Source: Dugong dugon
Lineage: Eukaryota; Chordata; Mammalia; Sirenia; Dugongidae
Direction: 5' to 3'
DNA length: 64,000 nucleotides
Assembly: GCA_030035585.1 (NCBI GenBank)
Contig: CM057481.1
Location: 6,411,128-6,475,127, forward strand
Shown: positions 1 through 64,000 of the stretch, piece by piece
Numbering within the stretch: the stretch's first letter is position 1
Layout of the letters: each line of letters starts with the position of its first letter
Translations under genes and position numbers: made by a program
The notes under the pieces: generated by a model
Database searches by the model: none
The model's input: the letters and a program-made list of their open reading frames with translations, nothing else
Told to the model about the DNA's origin: nothing

Positions 1-3000
1 CAGTGAATACCCACAGAGATGAGAGAAGCCATTGAAAACAGGAAGTAGAAATAATTAAAGATAGTGGTTATGAGAAATACACTTACTGGGGAGAAAAACT
101 TAATAGATGGGATGTATATCAGAATGAATAAAATAAGCAGTAAGATGGGTTGAATCTGTCTCTCAAGTGATATCAGAAAGAAATAAAGATATGGGAAGAC
201 TGAGAAAAAAGTTAAGAGATGAAGGATAACTAGAAATGCTAGATATAATCCCTAAAAAGCAGAAGAGGAAACTGAGTTCAGGGGATATTTGAAGAAATAA
301 TGACGAAGAATATAAAGAATGCAATGAAAGCTGAAGATCTCACATGGAAACAGCTTATAGACACCAAACAGGAGGAATCAGGGAACTAGTTCCACACTTA
401 AACCCTTTAGCAAAACTCTAGGAGTTTTGAGGTTAAAAACTAGCACATTCTACAGCAAACAGGAATCAGACTGCCATTGGGCTTTTCCACGCAGCAACGC
501 CAGAATGCAAGAAGGCGTTTCCAAGTGTTGAAACAAGCAAACTTCGACCTTAGGATTTTATTTCTAGTGACCTTATTTAAATGGGAGGGTAAAATGAAGA
601 TATCACTCTATGTAAAATCTCACAGTTTACCACATATAGACCCTCTCTGAAAGTAATTTTAGAGAATATATTCTAGCAAAAAGGGGGGAAAAAAAAAAGA
701 ATCTAGGAGAAAGACATGAGATGTGGGAAATAATAGCAAGTAGAGTATTTAGTGAATTTTGTATAAATAAACAGTGGAAACCTCAGTTTCTTGGAGAGTG
801 ATAGGGTAGATAATCAGAAAATTCTCCACTTAAAAAATAATTTGAAATGCTAGACAAAATAGTCAAATATTTTCTCAAAAGCCCATCTGAGCTCTGAAAA
901 AAATGGAAGACCAAAAAGCAAAGATAGAGCTAAAATTCAAAAGAGGAAGTAGTTCTAGAGCTGTAACTGCCTGGAGGGAGAGGACTGTCTTCAGACCTTT
1001 GTCAACAAGATAAATGAAAAATGTGTTCACTGGAGTGAGCAGTGGTGGGGAAGGACAAAAAGTATATCAACAACTATCTGAAATTAAACCTCAAAATTAT
1101 GTGAACACACCAGAAAGTACGTCATGGAGAGGGATGGGAGATGCAATGAGAAAGAGATCAGAGTTGGTAAGAGTATAAGGATGTAAATATTTATCAGCTT
1201 TTAGATATGGATGGGGAAATTGAGCATTAGCATGGATTACAATAAGATAAGAATAACCCATACTGAAATAAAAATAGGATGTGTAATTTTCATAACTAAA
1301 CAACAACAACAAAAACTTGATCTGGCCCGTGAAGGTTGGAAGGAGAAAAAACAAAACAAACTATAAATTAAATAAGATGTCTAAGATAAGCTAAAAAAAT
1401 AAATGTATAGGGGTTAGACTAATCAATACAGAGTCTCAGAATGGATAGAAAAACAAGATGCTATCATATGCTGTTTGTAAAATACCTTCTAAAGGACGCA
1501 GGCTGAAAACAATGAGACAGAAAAGGTGTACTTGTCAAATACGCACAGAAAGAAAAAGGAACAGTAAGTGGGTCAAGGGAATAAACAAGGAAGGAACGCA
1601 GACACGTAACAATAGAGTTTTGAAATACAGAAGGGAACAATTTATGGCATTGACATTGATTTAGCAATTTCAGTTAGAAATTTATCACAGCCCTCTCAAA
1701 CTGATGAAACAATCAGACAGAAAGTAAGCAGAGCTAGAGAAGATTTGGATACTAATTTACAGTTTTAATCTACCACCTATATAGAACTTCTCACTCAACA
1801 AATGCAGAATACGTTTTACTCTGGAGGATGTGTAGATTAGGCAAGCTTTATCTTTCAATGCATCAGGAAGGAAGCCTCAAATTATAAAATATCTGCATTG
1901 TGGAGTTCCTTTTCTCTAACTACAGTACAATAAAATCGGAAATCATTCACAAAAAGATAGAAGAAGGATCTCATATTTCGGGTAATGAGAATAGCATAGT
2001 TTTAGAGCTGGGTGAAATCAAAGCACTACAGGTCAAAACTTGAGAGAGAGAAAGAAGTACTTGAAGAGAATTTATAGCTTTTGTTACCCAATAAAAAACC
2101 AGAAAGCCTGAAGCTATTTAAGCAAATGTTTGACTCAAGTAGTTAGAAAAACTGTACCAGAGTAAATCTGAAGAAACAATAAAAAAAAAAAAAAAAAAAA
2201 GGAAAGAAATATAAGTGTAGAAAATCAGCAACAAAATAGACTAATAAAAGCAAAAGCTGGTTCTTTGAAAAAAATTAACGGACTAGGTATACTTTTTGCA
2301 AAGACTGATGAAGAAAAACAAGTGTGTAATATGAACAAATAGAAAATACGTTAAATGGATAATTACAGATTCTATTTTTCTAGTCTGTTGAAAAGAGTAT
2401 GAATTTCTACCAATAAAATTTAAAACATATAAAAAGGATATATGGCTATAATATTGATGCTAGGGAAAAAAATCTTAAGTAAATCAGAAACCATTAAGTA
2501 AATTGTAGCGATTATCAAAACTTAGTCCTCCCCGCAATAAAAATGAAGATGTCCAGACAGTTTTACAAGGGAATTTATTTAATTCTCAAAAACCCAAGGA
2601 ACAGAAAATTCCTGTTTATACGACTTGTTCTAGAGCAAAGAAAAGAAGGCAGCTTATTATATTTGATTTTAATGACAAAAATTAGGTAAATTTTACTAAA
2701 AAATACATAATTTCTGATCAGCTTCGCTTAGAAGATTGAAAAACTCTAGGAATCAAATCTAGTAATGTATTAAAAAAGAATGTGTTGTAACTAAGTTTAA
2801 TTAACCACAAAAATGCAAGGATAGTTCAATGTTTGAAAAAAATCTCTTATTGTAATTTACCACCTTAATGACAAAGGACAAGAAATTCCGTGGTCAATAT
2901 TATAGAAAAGCATTTAATAAAATTTAAGTCTTTTTCTCTTTTTAAATTGAATCAACTCTTAGCAAACAAGGAATAGAAGATATATGTATTTTTTTACTTG

Positions 3001-4610
3001 TAAAGGCTTTCTACTGAAAACCTACAGCAGATATCATTCATAATCAAAAAACAAAACTTTTAACTCGTTCCTTTTAAGGTTGGGAATGAGACAAGGATGC
3101 CTGTGTTATTTCTGCTTCCTAGCATTTTACCAGATACTGACCAATGCAGTAAGACAGGCACACACACAGTATAAGAAATGAAATGAAGACATAATTGTTG
3201 TATTTCTAAGTAAAACCATTTGTATAGAAAATCAAAGAGAATCAGCAGAAACTACTAACAGCAGTACAAGAGTTTGGCGAGGCCCGCAGCTATAAGAGCA
3301 ACATATAAAAATCAATAGCTTCCTCTGTACTGGAGTAATCAATTACAGACTATCATGATAATAAGATACCATTTGTAATAGCGACATAAACTAAAAGCTA
3401 TCTAGGAACAAATCTAAGAAAGAATACATAAAACATGTAGGGGAAATTTAAAACTATTGCAAGAGTTTTATGATAGTACTATAGAGCATAAATGTGGATC
3501 ATAAATGGCTTGATTGAATATCATGAAGATGTCAAATTTCCCAGTTGAAATTCAGTGTAATTTTAATCAACATCTGAGCAAGAACTTTTTTGAAGGAGCA
3601 GAGTTGGGTCTAAAATCTAAATGGAAAAATAAAGAAAAACAAAGAGGGAACCTTGTTCTACAAGGCATTGACAGTCGACAGCAGAAGTTGGCAAAGTATG
3701 GCCTACAAGCCAAATCCGGGCTGCGGCCTGTTTCTTGTAAACACAATTTTATTGCGACGCAGACACACCCATTCATTTATGAATTGTCTATGGCTGCTTT
3801 CAAGCTGCGATGGCAGAGTTGAGTAATTTGTACAGAGACTGTGTGGTCCACTGGCTCTGGTCCTTTATAGAAAAAAAAAATTGGCAACCTCTGTTCTACA
3901 GCAACTGGCGTAGAATCAGAACAGAACGGACTGGAGCCCAGACTCTTTCCCATGTACATATGGGAACTTGGTGTAGTCGTTCTCAGCAAATAGTGACGGG
4001 AAGGTTGGCTCTCAAATGGAGGAAAATGAAACTCTTTCTGTACTTTATACATTAAACAAAGCTCCACGTGGGTTAAATATCTAACTCTTAAGGGTAAATT
4101 ATAAAGCTGATAGGAGAAAATACAGGAATATATTTTTGTAACTTTATGGTACAGAAGCATTTGTTACATTAGGCACACAGAGCAAAAAAACATAAAAAAT
4201 GATGAATTTGAATATATCAAAATGATTTTTGTTTAATGGAGGACATGATAGAAAAATTAACATATGGTGAAAGGTAATTGTAATGTTTAATAGACCAAGA
4301 TCAATACTTAGAATATACAAGGGATTCTGTAAAATGAGAATCTAAAAGGGAGGGAACCAATAGAAAACAAGACAAATTATATGAACTGACAATTCACAGA
4401 AGGAGAAGTGTGCACACACATGGACACACATCACTATTAGAAGCATATTAAAATTAAGGTAAAATTTTTTACCTATCATATCAACAAGAACTAGTAAGTC
4501 AGATGATATCAAGTGCTACCAAGGATGTGGGAAAATAGAAATCCTCTCATATTGCTGCTGGAAATGTAACTGGTACATGTATTTTAGAAAAATTAAGTAT
4601 GGGTATAACC
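1..4610 (+). mobile_element. Ancient L1 (L1M/HAL1-like), sense, heavily decayed
   Basis: Purine-rich, A-heavy sequence runs through a degenerate L1 order. An endonuclease-like stretch sits near 1440-1850 (AACAAGATGCTATCATATGC; later TAGAACTTCTCACTCAACA). A reverse-transcriptase stretch sits near 3085-3170 (GAGACAAGGATGCCTGTG). A C-terminal part sits near 4480-4600 (CTGCTGGAAATGTAACTGG). No reading frame survives. A hAT element interrupts it at 3667-3897 and an RTE-tailed element at 4611-5004. Subfamily was not determined. Confidence 0.75.
3667..3897. mobile_element. hAT-type non-autonomous DNA transposon, copy 1
   Basis: One end reads AGTTGGCAAAGTATGGCC and the other TTGGCAACCTCTG, which form inverted ends. 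The inner part carries AATTTTATTG, ATTGTCTATGGCTGC and GGCAGAGTTGAG. The same order recurs at 49843-50073 and, in the opposite orientation, at 47655-47875. I recognise a common mammalian hAT repeat but do not name the family with certainty. Confidence 0.75.
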
Positions 4611-5004
4611 ACCATCCATCCGTCAGTTTGTCCTACTGTGGTGGCTTGTCTGTTGCTATGATACTGGAAGCCATGCCACCAGTATTTCAAATACCATTAG
4701 AGTCACCCATGGTGGACAGGTTTCAGTGGAGCTTCCAGACTAAGACAAACTAGGGAGAAAGGCCTGGTGATTTACTTCCCAAAATTAGCCGACAAAACCC
4801 CTATGGCTCGAAATAGAAAATTGTCCTATATAATGCTGGAAGGTGAGCCCCCTAGGTTGGACGGCACCCAAAATACACAGCTGCTGCAACAGTGGACTCA
4901 AGCATACCAATATTTGTGAAGATGGCCTGGACCGGTCAATGTTTCATTCTGTATCCATAAGGTTGCCATGAGTCAGAACCAACTCAATGGTAACTAGTAA
5001 CAAC
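4611..5004 (+). mobile_element. RTE-tailed afrotherian SINE/LINE element
   Basis: The sequence has CGTCAGTTTGTCCTACTGTG, GTCACCCATGGTGGACAGGT and CAGACTAAGACAAACTAGG. It ends in TTGCCATGAGTCAGAACC followed by a CAAC-type tail and not poly-A. That tail is typical of RTE-mobilised elements. The same body occurs in antisense at 59743-60122 and partly at 29403-29738. A possible 6-bp duplication, ATAACC, flanks it. Confidence 0.75.
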
Positions 5005-5440
5005 ATAACCTGAAACACAGTGATGGAACTCTAGCATGAATACCTAGGGAAATATATTCAAGGATGGTCATCGGAGTGGTATTTGTAGTGATAGACTGGA
5101 ATCAATCTACCTCTTAGGCACTAGAGGAATGGATAAGAAAAATCACAATGGAATGCAGTGAGAAAGAATAAGCAATGATAACTAGTGAACTAGATCTGTT
5201 TTTGGCAACATAGGTGAAGCTATAAAACAATGTGAGAGAAAAAGGCAGAATAGATTTAAAGCATAATATGATTTATGTAAAAAGACCACGTGTAAGAGCT
5301 CTATATGTTTTTGACCTATAGAAACAGAAGTAAACAGACACGTAAAGAGGATTATACACGTTACATTAACTGTGAAAAGGTGAGCCCCTGTGGTGGGAGG
5401 GGAGGGAATGGCACTGGGCATCAGGTATAAAGGGGAAATG
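5005..5440 (+). mobile_element. Continuation of the ancient L1, 3' end
   Basis: After the RTE-tailed insertion, the L1-type 3' sequence resumes. It shows AGAGGAATGGATAAGAAAAA and AATGGAATGCAGTGAGAAAG, which resemble the L1 ORF2 end, and then a 3' UTR-like stretch to about 5440. ATAACC occurs on both sides of the insertion (4605-4610 and 5005-5010). Confidence 0.6.
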
Positions 5441-5683
5441 ATAATATAAAGAAGAAAACTGAAAAAAACAAAGAGCCTTTCAGGAACCCTGATAGTAGGA
5501 GCCCATAAACTAGAGCCTATCCTTCCATCAGTTTTGTGCTCTTATCCTTTAGGGGAAACAAATTCCTTCTGGGATTGTGAGATCCAGGTGCTCAGACAAT
5601 GTCATCAGTCCTGGGTCTCTCTGTCTTGGCTGTGCTTGCCTCACTGTTGGCTCGAATATCAGGCAAATTCTTTTTAGTATAAC

Positions 5684-6206
5684 TGTTGTGGATTGAACTG
5701 TGACCCCCCAAAATGTGTGTCAGCTTGACTAGGCCATGATTCCCAGTATTGTGCGATTGTCCACCATTTTGTGATCTGATGTGGTCATCCTACGTGTTGT
5801 GAATCCTAACCTCTATGACGTTAATGAGGCAGGATTAGAGGCAGTTATATTAACGAGGCAGGATTCAATCTACAGGATTAGGTTGTATTTTGAGTCAATC
5901 TCTTTTGAGATATAAAAGAGAGAATTGAGCAGAGAGGAGAAGGACCTCATTACCTCTAAGCAAGAAGAGCCAGGAGTGGAGATTGTCATTTGGACTCAGG
6001 ATTCCTGTGCTGAGAAGCTCCTAGACCAGGGGAAGATTGATGACAAGGACCTTCCCCCAGAGCTGACAGAGAGAGATAGACTTCTGCTGGAAGAGGCGAC
6101 CTGAATTCAGACTTCTGGCTCCCTAAACTGAGGGAATAACTTTCTGTTTATTAAAGCCATCCGCTTGTGATATTTCTGTTACAGCAGCATTAGATAATTA
6201 AGATAG
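5684..6206 (+). mobile_element. Solo LTR, MaLR-like, sense
   Basis: It begins TGTTGTGGATTGAACTGTGA. A TATAAAA box lies at 5911-5917 and an ATTAAA at 6150-6155. The 3' part has the MaLR-type phrase CTTTCTGTTTATTAAAGCCA followed by GTTACAGCAGCATTAGATAA. This order (U3 with TATA, R with poly-A signal) is that of a retroviral-type LTR. No internal coding region adjoins it. Family assignment to ERVL-MaLR rests on the start and end motifs only. Confidence 0.75.
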
Positions 6207-6890
6207 TAATCTCTAGCTGTTCCAGGTTCATGTCCTACCAGCTTGGTAAGCGTACCAGAAAGAAAGACCCTTCACCCCCATAGGGTTAGTAATAATCCTC
6301 TGACCACCATCCTTGCCTTTGATTGGCTCATCATGTGTCCAGTGCCCACTCCTGAATCAGTCTCTGTGATGGTATACTGAGGGTGTCACTTGCCCATCCC
6401 TAGAACCAGGCAGTAGGAATAGCCCCACGTATAGCATATGGTGGAGTAATTGCCCAAAGAAAAATTGAAGTGTTAAGGTCAGAATTACAGGGAATGGATT
6501 CTAGGGAGGCAAAACCACAGATAGCTACTGGTGACTTGAATCAATGCTGTTGGTAGAAATGTCAAAATGCTATTCCATGTTTATCCTAGGAAAAGAAAAA
6601 CTGGGGAAAATGAAAAATGATTACCTCCAAATATCTGAAGCATTGCCAGTTGCATTGTACTTTCATATGGCCCTGAGGAATAAATCCATGACAAACAGAT
6701 GGACTTGGTATGGAGAGAAACTGTGTAATGGCTGGAGTCAGCTCTCTTGGGAGGAATGGTTATTACTCTATCCATTGCTGGGCATGGTCAAGCGTAGGCT
6801 AGCCAGCTACTTGGCAGGGATTCTCTAGGGAAGGGCCCATGGATTGGGAGGATAATCGGGTTAGGTCAGGTTCTAAATCCCCTGGACGGC
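6207..6890. other. No recognisable feature
   Basis: Mixed-composition intronic sequence. Phrases such as TTGATTGGCTCATCATGTG hint at an old repeat, but I cannot assign it. The 94-codon frame at 6544-6828 has no recognisable domain. Confidence 0.5.
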
Positions 6891-7130
6891 TTTTTTTTTT
6901 TTTTTTTTTTTTTAAGTGTGCTTTAGACGAAGGTTTACAGAGCAAATACTTTCTCATTAAACGGTCAGTACGATTCAGTGAAATCGATTACATTCTTCCA
7001 GTTGTGCTGCTATTCTCACTATCCTTTTCCAAATTATTCCATCACCATTATCTTCAACTCACTGCCCCCTAGGCTTCCCATCAAACCTTTTGAGTTGCTG
7101 TTGTCAGTTTGATCTCACATAGATAATTCT
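6891..7130 (-). mobile_element. L1 3'-end fragment, antisense
   Basis: A T-run (the poly-A tail in antisense) is followed by GACGAAGGTTTACAGAGCAAAT and TTTCTCATTAAACGGTCAGT, the start of the L1 3' end seen at 10556. It then passes into ATTCAGTGAAATCGATTAC and CTTCCAGTTGTGCTG, the same extra segment that lies inside the 3' ends of the L1s at 10556 and 56513. Confidence 0.7.
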
Positions 7131-7250
7131 TTTTTTTTTTTTTTTGTACTTAAATGAAGGTTTACAAAACAAATAGTTTCTCATTAAACAGTTAGTACAC
7201 ATATTGCCCTGTGACAATGGTTAACAACCCCATGACATGTCATGGACAGC
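7131..7250 (-). mobile_element. L1 3'-end fragment, antisense, second copy
   Basis: A T-run at 7131-7145 is followed by AATGAAGGTTTACAAAACAA and TAACAACCCCATGACATGTC, the terminal part of the same L1 3' UTR. It is truncated after about 120 bases. Confidence 0.75.
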
Positions 7251-7254
7251 TTAT

Positions 7255-7405
7255 TAAACACAGACTGCTGGGCCCTTCTCCCAGAGTTGTGAGTTCAGTA
7301 GGTCTGGGGTGGGCCTGAGAATTTGCATTTCTAACAAGTTCTCAAGTGATGCTGATGTTGCTGATCCAGGGACCAACATCTCACCAGTGTGAGAACCAAT
7401 GTTTT
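7255..7405 (+). mobile_element. MER5-like hAT-Charlie element
   Basis: GTCTGGGGTGGGCCTGAGAA, TTGCATTTCTAACAAGTTCTC, AAGTGATGCTGATGTTGCTG and GAGAACCAATG follow the order of the MER5 group of short hAT-Charlie transposons. Confidence 0.65.
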
Positions 7406-7572
7406 AGGTAATTTTTGACGTCTTTACTGACCCAGTATTTTTATGAGATAGTTGTACATGTTCTTAAAAACCGGTATCTGTGTCATTAAGGCACACTTTC
7501 TGTCTTATTTCTTTACCACCTGTTATGTGTCAAGTCCTGGCTAATAGATGACATTTGTGTAGGTTTCTGTGG

Positions 7573-7573
<1 letters not shown>

Positions 7574-7613
<40 letters not shown>
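7574..7613. repeat. (TG)20 microsatellite
   Basis: Forty bases of uninterrupted TG lie in intron 4, about 1 kb upstream of FHIT exon 5. It is potentially length-polymorphic and could adopt Z-DNA. Confidence 0.98.
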
Positions 7614-7614
<1 letters not shown>

Positions 7615-8624
7615 CGTTGGGAACATTAGAATAGTTTAACAACTTCAGGCTTTGGAGGCGAATTTTTTCTTTATAAAATAGCCAGCCATTTTCTGACTTG
7701 ACACTTTTTATAATCCTGTTGCTGGTTTTCCATGGATTGATCTATTTTCTTCAGTTGGGTGGTAAGGTGGTTCCCGATTTAGAAAAATGAAGTGATCTCC
7801 CAGAGAGGGTGAGTCTGAGTCATTCAGAAAAGAACTTTGTCATATATAGGCATCTGACTGATGGAAAATTATTCCTTGTGGTCTGGATACCAAATGGATT
7901 TGGGTCACCCTAGATGCCAAGTGCCACATCTCGCTCCATCCCCCTCTCTGACTTTCCCCAGAAAGGCATATGGGCAGCACTTATAGCTGGCCGCATTCTG
8001 GCTGTGTGTCAACCACGGATTGTTCTTGTCTTGAACTCTATTTTGCCCCTTTCCTCTTTTTCTCATTTCTTTTCTCTTTGAATTTGGACATTTTACTATA
8101 ATAGTTCCCTAGGAATGCTCATATGCGTTTGTAACTGTAGGCAAGGTCAAACAGTGTAAGTATTTTTTCTGAATTGCTCTTATATAAACAAAGATAAAAC
8201 CAGTTGAGAAAAGCCTTGAAGAATTAGAAGGGTTATAGTCAATGCTTAACAACGAAATTTTCCTCTTAGCTAAGACGATCAAATGAAACGGTGAAAATAA
8301 ATATCACCTGACAAATGGGACCTAGTGGATCTGGGTTAAGGTGGCAACCGGAAAGGGCAGAGAGATTTATGAGGAAAGCCTGTTTTGTTGTCTACGTGCA
8401 AGCTTCTGCTTGAAAACACCAACCCCAGTCAAGGCAATGCGTGCAGCAAGAGTATCATATGTTAGGAGAACTTACCGAGACTATATCGTAGTGGACATTA
8501 AATGAGGAACACTGTAAATGGCACCCTCTTTGCACCTAAGAATCTGTAGAAATTGAATTTTCTTTCCTTAAAGTGGTATATGGTTTAGGTTTCTTATCTG
8601 AATTTTATAAATGCCCATTTTTTA

Positions 8625-8642
8625 AATTGTCTTCTCTTTCAG
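8625..8642 (+). promoter_or_regulatory. FHIT: FHIT intron 4 3' splice site
   Basis: A pyrimidine-rich run ending in the invariant AG directly precedes the exon sequence ACTTCAACTTTGAGGAA and the FHIT start codon. No other AG lies between the tract and the exon. Confidence 0.9.
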
Positions 8643-8762
8643 ACTTCAACTTTGAGGAAATGTCGTTCAGATTTGGCCAACATCTCATCAAGCCCTCTGT
8701 GGTGTTTCTCAAGACAGAACTCTCCTTTGCCCTTGTGAACAGGAAGCCTGTGGTACCAGGAC
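8643..8762 (+). CDS. FHIT: FHIT first coding exon (human exon 5)
   Basis: The exon starts after a polypyrimidine tract ending in CTTCTCTTTCAG and has 17 bases of 5' UTR. The ATG at 8660-8662 has a purine at -3. It then encodes 34 codons beginning [20 protein letters not shown] and ending KPVVPG, plus the first base of codon 35, and stops at a GT at 8763. From memory this matches the N-terminus of mammalian FHIT residue for residue, and the phase-1 junction agrees with the known Gly-His split. FHIT is a cytosolic/mitochondrial HIT-family hydrolase that cleaves diadenosine triphosphate to AMP and ADP, and it acts as a tumour suppressor. The N-terminal strands are encoded here. The catalytic histidine triad lies in later exons outside the window. 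The reading frame stays open 87 bases upstream of the ATG into the intron, but that part is not coding. Confidence 0.96.
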
Positions 8763-8768
8763 GTATCC
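8760..8768 (+). promoter_or_regulatory. FHIT: FHIT exon 5 5' splice site, weak match
   Basis: The junction reads GAC|GTATCC. Only GT and the A at +3 fit the consensus AG|GTRAGT. The exon ends in C instead of G and positions +4 to +6 do not match. The position is fixed by the FHIT reading frame, since the next codon is completed by exon 6. A weak donor could favour skipping or cryptic donors. Confidence 0.8.
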
Positions 8769-10542
8769 TTTGTTTGTTTTAAGAGAGGAAAAATAAAAAG
8801 CCTCCAAGCCTAACTGACCAAATGAATACAGGATTGGTCTCCCATGTCCGTCCAGAAAAGGTAAGCAAGGAATCCTCCCCGCCCCTTTGGAGAGATCAGG
8901 TAAGATGTTACTCACATTTATTCTGAATCCTGTTGGTGGTACCGGGAATGTGCTCGATCAGTGCTGCAGAACATCTGAAAAGAGTTGCTTGGCAACCGTG
9001 GCTTTGGAGGTGATTTTTTGCTTGACCGCTTCACTACTGTAGCAGTGTAATAAATAGGTGCTTCTAATATGAATATCGTGGGCACTTTGTTTTCAGTTTG
9101 TCTATTGTGAATTTTGACAGTAGGTTGGAAATGGAGTGCCATCTTTGTGATGTGGAAGTAAGGTATTATGTGATGATTTGAGACTGACTTTGTTTCTTTA
9201 CTTCTTGGGGATGATTCAGGCTCTGCGTTTTAGTAAAATTAATGCACGTAAATATACTTACACAGAAAATATATATTTTTTCATGTTAAAACCTGAAATA
9301 GCATTTTCTTTTGGGAAAATAGTCCAACTTGTAGATCCTTGTCCCGTATCATTGATGGTAGACTCTGACCATCGAGCTGTAGTCTTCCCTCCACTGACTT
9401 CAAGAGGGGCTTTATTCCTTGCAGTGGGAGTAGGAAGAATTGGTGAAATGCTCTAGGGGAACTATTTTTTAATGTTGTTGAAAGTAGCACTTGTGATTTT
9501 GTACATATAAATTTTGTACTGACTCTTCAGGTTTTTTTCTTCCTCTCAACTTAGTTTACTATGCAGAGGGCAACAAAATATAAAATTTCATATTTTAAAA
9601 TAATGAGCATTTTTTCCTCACTGAGATATCATTTCATTTTGAAATGAATTCCTCAGTAATTCTGAATGTACGAATATGCCAAGATATTTTTCAGAAAAGG
9701 TTTTATTTTTTCAGTGAAAATTTTCAGAGTGCTTGAGAAATTCATGAATAATCTTCCTTCTTGGCCAAGTAGCTGTTGTACACTGAAAAAAAAAAAAAAA
9801 CACACACACACACACACACAAATAAGAAAAAAACTTAGCAAAAGATAACTGTGATTGTATGAGAAACTCCCAAAAATAAAACTGAGTCTGAAATATGAGT
9901 GCTCAATATTAGAAAACTACATTTTTTTTTTTTTGGAAATACAAGAAAAAACTAGAGTGTTTTAGAAAGGTCGTGAAAAATGACAGTTTTTAAGTTGTAT
10001 ACTTATTTTGTATTGAGGTCATCTAAAGCACCTTGAAGTTCTTGAAATAACAGAAGCATTTTATTTCTTTATTTGGTTTTGCTATAAGTTCATGGTGGTC
10101 TTTTTCCTTTGAGGAATAGTTTTTAAACAGAATGTCTGTAAATTCAGGGGTCAGCGATACAGTTTAAATGCCATCCCTCTCTATGTGCCAGCTTTAATTA
10201 ATTTCTAGTAAAGAACTACGGGAACTTGGGATTACAAGGTGAATTCGATGAACAAATCTTATTGCCTTAGATTGAGAGAATGTGTGATTTCAGAGATGTA
10301 AAAACCTCTTTTTCATGGTTATTAATGGAATGAACTTTGCTTTGCGATTTTTTGCCTCTCATTTCATGATAATAAGTAACTTGTTTTTCCATGGTCTTTT
10401 TAACCAACTCTGAAAGGGTAATATGTAAGACTTACGACATGTTTGTGTTTGAACTCAAGAGAAATGGATATGTCTGATTCTAGTGAAATGTCCGTACTGA
10501 ATACTGAGCACTTAGTGAGTGATGACAACGTTTTCTTCCTGA
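8763..10542. other. FHIT: First part of intron 5, no named repeat
   Basis: Apart from the A/CA repeat at 9786-9820 and a short T-run near 9921, this is unique-looking AT-rich sequence. The three ORFs here (for example 9178-9456) show no domain and are not flanked by splice sites that would fit FHIT. Confidence 0.6.
9786..9820. repeat. A15 (CA)10 simple repeat
   Basis: Fifteen A are followed directly by ten CA units. Reading frames through it on either strand (about 60 codons) are artefacts. Confidence 0.98.
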
Positions 10543-10555
10543 TGGATTTTCCATT
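10543..10555. repeat. L1 target-site duplication, left copy
   Basis: TGGATTTTCCATT is repeated with one change at 17694-17706 on the other side of the L1. It is the footprint of endonuclease-primed integration. Confidence 0.85.
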
Positions 10556-10572
10556 TATTTATTTATTTATTT

Positions 10573-11737
10573 GTTTATCTTACTGTACTTCAGGTGAAGG
10601 CTTACAGAACAAATAGTTTCTCATGAAACAGAAGTACACATGTTGTTTTATGACATTGGGTAACAACCCCACAACATATCAACCCTCTAACTTCTCAACC
10701 TTTTTTTTTTTTTTTGGTGAAAATACCCATAAACAAAGATACACCATTTCAAAAATTTTTACGTGCACAGTTCAGTGACATTGACTATGCTCTTCCAGTT
10801 CTGCTGTTATTCTCGAGATGAAGGCTTACAGAACAAAATAGTTTCTCATTTAACACTTATCACAAATGTTGCCCTATGACAATGGTTAACAATCTCACAA
10901 CACATCAACAATATCCTTACTGAACCTTGTGTTCCCAGTCGCCAGCTTCGTTGTCCCTTCTGCTTTCTGGCCCTTGTCACTGGATGCCTGTACCTCGTTA
11001 GTCTCATTTGGTTTTATGGGGCTGTCCACTCCCAGGCTGAACAGTGAACCTCAGAGGTAACTTCACCACTGAGCTAAAACGGTGTCTGGGGGCCATACTT
11101 TTGGGGTTTCTCCAGTCTCCTTTAGGCCAGTAAATCTGGTCTTTTTTGTGGGTTAGAAATATACTCTACATCCTTCTCCAGCTCTGTCCAGAACCCTCTG
11201 TTGTGATCCTGGTCAGAGTAGTCAGTGGTGGTAGCCGGGCACCATCTAGCTGTACTGGACTCAGTCCGGTGGAGGCCTTGGTAGCTGTGGACAATTAGTC
11301 CTTTGGACTAATCTTTTCCTTGTATCCTGTTCTCTTCATTCTCCCTTGCTCCTGAAGGGATGAGACCAGTGGAGCATCTTAGATGGCCGCTCACAGGCTT
11401 TTAAGACCCCAGACACTACTCACCAAGGTAGAATGTAGAGCATTATCTTTATAAGCAGTGTCATGCCAACTGAGCTAGATGTTCCCTGATACCATGGTCC
11501 CCAGAGCCCTCCGTCCAACAACTCAGTCCCTCGGGGAGTTTGGATGTGTCCATGGGGCCTCCATGACCTTACCTTGTGCAGGTTGTGTTAGTTTCCCTTG
11601 TACTGTGTACTGTCTCACCTCTCACCCAAGATACCACTTATCTATTACCTATTTAGTATTTCCCCCCCCCCTCCCCTTCCATCCCTGGTAACCAACAAAG
11701 ATTGTTACATTTTGTGTGTGAACATTTTCATGGGTTT
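10573..11737 (-). other. L1 3' UTR with duplicated terminal segment
   Basis: The terminal phrase GAAGGCTTACAGAACAAA occurs twice, near 10596 and 10821. Between the copies lie a T-run at 10701-10716 and a segment with GGTGAAAATACCCATAAAC and TTCAGTGACATTGACTATGC. The rest carries TGTCTGGGGGCCATACT and GATGAGACCAGTGGAGCATC. The same arrangement is in the truncated L1 at 56513-57306. A C-run lies near 11662-11676. Confidence 0.8.
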
Positions 11738-14700
11738 TTACAATAGAGGTCTCATACAATATTTGTCCTTTTGTGATTGACTTATTTCACTCAGCATAAT
11801 GTCCTCCAGTTTCATCCATGTTATGAGATGGTTCACAGATTCATTGTTGTTCTTTCTCGTTGCATAGTACTCCACTGTGTGTATGTACCATAGTTTGTGT
11901 ATCCATTCATCTGTTGATGGGCATCTAGGTTGTTTCCATCGTTTTGCTGTTGTGAACAATGCTGCCATGAACATAGGTGTGCATATGTCTATTCGAGTGA
12001 TGACTCCTATTTCTCTAGGATATATTCCTAGGAGTGGGATTGCTGGATCAAATGGTATGTCTATTTCTAGCTTTATGAGGAAGCGCCATATCATTTTCCA
12101 CCAGCAATGCATAAGAGTTCCAATCTCCCCACAGCCCCTCCAACATTTGTTATTTCCACTGTTTTTTATTCGTGCCAGTAATGCTGGGGTGAGATGGTAT
12201 CTCATGGTGGTTTTAATTTGCATTTCTCTAATGGCTAGTGATCGCGAGCATTTCCTCATGTGTCTGTTCGCCATTCGAATGTCTTCTTTGGTGAAGTGTC
12301 TGTTCATTTCCTTTGCCCATTTTTTAATAGGATTAATTGTCTTTTTGTTGTAGAGGTGTTGGATTTTCTTGTAGATTATGGAGATTAGACCTTTGTCTGA
12401 CTTGTACTGTCCAAAAATTTTTTCCCAGTCTGTAGGTTCTCTTTTTACTCTTTTGGTGAAGTCTTTTGAAGAGCATAGGTGTTTGATTTTTAGAAGATCC
12501 CAGTTATCTAGGTCATCTGTTGGGGTTTGTGCATTGATGGTTATGGTTTGTATCCTGTTTATGCCATGTATTAAGGCCTGAAGTGTTGTTCCTACTTTTT
12601 CTTCTATGAACTTTATAGTTTTAGGCTTTATATTCAGGTCTTTGATCCATTTTGAAGTAGTTTTTGTATATGGTGTGAGGTATGGGTCCTGTTTCAATTT
12701 TTTGCAGATGGATATCCAGTTTTGCCAGCACCATTTGTTAAAAAGACTGTCTTTTCCCCATTTGATGGACTTTGGGCCCTTGTTGAAGATCAGGTGAGCG
12801 TAGGTGGACGGATTTACATCTGGGTTCTCAATTCTATTCCATTGGTCAATGTATCTGTTTTTGTACCACTACCAGGCTGTTTTGAGTACTGTAGCTGTAT
12901 AGTAGGTTCTGAAGTCAGGTAGTGTGAGTCCTCCAACTTTATTCTTCTTCTTCAGTAATGCTTCCCTTATTCAGGGCTTCTTCCCTTTCCATATAAAGTT
13001 AGTGATTAGTTTTTCCATCTCTTTGAAGAATGTTGTTGGTATTTGGATCAGGATTGCGTTGTATTTGTAAATTGCTTTGGTAGAATTGTCATTTTCACAA
13101 TGTTGAGTCTGCCTATCCATGAGCATGGTATGTTTTTCCATTTACGTAGATTCCTTTGGGTTTCTTGCAGTAGTGTTTTGTAGTTATCTTTGTATACATC
13201 TTTTACATCCCTGGTCAGATTTATTCCTAAGTATTTTATCTTTTTAGGGGCTATTGAAAACGGTATTGTTTTCCTGATTTCCTTTTCATCGTTCTCCTTA
13301 TTGGTATATAGGAATCCAACCGATTTTTGAATGTTTATCTTGTATTCTGCTACTCTGCTGAATCTTTCTATTAGTTCCAGTAGATTTCTTGTGGAGTCTT
13401 TTGGGTTTTCTATGTATAGTATCATATCATCTGCAAACAGGGACAATTTAACTTCTTCATTACCAATTTGGATGCCCTTTATTTCTTTTTCTTGCCTTAT
13501 CGCTCTAGCTAGAACTTCCAGCACCATGTTAAATAGGAGTGGTGATAAAGGGCATCCTTGTCTTGTTCCTGTTTTCAAGGGGAATGTTTTCAGCCTCTCT
13601 CCATTAAGAATGATGTTGGCCGTTGGTTTTGCATAGATGCCCTTTATTATGTTGAGAAATTTCCCTTCTATACCTATTTTATTGAGTTTTCTTATCAGGA
13701 ATGGGTGTTGGACTTTGTCAAATGCCTTTTCTGCATCAGTTGAGATGATCATGTGATTCTTTTCTTTCCTTTTATTTATGTGGTGGATTACGTTGATTTA
13801 TTTTCTAATGTTGAACCATCCTTGCATACCTGGTAGGAATCCTACTTGGTCGTGGTGTATTATTTTTTTGATATGATGCTGAATTCTATTGGCTAGAATT
13901 TTGTTCAGAATGTTTGCATTTATATTCATGAGAGATATTGGTCTGTTTTTTTCTTGTTTTGTGGCATCTTTGCCTGGTTTTGGTATCATTGTTATGCTGG
14001 CTTCATAGAATGAATTTGGAAGTGTTGCTTCCTCTTCTATGCTCTGAAATAGCTTGAGTAGTACTGGTACACGCTCTTCTGTAAATGTTTTGTAGAATTC
14101 TCCTGTGAAGCCATCTGGGCCATGGCTTTTTTTGGTTGGGGTTTTTTTTATTACGTTTGCAATGTCTTCGCTTGTTATGGGTCTTTTCAGATTTTCAACA
14201 TCACTTTGTTGTAGTCTGGGTAGGCAGTGTGTTTCTAGAAATTTATCCATTTCCTCTAGGTTTTCAAATTTGTTGGAGTATAGTTTTTCATAATATTCTG
14301 TTACAATCCTTTTTATTTCAGTTGGGTCTGTTGTAATGTCCCCCATTTCATTTCTTATTTGGGTTATTTGTGTCCTCTCCTGTTTTTCTTTTGTCAGTCT
14401 GGCCAGTGGTTTGCCGATTTTGTTGATTTTTTTCAAAGAACCAACTTTTGGTTTTGTTGATTCTTTCTATTGTTTTTCTGTTCTCTATTTCATTTATTTC
14501 TGCTCTGATCTTTAGTATTTCCTTTCTTCCGGTGTCTGTGGGCTTTTTTTGCTGTTCTATTTGTTTGAGTTCTGTAGTTAATGTTTTGATTTTGTCCCTT
14601 TGTTCGTTTTTGGTATGTGCATCTATTGCTATAAATTGTCCTCTGAGGACTGCCTTTGCTGTGTCCCAAAGGTTTTGGTATGATGTGTTTTCATTCTCAT

Positions 14701-15530
14701 TTGATTCTAGGAATTTTTTGATTCCATCCTCGATTTCTTCTATTACCCACTGATGTGTAAGCAGGGTATTATTCAGTTTCCATGTCATTGATTTTTTTTC
14801 CCTTGCTCTTTCTAATGTTAATTTCTACCTTGATGGCATTGTGGTCAGAGAAGATACTTTGAATTATCTCAGCGTTTTGGATCTTGTTGAGGATTGCTCT
14901 GTGGCCTAAGGTGTGGTCTATTCTGGAGAACGTTCCATGTGCATTGGAAAAGAATGTGTACTTTGCAGCTGTTGGATGGAGTATTGTATATATGTCTATG
15001 AGGTCCAGTTGGCTGATTGTGCCCTTTAGGTCTTCTGTATCTTTTCTGAGTTTCTTCTTAGTTGTTCTGTCCTTTACTGAGAGTGGTGTGTTGAAGTCTC
15101 CTACTCTTATTGTGGAACTGTCAATTTCTCTTTTCAGTGTTGTTAGAGTTTGTTTTATGTATTTTGCAGCCCTGTCATTGGGTGCGTAGATGTTTATTAT
15201 GGTTATGTCTTCAGGATGGATTGTCCCCTTAATCATTATATAGTGTTCTTCTTTGTCTTTTATGGTAGATTTCATTTTAAAATCTATTTTATCTGAGATT
15301 AGAATTGCCACTCCTGCTCTTTTTTGGTAGTTGTTAGCTTGATATATTTTTTTCCAACCTTTGACTTTTAATAAACTCACATCTTTGTTTCCAAGGTTTG
15401 TCTCCTGTAGACAGCATAATGATGGATCCTGTTTTCTTATCCATTCTGTCACTCTCCATCTCTTTATGGGTGCATTGAGTCCATTTACATTCACTGTGAT
15501 TATTGATAGATGTGAGTTTGTTGCTGTCAT
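11738..15530 (-). pseudogene. L1 ORF2 (endonuclease/reverse transcriptase), inactivated
   Basis: ORF2 encodes the L1 endonuclease, reverse transcriptase and C-terminal domain that carry out target-primed reverse transcription. The first 253 codons form the endonuclease. N14, E43, D145, N147, D205 and H230, the catalytic positions of human L1, are all present (motifs VNVNGLN, LQETN, RVGDFNTP, FSRIDHTLGH, FSDHNA). The reverse-transcriptase part shows [13 protein letters not shown] and the active-site LFADDMIL near 13450. The C-terminal part has a Cys/His cluster ([15 protein letters not shown]). Breaks: frame changes near 14770-14790, near 14350-14435 and between 13048 and 12697, and an in-frame stop at about 13798. 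The span, 3793 bases, is close to the usual 1275 codons. Confidence 0.93.
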
Positions 15531-16003
15531 TTTGCAGTGCTTTTTTTTGTGGTGCTGACGTTTTCTTTGTTCTTCTTACTCTCCTATGCTGAGTTACTTT
15601 TGTTTGTGGAGTTTTTTCATCATTTCTTTTGTTTCTGTAGGTTTTGTTTTTGCTGAGACTTTATGTGTTTCCTCTTAATTTTTATGAGTCTGTTTGTTAA
15701 CTTTCTTTGTGGTTACCATGAATTTTACCCTTATCTTTCTAAGTTTGAAGCAGTCTAGTATTGCTTGTTATTGCCTTGCCTTCCTCTCCATTAGAAGGTT
15801 CTATACCTATGCCGTTTATTCCCTCTTTTATTGTTCTGATGTTGTTGTCATTTACTGATTAACTGCTCTGATTCCCTGTTGTATTTCTTTTGGTTTTGGA
15901 TAGTCCTCGAGAGTTCATTTACTAGATTGGTATCTGGCTGGTACGATCCTGTGTCCTAGGTTCTGCCTGTGAGCTGAAGCTGTTTGTCCTCAGATCGAAG
16001 AAC

Positions 16004-17005
16004 TCACTTTAATAATTCTTGTAGGTTTGGTTTGACTTTTACATATTCCCTTAATTTCTGCTCATCTGGAAATGACCTAATTTCACCATCAAATTTGAAC
16101 CAGAGTTTTGCAGGATTTATTATTTTTGGCTGGCAATTTTTTTCTTTCAAGATTTTATATATGTCATCCCATTGCCTTCTTGCCTGCATGGTTTCTGCCA
16201 AATAATCTGAGCTTAGTCTTATTGTTTCTCCTGTGTATGTGACTTCTTGTTTTTCACGAGCTGCTCTCAATATTCTTTGTTTGTCTTTGGTTTTGTCGAG
16301 TGTAAATATGATATGACTTGGTGATTTTCTTTTGGGGTCTCTTCTATATGGGGTTCGTTGAGCTTCTTGGATGGCCAGCTTTTCATCTTTCATGATATTG
16401 GGGAATTTTTCTGTCAGCAGTTCCTCAATGATCCTCTGTGTGTTTTCTGTTTTCTCCCCCTTTTCTGGAATTCCAATCACTTGCAGATTTTTGCTTTTGA
16501 TTGTGTCTCACATAACTCTCAGGGTCTCTTTATTTTTCTTTGTTCTTTTTTCTGAGTTTTCCTGAAACAGAGTTGTATCCAAGTGTTTGTCTTCAATTCC
16601 ACTGATCCTGTCTTCCATGGTTTCAAATCTGCTTCTCAGCCCTTCTATGACATCGTCCATTTCTGAAATCTTGTTGTTTATCTTTTGGATTTCTAATTGT
16701 TGTCTTTGTATAATTTCTGGTTGTGAATTTATTTTGGCATTTTATTCCTTCCTTATTTTCCTGAATTCTTCCAGTTTTTTGTTCATATTTTCCATGAATT
16801 TGTCTATTTTTTCCTCATGTTTGTCAGCTTTTTGCCTCAGTTCTTGGAGAATCCTGAGTATTAGAGATTTGAATTCCCCATCAGGTAGTTCTAGTGCATT
16901 TTCTTCCAGAGGAGAGTCATCTGGTGATTTATTTTGGAGACCTACTGGAACCATCCTGTCCTGTTTTGGTAAATGTTTTGTTATTGTCTGCTGTCTTCGG
17001 GGCAT
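16004..17005 (-). pseudogene. L1 ORF1 (RNA-binding protein), two nonsense codons
   Basis: ORF1p is the trimeric RNA-binding chaperone that coats L1 RNA. One frame runs from an ATG at 17005 (MPRRQQTITK) to the stop at 16004, 1002 bases, the usual size. It is broken only by an in-frame TAA at 16742-16744 (codon 88) and a TGA at 16508-16510 (codon 166), with no frameshift. The first third is charged and coiled-coil-like (EEKIDKFMENMNKKLEEF). After NLQVIGIPEKGE come the RRM and C-terminal parts (PSHIIFTLDKTKDKQRIL, RRQWDDIYKILKE). The TGA could be a decayed CGA arginine codon. Confidence 0.92.
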
Positions 17006-17693
17006 TCAGTAGTTATTTGTCTCGTTTATTGATTGTAGATTTGTTTGTTTCATCCCTTTTTTAAAAAAAAGTTTGACTATGTCTGAGCAGGCAGACTGTG
17101 TATTCTTTGTTGTTCGCTCTTCTGTGGGCACAATACTTTTCGGCTCCTTCTTCAACTGGCAGGGTCAGTCACTCAGATATGGTACGGCAGGGTAGGTCTA
17201 GCTGAAGAGGGGTTACTGGGATGGGTTGTTTGTGGCACTTATTACAGCCACCAGAGCAGGACGGTAATCAGTGCAGAGCAGGTTCCAGTAGGCCGTGCCT
17301 GTGCTGCTTGGTGGTGTGATGTCAAGCACACGGTGCAGGTAGGCAGGATGTAGCGGGGAGATTGTTATGTGTAGAGTGGTTGTTTTGTCTCCTGCTGGAA
17401 GCTCCGTGAGGCTGCTTTCTCGTACCCCCTGTTTGCTGTTCTTCGATAGGAGTCCAAGATGGTGGATCCACGCTGTGTTAGCTGCTAGGGGACCTCTGCA
17501 TGAATCTCTCCTTGCTCTCCGTTCTCTGTCAGTTTTCTCACTCCATTTGGTGCTTGGCTGAGTTCTTTATCTCTTCATTTGATGTTTTAGGGTTTCAGGA
17601 TTGTTGTATTCTCTGTTCGTCTTAGTTTTTCGGATCTTTGCTGTGGAGGGACGGAGTGGTGCTTCTGCCTAGAGCGCCATTTTGCTGGAATTC
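17006..17693 (-). promoter_or_regulatory. L1 5' UTR / promoter region
   Basis: About 690 bases lie upstream of ORF1 to the L1 end. They are more GC-rich than the flanks and contain AAGATGGTGGATCCACG and GCGCCATTTTG (plus-strand view). The latter resembles the YY1 site GCCATnTT found at L1 5' ends. An antisense L1 promoter, if present, would fire in the FHIT sense direction. That is inference. Confidence 0.6.
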
Positions 17694-17706
17694 TGGATTT
17701 GCCATT
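17694..17706. repeat. L1 target-site duplication, right copy
   Basis: TGGATTTGCCATT directly follows the 5' end of the L1, whose plus-strand sequence ends CCATTTTGCTGGAATTC. It is paired with 10543-10555. Confidence 0.85.
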
Positions 17707-18265
17707 GTTGAAATGATTTCTGGTCAGATAACATCTTTGAGTAAATTCCAAGCACATAGGAAATATTTTATTAAAATGAACAAACCTCAGTGTGTTGGAA
17801 GTTAGGAAGAAGGATGTGGCCCTTTCTGAGGATGAGAATAATGAGGACAGGAAGATTTTTGTAATCCACACACTCTCTAAGGCTATTTCGCATATACAGT
17901 GCTTAAAATGATCTCAGGGCCAGTGGATAATGCATTCAGACAATCCTTTTTATACGATGATTTTGTAACTTTTTATTTTACTTTACCTTTGTAAACTGTT
18001 AGGTCACATCTGTGAGAAGAATCTTAATAAGGCATTCGTTTGCCTGTGGAAAGCTGTATTCTTTTGTCCTGAGATTTGAGAGTTGAAGCTGTGGGTGGCT
18101 CTGCCCACTAACATTTCATGAAATAAACAGTGCAATCTCTGCAGTGGGTTTTAATCCGCCCCCTCTCCACCTATATGCCATTCTGCCGGCCCTAGTCTAG
18201 TCTTGTGATGTGGGTCATCTTGCTTTTTGCAGGAATTCTCCAACTGAGCCTATGTCTTGTTCCAA
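17707..18265. other. No recognisable feature
   Basis: Unique-looking intronic sequence between the L1 and an L2-like stretch. No frame with coding character was seen. Confidence 0.5.
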
Positions 18266-18560
18266 AGCATAGTTCTGATCATATTGCTCTCTTATTCCTT
18301 TGCTAACAAACCTTTCACGAATCTCCATGTTTCTTGAGGATGAAGTCCAAACTCCTGAGCACAGTTTCTAAAGATGTTCATTATCTTAGTTCAATCTACC
18401 ATTTTCTGGCTACTTCGCAAACATGTGTTGTGCTTAGCCTTCACCATGGTTCCCCTAGCAGTCTCTGCACCTTCAGATCCTTCCCATCCTTTTACAATGG
18501 GCTAAAGTTTGATACCTGTCCTGCCCTCTTAGGAAACAAAACAAAAGAATTCTGTGCTCT
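18266..18560 (+). mobile_element. L2-like LINE fragment
   Basis: TTCTGATCATATTGCTCTC, GATGAAGTCCAAACTCCTGA and a later CCTTCACCATGGTTCCCC follow the L2 3' region order (plus orientation), although divergence is high. Confidence 0.5.
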
Positions 18561-18594
18561 TTGTTCTTGACACTTTGTTCCTTATTCACATGTT

Positions 18595-18665
18595 GATTCA
18601 TTCACCAATTTATTATTGAGCTTGTATTCTGTTCCAGGCACTGTGCCTAACACTTATCCCAGTCT
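18595..18665 (-). mobile_element. L2/MIR-type terminal fragment
   Basis: TTCATTCACCAATTTATTATTGAG followed by TTCCAGGCACTGTGCCTAAC is the antisense of the widely shared L2/MIR 3' end. Confidence 0.5.
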
Positions 18666-20904
18666 GCTTCCTATCAGAACTACGTGTGTTCCTGTTTGCC
18701 GCTGTGCAAGTCATTCCTGGGAAGGGGTGGGGACAGAACCTGCTCTCATGCAGCTCTTTCTTCTCAGCATCCAGTAGCAGGATGTTGGCTGGATTTAAAG
18801 TGAAACTGTAAAGATTAGGAGCATATGGATGGTTCCAGGGAATGGAATGGGATAAGCCCGTGTCTGGTGAATTCCTGCCTTTTTAGTATCCCCATGCACA
18901 GAGCCAAGCCTTGTCACCATTTTATACCAGATTTTTGGTATCATTTCTAAGTTGCAGTTTCCCTGCTTTTCCTCTGTGCTTTGTCAGTGACAACCCTGTT
19001 ACACTTCTGTGTAAACAGTTACCGAGTAGGTCTGATAGCAGTGAATGAATTGATGGCAGAAGGGGGAAGATTCCTTGCCACTCCTTCTACACGTGAATTG
19101 CTCAATGGGCAAGTCTCTTTTCAAGGCAGTTTATTGGCACCTTTATGTGAAATGAAACATTTTATTTTCTGTTTTTGGTAAACTCTTTAAAAACTATATT
19201 CAGGTGGCCTTTGGGGAGTCTGCCATTCATGAGAGGCTTGTAAATGTCATCTTTGAACTGGTGTCCCCTGTAACATTTTGCTCCACACTGCAAACGTTTT
19301 TTCTGATGACTTTACTCACTGACTTTCAGAGGAGGCAAAGCACTGTCAGATCAGGGGCTGAAGATATGCTTTCGAAGCACAATTGTTTGCTTCAGTCTCA
19401 AAAGAGCACTTCAGTCCCTCCATCTCCCCACCTAAAGCAAACATCACTGTTCATTGCAAACAACGTTTAAAGTCAATTGAATAGGCTTTGGCCTCTGTGG
19501 TGTAACACTCTAGAAGAATATGTCAGAATGTCTTTAATCCACTAATTTCTTGTTACTGGAAAACTTTTTTGCAGAATGTCTTGGTGAGAGAACAGGCGCA
19601 TTTTGGAGATTGCGTCTTCATAATTCTGCAGTGAACATTTTATTCATGGATCTCGGTGCTGCCTCGCTATTATTCATGGCTTAAATAAATTTGAACCAAT
19701 ACGTTTAATATTTCTTCCTCCTCCCATGCCCCCTCCCCCCGCCATTGCATTGTGCCATGAACATTAGTGGAACACATTTGGGGACTGGGGCTTTTATTGT
19801 AAATAAAATTATTCATTTGTTATGTCCTGTTGTTTTCAGCAGACAGTGTATTGATCTTTGTGTTGCTATTCAGAATGGCATAAGGAGCTCTGACATAAGG
19901 TGAACACAGCAACATTTGTGGACAAATGGAATGCATTGTGTAATGACAGAGATGAACCTTGCTCTCTGGCCATACTATATTATACAAATCATTTGTCAAC
20001 AGCTTATTGAATCATTTATTAAAAAGCAGATCTTTTTCCAATGAGAGCATTGCACAGAATGTTATCAGGGCCAAACGATGTTAGGGTGATACATGGAGCA
20101 TAACCTTACAAAGTGTATTTATGAAGAATTAGACCAGGCAACTTAAAGGACATTTTGCTGACTCATTCAGAACCTAAGTTTGGTGCGATGGAAATTGTGC
20201 TCTGCCATCCAAACTCAGTAGATAAAAAAGAGAACTCTGACCAATGTCTTTTAGAACAAAATTTTGCCTTTTCAAATAGAGCAATGTTCGGTTTTCTCTG
20301 TTTCCTGATTATAGCCATGCAGAGTATTCCTGAAATAAATGAAAAATAGTAAAAATTGCTTCATTACTTACAGCAATTTTTATGGAATAGATGCTGTAGA
20401 TAAAGATGCCCTTTTAGTCCTTCTGTAAAAAGCAGCGATATTTGTCATTTCCGGAGGAGGTTATATTCTCATCAGGAAACTGTGGTTATTAGTGATCTGA
20501 TGATCTTTCACTTCTCAAAAGAGTTTCTTTTTAAACCTTCCTGTACAAATAAAATGAGTCCAAGCACTATGTTAGCATTTTTACTGCTAAAGATAGATTT
20601 TGGCTCTTAAAATTGCCCTAAGCACATGTCTTTTTCCCCCTTGTGCATGCTTGCTGTATATTAGCTAGCTTGAAATACTCTTGGGGAGATGTTTGAAGAC
20701 CTTCTTGCTGTTCTTTGCCCTAAGCTGTAATGCGGCAAGTCAGTTTTCTTGTGGTCAGGTTTTCTTTTCCGGACTTTATCTGGCAGATTGTCGTGCTCAA
20801 AGGATATGCATACAGCTGTGATTGCTCAGTTAATTCCCCCTGCCCCTGTTTCTATGGAAAAAGTCTATATAAATGTGCACCTACCCTTAAGTTATTAGAG
20901 GACG
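18666..20904. other. FHIT: Unique intronic block
   Basis: About 2.2 kb with no recognised repeat. Locally notable are a C-rich run at 19725-19742 and several ATTCATGG motifs near 19640-19680. ORFs such as 19204-19470 and 18981-19181 have no family resemblance. It is a candidate for conserved non-coding sequence because it is repeat-poor. Confidence 0.5.
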
Positions 20905-20975
20905 TTGTCACAAGCTATAGGGTTGCAATGAGTCAGAATAGACTCGACGGCAGCAGGGTTGGTTTTGGGTTGGCC
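20905..20975 (+). mobile_element. AfroSINE 3' fragment
   Basis: CTATAGGGTTGCAATGAGTC, then AATAGACTCGACGGCAGCAG and GGTTGGTTTTGGG, is the tail of the AfroSINE in sense orientation, heavily 5'-truncated. Confidence 0.8.
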
Positions 20976-23459
20976 ACCAGCTGGCACCAACTTTTGATGG
21001 CATTGGTCGGCAGGAACAAAGGATGCTCTTGGATGCTTTCATCATTTTCTAAGTTGCCAGCAATTTTTTTCAGTCTCTAGAACCTGCCACAGGGGATGCT
21101 GCCAGACCCCCACCGTAAGGCAAACTTGGAGGACTGTCGTTCATCTTGCCTTGTCATCCGAGGAATTAGTGCACAGAAAGCAAATGTATTTGATCTCTAA
21201 CGCCAGCTCATCAGTTGGTAGCGAGCTCATAGCGTTGAGGGGATTCTGAGGCTGGGTGTAGGGTCAGTGAGCAGTAATGTCATGGGCACCAGAGGGAAAG
21301 AGGAGCCCTCTGACCAGATTCTTTCTTTCCCTAGTTTAGCTTTTGTTCCTAGAGCCGAGACTGGCATCTTTGTTTTTATTACAGACAGAATGATGGATTG
21401 TTGGGACCCAACACTGAAAGAATTAAATAGGAACTTTGTATGTGTGCAAGGAATGTTCAAAATTGGATGGAGAAAAATGGGTGGATTTTATACACTTTGC
21501 CCTGGTCCTTATACAAAGGTGACTCAGCCACGGAAACAGTGTGCCTGAAGCATGTACATATTGGTCTCCAGACCCCATCCAGGCTGCTTCCTTCTGTCCT
21601 CTGTCTCTCCCTATTGACTCTCCTGGTTCCTTGCTGCCTGATCCCTGGAGGGGACATGCACACGGTTGGCCTTGTGATTCACTTGGCCCCTGGGCTTAAT
21701 TTCTTAGTTTTGACTGTCTTTCCTTGACCTTGGCCTCTTCTTCAAAATAAGATTTACCTTCTAGCTTCAGGCCCCGCTGTGAATCGAGTGGGATGGGCTG
21801 AGCTGATCGTAGGCATGCATTAGAGGAGGGGAATGTAGCTGGCTCTTTGACCAGGGCTTTTAGGAGGTTTCTGCATTCTCTCAGTATTGCACGAAGGCTG
21901 TAGCTTCGCTTTCACAACTAGAAAAGGACACCTTTACAATCTGCCCGCGTATACATGGATAATTTTGTTAATGTGTGAGGGGAGGGGAGGATATTGAGGA
22001 TGCTGTCTCTCCAGCTATAGCAAATGGTAGGATGATAATTATACATACCAAAATAACACCTTGAATGTTTCTCCTGTTAATTGCTAAAGTGGGTATCCGG
22101 TACAATGGAAAGTTCTTCCCCGTTTCTGTTTACTTCCACGTGTAGTGTTCCTCAGGTAATTTTAAACTGTTGTAGTTAGCAATTACTGAACTCTGTTCAT
22201 TATATTCTGGGCATATTTTTAACCTGCTTTCGGTGCGAGGCATCAGATTATGAGGAACAGGAAAAGGCTGGTTGTGGTGTTGGCAGCCTTGTGCTCGTAA
22301 CAGAACATAATTGGAAGTAATGACTGGAGTAATACATCATTATTCATAACAAATGTCATGTAATTAACTCAAAGAATGCAAAATATAGTCTAATTTCCAT
22401 TTGGAATGAAAATAGATTTGTTAAAACACCAGTAGGCAGTTTATGTTTATCCTATATTTTCATACACATATCAAAACTGTTAAAATCTATTGAGCGAATA
22501 GACATAGATCTTCTACAACACAATAAGTCAAGATGGCTTTCTTCTCCTGATAGAGCCTATGTATATTATTTATTTATTATATAATGCATAATGTGTATAT
22601 ATGTCTAATTTTTGCAGTTAGCTTGATTATTTATATTAATTGCAAATTAAAGATCTAATTTTTTATTTAGCTCCCATTTCGTCTCGCAAACTAATTGACT
22701 GAAAAAATAAATATAAATTTACAAATCGCTCTTGGGCATAAATCCTAAACTGGCTTTATGCTAAGGAGAGCTCTCTACAATACTAAGTATCTGAACTGGT
22801 TTTGGGACTTAGGCTATTTTTCTGAGATTTCTGCTACAGTCTTTAAATATGCTTCAAGAATCTTGGCTTGACTTGGATGTAACCATAGCTGAGGGTCAGA
22901 ATGTGGATGAATATGTCTTAGGTGTGAGAGTTATTTTTATATGTAAAATCAGGCGTAGAGTCACTGACCAAGGAGACCATCAGAGGTAGTTTCTGGAAGC
23001 CCTCTGCTGGGCAGTCATCAGCCTATCAATCTCTGTATTGTGGGGAGGTCTGCGGAGTCTCTGGGGAGGAGGCAGAGGTGTAGTGAGCATCCTTCAGGGG
23101 GCAGTATGCACAGATGTGTTTCACTGTTTTAGTAACATGAATGGGTATGCCAGTGCATACACTTCCAGTAACGGCCCTGGCTTCAGAGTGATGAAGACCG
23201 ATGAGAGGAAGTTGCCTTTCGATCTGTGGGGTCCAGTGTGGTATTCTTCAACACCGTTGGTTCTAGCACACTGATAGATTCGCCGATGAATTAAAGACAG
23301 TGGAGCTCTGTCTTTGTTTCAAATGGCAGTCTTCCTCTTTGTGAACCGGTAGCCTCCTACCATCAGTTCAGGGGAAAGCCTAACTGTAGCAGGAGGTACT
23401 GAGGCAATGTTCTTTTTGTCGGTCTGTCTGTCTTTCCCTCTTTCTTTCTTTCTGTCTTT
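20976..23459. other. FHIT: Unique intronic block with AT-rich core
   Basis: No named repeat over 2.5 kb. 22555-22725 is very AT-rich (TTATTTATTTATTATATAAT and related). ORFs such as 21440-21727 show no domain. It is a repeat-poor stretch within an otherwise repeat-rich intron. Confidence 0.5.
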
Positions 23460-23845
23460 CCACTCGCTTTGCTCCAGCCACACCCACTTCCTAGTTGTTT
23501 CTTGAACATTCTAAGCACTTTTGCCTCACAACCCCTGTACCAGCTATTCCTTCTAGCTGGAATGCTCTTCCCCTGATGTATGCGTGCCATGCTTTGTCAT
23601 CTCCTTCAGATCTTCATTCCTGTTGTATTTAAACACTACCTTCTCAGGATGGTCTTCCCCATTATCCTATTTTAAATTACACATACACACGTTTTATTTT
23701 TCCTTGTAGCACTTAATTTCTAACTCACTATGTAACTTATTACTTGTTTGGTTTATTGTGTGTTTTGGGCTGAGTAGAGTACGAACTCCATGAGGGCGGG
23801 AACTGTAGTCTGGTTTTCAGTAGATATTTGTTAAGTTAATTTGTT
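23460..23845 (+). mobile_element. L2 LINE 3' end
   Basis: CTTTGCTCCAGCCACACCCA, CAGCTATTCCTTCTAGCTGG, AATGCTCTTCCCCTGATG, AACTCCATGAGGGCGGGAAC and GTAGATATTTGTTAAG follow the L2 consensus order to its 3' terminus. Confidence 0.8.
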
Positions 23846-24458
23846 AAGTGAGTACTCCTGGTGGACCACCTCAGCTTTTAAGCTTTGAAGCTAAGAAGGA
23901 CAAGAGTTCTCATTCAGCAGACAGAATGATTTGATAAATACTCACACCAGGCAGTACAGGGTAGTGGATAAGATTAGTGCCCACCTGGATTTTTACATAC
24001 CTATACTCATGCGTGCATAAACACACTTAGATGCATACCTAAAACCGATCATTCCAAAGTGGCTTGCTTTGAAAGAGAGAGAAGCAACAGTGGGCTTGAG
24101 AATGGAAAAGCCACCTCACCCAGCACAAGCACAGTTTCCATAGATTTCCATGTGGATTCCAGCCTGGCGTGTGAAGCCAGTTCTTTCTCAGCTGAGCCGT
24201 GCTGTCTGGGGTGATATTTTCTATCCACTTAACATCAGAAATTAACAGAAGGGCTTGGTATCTCATCAGCTGGTGAGTTCTGATTTCCCAAGAGTGTGCT
24301 TGCCTCTGTCTTGCTTTCCTCAGGAGATCCAGAGAGCTCTGCGCACAATTTCTTCAGTCCTTCAGTCAAGTTTTATGACCCCATCTTCTTGGCTTCTCAT
24401 AATATAAGTTTTCACACATATGTACTCATTTATAGGCCTATATTTCCATTTCTTTCTC

Positions 24459-24463
<5 letters not shown>

Positions 24464-24499
<36 letters not shown>
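24464..24499. repeat. (TA)18 microsatellite
   Basis: About 36 bases of alternating TA. Long TA tracts can extrude cruciforms and are the type of flexible sequence discussed for the FRA3B fragile site. Confidence 0.97.
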
Positions 24500-24505
<6 letters not shown>

Positions 24506-24669
24506 ATCATATGTATTTACTGTATAAAAACCCTTAGCGACCCTATACTTCCATATTTTCATTTCTTTACTCCCTTTGATACAACCTTCCTTTAGTTTAT
24601 TGTTATGTGTTCAATAGCCAAGACAATGCCGTTAGAAATTATTAGTTTGCCTATTTATTTCCTTAATTG

Positions 24670-24746
24670 TTTATAAAAGGCAGTTCTACTCTGTCTCATA
24701 GGGTCATTATGAGTCAGAATTCAACTTGACGGCAGTGAGTTTGGTT
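24670..24746 (+). mobile_element. AfroSINE 3' fragment
   Basis: AAGGCAGTTCTACTCTGTC, CATAGGGTCATTATGAGTC and GACGGCAGTGAGTTTGG form the 3' half of an AfroSINE in sense orientation. It sits directly before an opposite-strand copy. Confidence 0.85.
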
Positions 24747-24761
24747 TTTGGATGATGGATA

Positions 24762-24952
24762 AAGTATACCAAAACCAAAAAAAAAAAACAAACAAACAAA
24801 CCTATTGCCATTGAGTCAGTTCCAACTCATAGTGACCTATAGGACAGAGCAGAACTGCCCCATAGGGTTTCCAAGGAGCAGCTATTGGATTCGAACTGTC
24901 AACCTTTTGGTTAGCAGCTGTAGCTCTTAATTACTGTTCCACCAGGGCTCCT
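24762..24952 (-). mobile_element. AfroSINE, near full length, antisense
   Basis: An A-rich and CAAA tail precedes CATTGAGTCAGTTCCAACTC, GCCCCATAGGGTTTCCAAGG and the head CCACCAGGGCTCC. GATAAAGTATA occurs on both sides (24751-24761 and 24953-24963), a target-site duplication. Confidence 0.92.
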
Positions 24953-24963
24953 GATAAAGTATA

Positions 24964-26214
24964 GTACTTGTCAAAACTACTGGGAGCTGGACAACTGTAT
25001 TTTAGTCTTATCGGGGGGATCTTAATCAAATCATTTAATCTTTTTTGTTTTGTTTTTCTCATCTGGAAAAAAGAATGGTATTGCTGCTACCCGCCTCCTG
25101 GATTGTTTTAAGGACTAAAACCAGATGAAGTGAAAATGGCAGAATTAATGTATTTGGCTTGTGGGAGCGTGGTATGATAATTAGAATTTTTTCATCGCCT
25201 GTTAACCTAATACTTTAAGGCTGGTCTGGCCCTAAATTTGTAAAACTGAAGATTAAATTGAATTAAAAGGAACTTCCTGGATTTCTGTGTAAACATTGCA
25301 TAGCAACTGAAAACCCCAGACCCAATTTTAAATCCCTCAATTGAAAATGGCATCTGGGATTTAAAATAGACCTATGAATTGACAGGGAATTTGATGTTCC
25401 GTGAGCCTTTTTCTATTCTTTTTTGTAAAGCATGCTAAAAAAGCAAGCAAAAGAGTCTTATTATTTTCTACCGTTTTTAGCAGCTGGGAAGAGTAGGTAT
25501 ATGAACCATCCTGGGGTTCCTTCATGACTTAGCATTGCTTTGCCGTTATGGTTTGAAATTAAACCCTCAAGGGGTCTAGATTAGCCTGGATGCTCAGCTC
25601 TCATTAGCCGTAATGGGAGTTCCTGTACACGTCTCTCTCCTCCACACGCAGCACTGAAAAATGACCCTCTAACATCACGTTAGTGTCTTTCTCTCTGAAC
25701 TAATTTTAATGGAGTTTTCTTTCTTTTTTTTTTAAGTGAAGCATCTCTGTGCAGTCCTCAGGGCAATGAAATTGCCAACAATTCGCTGATAAGCAACAGG
25801 CCTTCATTTTGCCCCACTCAACCTTCTTGTGCTAGAAGGGTTCCGTTGGGACTAACTTCAGTTTCTGGGCTATATGCTTCTCTTTGATTCCATTTCAAAT
25901 GCAGCTACTTTTCTTCTTCTTGAGTTCCTCCTCACCTCCCTTTTTTCTACAACTCGGCCCCTGATACAATAATCAGTACCCAGTCGGTACTCAGCAGTAA
26001 CGTAGTTCTGAGACATCTGAAATGTAAGGGAGAAAAGGAGTTATATTTATTCAAACTACTTGCAATTCTCAATACAATCTAGTAGTTACCAGCTAATGAA
26101 TTGCTTGACTAAGTAAACGTTTTCTTTAAATTATGTCTATGTAAAAGCAGTCCAATGTGTATCAAACATAACAGATTTTAAAATCTCACATTTTTTTGTC
26201 TGATTATATCTGAC
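24964..26214. other. FHIT: Unique intronic block
   Basis: No repeat or gene recognised. T-runs lie near 25043 and 25720. Composition is ordinary for the intron. Confidence 0.5.
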
Positions 26215-27100
26215 CATTACAGAAAATAAAAACCATCTATAATCTTATTATCCAGAAATAATCCCTGCTAAAATTTCAGTTTTTCTTTCCAGTTTATCGT
26301 CTTTGTTCATATATATATATATATCCTTCCAGAAAAGTGGGATTATAAAATATGTAGCATTTTATAATGTGATTTTTTGCCCATTTTGTTGTTGTCATTT
26401 TATGATGTTTTAAAATATACTCAACCCTGTAATTTTTAATGATGGTGTAACTTATAGATTTACTATAATTTCTTATTTACTACTTTTTGATGTAATGTAT
26501 ATAATGAATATTTTGATATAGGATCTTTGATCATATTATGAGTTTTTAAATTGATGAATATTCCCATATTTCCTTTACACCAGAGGTGCATGATGATAAC
26601 ACATTCCACCATATTCTCATCAGTCTTAAGAAGTACGGTTTTGGATTTGTCCTAACCTTTGCCAGTTGGATGGATTTTCCACATCTCATTGTTTCCATTT
26701 GGATTATCTGATTTCTAGTGGGGTGAACTTTTAAGTGTATTTACTACTTGTTTTTATTATTAAATTGTCTGTTAATGGCCTTTGCTCATTTTTTTTAATC
26801 GAGTATTTTTGAAACTCAATTTGTTAGGGATCTTTTAGAAATTAACCCCGTCTACCATGTTTGTTGGAAATATTGTTACTGCTTTGACCTCAGCCTTGTC
26901 AGTTTGCATATGACGTTAGTGACATATAGAAATTTTAATCCTGATTCTAGTGAAGGTTATCAAGATTTTTATTGGGAGTTTTCCATTGCTTTATGCTTGC
27001 AGGGCCTTTTTTATATTCTGATAGCAGTTAAATATTTATGTATATTTTCTTGGGTTTTTTATGATTTTTCTTCCTTTTCTTTTACTAGTCTTCTGTAACC
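26215..27100 (-). mobile_element. Old L1 fragment, antisense
   Basis: TTTTTTGCCCATTTTGTTG, TTTTTAATGATGGTGTAAC, GATTTCTAGTGGGGTGAAC and GTTAATGGCCTTTGCTCATT match the antisense layout of L1 ORF2 C-terminus and 3' UTR. AT repeats lie at 26309-26322. No frame survives. Confidence 0.55.
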
Positions 27101-28439
27101 AAAAAGTCCCCCACACTTCAGAGGCATGCTTTAAAAATTCACTTTATCTCCTGGCAACCCTTTGAAGGAGGTAGAAAATGCTATTCCCAAGCTGCAAATG
27201 AAGACACTGGGGGTGTAGCAATGCACCAGATAGTCCTGTTCTAGAAACAGAGCCACGTGTTCACATTCTAAAAATTGTAACACAGGTAAGCATCCTCTTT
27301 ATTGAAGTCTTAAGTAGCCTTTCTATTATTAATTGCTAGTTTTACATATTTCCTGCATAAAGGTAATATTGGAAAGGTAGATCTGAGGGGATATGGCAAA
27401 ATTGGAATGTGCCTTCTGAATCATCAAAGATATTTTCAGTGTGAAGTTACACGATGTGTTGTTTTACATTCTGGATTATGCTTAATATCATCACCATAGA
27501 AAGTGCATTTGTAATATTGTAGTTCCTTGAAAATGATAGAACGCACACGGTAATTCCAATTTAGCCGGATCATTTCCTTAAGCTGAAGACTCTGTCATTT
27601 GACCACTAATGAAGAACAAAAAGGCCTCAGAAATATCAGTGGGTCATCTGCCTGCAGACCTACAGAGGCGAAGTGAGGGATACATGGGAAATGGCCTACT
27701 TCCTGTGACTCTGATACTCTCTGAAAATTGGTATTTGAAGGAGTGGGAAAAAGCCTAAGAATATGTGAAAGGTATGGTGGTATTGGATGGAAGAAGTATA
27801 TATTTAGTCATAATTATCAAAATCACATAGAAGTAATGTAACTAAAAGAAGATGTCTATGCTGAATTCTATGCTCTCTGTTCTGAGACAGTCTCCTGAAT
27901 GAGCTTTATCAGTTCTTAGAAATAACATTAACAAAAAAGTTCTCCTGGTAAAAATATATTAACCTAGCCCTGTCATATTATGAAATCTTGATTACTTGTA
28001 ACTGTTCACCAACTTTTTGTCATTAAATATTTCTTAATTGCTCAGCATAATAGCCCCCCCTCCCCACATGTTTTTTAGTCAAAACTCAACAGAAATTGCC
28101 TTAAAGAACTCCCACTGTCTGGTGTGACTTTGAACATGAAAGGGTTTTAAAGACAGGATGCTGCAACCCATATTCTGTGGGGTGGGGATCCCGACAATTC
28201 CTTTTTTTTTCTTAATGCCAGGAAGTTGAAATATGCATCTCCATTGAATTCTCAGGTTACTGCAGCCCCTATGACAACAGTTCCGATGATAGTATGGACG
28301 TAATTGTTCACTCCTCTCAGATGCTCCCTATCATTGTCCCAGCCATGAGGACATAACATTCAGCATAAAGCGCTCATCCCATGGCAGCCATTCTGCCTGC
28401 AAAATCAAGTCATTCTTTTATTCACTTATTTGATATCAC
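27101..28439. other. FHIT: Unique intronic block
   Basis: No feature recognised. A C-run near 28054 and a GGGGTGGGGATCCCG stretch at 28179-28193 are the only compositional marks. Confidence 0.5.
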
Positions 28440-28665
28440 TCATAACAGTTATTTATGCCATAAGATTTTTCTAAGTATTTGACAAATGCTAATCGATTTA
28501 ATACTCATAGCAACTCTAGGAGGCAGTTACTATTAGCATCTCCATTTCAAAGATGAGGAAATGAGGTACTCAGAGCTTAACTCATCTAGATCCCATAGCT
28601 GGTGAGTGGTGGAACCATGTTCAAACCCAAATGGTCTGACTCTGGAGTTGATGCTTTAAACCAGT
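28440..28665 (-). mobile_element. MIR SINE, antisense
   Basis: AATACTCATAGCAACTCTAG, CATTTCAAAGATGAGGAAAT, CATAGCTGGTGAGTGGTGG and AATGGTCTGACTCTGGAG follow the reverse complement of MIR from tail to head. Confidence 0.85.
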
Positions 28666-29261
28666 GGTCCTAGGGCCCCTCAGAGTTCCTGAGACTCTTT
28701 TGAGGGTCTGTGGGCTCTTTCCTGTTCCAGCTACTGATCTGTTTGAGGCCAGCTTTTCTTCATATACTTCAACAAAAACAAGGATATCGCCATAGATTGA
28801 GTACAGACACAGAAGTGAGAATCCAGTTGTCTCCCATCAAGCTAGTCATTAGAGCTTTTCAAATAATGCTACTCGTCACACTAATTTTTTTTTTTAAATA
28901 TGGTTATTTATCATAAATAATGTTAACATGTTGTGGGTTTTTTTTTTTAAATAAGTTCTTAAATATTTTTAAATGTTCTCAGTTCTAATGTCTCACTAAA
29001 TATAGAGAGTTATAATCCACATAAACAAAAGCCCTTTCGGGTCATCAGTCATTAGCCATGTAAAGGGATGCAGAAACCAAAGGATTTGCAAACCGCTTCT
29101 CTGAACCCGTATTCAGGCTTCCTCATTCCTTTTCTCAGCTCCGTCTTATTCCTTCAAAAAGCCACTATTTCTGCTTTAAGTTTCACTTTAAAAAAAAGAA
29201 GACGTGAGTCTTATTTCCTGAGGGAGAAGGTGATTTTGAATGCTGAGCAGCGCTACTCATA

Positions 29262-29402
29262 GGGCTGAGGAGTGTAAGCTCCGGGCCCGAGTACCTGGGT
29301 GTGAATCCCAGCTCCGCTCCTTGTAGCAGGAAGGCCTCAAGCAGATCACTTCAGCTGTCTTTTCTCAGCGACCTCATGCTTTACATGGGGGTAATAGTAC
29401 TT
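29262..29402 (+). mobile_element. MIR SINE, 5' half
   Basis: TAAGCTCCGGGCCCGAGTAC, GGTGTGAATCCCAGCTCCG and the run to GGGGGTAATAGTACTT match MIR in sense orientation. The copy is split by a younger SINE and resumes at 29739. Confidence 0.8.
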
Positions 29403-29738
29403 CCAGTGGTAGAATTCTCGCCTTCCACGCAGGAGACCTGGGTTTGGTTTTTAGCCAACGCATCTCATGCGCGGCCGCCACCCATCTGTCAGTGGAAGCT
29501 TGTGTGGTGCTGTGATGCTGAACAAGTTTCAGTGATGCTTTCAGACTAAGACTGATTAGAAGGAAAGGCCTGGAAATCTACTTCCGAAAATCAGCCAAGG
29601 AAAACGCTGTGTATCACATTGGTTCGATCCACAACCGATCATGGAAATGGTGCAGGACCCAGTAGCGTTTCATTCCATCGTGCCTGGGATCACCATGAGT
29701 GGGTTGGGAGGATGCAACTTAACAGCGGGGAACAACAA
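29403..29738 (+). mobile_element. Composite SINE with tRNA-Gly-like head and RTE-type tail
   Basis: The head reads AGTGGTAGAATTCTCGCC then TTCCACGCAGGAGACCTGG, very close to the A box and anticodon arm of tRNA-Gly, with a decayed B box (GGTTTGGTTTT). The body has TCAGACTAAGACTGATTAG and AAATCTACTTCCGAAAATCA, shared with the RTE-related elements at 4611 and 59743, and the end is GGGGAACAACAA. AATAGTACTT is duplicated at 29393-29402 and 29739-29748. It inserted into a MIR. Confidence 0.88.
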
Positions 29739-29835
29739 TAGTACTTACTTCACTGGGTTGTTTTGAGCATCACATGAGTTATATGCAAAATGCTTAAACT
29801 GTGCCCGTCACATATGAAGGGTCTGAATACTAGCT
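29739..29835 (+). mobile_element. MIR SINE, 3' half
   Basis: TTCACTGGGTTGTTTTGAGC, AAAATGCTTAAACTGTGCCC and the following run continue the MIR that begins at 29262. Confidence 0.8.
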
Positions 29836-31079
29836 ACATCATTGTCGACAAGTTTCTGTTCCATTATGAGAGTCATAGAGGAGTTGAATGTGATTTTCGT
29901 GCGCCACAAGTGTTCTTAAAGTTTTTCTCCCTTTTGTGAACATTTTATTATTCGGCTGGAATGTTCCTTTCTGGCGTGTTTTCCTTGGCAGGGCCAGGTC
30001 TGTGAAAGCGGTCATTTTCTTTATTGTGTGGTTAGTTCTCTCTGGGCAGGGTTGCTATCTGAATGCATTTCTCTTCCTGTAAATCCGTAACTCCTAATGT
30101 TAATGCTATCATCCCTCCTCCCTCGCTGAAGTCCCTCAATCCTTTGCAGTTCATGTCCTGTAAATGCATAGATTTTCCTCCTCCCCACCCCCCACCACGT
30201 CAAGGGTTGCTGTCTGTATTCAGTGCCAGGGGACCGGGGCAGGATCTCCTGTCAACGCAGGAGGCTCTGCAGCTTTTCTGCCAGCCGTAGTTAAAGTCTC
30301 CTCCCACCGCAGGATCCATGTTGAGTTCTCTTCACAGTCCAGCTCATACTCGGATCATATTGCCCTTGCCGGATGCTTCCCTTCTGCTCCAGGTCAAAGG
30401 TTTTCCTGCAGGTGCTGCTTGCTCACCTGTTCATCTGTAGTGCCCAGTCTCTTGTCCACTCTCCTTCCCCTTGTCTGCAGCAGCTCGTCCCCCGGAACGT
30501 GGTAACCAGCTGCACTTAATCCTGCGAGGCAGTTCTGCCCACGTACTCCGCTGACAGATTAAGGCCTGTGTCCCCATCAGGTTCCTCAGAGTGAGACACC
30601 AAAGACAGCGTGGGCAGCAGAGGGAGGCAGAGTGCTCGGAGTCCAAAGGTGCCCTTAGTGTCTCTGAGTGTCTGTGTGGTTGTGTGGAGAGAGCTTCCGT
30701 TTCTCTTGGTGGGTTGGGAAGATTCCTCTCCTGTCACAGACTTCCAGGTCGTCTTATTCACCTTGGCAATTCGGTGCCTTGCAATAAAGACTGGAGGGTT
30801 TTAGGATCAAAAGGGAACCTTATTTTGGCTATTCTTAACTAGAAAACATTTGTCTTTTCATTTCCATGCAGGAGGAAAGTAATTTTGCAAGTTAAATATT
30901 TCAAACTTTGCTTGCTTATTTAGGCCCCTCCTTCTGCTAAAAAAGACACGAGATGAGTTACCCAAATACTTCCAATACGACAGATTTATTTTGATTACGA
31001 GTGAACATTCGGGGCAGAGGAAAAATATCAGAGATATTCCAAATGTAGTATGTGAACTTAACTGTCTAAATAAAAATAT
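29836..31079. other. FHIT: Unassigned block including a GC-richer stretch
   Basis: 30090-30810 is clearly more GC-rich than the intron around it and holds overlapping frames on both strands (30164-30505, 30591-30842), but none resembles a known protein. An AATAAA lies at 30783-30788. Part could be an old L2-like or LTR sequence (GATCATATTGCCCTTGCC). I cannot assign it. Confidence 0.4.
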
Positions 31080-31770
31080 ATAAATAAATAAAAACACACA
31101 CTTCAAACCATAGGGAAGTGGAAAAAAACAGTTCAGTGCACACCTGTTTATCTCACACCAAAATTCATCAATGTTCAGATCTTGCCATACCCTAGCCATG
31201 TTTCTCTGTAGACAGACAAGCACTTCTCTGAGGCCGAACGGTCCCATAGCAGGCTGCTGCTGACCTCAGGGACCTCAGTCCTCAATAATTCAGCACACGT
31301 CTCCCAAGAAGAAGGGCAGCCTTCTTCAACACAGTTGCTGTGACTAAGAAAATCCACATCAGTTCAAGAATGTCATCCTACTTTCCACACCCAAATGCCT
31401 TCAGTTGACATCCTCCCCCCCCCGTGACGCAAGATCCAATGAAGGCCCACAGGTTGCATTTGGTTATTAAATCTTTTTCATGTCTTTTTATGTACAGCAG
31501 TTTCCTACCCCCATTGGTTCTTCACGATCATTGGAAAATTCCAGGCCAGTTGTGCCATGTAATGCCCCACTTTCTTGGCTCATCTGTTTGCTTATGATTC
31601 AGTTCCAATTAAGCGTTTCTGCTAACATAAGTAAGTGATGTAGTCCACCTGCCACTACATCATGTCAGGGGCGTCAGGCCATCCGAATCATTCTAGACAG
31701 TGTCAAACTTGACTGTTCAGTTGGATGGTAACTGCCAGATCACCCTCCTGTAAAAGGCACATTTTTCCTT
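31080..31770 (-). mobile_element. Old L1M 3' UTR, antisense
   Basis: AAGATCCAATGAAGGCCCAC, GGTTGCATTTGGTTATTAAA, GAAAATTCCAGGCCAGTTGT and GATGTAGTCCACCTGCCAC follow the reverse complement of mammalian-wide L1M 3' ends. Confidence 0.65.
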
Positions 31771-31773
31771 CTT

Positions 31774-32005
31774 AGTTAATACATCATCACCACCACCACC
31801 ACTGGTTGCCATCAAGTCAGCTCTGACTCATGACGACCCCATGCATGTCAGAGTCAAACTTGCTCCATAGAGTTTTCAGTGGCTGATTTTTCAGAAGTAG
31901 ATCACCAAGACTTTCTTCCGAGGTGCCTCAAGGTGGACTCAAACTTCCAACCTTACAGTCAGCAGCAAAGCATTTTAACTGTTTAGACCATCCAGGGATT
32001 CCAGT
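31774..32005 (-). mobile_element. AfroSINE-related longer-type SINE, antisense
   Basis: CACCACCAC tail, GGTTGCCATCAAGTCAGCTC, ACGACCCCATGCATGTCAG, TCAGAAGTAGATCACCAAG and GGTGGACTCAAACTTCCAAC. The TTCAGAAGTAGAT block separates this type from the short AfroSINE. Similar copies are at 34897 and 53826. Confidence 0.8.
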
Positions 32006-32480
32006 TGATAAACAGTGGGGTGATATTACAGACCACCACTCATTATCTGAAATAAGAAAAAACAAAGCTGAATTTACTGCAAGGGAGACCTGTGCTGGTC
32101 AGCACAGTTCCTTTGAGCAGAGCGAAACTGCTGATCTTATAGTAGGGTTTCTGGAAGTGTACAGTTCTGGGCAGATTTTCAGAAGCATGTTTACTCAGGA
32201 GAGAGGGAGGTTGACTGGTTGGCACTTGGGGATGTGTATGTTTGTTTCTGATTGACTGACTTTCAGCAATAAGAAGTTGTCACCGATTGGTTGGCTTGCA
32301 AAACAGTGTCAATTAGAAAAGTTTAAATATGGTTCTAGAGGCTACTTGTTACCATGGCTACAGAACAATCGGTCTTTTCCTAGGCATCTTTTTAATTTTC
32401 ATGTGAATATCTTGTTCCCCTGTTAATTTCCCCCCAATAGTTATAGCATTCATTGATGATCCTTGCTTGATTTAGTTACA

Positions 32481-32635
32481 CCAGACAAACGAAATCCACC
32501 ACCATCGAGTCAATTCTGACTCACAGCGGCCCTGTAGAACAGAGAGTAACTGCCCCATAGAGTTTCTAAGGTAGATTCAAACTGCTGACCTTTTGGTTAG
32601 CAGCCAAGTTCTTAACCACTGTACCACCAGAGCTC
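32481..32635 (-). mobile_element. AfroSINE, antisense
   Basis: CACCATCGAGTCAATTCTG, ACTGCCCCATAGAGTTTC and GCAGCCAAGTTCTTAACCAC end at CACCAGAGCTC. TAGTTACA (32473-32480) and TAGTTATA (32636-32643) are the likely target-site duplication. Confidence 0.88.
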
Positions 32636-33090
32636 TAGTTATAATATAGGGCTTACAAAATAATTGCCTTTCTAATTCTGTCATTCCTTCTACAATCATT
32701 TCCTGGAATTCTTCTGTAACAAAAAGCTTTGCTCTTTTTTTTTTTTTTTCCTCTTTCTGCCTCTGTTTCTCTCTAATCTAGCTGACTAAGATTACTTTTA
32801 ATTCAGGATGTTATAATCCATTGCCGTCAGTATTTTTTTTTTTTAATGCACAAATTTACCCAGTTTGGCAATGGATGTTCCTTCTTGCAGATGCCTGTGT
32901 CCCTTTGACATGACCCTATTAGTCTTTGAGGACGTCCTTACTTTCTCACACAAGATTTTCCAAGTTCATTGTGTACTTTTCCTGCTCCAGCCCTGGAGTA
33001 AACCATTTTCAAAGAGTTCTGGCTCATTTCAGTACAGAATGGTATGTAGAAACCAACATTTGAGTGTTAGGTGTGCTCATACTACTGGGG

Positions 33091-33462
33091 TGTTATGGTT
33101 TGAATTGTGTCCTCCTGAAACACGTGTTGGAATCCTAACCCCTCTATTTATAGTCCTATATGGAAATGAGGTATTCATTTGTATTTTAATGAAGCCGTAT
33201 CAGTGTAGGTGTGCCCTAAACATGATCACTTCTGAGTTACAAAAAGAGCAGATTACATATAGACTAAGCACAAATGGGGAAGACAGATGCCATGTGAGGA
33301 TCACCTAAAAACCAAGGAACACCTGAGCTACAGAGGCTGAAATAGACAAGGACTATCCCCCTGGAGCTGATATTTAGCCTCCAGAACTGTGAGAAAATAC
33401 ACTTCTGTTCTTCAAAGTCACCCACTTGTAGTATTTGTGTTACAACAGTACTAGCTAAGACA
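33091..33462 (+). mobile_element. Solo LTR, MaLR-like, sense
   Basis: It begins TGTTATGGTTTGAATTGTGT and ends CTAGCTAAGACA. The middle has GGAATCCTAACCCCTC and GCCTCCAGAACTGTGAG followed by CACCCACTTGTAGTATTTG, the MaLR 3' signature. The flanks TGGGG and CGGGG suggest a 5-bp duplication. No internal region adjoins. Confidence 0.85.
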
Positions 33463-33894
33463 CGGGGTGACATTGTTTCTAAGCCTGTTCAATGGAAAGG
33501 ACTAGAAAATGTATATACTTGTATGTATACGTATACTTCTAATCATGAGTTTATACTGATACTTTCATTAAAATCCAGTCCAATGGGGATTCTCTCACAT
33601 TCCTCCATAATTGTATACCCCTTCTCTCATATTTGCTCTATAATCCTACAGTACAGTCAACATAATTTCAGAATTACAATACCAAAATTTGTAAACTTCT
33701 GTTCCAAAGGTGAGTGGTATGAGTTCAAAGCATCTTTAGAGATACCTTAGACTTCTTCTAGTTCCATCTCGACTGGCTCAAAACACACAAAACAATGTGT
33801 GGGCACTCAGGAGGAGACATTCTGAAGGGTGATGGCCCTTTCTGTAAGAATTTCACTACTGATGGAATCGTGATAATGGTGTAATTGTAATTAA

Positions 33895-34095
33895 CATTTA
33901 CTAAAGGATTATTTAGAATGCATCTAGCCACTTTCTAAGTACTTTGCATGTTTTCTCTGTTTATCCTTTTAAAAACCCTTCATGAGAGTTGTCTTCTTCA
34001 TTTCACAGATGAAGATAAGGGTAGACAGGACTTAACCCCAGTCTGAAATTCTAGAGTTCAGACTCTTAACCTCTCTGCTGAACGTGTGTTTTAAC
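33895..34095 (-). mobile_element. MIR SINE, antisense
   Basis: TTCTAAGTACTTTGCATG, TTCATTTCACAGATGAAGAT and GAGTTCAGACTCTTAACCTC follow the reverse complement of MIR. Confidence 0.75.
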
Positions 34096-34266
34096 ATTTT
34101 AATAATGAAAACAGCTACTCATTGCAACCTTTATTTCTCCTTTCAGAACACTTTTCACCTGTTATTGGAATTATTTTTCATCTTTTATATTAGATGTTAA
34201 GACATGAAATGTTAGAGGCCATGTTTCTATCATTTATCATTGAATCTTCAGTATATACCACAGTAT

Positions 34267-34436
34267 TAAAAACAAACAAACAAACCATTGCCATTGAGTC
34301 CACCCCAACTCATAGCAACCCTGTAGGACAGAGTAGAACCGCCCCCACAGGGTTTCCAGGGAGCATCTTGGTGGATTCAAACTGTCAGCCTTTTGGTTAC
34401 CAGTCAAGATCTTAATCCCTGTGCCACCAGGGTTCG
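34267..34436 (-). mobile_element. AfroSINE, antisense
   Basis: AACAAACAAACAAACC tail, TTGCCATTGAGTCCACC, ACAGGGTTTCCAGGGAGC and the head GTGCCACCAGGG. TACCACAGTAT and TACTACGGTAT flank it with two differences. Confidence 0.88.
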
Positions 34437-34489
34437 TACTACGGTATAGTATGGCGTAAAAGCACTCAATACATTTTTAATTAATGGTG

Positions 34490-34705
34490 GTGTAGTCACA
34501 ATTCCCATGTGCCAGACATTGTGCTAAAACCATACATTTTTTATTTCTAACTCTTAAAGCAATCCTACAGACTAGGTATTGCTATCCATATTATGAGGTT
34601 CAGAAAGGTAAGGTAATTGCCCAAAGTTCTTCAGCCAGTAAATACCAGAGCTGGGACTTGAACCCAGGTCTCTTTGTCTTAGAATCTATTCTTTATTATC
34701 TCCCA
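34490..34705 (-). mobile_element. MIR SINE, antisense
   Basis: CATGTGCCAGACATTGTGC, GGTTCAGAAAGGTAAGGT, GAGCTGGGACTTGAACCC and the end near 34700 follow the reverse complement of MIR. Confidence 0.85.
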
Positions 34706-34896
34706 TGAGATCTCTTTTTCTAATGAAATTCTTCCCAGTCCAGTTAAATTAGTACTGACCATAGTGGAAGTGTAGGTATCTGACTAGCTTTACAAAAAAT
34801 GAAAAAGATAATGGCTAAAAAGGTGCCATTATACTGAGAAAGTACTCCATCCAAATTGGAGGAATAAAAATAATATGTAGAAGAAATCCCATTGTC

Positions 34897-35065
34897 CTAA
34901 CAACTCTGTTGCCATCGAGTCAGCTCCAGTTCATGATGACCCCATGGCTGATTTTTTTAAAGTAGATTGCCAGGCCTTTCTTCCGAGGTAGCACTAGGTG
35001 GACTTGAACCTCCAACCTTTTGGTTAGGAGCTGAGTGCATTAACTGTTTGCATCACACAGGGCCT
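34897..35065 (-). mobile_element. AfroSINE-related longer-type SINE, antisense
   Basis: TGTTGCCATCGAGTCAGC, AAAGTAGATTGCCAGGCC, TTCTTCCGAGGTAGC and GAACCTCCAACCTTTTGG, ending in a weakly conserved head. Confidence 0.8.
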
Positions 35066-35493
35066 TATCTTGTCCTGGAAGCCTTGAAATCCTCACAAGG
35101 AGAACAAAAATGAAGCATGGCTGTTTAAACTCTTGTAGAAACTTAACAACAATTGGCCTTATTTGGGTTTATAGAATGTGTGAAATTGGATTTGAAATTA
35201 GGGTGAATTATGAATTGTAGACATTGCCCTTAAGTCTTTATGATCTTAAATATGATTGGTTTTCAGTGGCATCTCAGTTGTCCCTTCTTGCCGAGGCTGG
35301 CTCTTACTGCTCTGTTCAGGTTCCGGATTTCTTTTTGCTCTCCTCAGTCTCCTGTGGTCTTCATTCCTGACCTTGGTTTTATGGATTTCATGCTATTTTG
35401 CTATTGAAGATGCCATTTCATTCATTGTCAGGAGACAAAGGTAAAGTGAGTATGGAGCAGAATAAGAGTACTAGTAAATTGGGGCTTGAGTGC

Positions 35494-35928
35494 TGTTATG
35501 ATTGAATTATGTCCCCCCCAAAAGATAGGTTGAAATTCTAACCCCTGGTACCTGTGAATGTGGCTTCATTTGGAAATAGGGTGTTTGAAGATGTTATCAG
35601 TTAACATGGTGTCATACTGGCGTAGGGTGGATCCTAATCCAGTCTGAGTGATGTCCTTATCAAACAGGAGAAGAGACACAGGGGCACACAGAGGGAGGAT
35701 GGCCTTGTGAAGATGCAGTAAGGGCCAAGGAACGCCAGGGGCTGCCAGAAGCTGTGAGAGAGAAGAAAGGATCTTCCCCTAGAGACTTTGGAAGGAGCAT
35801 GACCCAGCCAACATGTTGATTTGGACTTCTGGATTCCAGAACTATAAGATAAGACACTTATTTCTGTTGTTTAAAGCCACCCACTTTGTGGTACTTAATT
35901 ATGATTGTCCTAGGAAACCACCAGTATG
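35494..35928 (+). mobile_element. Solo LTR, MLT1-like, sense
   Basis: It begins TGTTATGATTGAATTATGTC, has GAAGAGACACAGGGGCAC, GCCAAGGAACGCCAGGGG, ATTTGGACTTCTGGATTCC and AAGCCACCCACTTTGTGG. AGTGC and GGTGC flank it. This order is that of the MLT1 group of MaLR LTRs. Confidence 0.88.
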
Positions 35929-36429
35929 GGTGCTCTAGGTAGTTGACCTCAACAAGCAGTAGCTTGAAGCTGTTGGGATTTATTTGGCTCATTGGCATCT
36001 CAGTGAATGGTAATGTTGGTAAGAGTTAGTTGGTAACAAGGCCTCTTAACCAGGCACATGGAACATTCAATGAAAGAAGAAACTGTAAGAAAATGAAGAA
36101 AATCTCCATTCCTTAGAAAGGAAAACCATATCTGTAATGTTAAAGAGGCTCGTGAGGCAGTTTTCTCTGGAAATGAAACAGATCATTGTCAAGAGGATGG
36201 AAGATCATTCCAGATTAGTAGTGTAGCCACAGAAAAGTCATCTGAAGGAATATGAAAATGTAAATGTGCTTAGAGGACTAGTTAAGGGGACATGCTTTTA
36301 AGTTATCGGTCAAGTGCAAATGGAAAAATAGCAGATGTAGCTTATACTTCATTGTAAGTTCTAGGTGGTTCCCTAGGACAATAAACAAATATCACAGGGT
36401 ATTTTACGAATTGCATATGACATATGATG

Positions 36430-36660
36430 GCAGCAAGCAGTATAGTGAACGTATTGAAATCACAGATCTGGGACCAGACCAACGTAGATGTGAATCCCAG
36501 TGCAGCCATTTATTATCTGTGGGACTCTGGGCGGATGAGTTATCCTCTCAGAGAATCAGCTTCCACTTTAGTAAAAGCAATGGTTTGGAAAGCTATAGGG
36601 AGCAGGTCACAGAATGCAGAGGGAGAGCTGAATACCAGCAGAGCTGAAAAATAAACGTAA
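36430..36660 (+). mobile_element. MIR SINE, sense
   Basis: AATCACAGATCTGGGACCAG, GATGTGAATCCCAGTGCAG, TGTGGGACTCTGGGCGGATG and CTCTCAGAGAATCAGC match the MIR head and core. Confidence 0.8.
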
Positions 36661-37699
36661 TTAGGCGATTCTGGTTGCAGAGATGATGGTCTTCTTAGAA
36701 TGCCACCATTGAAATGATGTGCCCCCAGCCATTGCATGTCCTTGTGTCACTCAGAACTGCTAAAAGTCAAACCCTCAGAACAGACCATCTGTTTCGCCTG
36801 GGGTAGGTAAGGTATATTGTTTGCTAACCTCACCGGGATTTGCAGTGGGGAAGGCGTAGATGATCCCAAAAGAATTTGGAAGGGAAAAGAAGCTTATCTG
36901 GTGGATACTATAGATGTCCACTCTGTGGCCTGGGAGGGAAACTAACCAGAGATCTGTGTGTGAGTGTGTGCATGGACACGCCCACACTATCATGACAGTA
37001 TTCTCCCATTTGATCAGCTAGGTGTGGAATTAGAGTTCTGTTAATATATAGGATTTAGACAAGATGACAGCTATATCCTCTATAGTTGTCTGTTTTATAA
37101 GCTAAACTGTAATGCTATAAGCCCTTACTCCAAAGATTATTGGAAGTCTTCTTGCACCTCTTAAGACACTCTAGTACCCCATAATTATTACCCAAATCTC
37201 ATGTAGCAGGAATAGAATTTGAGCTAATTCAGAAGGTAGAATCTTTGGCATTTTGGGGTACTTTATAATATTATTGATATTATATAGTGTCTATATAGTT
37301 ATATTTTTGTTTTCATCTTTTTAAAAAAGATGATACAAACTATTTGATAGGAGAAAACTCAACTTGAACTCTTGCATTATATCCATATTGGTATTAATCC
37401 ACTTATCCTAAGTTTCCTTCTAAAATTTGCCAGTTTGGGAAGTGTGATTTGTGCGTACACCCTTATTCAGTAATGAAATTTTCCATCTGCAAGTATGGTG
37501 GCAGGGAGTTTAATCATCTACCGTTACGGGTTATTTTAAAGTAGTCAAAATTAATTGATAAACTAAGTCAAATTCATAAGCCAGAGACGTTCCTCATTAT
37601 AGGAAATATCTCTTGATGATGGTACAGAATATTCCTTCTCCCCTCACATCCAAGTCAGTATTTCACACACTGATCTTGCTGGTTTTAATTCCTAAACTT
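36661..37699. other. FHIT: Unique AT-rich intronic block
   Basis: No repeat or gene recognised. 37255-37330 is strongly AT-rich (ATATTATTGATATTATATAG). Confidence 0.5.
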
Positions 37700-38259
37700 C
37701 AGAAGTCCTGCTAATTTCCACTGCCAGCACCGCAACCCAAGCTACCAGCATTTCTCACTAAACTGTTTATTGCCACAGCCTCCTGAGCGGTCTCCCTGCC
37801 TTCGCTCCACCTTCTCTCAAATGCATTCTCCATGTAGTAATCAGAGAGCACTTTGCAAACCACACATCTGATCATAGGACCCTCCACTTCATCTCCACAA
37901 AAAGCCTTTGATGGCTTCCTTTTACACTCAGGATAAAGACTCACTATTATTATTACTATATACATATTTTAATACGGCCTGCAAAGGTCTCTCTGGTCTT
38001 GTTCCAGTCTTCCTCTCTAGTCTTACCTTGTACCAGATCTGCCTTCATGCCCCATCCTCCAGCCACAACAGACTCTTCTGTTCTTCCGTCAAATCTTGTT
38101 CCCTCCAGCCACAAGGGGTCTGACTATGTTCTTCCACTGACTCTTTACCTTGCTGATGCCTGCTCACTCACCCATCTCAGCTCATGTATTTCTTCTTCTC
38201 AAAAGTCTTCTCTGACACTCCAGTCTGGGCAACTTTATTCTATGCTCCAAGGAAACCAT
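37700..38259 (+). mobile_element. L2 LINE 3' region, part 1
   Basis: AGCACTTTGCAAACCACAC, ATCTCCACAAAAAGCCTTTG, TGGCTTCCTTTTACACTCAG, GTCTTACCTTGTACCAG and TTCTCTGACACTCCAG follow L2 in sense orientation. The element is split by an AfroSINE. Confidence 0.8.
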
Positions 38260-38472
38260 AGGTGCCCTGGTGGAGCACCGATGAAAACAGTTGGCTGCTA
38301 ACACAGAGGCCGGCAGTTTGAACCCACCAGCCGCTCCATGGGAAAAATGTGGCAGTCTGCTTCTGTAAAGATTACATGCAGCCTTTGAAACCCTATGAGG
38401 CAGTTCTGCTCTGTCCTGTAGGGTCGCTATGAGTCGGCATCAACTTGATGACAGTGGGTTTGCTTTTTTAAT
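38260..38472 (+). mobile_element. AfroSINE, full length, sense
   Basis: The head GGTGCCCTGGTGGAGCACC, GGCTGCTAACACAGAGGCC, AACCCACCAGCCGCTCC, TAGGGTCGCTATGAGTCGG and a T-rich end. GAAACCAT lies at 38252-38259 and 38473-38480 as target-site duplication. It is inserted in an L2. Confidence 0.92.
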
Positions 38473-38690
38473 GAAACCATGTTCCTTTCCTTCACGGCAT
38501 TTATCTGCTTGTAACTGTTCATGTGCTTGGATGATCCTGTAATTTCTACCCGCTTCCTCTAGACAGTGAGAACATGGACTGTCTGCTTTTTTTCCTTTTC
38601 TTTTTTTCCCATAATGGTAACCTCGGCATAGTGTTTTACATATAGCAAACCCTCGATAATCATTTACTGAATAAATGAGTTACTGAGTTA
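38473..38690 (+). mobile_element. L2 LINE 3' region, part 2
   Basis: TTCACGGCATTTATCTGC, CTAGACAGTGAGAACATGG, CATAGTGTTTTACATATAGC and AATCATTTACTGAATAAATG continue and finish the L2. Confidence 0.75.
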
Positions 38691-40144
38691 AGATTTAGGG
38701 ATAGTATATCAGACAGCTTTTGTGGGTAGCAGACAGCCCTAGAATCTTGGTGACAAGGATGTTCATTTCTTGTTCACATCCGTACAGGTCAGCTGTGGCT
38801 CTGCTGGGCTCGGCTGGGCTCAGACAGGTTTCGGTCTGCCCATTGTCTTCTTGTTTTCAGACCCAGGCTGAAGAAGCAGCCACTATCTGGAACATGTTGC
38901 TGCCCTGGTGGAAAGCAGGGGCTTAAAGACCAAGCCAGACCACATTGCACATTTCAAACTTTTACTCAAAGTGTGTGCGTGTTCTATCCACTCCCATTCC
39001 ATTGGCTAAAGCAAGTCACGTGGCTACCCTAATAACAGAGGAGTGAAGGAGTATACTCTTCTCAGAGCACCGGGCAAAGAGAGAATGGATACTTGTAAAT
39101 ATTGCCATCTGCCAGAGATGGTAAATAAACTTGTCTAAGATTTTAAGGCAAAAAAAATATTTGTCTCCAGTACTGACACTGGAGCCACAGATTTGCCAAG
39201 CACAACAGAATTTCTGTAATGTAGGTAATACATCATAAATCATTTGTTCAAGGTGACCAGCATGGAGGAGTGGATGTTCACAAAATTAGATGAGTTTTAG
39301 TCTTATTGCTACAGACCCTGTGGATCTACATCCATCCTTCCCTACCTACCCATCATCCCCAGAGATGTGTCATGTGTAAACAGACAACAGTCATGTGTGC
39401 TTTGTAACAAGTACTTAAGGGCTACTTCGTTAGTACTCACTATATAAAAAGAAGCTGTAAAGTAACATATAAGTTGCAATTGTATTATCTGTGAAGAGTA
39501 TTACCATCAGAAAATACCATCAAGCTTTTACCTTTTACTGCTGGCTTTGTTGATTAATTGGAAGAAAATAAGGTTAATGATAAAGTTGGTCATAGTTACG
39601 AAATTGCTTTGAAAATGAGAAGTAATCAAACCTGACTTTTGCAAACAGCCTAATGGCCTCTTCTATAAAAAGCTGAGATGAGTCGGAATGAGGGGGCCAC
39701 ACTTGGTAGCCCTTAGGTTAATGTCATCAAATTAAAGCTTCTTAGCATGAGAAGAAAGACGATGACGTGGAAGGTTTTTATGATTGGAAAGAGCCCTTTG
39801 TCCATGCAATCAAATACCTTTGGATGGCAGAAATCAGGGCTTCTCGGCATCTCGGGCAGGACAATCAGCAGGGGATTTTGGGCAGCTCTCTGAGACTTCA
39901 CACAATTAAAATAGCAAATCAAAAACAGAGCCCGAATAATATGTTTTCCCCATTCACAGTCTGATTGTCATAAAATGGGAGAGCTGGAAGAAACCTTCTG
40001 AGATGATCTCATCCAGAAGGGAGGGGAAGGGGAGAAGTATAAACGTTAAGAGAGAACAGGGACCTGTGTTAGTTACAAGTGCCTAAAAACATTTTTGCAA
40101 CTTGTTGTATGACATGTATTAAAATAGGTTTTAGGGACCCTTTT
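38691..40144. other. FHIT: Unassigned block
   Basis: 38705-39060 has phrases such as GGCTCTGCTGGGCTCGGC and TTGGCTAAAGCAAGTCACG that recall an old interspersed repeat I cannot name. 39965-40015 (AGAGCTGGAAGAAACCTTC) recalls L3/CR1-type LINE. The rest is unique-looking. Confidence 0.4.
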
Positions 40145-40315
40145 ATTTCTAATAACAAACATTTATCAAGCACTTAGTAGGTCCAAATCGGAGCTAGTCA
40201 TTTATGTAGTCGTATAACCTTCCTAACAACCTGTGCTACAGATCATTAAACAAAAAATAGGAGGTGAAATAACTTAGCTGAGTGTCAGTCCTGGTCCGTA
40301 AGTCAAAACTCAATA
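40145..40315 (-). mobile_element. MIR SINE, antisense
   Basis: AACAAACATTTATCAAGCAC, TAGTCGTATAACCTTCC and GAGGTGAAATAACTTAGC follow the reverse complement of MIR, truncated at the head. Confidence 0.7.
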
Positions 40316-40922
40316 GACATGATGAATATTCACCTAAATCTTGCTTCTTTAGACCTGCAAGAACCCTGTATCAGTCAGAGTCTCAAAAGGTGGTCAGTGG
40401 CATGCGCAAAATCTTAGCTGGGAAGAGCTTCTTTACAAGGACTTCATAGAGGCAGCCCCCTATAATTGTGAGACTGTTCCCACTCCTAGGCCCAAAGGGA
40501 TGATGGGAGGGAGGAGTTAGCAGAACCAGGAAGGACAGGGCCATGTGAGTGCACTCTAGTGAGAGGAACTGTGATCCCGGCTAGAAGGGCGCAGGTAACT
40601 TGAGGGAACCTCTCAGGAAAAGAGAGGCCAGGGGAATAAAGATGTTGACCTCACCCCCTCTCCTCTTCCTGTCTCCATGGGGCTTCTTATTGGCAGAAAC
40701 CAACAGGCATGGACCCCATTGCTGCATGGCTTGGCATCCGAGTGTAGAGTGTAGGATGGAGAAGGAGGGAAAGTGGAAGAGAAGACCAAAGGTGACTGGC
40801 ACCTGAAGATTGGAGCCAAGACTCCAACGCAGGCCGTCTGGTTCCAGAGCTTGAACTGTTACTACCATGCTATGCCACTTTCAGAATAGTGGAATAAATG
40901 TGGGAAAGAGGCACACGTGATA
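40316..40922. other. FHIT: Unassigned block, possibly an old repeat
   Basis: CTGTATCAGTCAGAGTCTC near 40366 opens a stretch that is more GC-rich than its surroundings and carries frames on both strands (40581-40868, 40600-40806) with no recognised domain. It may be an old LTR or DNA element. Confidence 0.35.
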
Positions 40923-40936
40923 CATGGGATAATAAA

Positions 40937-41108
40937 ACCAAAAACACCCAAAACCAAACCGTTGCCTTCAAATAGATTCCGACTCCTAGCGACGCTATAG
41001 GACAGAGTAGAACTGCCCCATAGGGTTTCCAAGGAGTGGCTGGTGGATTTGAACTGCCGACCTTTTGGTTAGCAGCCATAACTTTTAACCACCGCGCCAC
41101 CAGGGCTC
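40937..41108 (-). mobile_element. AfroSINE, full length, antisense
   Basis: A CCAAAACC-rich tail, CCGTTGCCTTCAAATAGATT, GCCCCATAGGGTTTCCAAGG, AGCAGCCATAACTTTTAACC and the head GCGCCACCAGGGCTC. The 14-bp CATGGGATAATAAA is present unchanged at 40923-40936 and 41109-41122. Confidence 0.96.
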
Positions 41109-41118
41109 CATGGGATAA

Positions 41119-41215
41119 TAAATGAATTATTATTTAATTACTAATAATTACTTAATTATTTAAGAATCTGATTTGTCAGATTATTTAATTATTTAAGATT
41201 CTGATTTTGTCAGTT
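41119..41215. repeat. AT-rich tandem duplication
   Basis: TTATTTAAGAATCTGATTTG then a second copy TTATTTAAGATTCTGATTTTG about 40 bases on, in a stretch made almost only of A and T (ATTTAATTACTAATAATTAC). It directly follows the SINE duplication. Confidence 0.8.
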
Positions 41216-41264
41216 TTCAAAACTTGTGGCCTTTGTCTTTTTCTTTTTTTAATGGAACCTTTCA

Positions 41265-41455
41265 TACTCAGTACTGATAATAGTTACCACTGACTGAATG
41301 CTGACTGACTTAGTTAACTGTACTTACCTAGTACACATGAGGAAACCTTGCGTTCAGGAAGTAACCTGTTCAAATTCACTCAGCTAGTAGGTAATGGAGT
41401 CTAGATGTGATTGAGGCCGATCTAATTGTAAAGTTCATTTCTTTAACCACCCGGC
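41265..41455 (-). mobile_element. MIR SINE, antisense
   Basis: CACATGAGGAAACCTTGCG, AAATTCACTCAGCTAGTAGG and CATTTCTTTAACCACCCGG follow the reverse complement of MIR. Confidence 0.75.
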
Positions 41456-42589
41456 CATCTCACGGGCCTGGAACCAGCCATGTTCTAGGGAGCTGACCTG
41501 GATTAGCCATTTATTCACGGAAAACAAACAAAAAATACTGTGTTTCTGATGGATTTATGTCAGCTGTATTATTATTATTGTTGTTTTCCCTTCTGGTTTT
41601 ACAGCTCATGATCTAAATAGGGAGAAGATAACTTTGACAAATGTCCAAGGATTAAGAGAACTGCAAACCTCTTTGGGTGATGGCGGTAGGGAAGCTGCCC
41701 TTCCCCCCATCCCTGGTTACCTATCGGCTCGTCCTGATGACATCTTTCTGGCAGAAAGCACACTGATTCCTATTCTGAACTCAAAGACTACAACTTATAT
41801 TTTCAGCCCATTGAACATAATGTAGTTATTTCTTCTGCAAACTTTGAAAAATAATTGTAAATTAAATCCCCACTGTATGTGATTCCCACGATCAGGCTTA
41901 CCACAGGGCCGGAAGTCTAGCCAGCTGTGTAGCTCACAGTTGTGTGATTTTTGAGTAACCATTTATTTCCTCTCACAAATTATTTTTAAAAAATTTTCTG
42001 AAAGCATATTTTCCCCTCTGAATTAACTTTCTTCATTTTGCTCATCACTTTCTTATTTGGGTCATGGTTGAGTACGGAGATTGTGTGCTATATCCCTGAA
42101 GCTCTGAAAGCTTCAGGGGACTCCTCAGATCAAGACATTGTACTTGGCAGTTCTTTTATTAACGGTATTGTACAATTATTTTATAATTAACAAATGGTTG
42201 TGATGTGAAACATCTGGGTTATGATAACAAAGAATTTCAAACTGCTTTACTCAGCAGCTTTGTTGAACCAGACTTTTTATTTAAGTATAACTCACATTCA
42301 TAGCTCTGAATACAGTTGAAAAGCAGTATTCAATATAAGCAGTGAAAGATGCTTATATTTTAAGAATATACTTCGCAATTCTTTTTTTCTGATCATTTGT
42401 GCCTTGTAGGCATTTATCTGTACAGTAAAATTATTCTTGCTTTATGGTATAATCTGGTGATAACACTTAAAACAGGGCTTATTTTCCTTTTTTTTTTTTT
42501 TTTACAAATGAATGCTGCATGCATTTGCTATGAATAGAAGGAACAAAGATTTCATGCTGTTAATTTTTTCTAATTCACAGAAGTATGAA
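41456..42589. other. FHIT: Unique intronic block
   Basis: No repeat or gene recognised, aside from a T-run at 42489-42504. The ORF at 41634-41825 follows a pyrimidine tract and AG-like context but shows no known domain. Confidence 0.45.
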
Positions 42590-43070
42590 GAAGAGAGTAA
42601 AGAGGACTGATAATCTCACTTCCCAGAGATAATTCCTGTGAATCTTTTAAAATGTTTGTTTTATTCTCTGCTTCTCCTCAACAGTTTTAAGTAAAACTAG
42701 GGTAAGACTCCACGTATAATAAGGTGGGGTGTTGTTTTGTGTGAGTTTGTTTGTTTTCATTTCTAATATCACAGGTTTTTCCTTATCATTAAAATAGTGT
42801 TTATTAACTTCATTTCCAGTAGTTCTGTAATAGTCCATCAATTTTATTTTCCATAACTGATTGTCTTCACCTAGAATTGAACATTTTGTTTATTTCTGGA
42901 TTTTCACTATTATAAGTCATCCTGCACTGAACATCTTAATGCACAAAGCTTGGTCATGTTTAGATTGTTTTATGGTAGATTTCTAGAAATTAGAGGATGT
43001 GAACCTTTTATTACTTCGTAAGAGATTCTGGCAAATTCCTTGTAAAACCTTGTAAAATGTCTGTATCCAT
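42590..43070 (-). mobile_element. Old L1 fragment, antisense
   Basis: ATTTCTAATATCACAGG, GTCCATCAATTTTATTTTCC, CATCCTGCACTGAACATC and GTAGATTTCTAGAAATTAG follow the reversed order of an L1 3' region. Divergence is high. Confidence 0.5.
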
Positions 43071-43219
43071 AAACAGAATAGGAAGACGTTGAACTGTTAT
43101 GTACATTGAATAGAGATAGCTTTCTTAATATATGCTAATTTAATAATTGAAAGTAGCATCTTCTGTTAATTGCACTTATTTGATTACTAGTAATGTATTA
43201 TGATTGGATGTATTTTATA

Positions 43220-43360
43220 AGTTTATTTTTCTAATTCTAGTGATAAGGAAACTGAGGCTCAGAAAGGCTGAGGAATTTGATCAAAGTCACACAGCTAAGT
43301 GAGAGAGCCAAGAGCTGACCCCGAGGTTTTCTGATTCCAACACCTGTGTGCTTCACCAGT
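43220..43360 (-). mobile_element. MIR SINE, antisense
   Basis: TGATAAGGAAACTGAGGCTC, AGAAAGGCTGAGGAATTTG, AGTCACACAGCTAAGTGAG and GTTTTCTGATTCCAACACC follow the reverse complement of MIR core and head. Confidence 0.88.
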
Positions 43361-43576
43361 ATCAGCTACATTGTTATGTTGTTTCTTAAAAGTATTTGTT
43401 TTTTCTTAAGATTTAGATACAGTGCCATTAGAATTATCATTATATCACAACCACGTGGTTAAACAGGAATGCCCAAACCCTGGATGTATTTTTTATAAAC
43501 TCTCACCTAGTGGATTTCTGCCAGTACTTTTTTTTTTTTTTTTTTTTTAATATGTAACAGTTTATTGAGATATAAG

Positions 43577-43772
43577 GAGCCCTGGTGGTGCAGTGGTTAA
43601 GTGCTCGGCTGCAAACCGAAAGGTCGGCAGTTCGAACCCACCAGCCGCTCTGCAGGAGAAAGATGTTACAGTCTGCTCCCGTAAAGATTACAGCCTTGGA
43701 AACCCTACAGGCCAGTTCTACTCTGTCCTATAGGGTCACTGTGAGTTGGGGTTTTTGTTTGTTTGTTTGGAA
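43577..43772 (+). mobile_element. AfroSINE, near consensus, sense
   Basis: The head GGAGCCCTGGTGGTGCAGTG with TTAAGTGCTCGGCTGCAAACC and GGTCGGCAGTTCGAACCCACC reads as tRNA-like A and B boxes. It resembles tRNA-Asn in the anticodon arm and T arm. The body ends GGGTCACTGTGAGTTGG and a GTTTGTTTG tail. It is the best-preserved copy of the family in the window. Confidence 0.95.
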
Positions 43773-44202
43773 GAAGAAATTCCACACCCATTAGCAGTTG
43801 CTCTTCATTTCTCCCCAGCCTTCCCAACCCCTCGCAACCAGTGATCTATTCTCTGTCTCTAAGGATTTGCCTATTCTGGACATGTCATAGAAATGGAATC
43901 ATATAAATAGAATATGTGGTCTTTTGTAACTGGTTTCTTTCACTTAACGTAATGTTTTCAAGGCTCATATATGTTGTAGCATGTATCAGTACTTCACTCC
44001 TTTTTACTCCTGAATAACATCCCATTGTATGAACATACATTTAATTTACCCACTCATCAGTTGATGGACATTTGAGTTGTTTCCACTTGGGGACTATTAC
44101 GAATAATTTGGCTATGAACATCCACATACAAGTTTTTATGTGGGCATATATTTTCAATTCTCTGTATGTATCTAGAAGTGGAATAACTGGGTCATATGGT
44201 CA

Positions 44203-44262
44203 TAGCGACATAGGGTCGCTGTGAGTCAGAACAAACTCGATGGCACCTAACAGCAACAACAA
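44203..44262 (+). mobile_element. 5'-truncated AfroSINE with target-site duplication
   Basis: Only the last 60 bases remain (TAGGGTCGCTGTGAGTCAG, CGATGGCACCTAACAGC, CAACAACAA). ATGGTCA flanks it at 44196-44202 and 44263-44269. The tail is CAA-type, as in RTE-mobilised copies. Confidence 0.9.
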
Positions 44263-44430
44263 ATGGTCACTCTACATTTAGCCATTTCAGGAACTGTCAG
44301 AGTATTTTCCAAAGTGGCCACACCTTTTACATTCCCATCAGCAATGTATAAGGGGTTCAGTGTACATCCTCGCCATCACTTGTTTTTATCTTTTTTTTTT
44401 TTTTTTATTAGAGCCATCTTAGTGGGTATG

Positions 44431-44581
44431 ACTCATAGCGACCCTACAGGACAGAGTAAAACTACCCTGTAGGGTTTCCAAGGAGCGGCTGCTGGATTTG
44501 AACTGCCAACCTTTTGGTTAGCAGCCAAGGTCACTATGAGTCAAAATCGACTCCACGTCAATGTTTCTTTTTTTTTTTTTA
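44431..44581 (+). mobile_element. AfroSINE with inverted 5' part
   Basis: 44431-44527 is AfroSINE in antisense (ACTCATAGCGACCCTACAGG to TTGGTTAGCAGCC). 44528-44563 is the SINE tail in sense (GGTCACTATGAGTCAAAATC), followed by a T-run. GTGGGTATG (44422-44430) and ACGGGTATG (44582-44590) flank the unit. The junction repeats about 14 bases in inverse orientation. The layout is that of 5' inversion by twin priming. Confidence 0.8.
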
Positions 44582-44685
44582 ACGGGTATGAAGTGGTATC
44601 TCATCGTGTATTATTTTTTAAATAAAAGATTTAGTTAAAAATTTACATATGTAGAAATAGTTAGTAAAGGGTAGTACTTTTAAAG

Positions 44686-44700
44686 ATATATATATATATG
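44686..44700. repeat. Short TA repeat
   Basis: ATATATATATATG next to the 5' end of a SINE. Confidence 0.8.
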
Positions 44701-44703
44701 TAT

Positions 44704-44803
44704 ATGGAGCACTGGTGGCGTGGTGGTTAAGAGCGTGGCTGGTAACCATAAAGGTTGGCAGTTCCAATCTACCTGCTGCTCCTTGGAAACCCTATGGGGC
44801 ACT

Positions 44804-44804
<1 letters not shown>
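44704..44804 (+). mobile_element. AfroSINE 5' half, sense
   Basis: GGAGCACTGGTGGCGTGGTG, GGTTGGCAGTTCCAATCTACC and CCTTGGAAACCCTATGGGGC match head and start of the body. The 3' half is missing and replaced by a TG repeat. Confidence 0.9.

Positions 44805-44805
<1 letters not shown>

Positions 44806-44838
<33 letters not shown>
44806..44838. repeat. (TG)n microsatellite
   Basis: About sixteen TG units directly after the truncated SINE. Confidence 0.95.
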
Positions 44839-44841
<3 letters not shown>

Positions 44842-46724
44842 TACATACATATACTATATGTCACTAATAGTTAACTTTTCGTTTCTTAGCTTACCTTAAA
44901 TCCTAGGTCCTTATCAAAGGCTTAATGACAGTTTATCTTCAGCCATCAGGATCACATAGACTGTTTGTCACTGCCTTTGGGTTCAGAATCTAGCAGTCTC
45001 TTTTGTTTAGTGCCTAGCGCAGTGTCTGGTACACAGTAGGTGCTAAATAAGGGTTTATTAAATGATTAAATCGAGACCTTTTCATGATGTACAGTATTAC
45101 TGTGCGAAGCATTGGGGGAGGTAATGAGAAATAAGATGAATACCAGAAGCTCCACAGAACTTTAAGGATCATTGGAGGGTTAAGACCTACACATAAGGGA
45201 AAAGTAACTTCAGGGTGACTGACGTGTTGATTAGGTGTCCAATGAGGAGATCAGCCGGTGATTCTTATTACAGATGCCACAGGAAGATGAGAGTGTGCTA
45301 TGCTGCACGGGGCCATCCAGGACAGCTCCTTCAGGATGGAGGCTCATGCTGGCTCATTCCTTGGTGTCAGCCATCATTGCTATTTATGAGGGATTTTCTC
45401 TTGTTGCTGTACGTTAGCATATGTCATCAACAAGAGCCTTATAATTTGAATCAGTATGGGTAAGTTGTTTCCATGTGGATAGGTAACCACTGAGACACAG
45501 CTTCTTCTGGTCAGCTTGTGAAGATTAGTGTTCTTTCCCAGCTGCTTGGGTTAATAACTGGAAGGCCTTCCCATGTGTTCTAAGATCTAAGCTCTTGACT
45601 GAGAGAAGAGCAAAGTCCTGGGACACCCACCGAGTGTTATAACTAGTATTAACTTTTTTTTTTTCTGCCTGCCCTACTACCTGATCCAAAGGAGACCATT
45701 TTTCACATTGCTGTCACCTAGAACAGCTTGATGGCTTCTTTTTCCAAAACCTTCTTACACTTCTGCTTGTTGAGTCACGTATCATCATAGCATTGGTTTA
45801 CATAGTTGGTGTGAATGCAGCTTATCTAAGAAGTTCCTTGATGGCAAAGATATACGTCTTAGATTACCTTTGAATATTCCACACCTACTAGTGCCGTGCT
45901 ATGCACATAGTATACAGTCATATGAAGAACTATGAGTAATGCGTGTATTATCACTTTATTACCTTCCCAAAAGAGAAAAACAGTGATTCCAAAAGTATTT
46001 AGCTTCTTGACATGTCTTCTTAGAGTGGATATATGAAATCTTGATCTAAAGTAACTGAGATTCCAGGGGTACTACAATTCAGCTGAGGTGTTGGTTAAAA
46101 AGCAGGTTCTTGAGCAGTGCCTTTCCTTCCCCACCCTGGGGAGTGGGATCACAAAACAACAAAACAAAACACCACAAATGCTTGTGATTCACAACCAGAA
46201 ACCAACCTGGAAGAGCAATGACCTAGATAGTCAAGATAAAGAGAAGTAACATGCATCAGTTCATAATGATTGTGGGAGATGGTAGAAATGTGGCTTAATT
46301 AGGCTCTCTTAATTAAAAAGAAACAAAATCTATAGAACTGAGTATTATAGGATAGTGTGGTAATTCTGGAAGGCTGTTGTTTGAGATATTGTTGAAATTT
46401 TATGTTTATGTATTTTTAAACTCAAGATAAATCGTAGCTGCCTACAGCGAGTTATTGAAAACATGAAATGTGTATTGAAGTCTGGCGTTGTTGGATTGCA
46501 ACATTTCTTTAAGTCATCTTCTGAAATAGGTGATGAGAAATTGTTTCCCAGGGACCAGATTGTTTTCCAGGATAGCACGTTCTCATGTGAGTGAGGTGGT
46601 TTTCTGTGTACAAACTCCACGAATTGGCCTATTAGTGCCTCTGGTTCACAAGAGTCTAGTTCACTTCAACTCATTTCCACAAATCTTGGTGGAGTTCCCT
46701 GCTGCTAAAAAGCCAGTGCTTGTG
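44839..46724. other. FHIT: Unique block with L2-type traces
   Basis: 45000-45070 (GTGCCTAGCGCAGTGTCTGG, ACACAGTAGGTGCTAAATAA) and 45895-45930 look like L2 or MIR 3' termini. The remainder is unassigned. ORFs at 45215-45463, 46345-46620 and 46530-46733 lack recognisable domains. Confidence 0.45.
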
Positions 46725-46920
46725 CAGTGCTGACTAGGGGTCGGGCGCTGAGTCAGTGCTTTATGTATATTAACTCAAATAATTCTCAGAAAAGCTCTTT
46801 AAGTTATTGTCTCCACCTTACAAACAAGGGACTAGCTTGAGAGACGTTAAGTTCTTTGGGGGAGGTGGAGGCGGAATCTAACCTGGGCAGCCTGGTCCAG
46901 GCATCTCTACTCTTAACACA
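46725..46920 (-). mobile_element. MIR SINE, antisense
   Basis: GCTTTATGTATATTAACTC, CTCCACCTTACAAACAAGGG and GAATCTAACCTGGGCAGCC follow the reverse complement of MIR. Confidence 0.78.
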
Positions 46921-47194
46921 AAGCTTATACTGATGAACAAGTAGGCAGGAGTTATGTTCTCTTGGAGTTTTCTGTGTAGAACAGGATGCCATATTTTTCA
47001 CAGTAACTTTTTTTTTAAACCATAGTTCAGTTTTGATTTGTGTCTTTCACACAAATGTGAGTTCCCCAGGAGATGGGCCCACATGATTAGTAGCTCCCCA
47101 CTGAGCCTCCAAAGATCTCCTGTTACCCACTGCCTGTGTGGGATGTACCTGCCCAAAGCCCACTGCCCATGTTGGATGTACATTTTTGAACCTG

Positions 47195-47380
47195 TAAACC
47201 AACGCTGTCCACTAGAACTTTCTGTCATAATGGAAAAATCCTGTAAATCCAGGCAGTCCAATACAGTAGCCACATGTGGATACTGAGCACTTAATATATG
47301 GCTAGTGAGGCTGAGGAACTGAATTTTTCATTTAAGTAGCCGCAGGTGCTAGTGGCTACTGTATTGAACAGCATGCCTCC
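47195..47380. mobile_element. hAT-Charlie element (MER3/MER58-like)
   Basis: One end CGCTGTCCACTAGAAC and the other CTACTGTATTGAACAGC are inverted. The inner part has GTAGCCACATGTGGATACTG and GAACTGAATTTTTCATTTA. Confidence 0.75.
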
Positions 47381-47654
47381 AGACCAGTCTTCACCATTGT
47401 TTATTCTTACCTGTTCCAAGCCTCACTGCTTTGTAGGCCTACTTGCCAAGATTTCAGCCAACTGACCTAATGAATTATGCACCAATCTAGCTCTTGCTAG
47501 GTGACATTTATAGCTTTAAAGAAGCTTTCTTTTGAACTACAGAATTTTAATCTGAAAGTGTTTAAAGATAAACATATGGTAGACCTGTAACTCCTTTAAA
47601 CGCAAGGGCAAGGCTTTATTAATTTTGTGTATTCAGGACATATAATGTGTACTA

Positions 47655-47875
47655 GATCAGGGATTGGCAAACTTTCTCTGTAAAAACCAGACAGTAAATA
47701 TTTTCAGCTTTCTGGCCATACGGCCTCTGTTGCAACTACTCAACCAGGTTGTAGTGGGAAGGCAGCCTTAGACAACAGGTAAATGATTGAGCATGGCTGT
47801 GCTCCAATAAAACTTTATTTATACACCACAGAGGTCAGGCTGGATTTGGCCCTCAGGCCGTAGTTTGGTGAGTCC
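47655..47875. mobile_element. hAT-type non-autonomous DNA transposon, copy 2
   Basis: GGGATTGGCAAACTTTCTC, CCATACGGCCTCTGTTGC, AATAAAACTTTATTTATAC, GGATTTGGCCCTCAGGCC and TAGTTTGGTGAGTCC. It is the same family as 3667-3897, in the opposite orientation. Confidence 0.85.
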
Positions 47876-47914
47876 ATACACTAGACACATAGATGTCTAT
47901 TACAGATGAATTAA

Positions 47915-48430
47915 AACATTAATTTATTGTTCAATAATTGTTGAGTTCCTACTATGTACTGAGCCCTGTATGCAACTGTGAATAGACACATAAGGGTCCT
48001 GCTTTCATTTCGAGAGGAGAGATTGATAATAAAAAAACTAAACCCATCAACATGAACCCATAAATCATAAATATGAATTTAGATATTGAATGAAGCAAAA
48101 CAGGGAGGTGTGGTTGAGAATGAGGGACTGCTTGAGGCAGGGCAGTCAGGAAGACTTTTTAATAGAAGTGACATGTGCTCTGAGACCTGCATAACAAGAG
48201 GACCAGGCCCCTGAAGGAGGACAATGCTCAGAGAATTCCAGGTAGAGGGAAACAAGAACAAAGGTGCTGAGTAAGAAGCAAGCTTGGCACGTGTAAGAGT
48301 GTTTAAGAAACAAGAAGAAAGCTTGTAGGAGGGAAGCGCAGTGAGGAAGTGAGAAAATGCCAGGAGTCTGGACACAGATTAATAAGGACTTGCAGGAGCT
48401 TTATTTTAGTGCAGTGAGAAATCTTTGGTG
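47915..48430 (-). mobile_element. L2 LINE 3' region, antisense
   Basis: TGTTGAGTTCCTACTATGTAC, GAGCCCTGTATGCAACTGTG, ATTCCAGGTAGAGGGAAAC and AAGCTTGGCACGTGTAAGAG follow the reverse complement of L2. Confidence 0.72.
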
Positions 48431-48439
48431 TGACTTAAG

Positions 48440-48534
48440 CCAGAGAGAGGAAGTTGGGGGAGAAGAAGGAAAGGAGAGAGAGGCAGGGACGAGGGAGGAA
48501 GGAAGGAGGGGAACGGGAACAGGAAGGAAGGAAA
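48440..48534. repeat. Purine-rich GGAA-type tract
   Basis: AGAAGGAAAGGAGAGAG, GGGAGGAAGGAAGGAGGGG and AGGAAGGAAGGAAA form a polypurine stretch. It continues as GAAGGAAGGAAGGAG after the inserted SINE at 48703-48717. Confidence 0.9.
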
Positions 48535-48702
48535 CCCAAACCAAAACCAAACTCGTTGCCATGGAGTTGATTCTGACTCATAGCAATCCTATAGGACAGA
48601 GTAGAACGGCCCCATAGGGTTTCCAAGGAGCAACTGGTGGATTTGAACCTCCCACCTTTTAGTTCACAGCTGAATTCTTAGCCACTGCACCACCAGGGCT
48701 CC
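48535..48702 (-). mobile_element. AfroSINE inserted in a GGAA tract, antisense
   Basis: CCAAACCAAAACCAAACTCG tail, TTGCCATGGAGTTGATTC, GGCCCCATAGGGTTTCCAAG and the head CACCACCAGGGCTCC. The GGAAGGAAGGA sequence on both sides hides, or is, the target-site duplication. Confidence 0.93.
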
Positions 48703-48717
48703 GAAGGAAGGAAGGAG

Positions 48718-49842
48718 ATGTGTATATACTGATTTTTTAGCTGCTATATCATTTCAGTGTTCCCACATCATACCTTGTTGTTCTCACCATCCCATACCCC
48801 CAACAGCTTGGGTCTTGTATAGACCCCGTAGAAACAGTGGATGGGGTGTGTCCACCCACCTCAGCCACTTGGTGTCATTTTCCAGAATTCATTCATGGAG
48901 TCTCCAAGCAAACTGAACATTATGAGACATTTCTTCATTGGTGCTGTAGTTCAAATCTATCATGTTACTGTTTTCTTTTTACCTTTAATGCCAATTTTAA
49001 GATACCACACTGAGTGTTTCAGATCCCTTGTGTAATATGAAACTTTCTGGAATATTTTGATAACTATAAATCTCTATTGTGGAGTAAGTTTTCAGCAACA
49101 ACCAATTAAGAATATCCTTAGACAGTCTTGGGGCTTTTTGTTGGAGTTAAAACTCCTTTTTTAAGAGTTGAGCTTAAATCTGTGGGCGTGAAATTTCTTT
49201 GAAATAGATTTGTATCCCATAGATCCTAGAATGTAAAATGCTACTTGCTGGTTTCATTTAGAGGGATAATTAAGGTGCATAATATTGTTTAACTGTTCGT
49301 TCAACTTTGCCTAGTGCTATGGAATACAAATATTTGACCTTCTTGATAAAGATGGATGGATCGAAGCTACATACCATGCTATCATTAGGTTGTTGAATAA
49401 CATCATTATTCATGATTATAAGGAATTATTCAGGTGCAATGGCAAACCTAATAGAAAGCTACTATTTGTGTAGGGAGTGTGGTTTCCCCGTCCTTGTCAT
49501 TGCAACCCCTTAGTCGAATTGAAGATATGTGTATTTATTTTACTACAAAGAATCATTAATAGCTTAATTTAAACAAATGGAACCAATTATAATCAGTAAT
49601 TTAGTAAATCATATCCTATAACATACTTCCAGAAAGAAGTTGGTATAATGTAAACCTTGAAAAATGAACATTGTTGTCATTTATTGAGTTGTTTCATGCA
49701 TACGAATTTCATTTATTTGTGTAAAATTATTGTGCCTATCGAAATATAAGTAAAACTGTACTTTCAGGGAAGATTTGAGGAGACACCTTAAATTTAAAGT
49801 AGTGTCATTTCAAAGTAGTATCATTTTTGCTGGCTTTCCAGG
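48718..49842. other. FHIT: Unique intronic block
   Basis: No feature recognised. AT-rich. Confidence 0.5.
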
Positions 49843-50073
49843 TATCAGCAAACTATGGCCCACAGCTGAATCCTGGCCACTGCTGGATTGGTAAATAAAG
49901 TTTTATTATAACACAGCCACACATGTTCCACATTTCTTTACATATTGTCTATGGCTACTTTCTTGCAACAGTGGCAGAGTTGAGTGGTTATAACAGAGAC
50001 CATGTGACCTGCAAAGCCTAAGATACTTTACCATCTTGCCTTTTGTAGAAAACGTTTGCTGATCCTTGTACTA
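49843..50073. mobile_element. hAT-type non-autonomous DNA transposon, copy 3
   Basis: TATCAGCAAACTATGGCCC, GGTAAATAAAGTTTTATTA, ATTGTCTATGGCTACTTTC, GGCAGAGTTGAGTGG and GTTTGCTGATCC. The ends ATCAGCAAAC and GTTTGCTGAT are perfect inverted repeats. Confidence 0.88.
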
Positions 50074-50424
50074 TAGGGAACTAAATGAAAAAAGAAAATT
50101 GTGCACTGGTTGACCTCAAAGTAGTTTGAAGGAATTCCCACAGTTCACAAGTAGAAGAATATTGTTTTTCTGGAAATAACTTATTCATGTCAATAACAGA
50201 ATTATGAAAAAAGAGTTAAAGAACAGAATTACGTAACCTCCATCAAATTCAAATTATAGGATGATTTAAATAAAAAATTATAATAGAGGTATTTTAAATA
50301 TAAAAAATGTACAAGGTATAATGTGACAGACACCTATTGATACTCAGATTTTTAAAAAAATTTAACATATTTACCTATCTGCTTCATATGTTAAATAAAT
50401 AAGAAGCTCAAAGGCTCAAAAAAG

Positions 50425-51000
50425 AATCTAGTCCATGGGACTAATAGACTACACAAACCAAGGCCTCCTCTAACTTGAAACCAGAAGAACTAGATGGTGC
50501 CCAGCTACCACTACTAACCATTCTGAGCGGGACACAATAGAAGGTCCTGGACAGAATGGGAGAAAAATGTAGAAAAAAACTCAAATCCCTAAAAAAGACC
50601 AGACCTACTGGACTGATAGAGACTAGAGGAACCCCCAAGACGGTCGCCCTAAGATACCCTTTGAACTTGTCACTGAAGCTGCTCCTGGAGGTCACCTTTC
50701 AGCCAAATAATAGATTGGCTTATGAAACAATATCACTCTTGAGTAACGAGTCCCTTAAACAATCAACAGTATGAGACCAAATGGTCAGCATTTACCCAAA
50801 AGCAAAGAAGAGAAGGCAAGGCGGGGAAGGGAAGCTAGGCCAATGGAAACAGAACAAACAGAAAGCAAATAATAAGAATGCTAACACATTGTGACAATTG
50901 TAACCAATAGCACAGAACAATTTGTATAAAAATTGTTTAATGGGAACCCAATTTGCTGTGTAAACTTTCACCTAAAACACAGTAAGATATTATTTAAAAT
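50425..51000 (+). mobile_element. L1 3' end, sense
   Basis: AGTCCATGGGACTAATAGAC, GGTGCCCAGCTACCACTAC, GGTCCTGGACAGAATGGGAG, AAAAGACCAGACCTACTGG and AAACTTTCACCTAAAACACAG are the reverse complements of the 3' UTR at 10573-11737 in order. The body at 50750-50960 differs, so it is a related but older subfamily. An A-rich tail ends it. Confidence 0.85.
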
Positions 51001-51492
51001 AAACAAATAAATCAGAAGTTACAGATACATTTGAAGATACCCTACCTCCCTTTGATCTTACCTTATTCTCCCTCCTCTCTATGCTCTACTTTTACCCAGT
51101 TAATAGTCTATTGACATTTTGGGCTGAAAAATTCTTAGCTGAGATGGACAGTCCTGTGTATTACAGGATGCTTATCTGCATCTCACTAGATGCAGTAGCA
51201 CACAATACCTCTCCCCTACCCCTGGTTTGTGACAACCAAAAATGTCTCCACACATTGCCAAATGACCTTAGGGGGCAAAATTGCTCCCAGCTGAGAACTA
51301 CGGTCTCAGGGATATCCACCACCTGAAGCTGACATGGTTCCTACCTGCCAAAATCTGTATGCTTCCTGTGTGTGTCTATACTGCTAAAAAGCAAATAGTG
51401 ATGCTTTGTTTAGTGTGTAATAACATTTTTCATAGATTTAATTATTTTACTTTCTCTTCCTCTGTTGTATTCCATTCGCTGATTATCTGTTG

Positions 51493-51790
51493 TTCTTAGG
51501 TGCCATGAGTTATTGCCAATTCAGAGCAGCCCTGTGTACAACAGAACGAAACACTGCCTGGTCCTGTGCCATCCTCACAGTCCCTGCTGTGTCTGAGCAC
51601 GTTGTTGCAGCCACTGTGTCAATCCATCTTACCGACGGTCTTCCTCTTTTTCACTGACCCTCTACTTTACCAAGTATGATGATGTCCTTCTCCAGGGACT
51701 GGTCCCTCCCGATAACATGTGCAAAGTGTGTGAGACAAAGTCTGGCCATTCTTGGGTCTAATGAAGTTCTGTGGAAAAACTCGTTGAGGT
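51493..51790 (-). mobile_element. RTE-type LINE 3' region, antisense
   Basis: GTTGTTCTTAGGTGCCATGAG, CCTGTGTACAACAGAACG, CACTGCCTGGTCCTGTGCC, CGGTCTTCCTCTTTTTCAC, TCCAGGGACTGGTCCCTCC and GTGTGTGAGACAAAGTCTGG match the BovB/RTE-type 3' region as I know it from afrotherians and ruminants. Confidence 0.72.
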
Positions 51791-52136
51791 TTTTAAATGG
51801 AATGGCATTGAATACATAGATTAATTTACAGAAATTTGACCTTTTGGCAATAATTGAGTCTTCCAGCCATGAACACACTAAATCTCTATGTATTTAGGTG
51901 ATCTTTTGTGCCTTGATAGAATCAAGTCTATGATGTTAATAACGGCTTGGATTTTTAATTTAATTGCATATTTATCACTGGCTTTTTAGTTTGGAAAAAC
52001 TTGGGGGTAAAAACTCATATTTGTTTGTCTCACTGACGATGAATACGAAGTCCCATAAACTTTTTGGAATAATTTGGACAAAGAAAAGAGAAAATAGTTG
52101 GGCAATAAAGGACTCAGCCATTTTTTCTTTTGAGAG

Positions 52137-52545
52137 TTTGTTTTTTTTATCATGCTTTAAGTGAAAGTTTACAGCTCAAGTTAGTTTCTTATACAAAAAT
52201 TTATACACACATTGTTATGTGACCCTAGTTGCTTTCCCTATAATGTGACAGCACACTCCTCTTTTCCAACCCAGATTTCCCCTGTCTATTCAACCAGCGT
52301 CCGTCCCTTTCTGCCTTCTCATCTCGCCTCCGGACAGGAGCTGCCCATTTAGTCTCACGTATCTACTTGAACGAAGAAGCATACTCTTCATGAGTATCAT
52401 TTTATGTCTTATAGTCCAGTCTAATCTTTGTCTGAAGAGTTGGCTTCGGGAATGGTTTTAGTTCTGGGTTAACAGAGAGTCCAGGGGCCATGTCTTCTGG
52501 GGTACCTCCAGTTTTGAGAGTCTTTTTGATTAAGATGTATGTGAG
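52137..52545 (-). mobile_element. L1 3' end, antisense, diverged
   Basis: A T-run, TTAAGTGAAAGTTTACAGCTC, AGTTTCTTATACAAAAATTT, CCATTTAGTCTCACGTATC, GTCCAGTCTAATCTTTGTC and CCAGGGGCCATGTCTTCTG follow the L1 3' UTR order at higher divergence than 10556. Confidence 0.75.
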
Positions 52546-53394
52546 TATATTTTTTAAAAACTGGAGAGAGAGGCATCTTATAATTTATTTCCCACTGTCA
52601 CCACCATATCACGACCCCCCTTAAAAAACACAATACAAAGCATGTCCTAATTCCGATAGAAAATCTTAATCAAAATGACTTACTGTTATTTTTTAAAGAG
52701 CTATCCACTTTTAGCTTCTAGTGACTCCCAGGAGTTTGGATTTCATGTTCTATCCAGCACTCATTTATGCTCTTAGATAAGAATCTAATAATGTATCCTT
52801 GGAATATTTTTGAATTCCAATTATTGCTAATATTTAGAATTTTATAGAGTCATCTCTGTTCTCACTACTTGACGTTCTATGTTTATGTGTTGTCAAAATA
52901 AAATTTAGAGGTTTTTTTTCCTTCACATCCTAAAAATGTCATTTTGGAAATGGCAATAAAATGGAGCATTAAACTAAAATTAATATGATGATGTTGAAGA
53001 CGTGACCTAATTAAAATGCAAATGTAAGCACACTTCTTTAAAATTGACACTGCAGCTTAGATTCTCCCCACCAGTGCAACGATTGCTTGTTGATAATTTC
53101 ATTTGACAGGTTCCCTTCACAAGTTCATTGCTTTAACCTCACAGTGAAAGCATATATTGGCTTGCCTGATAAGACGAAATAATTTAGGCGGATTTAGGAA
53201 GCTTAAAATGAAATTTAATGAGTTATGGTCTTCCTGGGTATATTCACACATCCTACTTATTAGAGAAGTTTGGAAAATGCCTGCGGTCTACAGATTCATG
53301 CATTGTTGAAAGTCAGTATTTTAAATACAAAATCCATATGACATAGACACTTTTTGTCCTCAGGTCTCTTGTCTTTAAATCAATTTCATGTTGT
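52546..53394. other. FHIT: Unique AT-rich block
   Basis: No repeat recognised. Several A/T-only runs occur (for example 52625-52640, 52905-52920). Confidence 0.5.
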
Positions 53395-53705
53395 TTCGTT
53401 TCCCCAAGAATTCCCCTGCTTACCCTGCTCCTTTTCTGAATTCCAGCTGTTTTTTTATAAAGTCTTCCCTCGTCCTCTGCTCTATAAGAAACACCCATCT
53501 TTAAACTCTCAGTTTCTATTTCTCCTTGGCTCTTATCCCTTTTACCCTGCTTTACGATTGTGTGTACGTGTACCATGCCCTTCTTAGATCATTAGGTCCT
53601 GATGAACAGGAATTATTCCCGAAGCAAAGCACAGATGACTGACACACAGTAGGTCCTCAAAAAGAAATTATTGAAGGAACAGAAGATTGAATAAGTGAAT
53701 AAATA
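53395..53705 (+). mobile_element. L2-like LINE 3' end
   Basis: TTCTGAATTCCAGCTG, CTTCCCTCGTCCTCTGCTC, TTTTACCCTGCTTTACGATTG, CACACAGTAGGTCCTCAAAA and GAAATTATTGAAGGAAC match the L2 end in sense orientation. Confidence 0.6.
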
Positions 53706-53825
53706 ACATACATGGATGGACTAAATCTCTTGCGCATGTGCTGGACTAATTCCCACCAATAACTTTTTATAATGCTCTAAACGTAAACCTAAAAATTGCC
53801 ATCATTCATTCCTTAATGCTGATGG

Positions 53826-54045
53826 TTGTGCCAGCACAACCACCATTTGCCATCAAGTCAATTCTGCCTCACAGCAGCCCCAAGTGTGTCAGAGTAGACC
53901 GGTGCTCCACAGAATTTTCAATGGCTCATTGTTTGGAAGTACATTGCCAGGTCTTTCTTCCAAGTACCCCTGGGTGGACTCAAACCTCCAACCTTTTGGT
54001 TAGCAGCTGAGCAGGGTAACCATATGTGCCACTCAAGGACTCCAA
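53826..54045 (-). mobile_element. AfroSINE-related longer-type SINE, antisense
   Basis: CCACCATTTGCCATCAAGTC, GTGTGTCAGAGTAGACCGG, GAAGTACATTGCCAGGTC, GGTGGACTCAAACCTCC and a weak head AAGGACTCC. Confidence 0.8.
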
Positions 54046-54110
54046 ACCGCTTACCATGGAGTCAGTTCTGGCACATGGCAACCCCACGTGTGTCAGATTG
54101 TCGTGCCTCT
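54046..54110 (-). mobile_element. SINE tail fragment, antisense
   Basis: GCTTACCATGGAGTCAGTTC and GGCAACCCCACGTGTGTCAG repeat the start of the longer-type SINE. It sits directly after the previous copy. Confidence 0.65.
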
Positions 54111-55283
54111 ACTAGTTTATCCAGCTAATTCTTATACCTTTGAAGTATTTATGACAGCTTTCTTAACCTTTTGCTAAATATCCAAACGATTGAGATGACT
54201 CCCAAAGATGAATGCAGTTTTCATACAAAGACTCTAGTATTCAAGTGTGAGAAACACTCAGTTGTTTGACTTTATGACCATAGAATGTCATCAATACTGT
54301 AAACCCTGAATGTTTATGTTGCCATAGATCTACTGTTGCTTTCCTGTTTTCTTAAATATTGCCCATTCCCTCTGTAGATCAACCATATGGTAAAATTTAG
54401 TTTTAGCGAAGAATCTGTGTGAAATGTTAAGAGTTGAACACAATAGGTTTCTTAAAGAATGTTATCAACCACTGGATGAAAATGAGTAAGAAACATTACT
54501 GTAGAGTATATGACACATACATTTGCAAGAATATTTATGTCTGAGTTGTTAACCGTCCAGTGGGATACCTTTTGGAAGATAGTAGCTTAGAGGAAGATGA
54601 TTTTGTATAAATAAGATTAGAAAGTTCTTTACTGGAAAGAAAGGGAGTTTTAACACTAACCGAACATGTAATACAACTTCAAGGAAACTTTTGTTAGATA
54701 GACATTAAATCAAATATTATTGGTATGGAACATTTAGTTGTGTTTCTGTTGTAAGAAATTGTAAGGAAATCAATAACAGCATAAAGATGAAATTGGTAGC
54801 CTACCCCAAATATCTCCACACTTATGTAAAGGCTTTCTTATCTCGAATAGCTGATGGTTATAAAATGAAATGCATTTAAATCCATGGCTTAAGAAGATTA
54901 AAATACACAGAACCAAAGCAGTCCAGCTGTAGATGTTCATTAAATTGACCATTAATAATTTGTGATAAAAAGGAATATTACTGCATTCATAAATTTTGTA
55001 TGCATATTTTATTAAGCTGGCATGTTATACAAATTGATTGCCTGACATCTTCTGGCTGTGGCTGAAGATAATAGTGTTTCATATGCATATTCTATAATCC
55101 AAGAGTTCTGAAGGACTGTTTCTACCTAGTTATTATGTTTTTGTTCTGGTTGGCATTGCTTGTACCCAGTGTACAATTAGAAAATAGAATTATAGCTTTT
55201 GGTTTGAAACATTGTAAGGTTGGTTGTGTCAGCATTTCCATTATAACCCTGCTTTTTGTAGGGCTTCTGGTTAAGGTGTGGGG
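54111..55283. other. FHIT: Unique intronic block
   Basis: No feature recognised. AT-rich with several ATTTAT-type words. Confidence 0.5.
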
Positions 55284-55308
55284 GTGTGTGTGTGTGTGTG
55301 TGTGTGTG
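55284..55308. repeat. (GT)12 microsatellite
   Basis: GTGTGT run after GGGG. Confidence 0.95.
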
Positions 55309-55699
55309 AAGAAAGAGAAACTGTGTATCAGTGTGATTGACTCTATTTTGCCTTGTTAATGAATTATTTCCATTTCTTCCTGAAATGTAAATAGACTCTC
55401 GTTGGCTATTGCTTCATTTTAAAATCATCTTTCAGTAGGTTATTGTTTGCCTTTCAGATATGAACGGATTTAATAAGTCTTTTAACCTACTTCTGATGAA
55501 TAACTCAGCACCATTTGATTTCCTGGGCTCACTGTGAACCTGCTGGACTGCCTTCCACTCTGAAATCAGCAGGATCCTGAGTGTGGAAATGCAAGGAGGG
55601 CTTAGGTGCAGTGTGTGCTTTTCAGGTTGGGAGATCTAGGGTATTGCTTCTCGGCATGTCTCGCTTGTTTTCCTTTACTTTACAATCATCTCTGACACA

Positions 55700-55752
55700 C
55701 ATGGTTTTGCCATGAGTTGGGGTCAACTCAGTGACAACTTTTTTGTTGTTGT
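55700..55752 (+). mobile_element. SINE/RTE tail fragment, sense
   Basis: GTTTTGCCATGAGTTGGGGTC followed by AACTCAGTGACAAC and TTGTTGTTG. It is the last 50 bases of an AfroSINE or RTE element. Confidence 0.7.
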
Positions 55753-55774
55753 TTTCCAAAGGTGAAGGGCAGTG

Positions 55775-56005
55775 TAACTTACTGGTCAGTCAGAGCATGG
55801 AGGCTGGAGCCAGACCGCCATGGTTAGAATCCTGGATTTGCTACCTGTGCCAATTACTTAACATTTTGATACCTCTATCCTCACCTGTAAAGTAGGGTGA
55901 TGATAATACCTACTTGATAAAAGGATTGTTTTCAGAATTAGCTAAATGATGTAAAGGGCTGGGAGCAAAATAAGCACTCAGGAAATGCTGGCTGTTAGTA
56001 AGACT
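55775..56005 (+). mobile_element. MIR SINE, sense
   Basis: AGAGCATGGAGGCTGGAGCC, GGTTAGAATCCTGGATTTGC, TAATACCTACTTGATAAAAG and AAGCACTCAGGAAATGCTGG match MIR head to tail. Confidence 0.9.
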
Positions 56006-56497
56006 TGCATTAGTAAGAGAGAGAAGAGCTGAGACTTATATTTTAATACAAGTCACGTGATAAACGTGCTCTTGAAATCACTGCCTGAATCTTTGAAGCT
56101 GTGCATGGACATAGTTCACCCCCTGATTTCCGTCCATGTTCAAGTTCTATTGAGAGTGTGAGAGGTTTTAGAGAGACACTTGGGTCTGAGTACTTACCAG
56201 TTTTTACCTTGGGAGATTAAATTCAACTTTCTTAGCCTCAGCTTGCATTTTTGTAGACTGGCAATAATTACAGTAAATGAATTGCGGGTCTTCAGGAATA
56301 GATGTTCCTTTTTGTTTTAAAGTAAAGAGCAATATCTGACTTACTTTGTGTTCCATAACTGGTGGCTCTTTTTGTGGTACCTATGGCATGTTTTGTTACC
56401 TGTTTAAAGTGAGACTTTTCTGGGAGCAGCAATGGTGTCGAAAGTAACATTTTGCTCCCTTTAGCTACTGGATTTTATGAAAATATCAACTTACTGC

Positions 56498-56512
56498 TCT
56501 ACCACCTTTTTT
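56498..56512. repeat. Target-site duplication, left copy
   Basis: TCTACCACCTTTTTT is identical to 57307-57321 across the L1 insertion. Confidence 0.95.
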
Positions 56513-57306
56513 TTTTTTTATTGTACTTTAGGTGAAGGCTTATAGAACAAATAGTTTCTCACGAAACAGTAGTACACTTGTTTTATGACATTGGTTAACA
56601 ACCCCACAACATATCAACCCTCTAACTTCTTTTTTTTTTTTGGTGAAAATACACATAGCCAAAGGTACACCATTTCAAAAATTTTCACATGCACAGTTCA
56701 GTGACATCGACTACGCTCTTTGAATTGTGCTGTTATTCTCACTTAAGATGAAGGCTTACAGAACAAAATAGTTTCTCATTTAACAGTTACTACACATGTT
56801 GCCCTATGACAATGGTTAACAATCTCACAACACATCAACAATATACTTACTCAACCTTGGGTTCCCTATCACCAGCTTCGTTGTCCCCTTCTGCCTTCTG
56901 GCCCTTGTCACTGGACTCCTGTACCTCGTTAGTCTCATTTGGTTTTACGGGGCTGTCCACTCCCAGGCTGAACAGTGAACCTCGGAGGTAACTTCACCAC
57001 TGAGCTAAAAGGGTGTCTGGGGGCCATACTCTCGAGGTTTCTCCAGTCTCCTTTAGGCCAGTAAATCTGGTCTTTTTTTTTTTTGTGAGTTAGAATTATG
57101 CTCTACATCCTTCTCCAGCTCTGTCCAGAACCCTCTGTTGTGATCCTGGTCAGAGCAGTCAGTGGTGGTAGCCGGGCACCGTCTAGCTGTACTGGACTCA
57201 GTCCAGTTGAGGCCTTGGTAGCTGTGGACAATTAGTCCTTGGGACTAATCTTTTGCTTGTATCCTGTTCTCTTCATTCTCCCTTGCTCCCGAAGGGATGA
57301 GACCAG
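56513..57306 (-). mobile_element. 5'-truncated L1 3' end, antisense
   Basis: It has the same 3' UTR as the full-length L1 at 10556, including the duplicated GAAGGCTTA block near 56533 and 56752 and the GGTGAAAATACACATAGCC segment between. The 5' end stops at GGGATGAGACCAG (57294-57306). The 15-bp duplication is perfect, so this insertion looks younger than the full-length one. Confidence 0.95.
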
Positions 57307-57321
57307 TCTACCACCTTTTTT
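57307..57321. repeat. Target-site duplication, right copy
   Basis: TCTACCACCTTTTTT, paired with 56498-56512. Confidence 0.95.
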
Positions 57322-59384
57322 CTTAAAACAATTTTTTTTTACTTTGTAAACACAACCAAGTAAGATTGGGTCCAATCATTTCTGTGGTTCACAAAAGCAT
57401 CATGAATATTGATTGTCTTAGCCTGTGATTACCTAAATGCTGGGAGAATATTGTTCAAGTTGCTTTATTAATTCAGGGTTCTAGAGCTTGGCCATGCCCC
57501 TCTATTTTGAAATTCATGGCTCGTATTTGACCAGAAGTACACTTAGTAAATGTAAAAGCTGGGAGGATTAATTCCTGCCTCTCATCCAATCCATGAAGAA
57601 CACTGGGGCTCAGGATGTAATAGTGCTTGTTCAGAGTAACGAACTCTCCAAACAGATGATTTTGATTGGCTGCCTTCTGTTTAGTGCCTAGAAAAGTGGA
57701 AGTATTAGGAATTCTTCATGCTTTTTGGCCATCTGTGAGTGTGGTCATTGTTTGGCTGTGAAAATAAGCACAGGCCCTCCTGCCACAGCTGAACAAGAAA
57801 TTAGGGGCGAGCCTAATGAAAATTAGGCAGAGAGCCTCAAAAACTAGCATATTACCAGCTTCTCATTTTGCAATAATAGTTTAAGAGCCTGTTATGCCAA
57901 TTTTGACATGCACAGAATCTCGATCTAAAGCTGGCAGATGTTCTAGTTGCTATCTTAGTGAGCACTAGAATGGTAGAAGCAGGTGTGAGCCATCAGTCCG
58001 TGGGCACAGGTGGTTTTAGTTAATGTGTGCTGAGGTCAATGCTACACTGGCCGGGCCAAGTGGATGGAAGCTAGAATCTAGAAAACTCCAGTTTGATCTT
58101 GGTCATGGCGCCCTTGTTTAATTCAGTGTGTTTTTCAAAATTCCAACGCTGACAGAGAGTTTAACTTATGCTCCATTAAACGCGACAGTGTAGAAGCCAG
58201 GGTTTTGATTGCTTTCTGAGAAACGAAGAGTCCAACCACTTGTTTTGTAATGAGATCGTGTGTGTGTTTCTACACCTTCTAAGGGTAATGTGCTACCTCT
58301 CTGAATTGCAACCTGAGTTTGATTTTTCAAATTTTCCAGTCAGGAACCGTGCCTCTGAGAGCAAAAGGCCAATAGATACGGTCATGTTACAACTCTGTTT
58401 CTGTTCTGGAGAGAAATGATTCATAATGATATTTGCTTAAGGGAAGAAAATAGAATTTTTTTTTCTAACAACTGTTACATATTATGTGCTATGGCTTAAG
58501 ATGTTTATTTTGGCTAACACTACTCCGTTAGACACCATCCAGTGCCGTTCTTGGCCCACTGTGGAAATCCTGTCTCCATATAGCAGGAGGTGGGATGTAG
58601 AAATTAAAACTGAAAAGGGTGTGACTGTGGGTGAAAAAGACTGTGTTCATTTGCAGTCATCCAGATTACCCAGGAGAACCTTTACAGCTTTATGTTTTAC
58701 ATAAAAACCTAACACAAAGTTCCTACTTCGATTTTCCTTTTAGCTTTTAGATACCTGGTCTTGCTTTGGATCTTTTGACGTCTTGAACTTGAATGACAGA
58801 GTTAAATATGTTTAGGTGTTTATGACCAACAAAACATCCTCACATATGGAATAGTAAAGCTTGTTGTATTGGGGAAAGTAAATTCTAAAATATTTTTCTA
58901 GAACCTTTACATGTTAGTGATCTGCTATACTTCTAATAAAAAATAAAAAAAAAAAAACTGTTGAAAAGTTTGAGATAACTTATCCTTTAAGTTTATTTAA
59001 AATAACCTAAATTGTTAGTATCGTATTTATTAGTTGGAAAGCATGAAGAACTACCTGAGTAAGTGGTTTGGACTTTTTCAGCTGTGGTGGAGTGTACTGG
59101 TTATTAAAATATTGAAATACTTCTGTAGTACATGGCCATTGCCCTCAGTCCCCAGGAATGCCCCCAAGGTCGCCATTCTAGCTGCCCTGAGCCCTCCAGA
59201 TCTACTAGCCCTTCCTATGACCCAGCAGCCACAGCAGTAATCCCTGGCCCAGCAGAGGGCCTCCAAGACCCTGCCCCAGCAATACTGCCAGCTTCTAGGT
59301 GCCAGACCCTGTATCAAATATTGCCTTTAAACAGTTCCGTGATTAATGTTAATTCAGTAAATATAGAGTTACTTGAATTCAAAT
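57322..59384. other. FHIT: Unique intronic block
   Basis: About 2 kb with no named repeat. A T-run at 58458-58465 and an A-run near 58948 are the only simple sequences. The ORF at 58486-58704 and the overlapping frames at 59034-59386 show no domain. It is repeat-poor and so a candidate for conserved non-coding sequence. Confidence 0.5.
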
Positions 59385-59598
59385 AAGGCACCCTAGTAGC
59401 ACAGTGGTTACATGCTTGGCTGCTAACCAAACAGTTGACAGTTCAAACCTGTTCTCCGCTCCATGGTAGAAAGATGTGGCAGTCTGCTTCCATAAAGGTT
59501 ACAGCCTTGGAAACCCGATGGGATAGTTCGACTCTGTCCTGTAGGGTCGCTATGAGTTGGAATTGACTCAACAGCAATGGGTTTGGTTTGGGTTTTGG
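59385..59598 (+). mobile_element. AfroSINE, full length, sense
   Basis: GGCACCCTAGTAGCACAGTG, GGCTGCTAACCAAACAGTTG, GTAGGGTCGCTATGAGTTGG and GGGTTTGGTTTGGGTTTTGG follow head, body and tail in order. Confidence 0.93.
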
Positions 59599-59742
59599 AT
59601 GGATTTAGATACAAGGGGAAAGTATCTTTAAACTTTGGTATGAGTTTTTCTAAACTACATAATCAAAAGTAAACAACAAGCCACAGCAAATATGAACTAG
59701 GCCTGGGACAGTGCTACAGTTCCTAGAACTTGGCCAGGAATA

Positions 59743-60122
59743 TGTTGTTGTTAGCTGCCACTGAGTCAGCTCTGACTCATGGTGACCCCATGTACAACAG
59801 AACAAAATGTTGCCTGGTCCCCGACCCTCTTCAAGATCGTTGTCATGCCGAGTCCATTGCTATGGCCGCTATCTAGTGCCTTCCAGCTTAGGGAGCCTAT
59901 CTTCCAGCACTATATCAGGCAGTATTCTCTTGTGATCCACTAAGTTTTCATTACCTAATTTTTAGAAGTAGATTGCCAGGGTTTTCTTCTTAGTTTGTCT
60001 TAGTCTGGAAGCTCTGCTGAAACCTGTTCACCATGGGTGACCCTGCTGGTATTTGAAATACAATATGGCATAGCTTCCAGCATCATAGCAACATACAAGC
60101 CACCACAGTAGAAGGGTGGTGG
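59743..60122 (-). mobile_element. RTE-tailed SINE/LINE element, antisense
   Basis: GTTGTTGTTAGCTGCCACTG tail, GTACAACAGAACAAAATG, AGCCTATCTTCCAGCACTAT, CCTGTTCACCATGGGTGACC and CATAGCTTCCAGCATCATAG. This is the same body as 4611-5004, with a longer middle. AGGAATA (59736-59742) and AGGAACA (60123-60129) suggest the duplication. Confidence 0.82.
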
Positions 60123-60129
60123 AGGAACA

Positions 60130-61229
60130 TATTAAGAACTCAATAAATATCTTGCCAGACTCAGTATCTCAAATGTAATCTCTTGGCTCAAGCACAGAAA
60201 CCAAATGCTTGTTCACTATGGCCCCCACTGCTGTGGCTTCCTGATGGTTTAACTAAGGTTCACACTTAAGTCAAAACAACCTCACACTTCTTCACGCTTT
60301 ATGTAATTCCGGGGCCCTTGTCAAGGTTTTCTTCCCAGGTTTGCCTTCCTTCACAGAACATTTACAATGGGTCACAGAATGTTGCCTTTACAGAAGGTCT
60401 CTTAAATAGCTGAACAAAGAACCTCTAATCGCTTGGCGTTTTCAACAGGCACTTAGAAGGTCCATCCAAATTCTGTTTGCTTTGGCTGGAGACATAGATT
60501 CTCTGGGTAATGAACTTGAACTTTGTCACCTCGGTTCTATCTCTGAGATAGCAGGAAAGGGGAGATGGAATTAGGAGGAAAAATTACTGTATAAATGACT
60601 TGGCATTAAAGACTTCGTCATCTTCGACTTGTCAGAGAATGAGCTAAATTCAGGACTTGCTATTTTGTACTATAAAATGTGATGATGAAGTGTTTTGAAC
60701 TTACGATAGACTTCTTTCTCTGCGTTAGCAAGTTTGCGATAGCGGGGCGCTGCAAAAGCAGTAAGCATCAAGTAACTGAGAGGCAAGTGCAAGATAAATT
60801 ACTCTCCGACTGTAAAATTGTATATAACTGCACCCATTAATTGCTGTGCTTTAGATCTGCATTTTCTTCCAACCATCTTGAAGAAAAGTGACATCAGAGG
60901 TGAGCGTTCCAGCTTTCCAAGTGTCTTACAGCACAGTTTAGGTTTCTCTTAGCTGTTAGTTGCCGTGGGTGGATCCCTAACTTGGATCGTGTTTCCACAG
61001 TTGAGTTTGTTCATGTGTCTTACTCTGAGCAGTAAAGTCAGAAAAAGAATGGTCAACGTGAAATTGCATGCACCCAACCTGAGTCAGTTCCTCATTCTAT
61101 CTTAAGTAGCTTCTGGAACCTGCTTAGTTCTTCTTCTTGCTTATGCCTCCCTTCATGGAGCTCTTACATTCACATCCCCAAATGCTGGTTATGAGGCAGT
61201 GATGGGAATGTACTATGCTGGTTTGGCTT
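60130..61229. other. FHIT: Unique intronic block
   Basis: No repeat or gene recognised. CpG-containing words such as TTGCGATAGCGGGGCGCTGC at 60733-60752 stand out against the AT-rich background. Confidence 0.5.
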
Positions 61230-61400
61230 GCCTAGTTAAGCCTATTACTCTGCCCCTTACTAGCTGCATGCCCTTCGTCAAGTAATTAAATCTTTCTGAG
61301 GAATTGTTATGAGGATTCAATGAAATTTCACCAAAAACAGTTCAGCCCAGTGTCCTGGCACACAGAAAGTCCTTAGTAAATATTACCTCTGATTTACCAT
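61230..61400 (+). mobile_element. MIR SINE, sense
   Basis: CTTACTAGCTGCATGCCCTT, GTTATGAGGATTCAATG, CCTGGCACACAGAAAGTCC and TTAGTAAATATTACC match MIR core to tail. Confidence 0.8.
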
Positions 61401-61889
61401 ATAGCTTGTGTTTATTGAGAGCTGATTTGTTTGTGATGGTGTTATTTAGTTAGAAATAATTTGAATCTGTCTAAATCACTCATGCCTGAAGTTTCTAGAC
61501 AATTGAAAGTCCATAATTAAATTTTGTGATCTCTCTGTCTGTAAGAGCAATAAGGCAGTGATTTAATTAAAAGCACACTTAAAGTAACTTTGTTTTGAGA
61601 AATTGTAGTAGCTTAAAAAATGACTAGCAATACCAGCGATTTAAAAAAAAAAAACAAACAAAAACGAGGGTTGGACTGAAAATATTTATGAGACAATTGG
61701 AAATTCGAACATTTACTATATAGTTAATATCGTTAATTTTGTCATTTTTAAGATACTTAATGTTGGTAATTGTGTTGTTAGTTTTTAGGCTTTTTTAAAA
61801 GGACTTATTTTTCTCATCCTTATGTTTTAGAGAGACAACGTATAGAAATATATCAGTTGAAATTACATAATGTCTATGATTAGCTTCGA

Positions 61890-63884
61890 AATAATACGGG
61901 ATGCCAATATAACTCTGATACCTAAACAAGGCAAAGGCATTACAAAAAAAGAAAGTTACAGACCAATATCCCTTATGAACATAGATGCAAACATTTTCAA
62001 CAACATTCAAGCCATCCGATTTTAGCAACATATCAAAAAAAATCATCTACCATGATCAAGTGGTATTCATACCAGGATTACAACAGTGATTCAACATTAG
62101 AAAATCAGTCAATATAATCCACTACATCAATAAAACAAAGGAAAAGAAACATATGATCATATCAATTGATGCAAAAAAAGGCATTCAATAAAATTCAACA
62201 TCCTTTCCTGATAAAAACTCTCAGCAACATAGGAATAGAAAAGAAATTTCTCAGCATAATTAAGGGCATATATTCAAAACCAACAGCCAACATAATACTC
62301 AACGGAAGAAGGCTGAGAGCCTTCCCTTTGAGAAGGAGAATGAGACAAGGATACCCATTCTCATCACTCTTATTCAACATTGTACTGGAGGTCCTAGCCA
62401 GAGTAATAAAACAAGAAAGAGAAATAAAAGGTATCCAAATTGGAAAGGAAGAAGTAAAACTATCTCTATTGCAAATGACATAATCTTATACATAGAAGAC
62501 CCTAAAGATTCCACAAACTGCTGGAACTAATAGAAGAATTTAGTAAAGTTGCAGGGTACAAGGTCAACACACAAAAATCAGTTGGGTTCCTCTACAGTAA
62601 CAAAGACTACTCCAAGAAAGAAATCAAGAAAACAATGCCATTTACAATAGCCCACAAATCAATAAAATACCTAGGAATTAAGCTAACCAGGGACATAAAA
62701 GACTTACGAAAATTATAAAACAGGAGACTGAAAGACACCTACAGAAATGGAAAGACATCCTGTGCTCATGGATTGGAAGACAATATAGTGCAAATGTCAA
62801 TTCTACCTAAAGCGATCTACAGATGACAAGCAATCCCAATACAAATCTCAACAACATTCTTTACTGATATGGAAAAACTATTGACCAACTTTATATCGAA
62901 AGGAAAGAAATTTCGAAGAGCCAAAGCAATATTGAAGAAAAAGGATAAAGCAGGAGGCCTCATGCTCCCTGATATCAAAACATACTATACAGCCACTGTA
63001 ATCAAAACAGTCTGGCATTGGTTCAGTGATAGACACATAGACCAGTGGAAGAGAACTGAGGGATCAGAATTAAACACAGTCATCTGTGGACAACTGATTC
63101 TCAACAAGGGTCAAAGTCCATTCAGCGGCTCAGAAACTGTGTCTTTAATAAATGATGCTAGCAAAACTGGATATCCAACGGCAGAAAAAAATGAAGCAGG
63201 ACCCATACCACACACCGTACACAAAAACGAACTCAAAATGGATCAAAGACCTAAATGTTAAACCTAAAACCGTAAAATTCCTGGGAGAAAACTAAGGGAC
63301 CTAATGTTTTATAAAAATAAGATAACAAACATAACAACAAACGCACAGAAGAAGACAAAATGGCTAGATGGGACTTCATAAAAATTAAAAACTTATGCTC
63401 ATCAAAAGACTTTGTTAAAAGAGTAACTAGACAACCTACAGACTGAGAGAAGTCGTTCAAAAATGACTTAACCAATAAGGGTCTAATCTCTAAAAGCTAT
63501 AGAAAACTGTAACAACTCAACAACAAAAAGACAAACAACCCAGTAACCAAATGGGCAAAGGACATGAACAGAACTTTCACCAAAAAGGACACCTAAGAAG
63601 CCAACAAACATATGAAAAGATGTTCATGATCCTTAGCCATTCGAGAGATGCAAATCAAAACCACAATGACGTACCATCTTACCCCAACTAAAATGGCACC
63701 AATCAAAACAACACCAACAGAAAACAGGTAACAACAAATGTTGCTGATGATGTGGGGAGATTGGAACTGTTAGCCACTGCTGTGGACTGTAAAAGGGTAC
63801 AATTGCTTTGGAAAACAGCATGGTGCTTTCTCAAAAAACTGGAAGTAGAACTGCCCTATGATCCAGCAATCCTACTCCTAGATA
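61890..63884 (+). pseudogene. L1 ORF2 fragment (RT to C-terminus), sense, decayed
   Basis: It starts inside the reverse-transcriptase part (ATACCTAAACAAGGCAAAGG, CAGACCAATATCCCTTATG). A frame at 62166-62483 keeps [16 protein letters not shown] and [15 protein letters not shown], but it shifts just before the active-site FADD, which is therefore lost. A C-terminal frame at 62869-63261 keeps YYTATVIKTVWHW. Later sequence at 63360-63880 follows the ORF2 end with many stops. It is 5'-truncated and cut at its 3' side by a SINE. Without the enzyme core it is inactive. Confidence 0.9.
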
Positions 63885-64000
63885 TAAACCCACTGCCATC
63901 GAATTGATTCTGTCTCATAGCTACCCTACAGGACAGAGTAGAACCACCACATAGGGTTTCCAAAGAGTGGCTGGTGGATTTGAACTGCTGACCTTTTTGT
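63885..64000 (-). mobile_element. AfroSINE, antisense, runs off the window
   Basis: CACTGCCATCGAATTGATTC, CTACAGGACAGAGTAGAACC, CATAGGGTTTCCAAAGAG and GGATTTGAACTGCTGACC. The tRNA-like head lies beyond base 64000. It is inserted in the L1 after CTAGATATAAACC. Confidence 0.92.

Follow-up and report, generated by a model that had tools for sequence, protein, structure and literature searches.

Intron 5 of the FHIT gene of Dugong dugon is very probably a U12-type GT-AG intron of 588,404 bp, flanked by exons 5 and 6 that are each of mixed splice-site class and that are predicted to be lost jointly; this is the best explanation of the observations taken as a whole. U12-type introns are well known, and FHIT intron 5 would be one of them at a notable place. 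The window, which is the whole stretch of DNA that was analysed, comprises 64,000 nucleotides (C24:6411128-6475127, plus strand, C24 being a contig of the dugong assembly), and the genome searched comprises 3.16 Gb in 196 contigs.

Exon 5 is the first coding exon and occupies positions 8643..8762 of the window on the plus strand (120 nt; C24:6419770-6419889). It features 17 nt of 5'UTR, the ATG at 8660-8662, codons 1-34 at 8660..8761, and, at 8762, a single base that opens codon 35. A sequence-only reading of the window had placed an FHIT exon with an ATG and 34 codons, flanked by AG and GT, at exactly these bounds, and the identification holds, since the peptide shows full identity with residues 1-34 of human FHIT (34/34; PDB chains 1fhi and 2fhi, E 2.3e-17). 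The same reading described the window as centred on this exon, which is wrong because the exon starts about 13% into the window; its description of the host as an afrotherian agrees with the taxonomy of Dugong dugon (Afrotheria, Sirenia). Exons 6 (C24:7008294-7008439), 7 (C24:7011725-7011754, 30 nt, located by script), 8 (C24:7113453-7113521), and 9 (C24, from 7297021) are all present downstream on the same contig and on the plus strand. Introns 5, 6, 7, and 8 measure 588,404, 3,285, 101,698, and 183,499 bp; the first 55,238 bases of intron 5 lie within the window (8763..64000, plus strand), and the intron ends at C24:7008293. The distance from exon 5 to exon 9 is about 877 kb on C24, a span that does not contain exons 1-4. 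The joined exons 5-9 encode 148 residues that are letter for letter the annotated dugong bis(5'-adenosyl)-triphosphatase (P0002), and the exon 5/6 junction is thus forced. The later exons on the same strand complete a full HIT protein, and exon 5 is a member of the FHIT gene. A six-frame search of the whole genome for FHIT returned four matches with an E value of 10 or below (6 of the 6 best candidates scored), all on the plus strand of C24, so no intronless copy was seen in this search. No Pfam family was reported for the 34 residues of exon 5 alone, and Rfam and ARAGORN found nothing in the 64-kb window.

The two splice sites of exon 5 differ in kind. The 3' splice site of intron 4 (8619..8642, plus strand, AG at 8641-8642) is U2-type with a pyrimidine tract. 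The 5' splice site of intron 5 (8763..8771, plus strand) reads GTATCCTTT in the context GAC/GTATCCTTT, where the slash marks the exon boundary, and it agrees at 9 of 9 positions with the U12-type donor consensus RTATCCTTT. The GT noted earlier at this flank is indeed present at 8763-8764, but the U12-type class of the donor had been overlooked. The motif GTATCCTTT occurs once in the 64-kb window with both strands counted, and shuffles lead to an expectation of 0.83 copies, so that its presence in 64 kb is not unusual and it is the exact placement at the donor that is. Scoring by simple matrices and a consensus, both uncurated, gave the donor a U12 score of 12.6, equalled by 4 of 14,360 other GTs of the sampled intron 5, and a U2 score of -4.4, equalled by 43% of the same GTs. 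The donors of exons 6, 7, and 8 are all GTGAGT, and those of exons 6 and 8 rank in the top 0.05% by the U2 matrix.

The 3' end of intron 5, TGCCTTAACCAGCCTCGCTGTAG, features CCTTAAC, the U12 branch-site core, followed by TAG. The putative branch A precedes the intron's last base by 15 nt, and because an AG occurs 4 nt past it, the second AG must be the one chosen. The branch motif GCCTTAAC differs by one base from TCCTTAAC and matches what is expected of a U12 branch site, namely a sequence close to TTCCTTAAC that precedes the 3' splice site by about 10-20 nt. Exact CCTTAAC at 8-20 nt upstream was found for 6 of 16,890 AGs in a 245-kb sample of intron 5, a count that takes in the real acceptor and includes one motif twice. 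An extended polypyrimidine tract is absent from the acceptor of intron 5 (13/20 pyrimidines, 5/20 T). The acceptors of introns 4, 7, and 8 have 16-17 pyrimidines and 12-13 T in 20 positions (for intron 4, positions -23..-4, 16/20 and 13), and the acceptor of intron 6 is likewise pyrimidine-rich.

The donor, the branch motif, and the weak T-tract together make this counterpart of the FRA3B core intron look like a minor intron. At its two ends intron 5 appears to belong to the minor class. Of the remaining FHIT splice sites, the four acceptors (introns 4, 6, 7, and 8) and three donors (introns 6, 7, and 8) that were examined appear to belong to the major class. The likeness to U12-type GT-AG minor introns extends to the RTATCCTTT donor, the CCTTAAC-type branch site near the 3' end, the scarcity of T upstream of the acceptor, and the occurrence of a single such intron among U2 introns; what sets FHIT intron 5 apart is its great length and its place at the centre of what is, in human, a common fragile site. 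That cells use the minor spliceosome here, and that the human intron is of the same class, are inferences. Searches of openly available full texts turned up no work that describes FHIT as having a minor intron, and it is quite possible that intron 5 has already been catalogued in intron databases. In the available text of the PIntron paper, FHIT is a benchmark gene and U12 is a mere class label. FHIT is absent from the text of PMC8034651 and of one paper that brings together common fragile sites and the minor spliceosome. A published human intron 5 donor was not found by a text search of the literature, in which none of the titles of matches listed concerned FHIT gene structure. PMC5085753, a paper on DMD among those on circular RNA, names FHIT 3 times.

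The age of the donor can be approached through protein models, since gene models that leave exon 5 uncut reveal the start of intron 5 as read-through residues. In the dugong, the read-through past exon 5 is 11 residues long (ORF 8540-8782). A set of 163 proteins was collected (the best 120 of 637, the best 120 of 624, and 7 of 7, after overlap), of which 9 hold exon 5 and then something other than exon 6; P0044, which adds only four residues before exon 6, was left out of the 9. The residues RIL are found in 6 of the 9, namely P0099 (Pogoniulus), P0156 (Anabas), P0158 (close to P0099), P0159 (Chiloscyllium), P0161, and P0162, and P0160 features RIF (1/9), with one break with the donor consensus. 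P0157 (Lynx) and P0163 (Muraenolepis) have neither. After the first base of codon 35, RIL requires C/GT ATH YTN, which means A at +3, T at +4, and a base other than G at +5; for RIL and RIF together (C/GT-ATH-YTN or TTY) both G at +5 and A at +4 are excluded, and the RIL codons are compatible with GTATCCTN. These residues suggest the same donor in birds (Pogoniulus), a ray-finned fish (Anabas), and a shark (Chiloscyllium), and human falls within the span so outlined. Some of the entries are related, and the six may therefore represent perhaps four lineages. No relative of the read-through was found in viral contigs.

In 26 of the 163 proteins an unrelated N-terminus (SD, AD, TD, and others) stands directly before exon 6. 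These are annotated vertebrate FHIT models from among P0121-P0156, mostly of the form ...SD/VLVCP or ...AD/VLVCP. In 23 of the 26 the residue before exon 6 is D, and in all 23 the residue preceding it has an NNA codon; reading straight on from the final AG of intron 5 yields exactly this D. The alternative N-termini count against the rule that exons 5 and 6 go together, but they fit a read-on from the end of intron 5. If they are spliced instead, another donor could reach exon 6. TAD is common to rat, horse, yak, and two bats, which suggests that the 3' end of intron 5 was read as coding. In P0137 and P0146 another N-terminus is joined inside exon 6. In P0044 (Rousettus) the four residues LTED separate exon 5 from exon 6, which would fit use of an acceptor located 12 nt before exon 6. 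Of five other models, 4 contain a full variant exon 5 and 1 contains the last residues of exon 5. Additionally, an isoform from Choloepus (P0001) lacks the 30-nt exon 7 and P0094 (Rhynchocyon) lacks exon 8, and both join exons 5 and 6.

In the proposed mechanism, the left edge of exon 5 would be a U2-type acceptor and its right edge a U12-type donor, and exon 6 would be the mirror image of exon 5. The U11/U12 particles would have to pair one donor with one branch site over all of intron 5, and the other FHIT splice sites examined would be left to the major spliceosome. U12 donors as a rule pair only with U12 acceptors, though exceptions exist, and under this rule exons 5 and 6 would be kept or lost together. 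Should minor splicing fail, or should exon 5 be lost from the genome, the major spliceosome would be expected to join exon 4 or an earlier exon to exon 7, 8, or 9. The excerpts of PMC8034651 report for other genes that a block of the minor spliceosome leads the major spliceosome to skip the exons flanking the minor intron, and that U11-59K binds U2AF. FHIT resembles the exon-bridging systems of that paper in that exons 5 and 6 each have one U2 and one U12 site and in that skipping of both flanking exons is the predicted failure; unlike FHIT, the genes studied there are others.

Abnormal human FHIT transcripts offer a comparison, drawn here from the available text of one paper, PMC2375220, which describes six classes of sequenced transcripts. 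Exons 4-8 are skipped in class 1, exons 5-8 in class 2, and exons 5-6 in class 3, which also has a new site within exon 7. Class 4 skips exons 6-9 and uses new sites within exons 5 and 10, class 5 replaces exons 5-7 with 138 bases of intron 5, and class 6 carries a 50-base insertion from intron 7. In 0 of the 6 classes as described in that text is the normal donor of exon 5 used without exon 6 or the acceptor of exon 6 without exon 5. In the one class where part of exon 5 is retained but exon 6 is absent, a different donor, inside exon 5, is used, and the sixth class has no bearing on the rule. This one published series thus fits exons 5 and 6 staying or vanishing together. In cervical lesions, exons 5-7 were consistently missing, with or without exons 4 and 8, according to PMC2362444, and 96 aberrant FHIT transcripts are reported in PMC2374304. 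Exon 7 is cleanly missing in 14 of 120 collected proteins (the best 120 of 637), which may explain the frequent loss of exon 7 too.

Few fragile sites have been studied as much as FRA3B, and alterations of FHIT are frequent in cancer (PMC3262564). Dugong intron 5 is presumably the orthologue of the intron that lies in the human fragile site (also PMC3262564), and to this extent the sequence-only reading, which called the locus the counterpart of FRA3B, is borne out. The dugong locus shares with human FHIT/FRA3B (3p14.2) the gene, the exon 5 peptide, the start codon, the large intron after exon 5, and the start of exon 6, where human primer 6F begins ATGTTCTTG (PMC3262564, partial text). Intron 5 measures 588,404 bp in the dugong and about 520 kb in human. 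Fragility is known for human FRA3B and putative for the dugong locus. Two sequence marks proposed for the locus did not bear up when 19 sampled 10-kb tiles of intron 5 were compared with 8 control tiles. The AT content is 59.1% in intron 5 and 59.0% in the controls (p 0.75), and TA/AT runs of at least 8 units number 0 in the intron 5 tiles and 3 in the controls. L1 cover, estimated from DNA-level resemblance to the L1 found in the window, is 9.7% in intron 5 versus 29.4% in the controls, which is not significant (p 0.17). AT-dinucleotide-rich stretches, a proposed and disputed feature of fragile sites, were set aside as a candidate with 0 runs in the 19 tiles. What is common to human and dugong is the size of the intron and no obvious sequence feature. 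This agrees with the available part of PMC6911102, in which fragility stems from transcription across large, initiation-poor gene bodies and is not accounted for by AT-dinucleotide stretches or sequence barriers.

It is very improbable that intron 5 is an ordinary U2-type intron whose weak donor resembles the U12 consensus by chance. U2 donors are variable, two of the nine proteins that run past exon 5 (P0157 and P0163) show neither RIL nor RIF, and some U12-type sites are spliced by the U2 spliceosome as well (PMC10853781, in the text available). However, the donor and branch motifs would have to coincide. Equals of the donor were seen at 4 of 14,360 other GTs and the branch motif at 5 of about 16,890 other AGs, which amounts to roughly 1 in 10 million per given pair, in an intron where the U2 donor signal is absent and the T-tract is weak, and chance would not preserve a donor that can be deduced in birds, fish, and shark. 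A U12-type intron 5 is favoured by this evidence. A rather doubtful alternative holds that the abnormal human transcripts result from genomic deletions or nested-PCR artefacts and are uninformative on intron class. Exon 5 is deleted in tumours, and in a genomic PCR survey losses of exons 5 and 7 correlated and that of exon 6 did not (both PMC3262564, partial text), although this correlation concerns DNA and not splicing. Against this alternative, transcripts lacking whole exons are reported from normal leucocytes, with 0 loss of heterozygosity in 36 informative patients (PMC2063063), from 8 of 18 paired non-tumorous livers (PMC2151291), and from histologically normal cervix (PMC2375220), each in the parts of these texts that were available.

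The locus may also be no more than an orthologous fragile-site gene in which size and transcription matter and the class of the intron is without effect on fragility or FHIT loss, and this could equally be right or wrong. In PMC6911102 fragility is put down to the size of a transcribed gene body with little replication initiation inside it, and the composition of intron 5 is ordinary. This explanation is silent, however, on which aberrant mRNAs arise, and exons 5 and 6 go together in two published accounts (PMC2375220 and PMC2362444). Joint loss is what U12-type splicing of intron 5 would predict.

On a wider reading, for which the balance of judgement is slightly on the doubtful side, FHIT would be a minor-spliceosome-dependent tumour suppressor in jawed vertebrates, with an ancient U12 intron in a fragile site and with aberrant transcripts that mark failed minor splicing. 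An ancient U12-type intron would have grown past half a megabase, and its donor would wait over two hours of transcription for its sole partner. FHIT nascent RNA is cleared at about 4 kb/min in human (PMC6911102, partial text), and 588 kb at this human rate corresponds to roughly 2.5 hours, which would put the ability of a rare spliceosome to keep hold of its donor to a severe test. Scaled from the sample, intron 5 contains roughly 320 GTRAGT and 200 pyrimidine-AG U2-like sites, as well as about 12 GTATCCTTT and 29 loose U12-like acceptors. The U12 class may protect the intron, as a U12 donor should not pair with U2-like sites. The aberrant FHIT transcripts of normal and tumour tissue, debated for many years, would then reflect failed minor splicing and not DNA deletion only, and the level of FHIT protein would report minor-spliceosome activity. 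If intron 5 is indeed U12-type, a simple rule would hold, with exons 5 and 6 present or absent as a pair. Failed splicing and deletion could then be told apart as causes of FHIT loss, and FHIT would be linked to the disorders and drugs that hit the minor spliceosome.

The window also features several repeats. A near-full-length but broken L1 lies on the minus strand at approximately 10565-17700, about 1.8 kb downstream of exon 5, with endonuclease, reverse transcriptase, and ORF1 domains that each lie in a different frame. No target-site duplication of this L1 was found by eye. A copy of the 3' part of this element, at 88-95%, lies at about 56.5-57.3 kb. A second, more decayed L1 fragment on the plus strand (62000-63900) has a reverse transcriptase match and is about 75-81% like the first where aligned. 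The six 10-kb tiles of the window contain 2 TA/AT runs of at least 8 units, the longest of which, (TA)18, lies within 24464-24503; this array has 20 units by TRF, and its 18 uninterrupted units exceed every other such run in the window and in the 19 tiles of intron 5. tRNA-like SINE copies are located at 24788-24918, 40946-41076, 44395-44525, 48540-48670, 63887-64000, and elsewhere, and belong to a family that, we assume, resembles AfroSINE.
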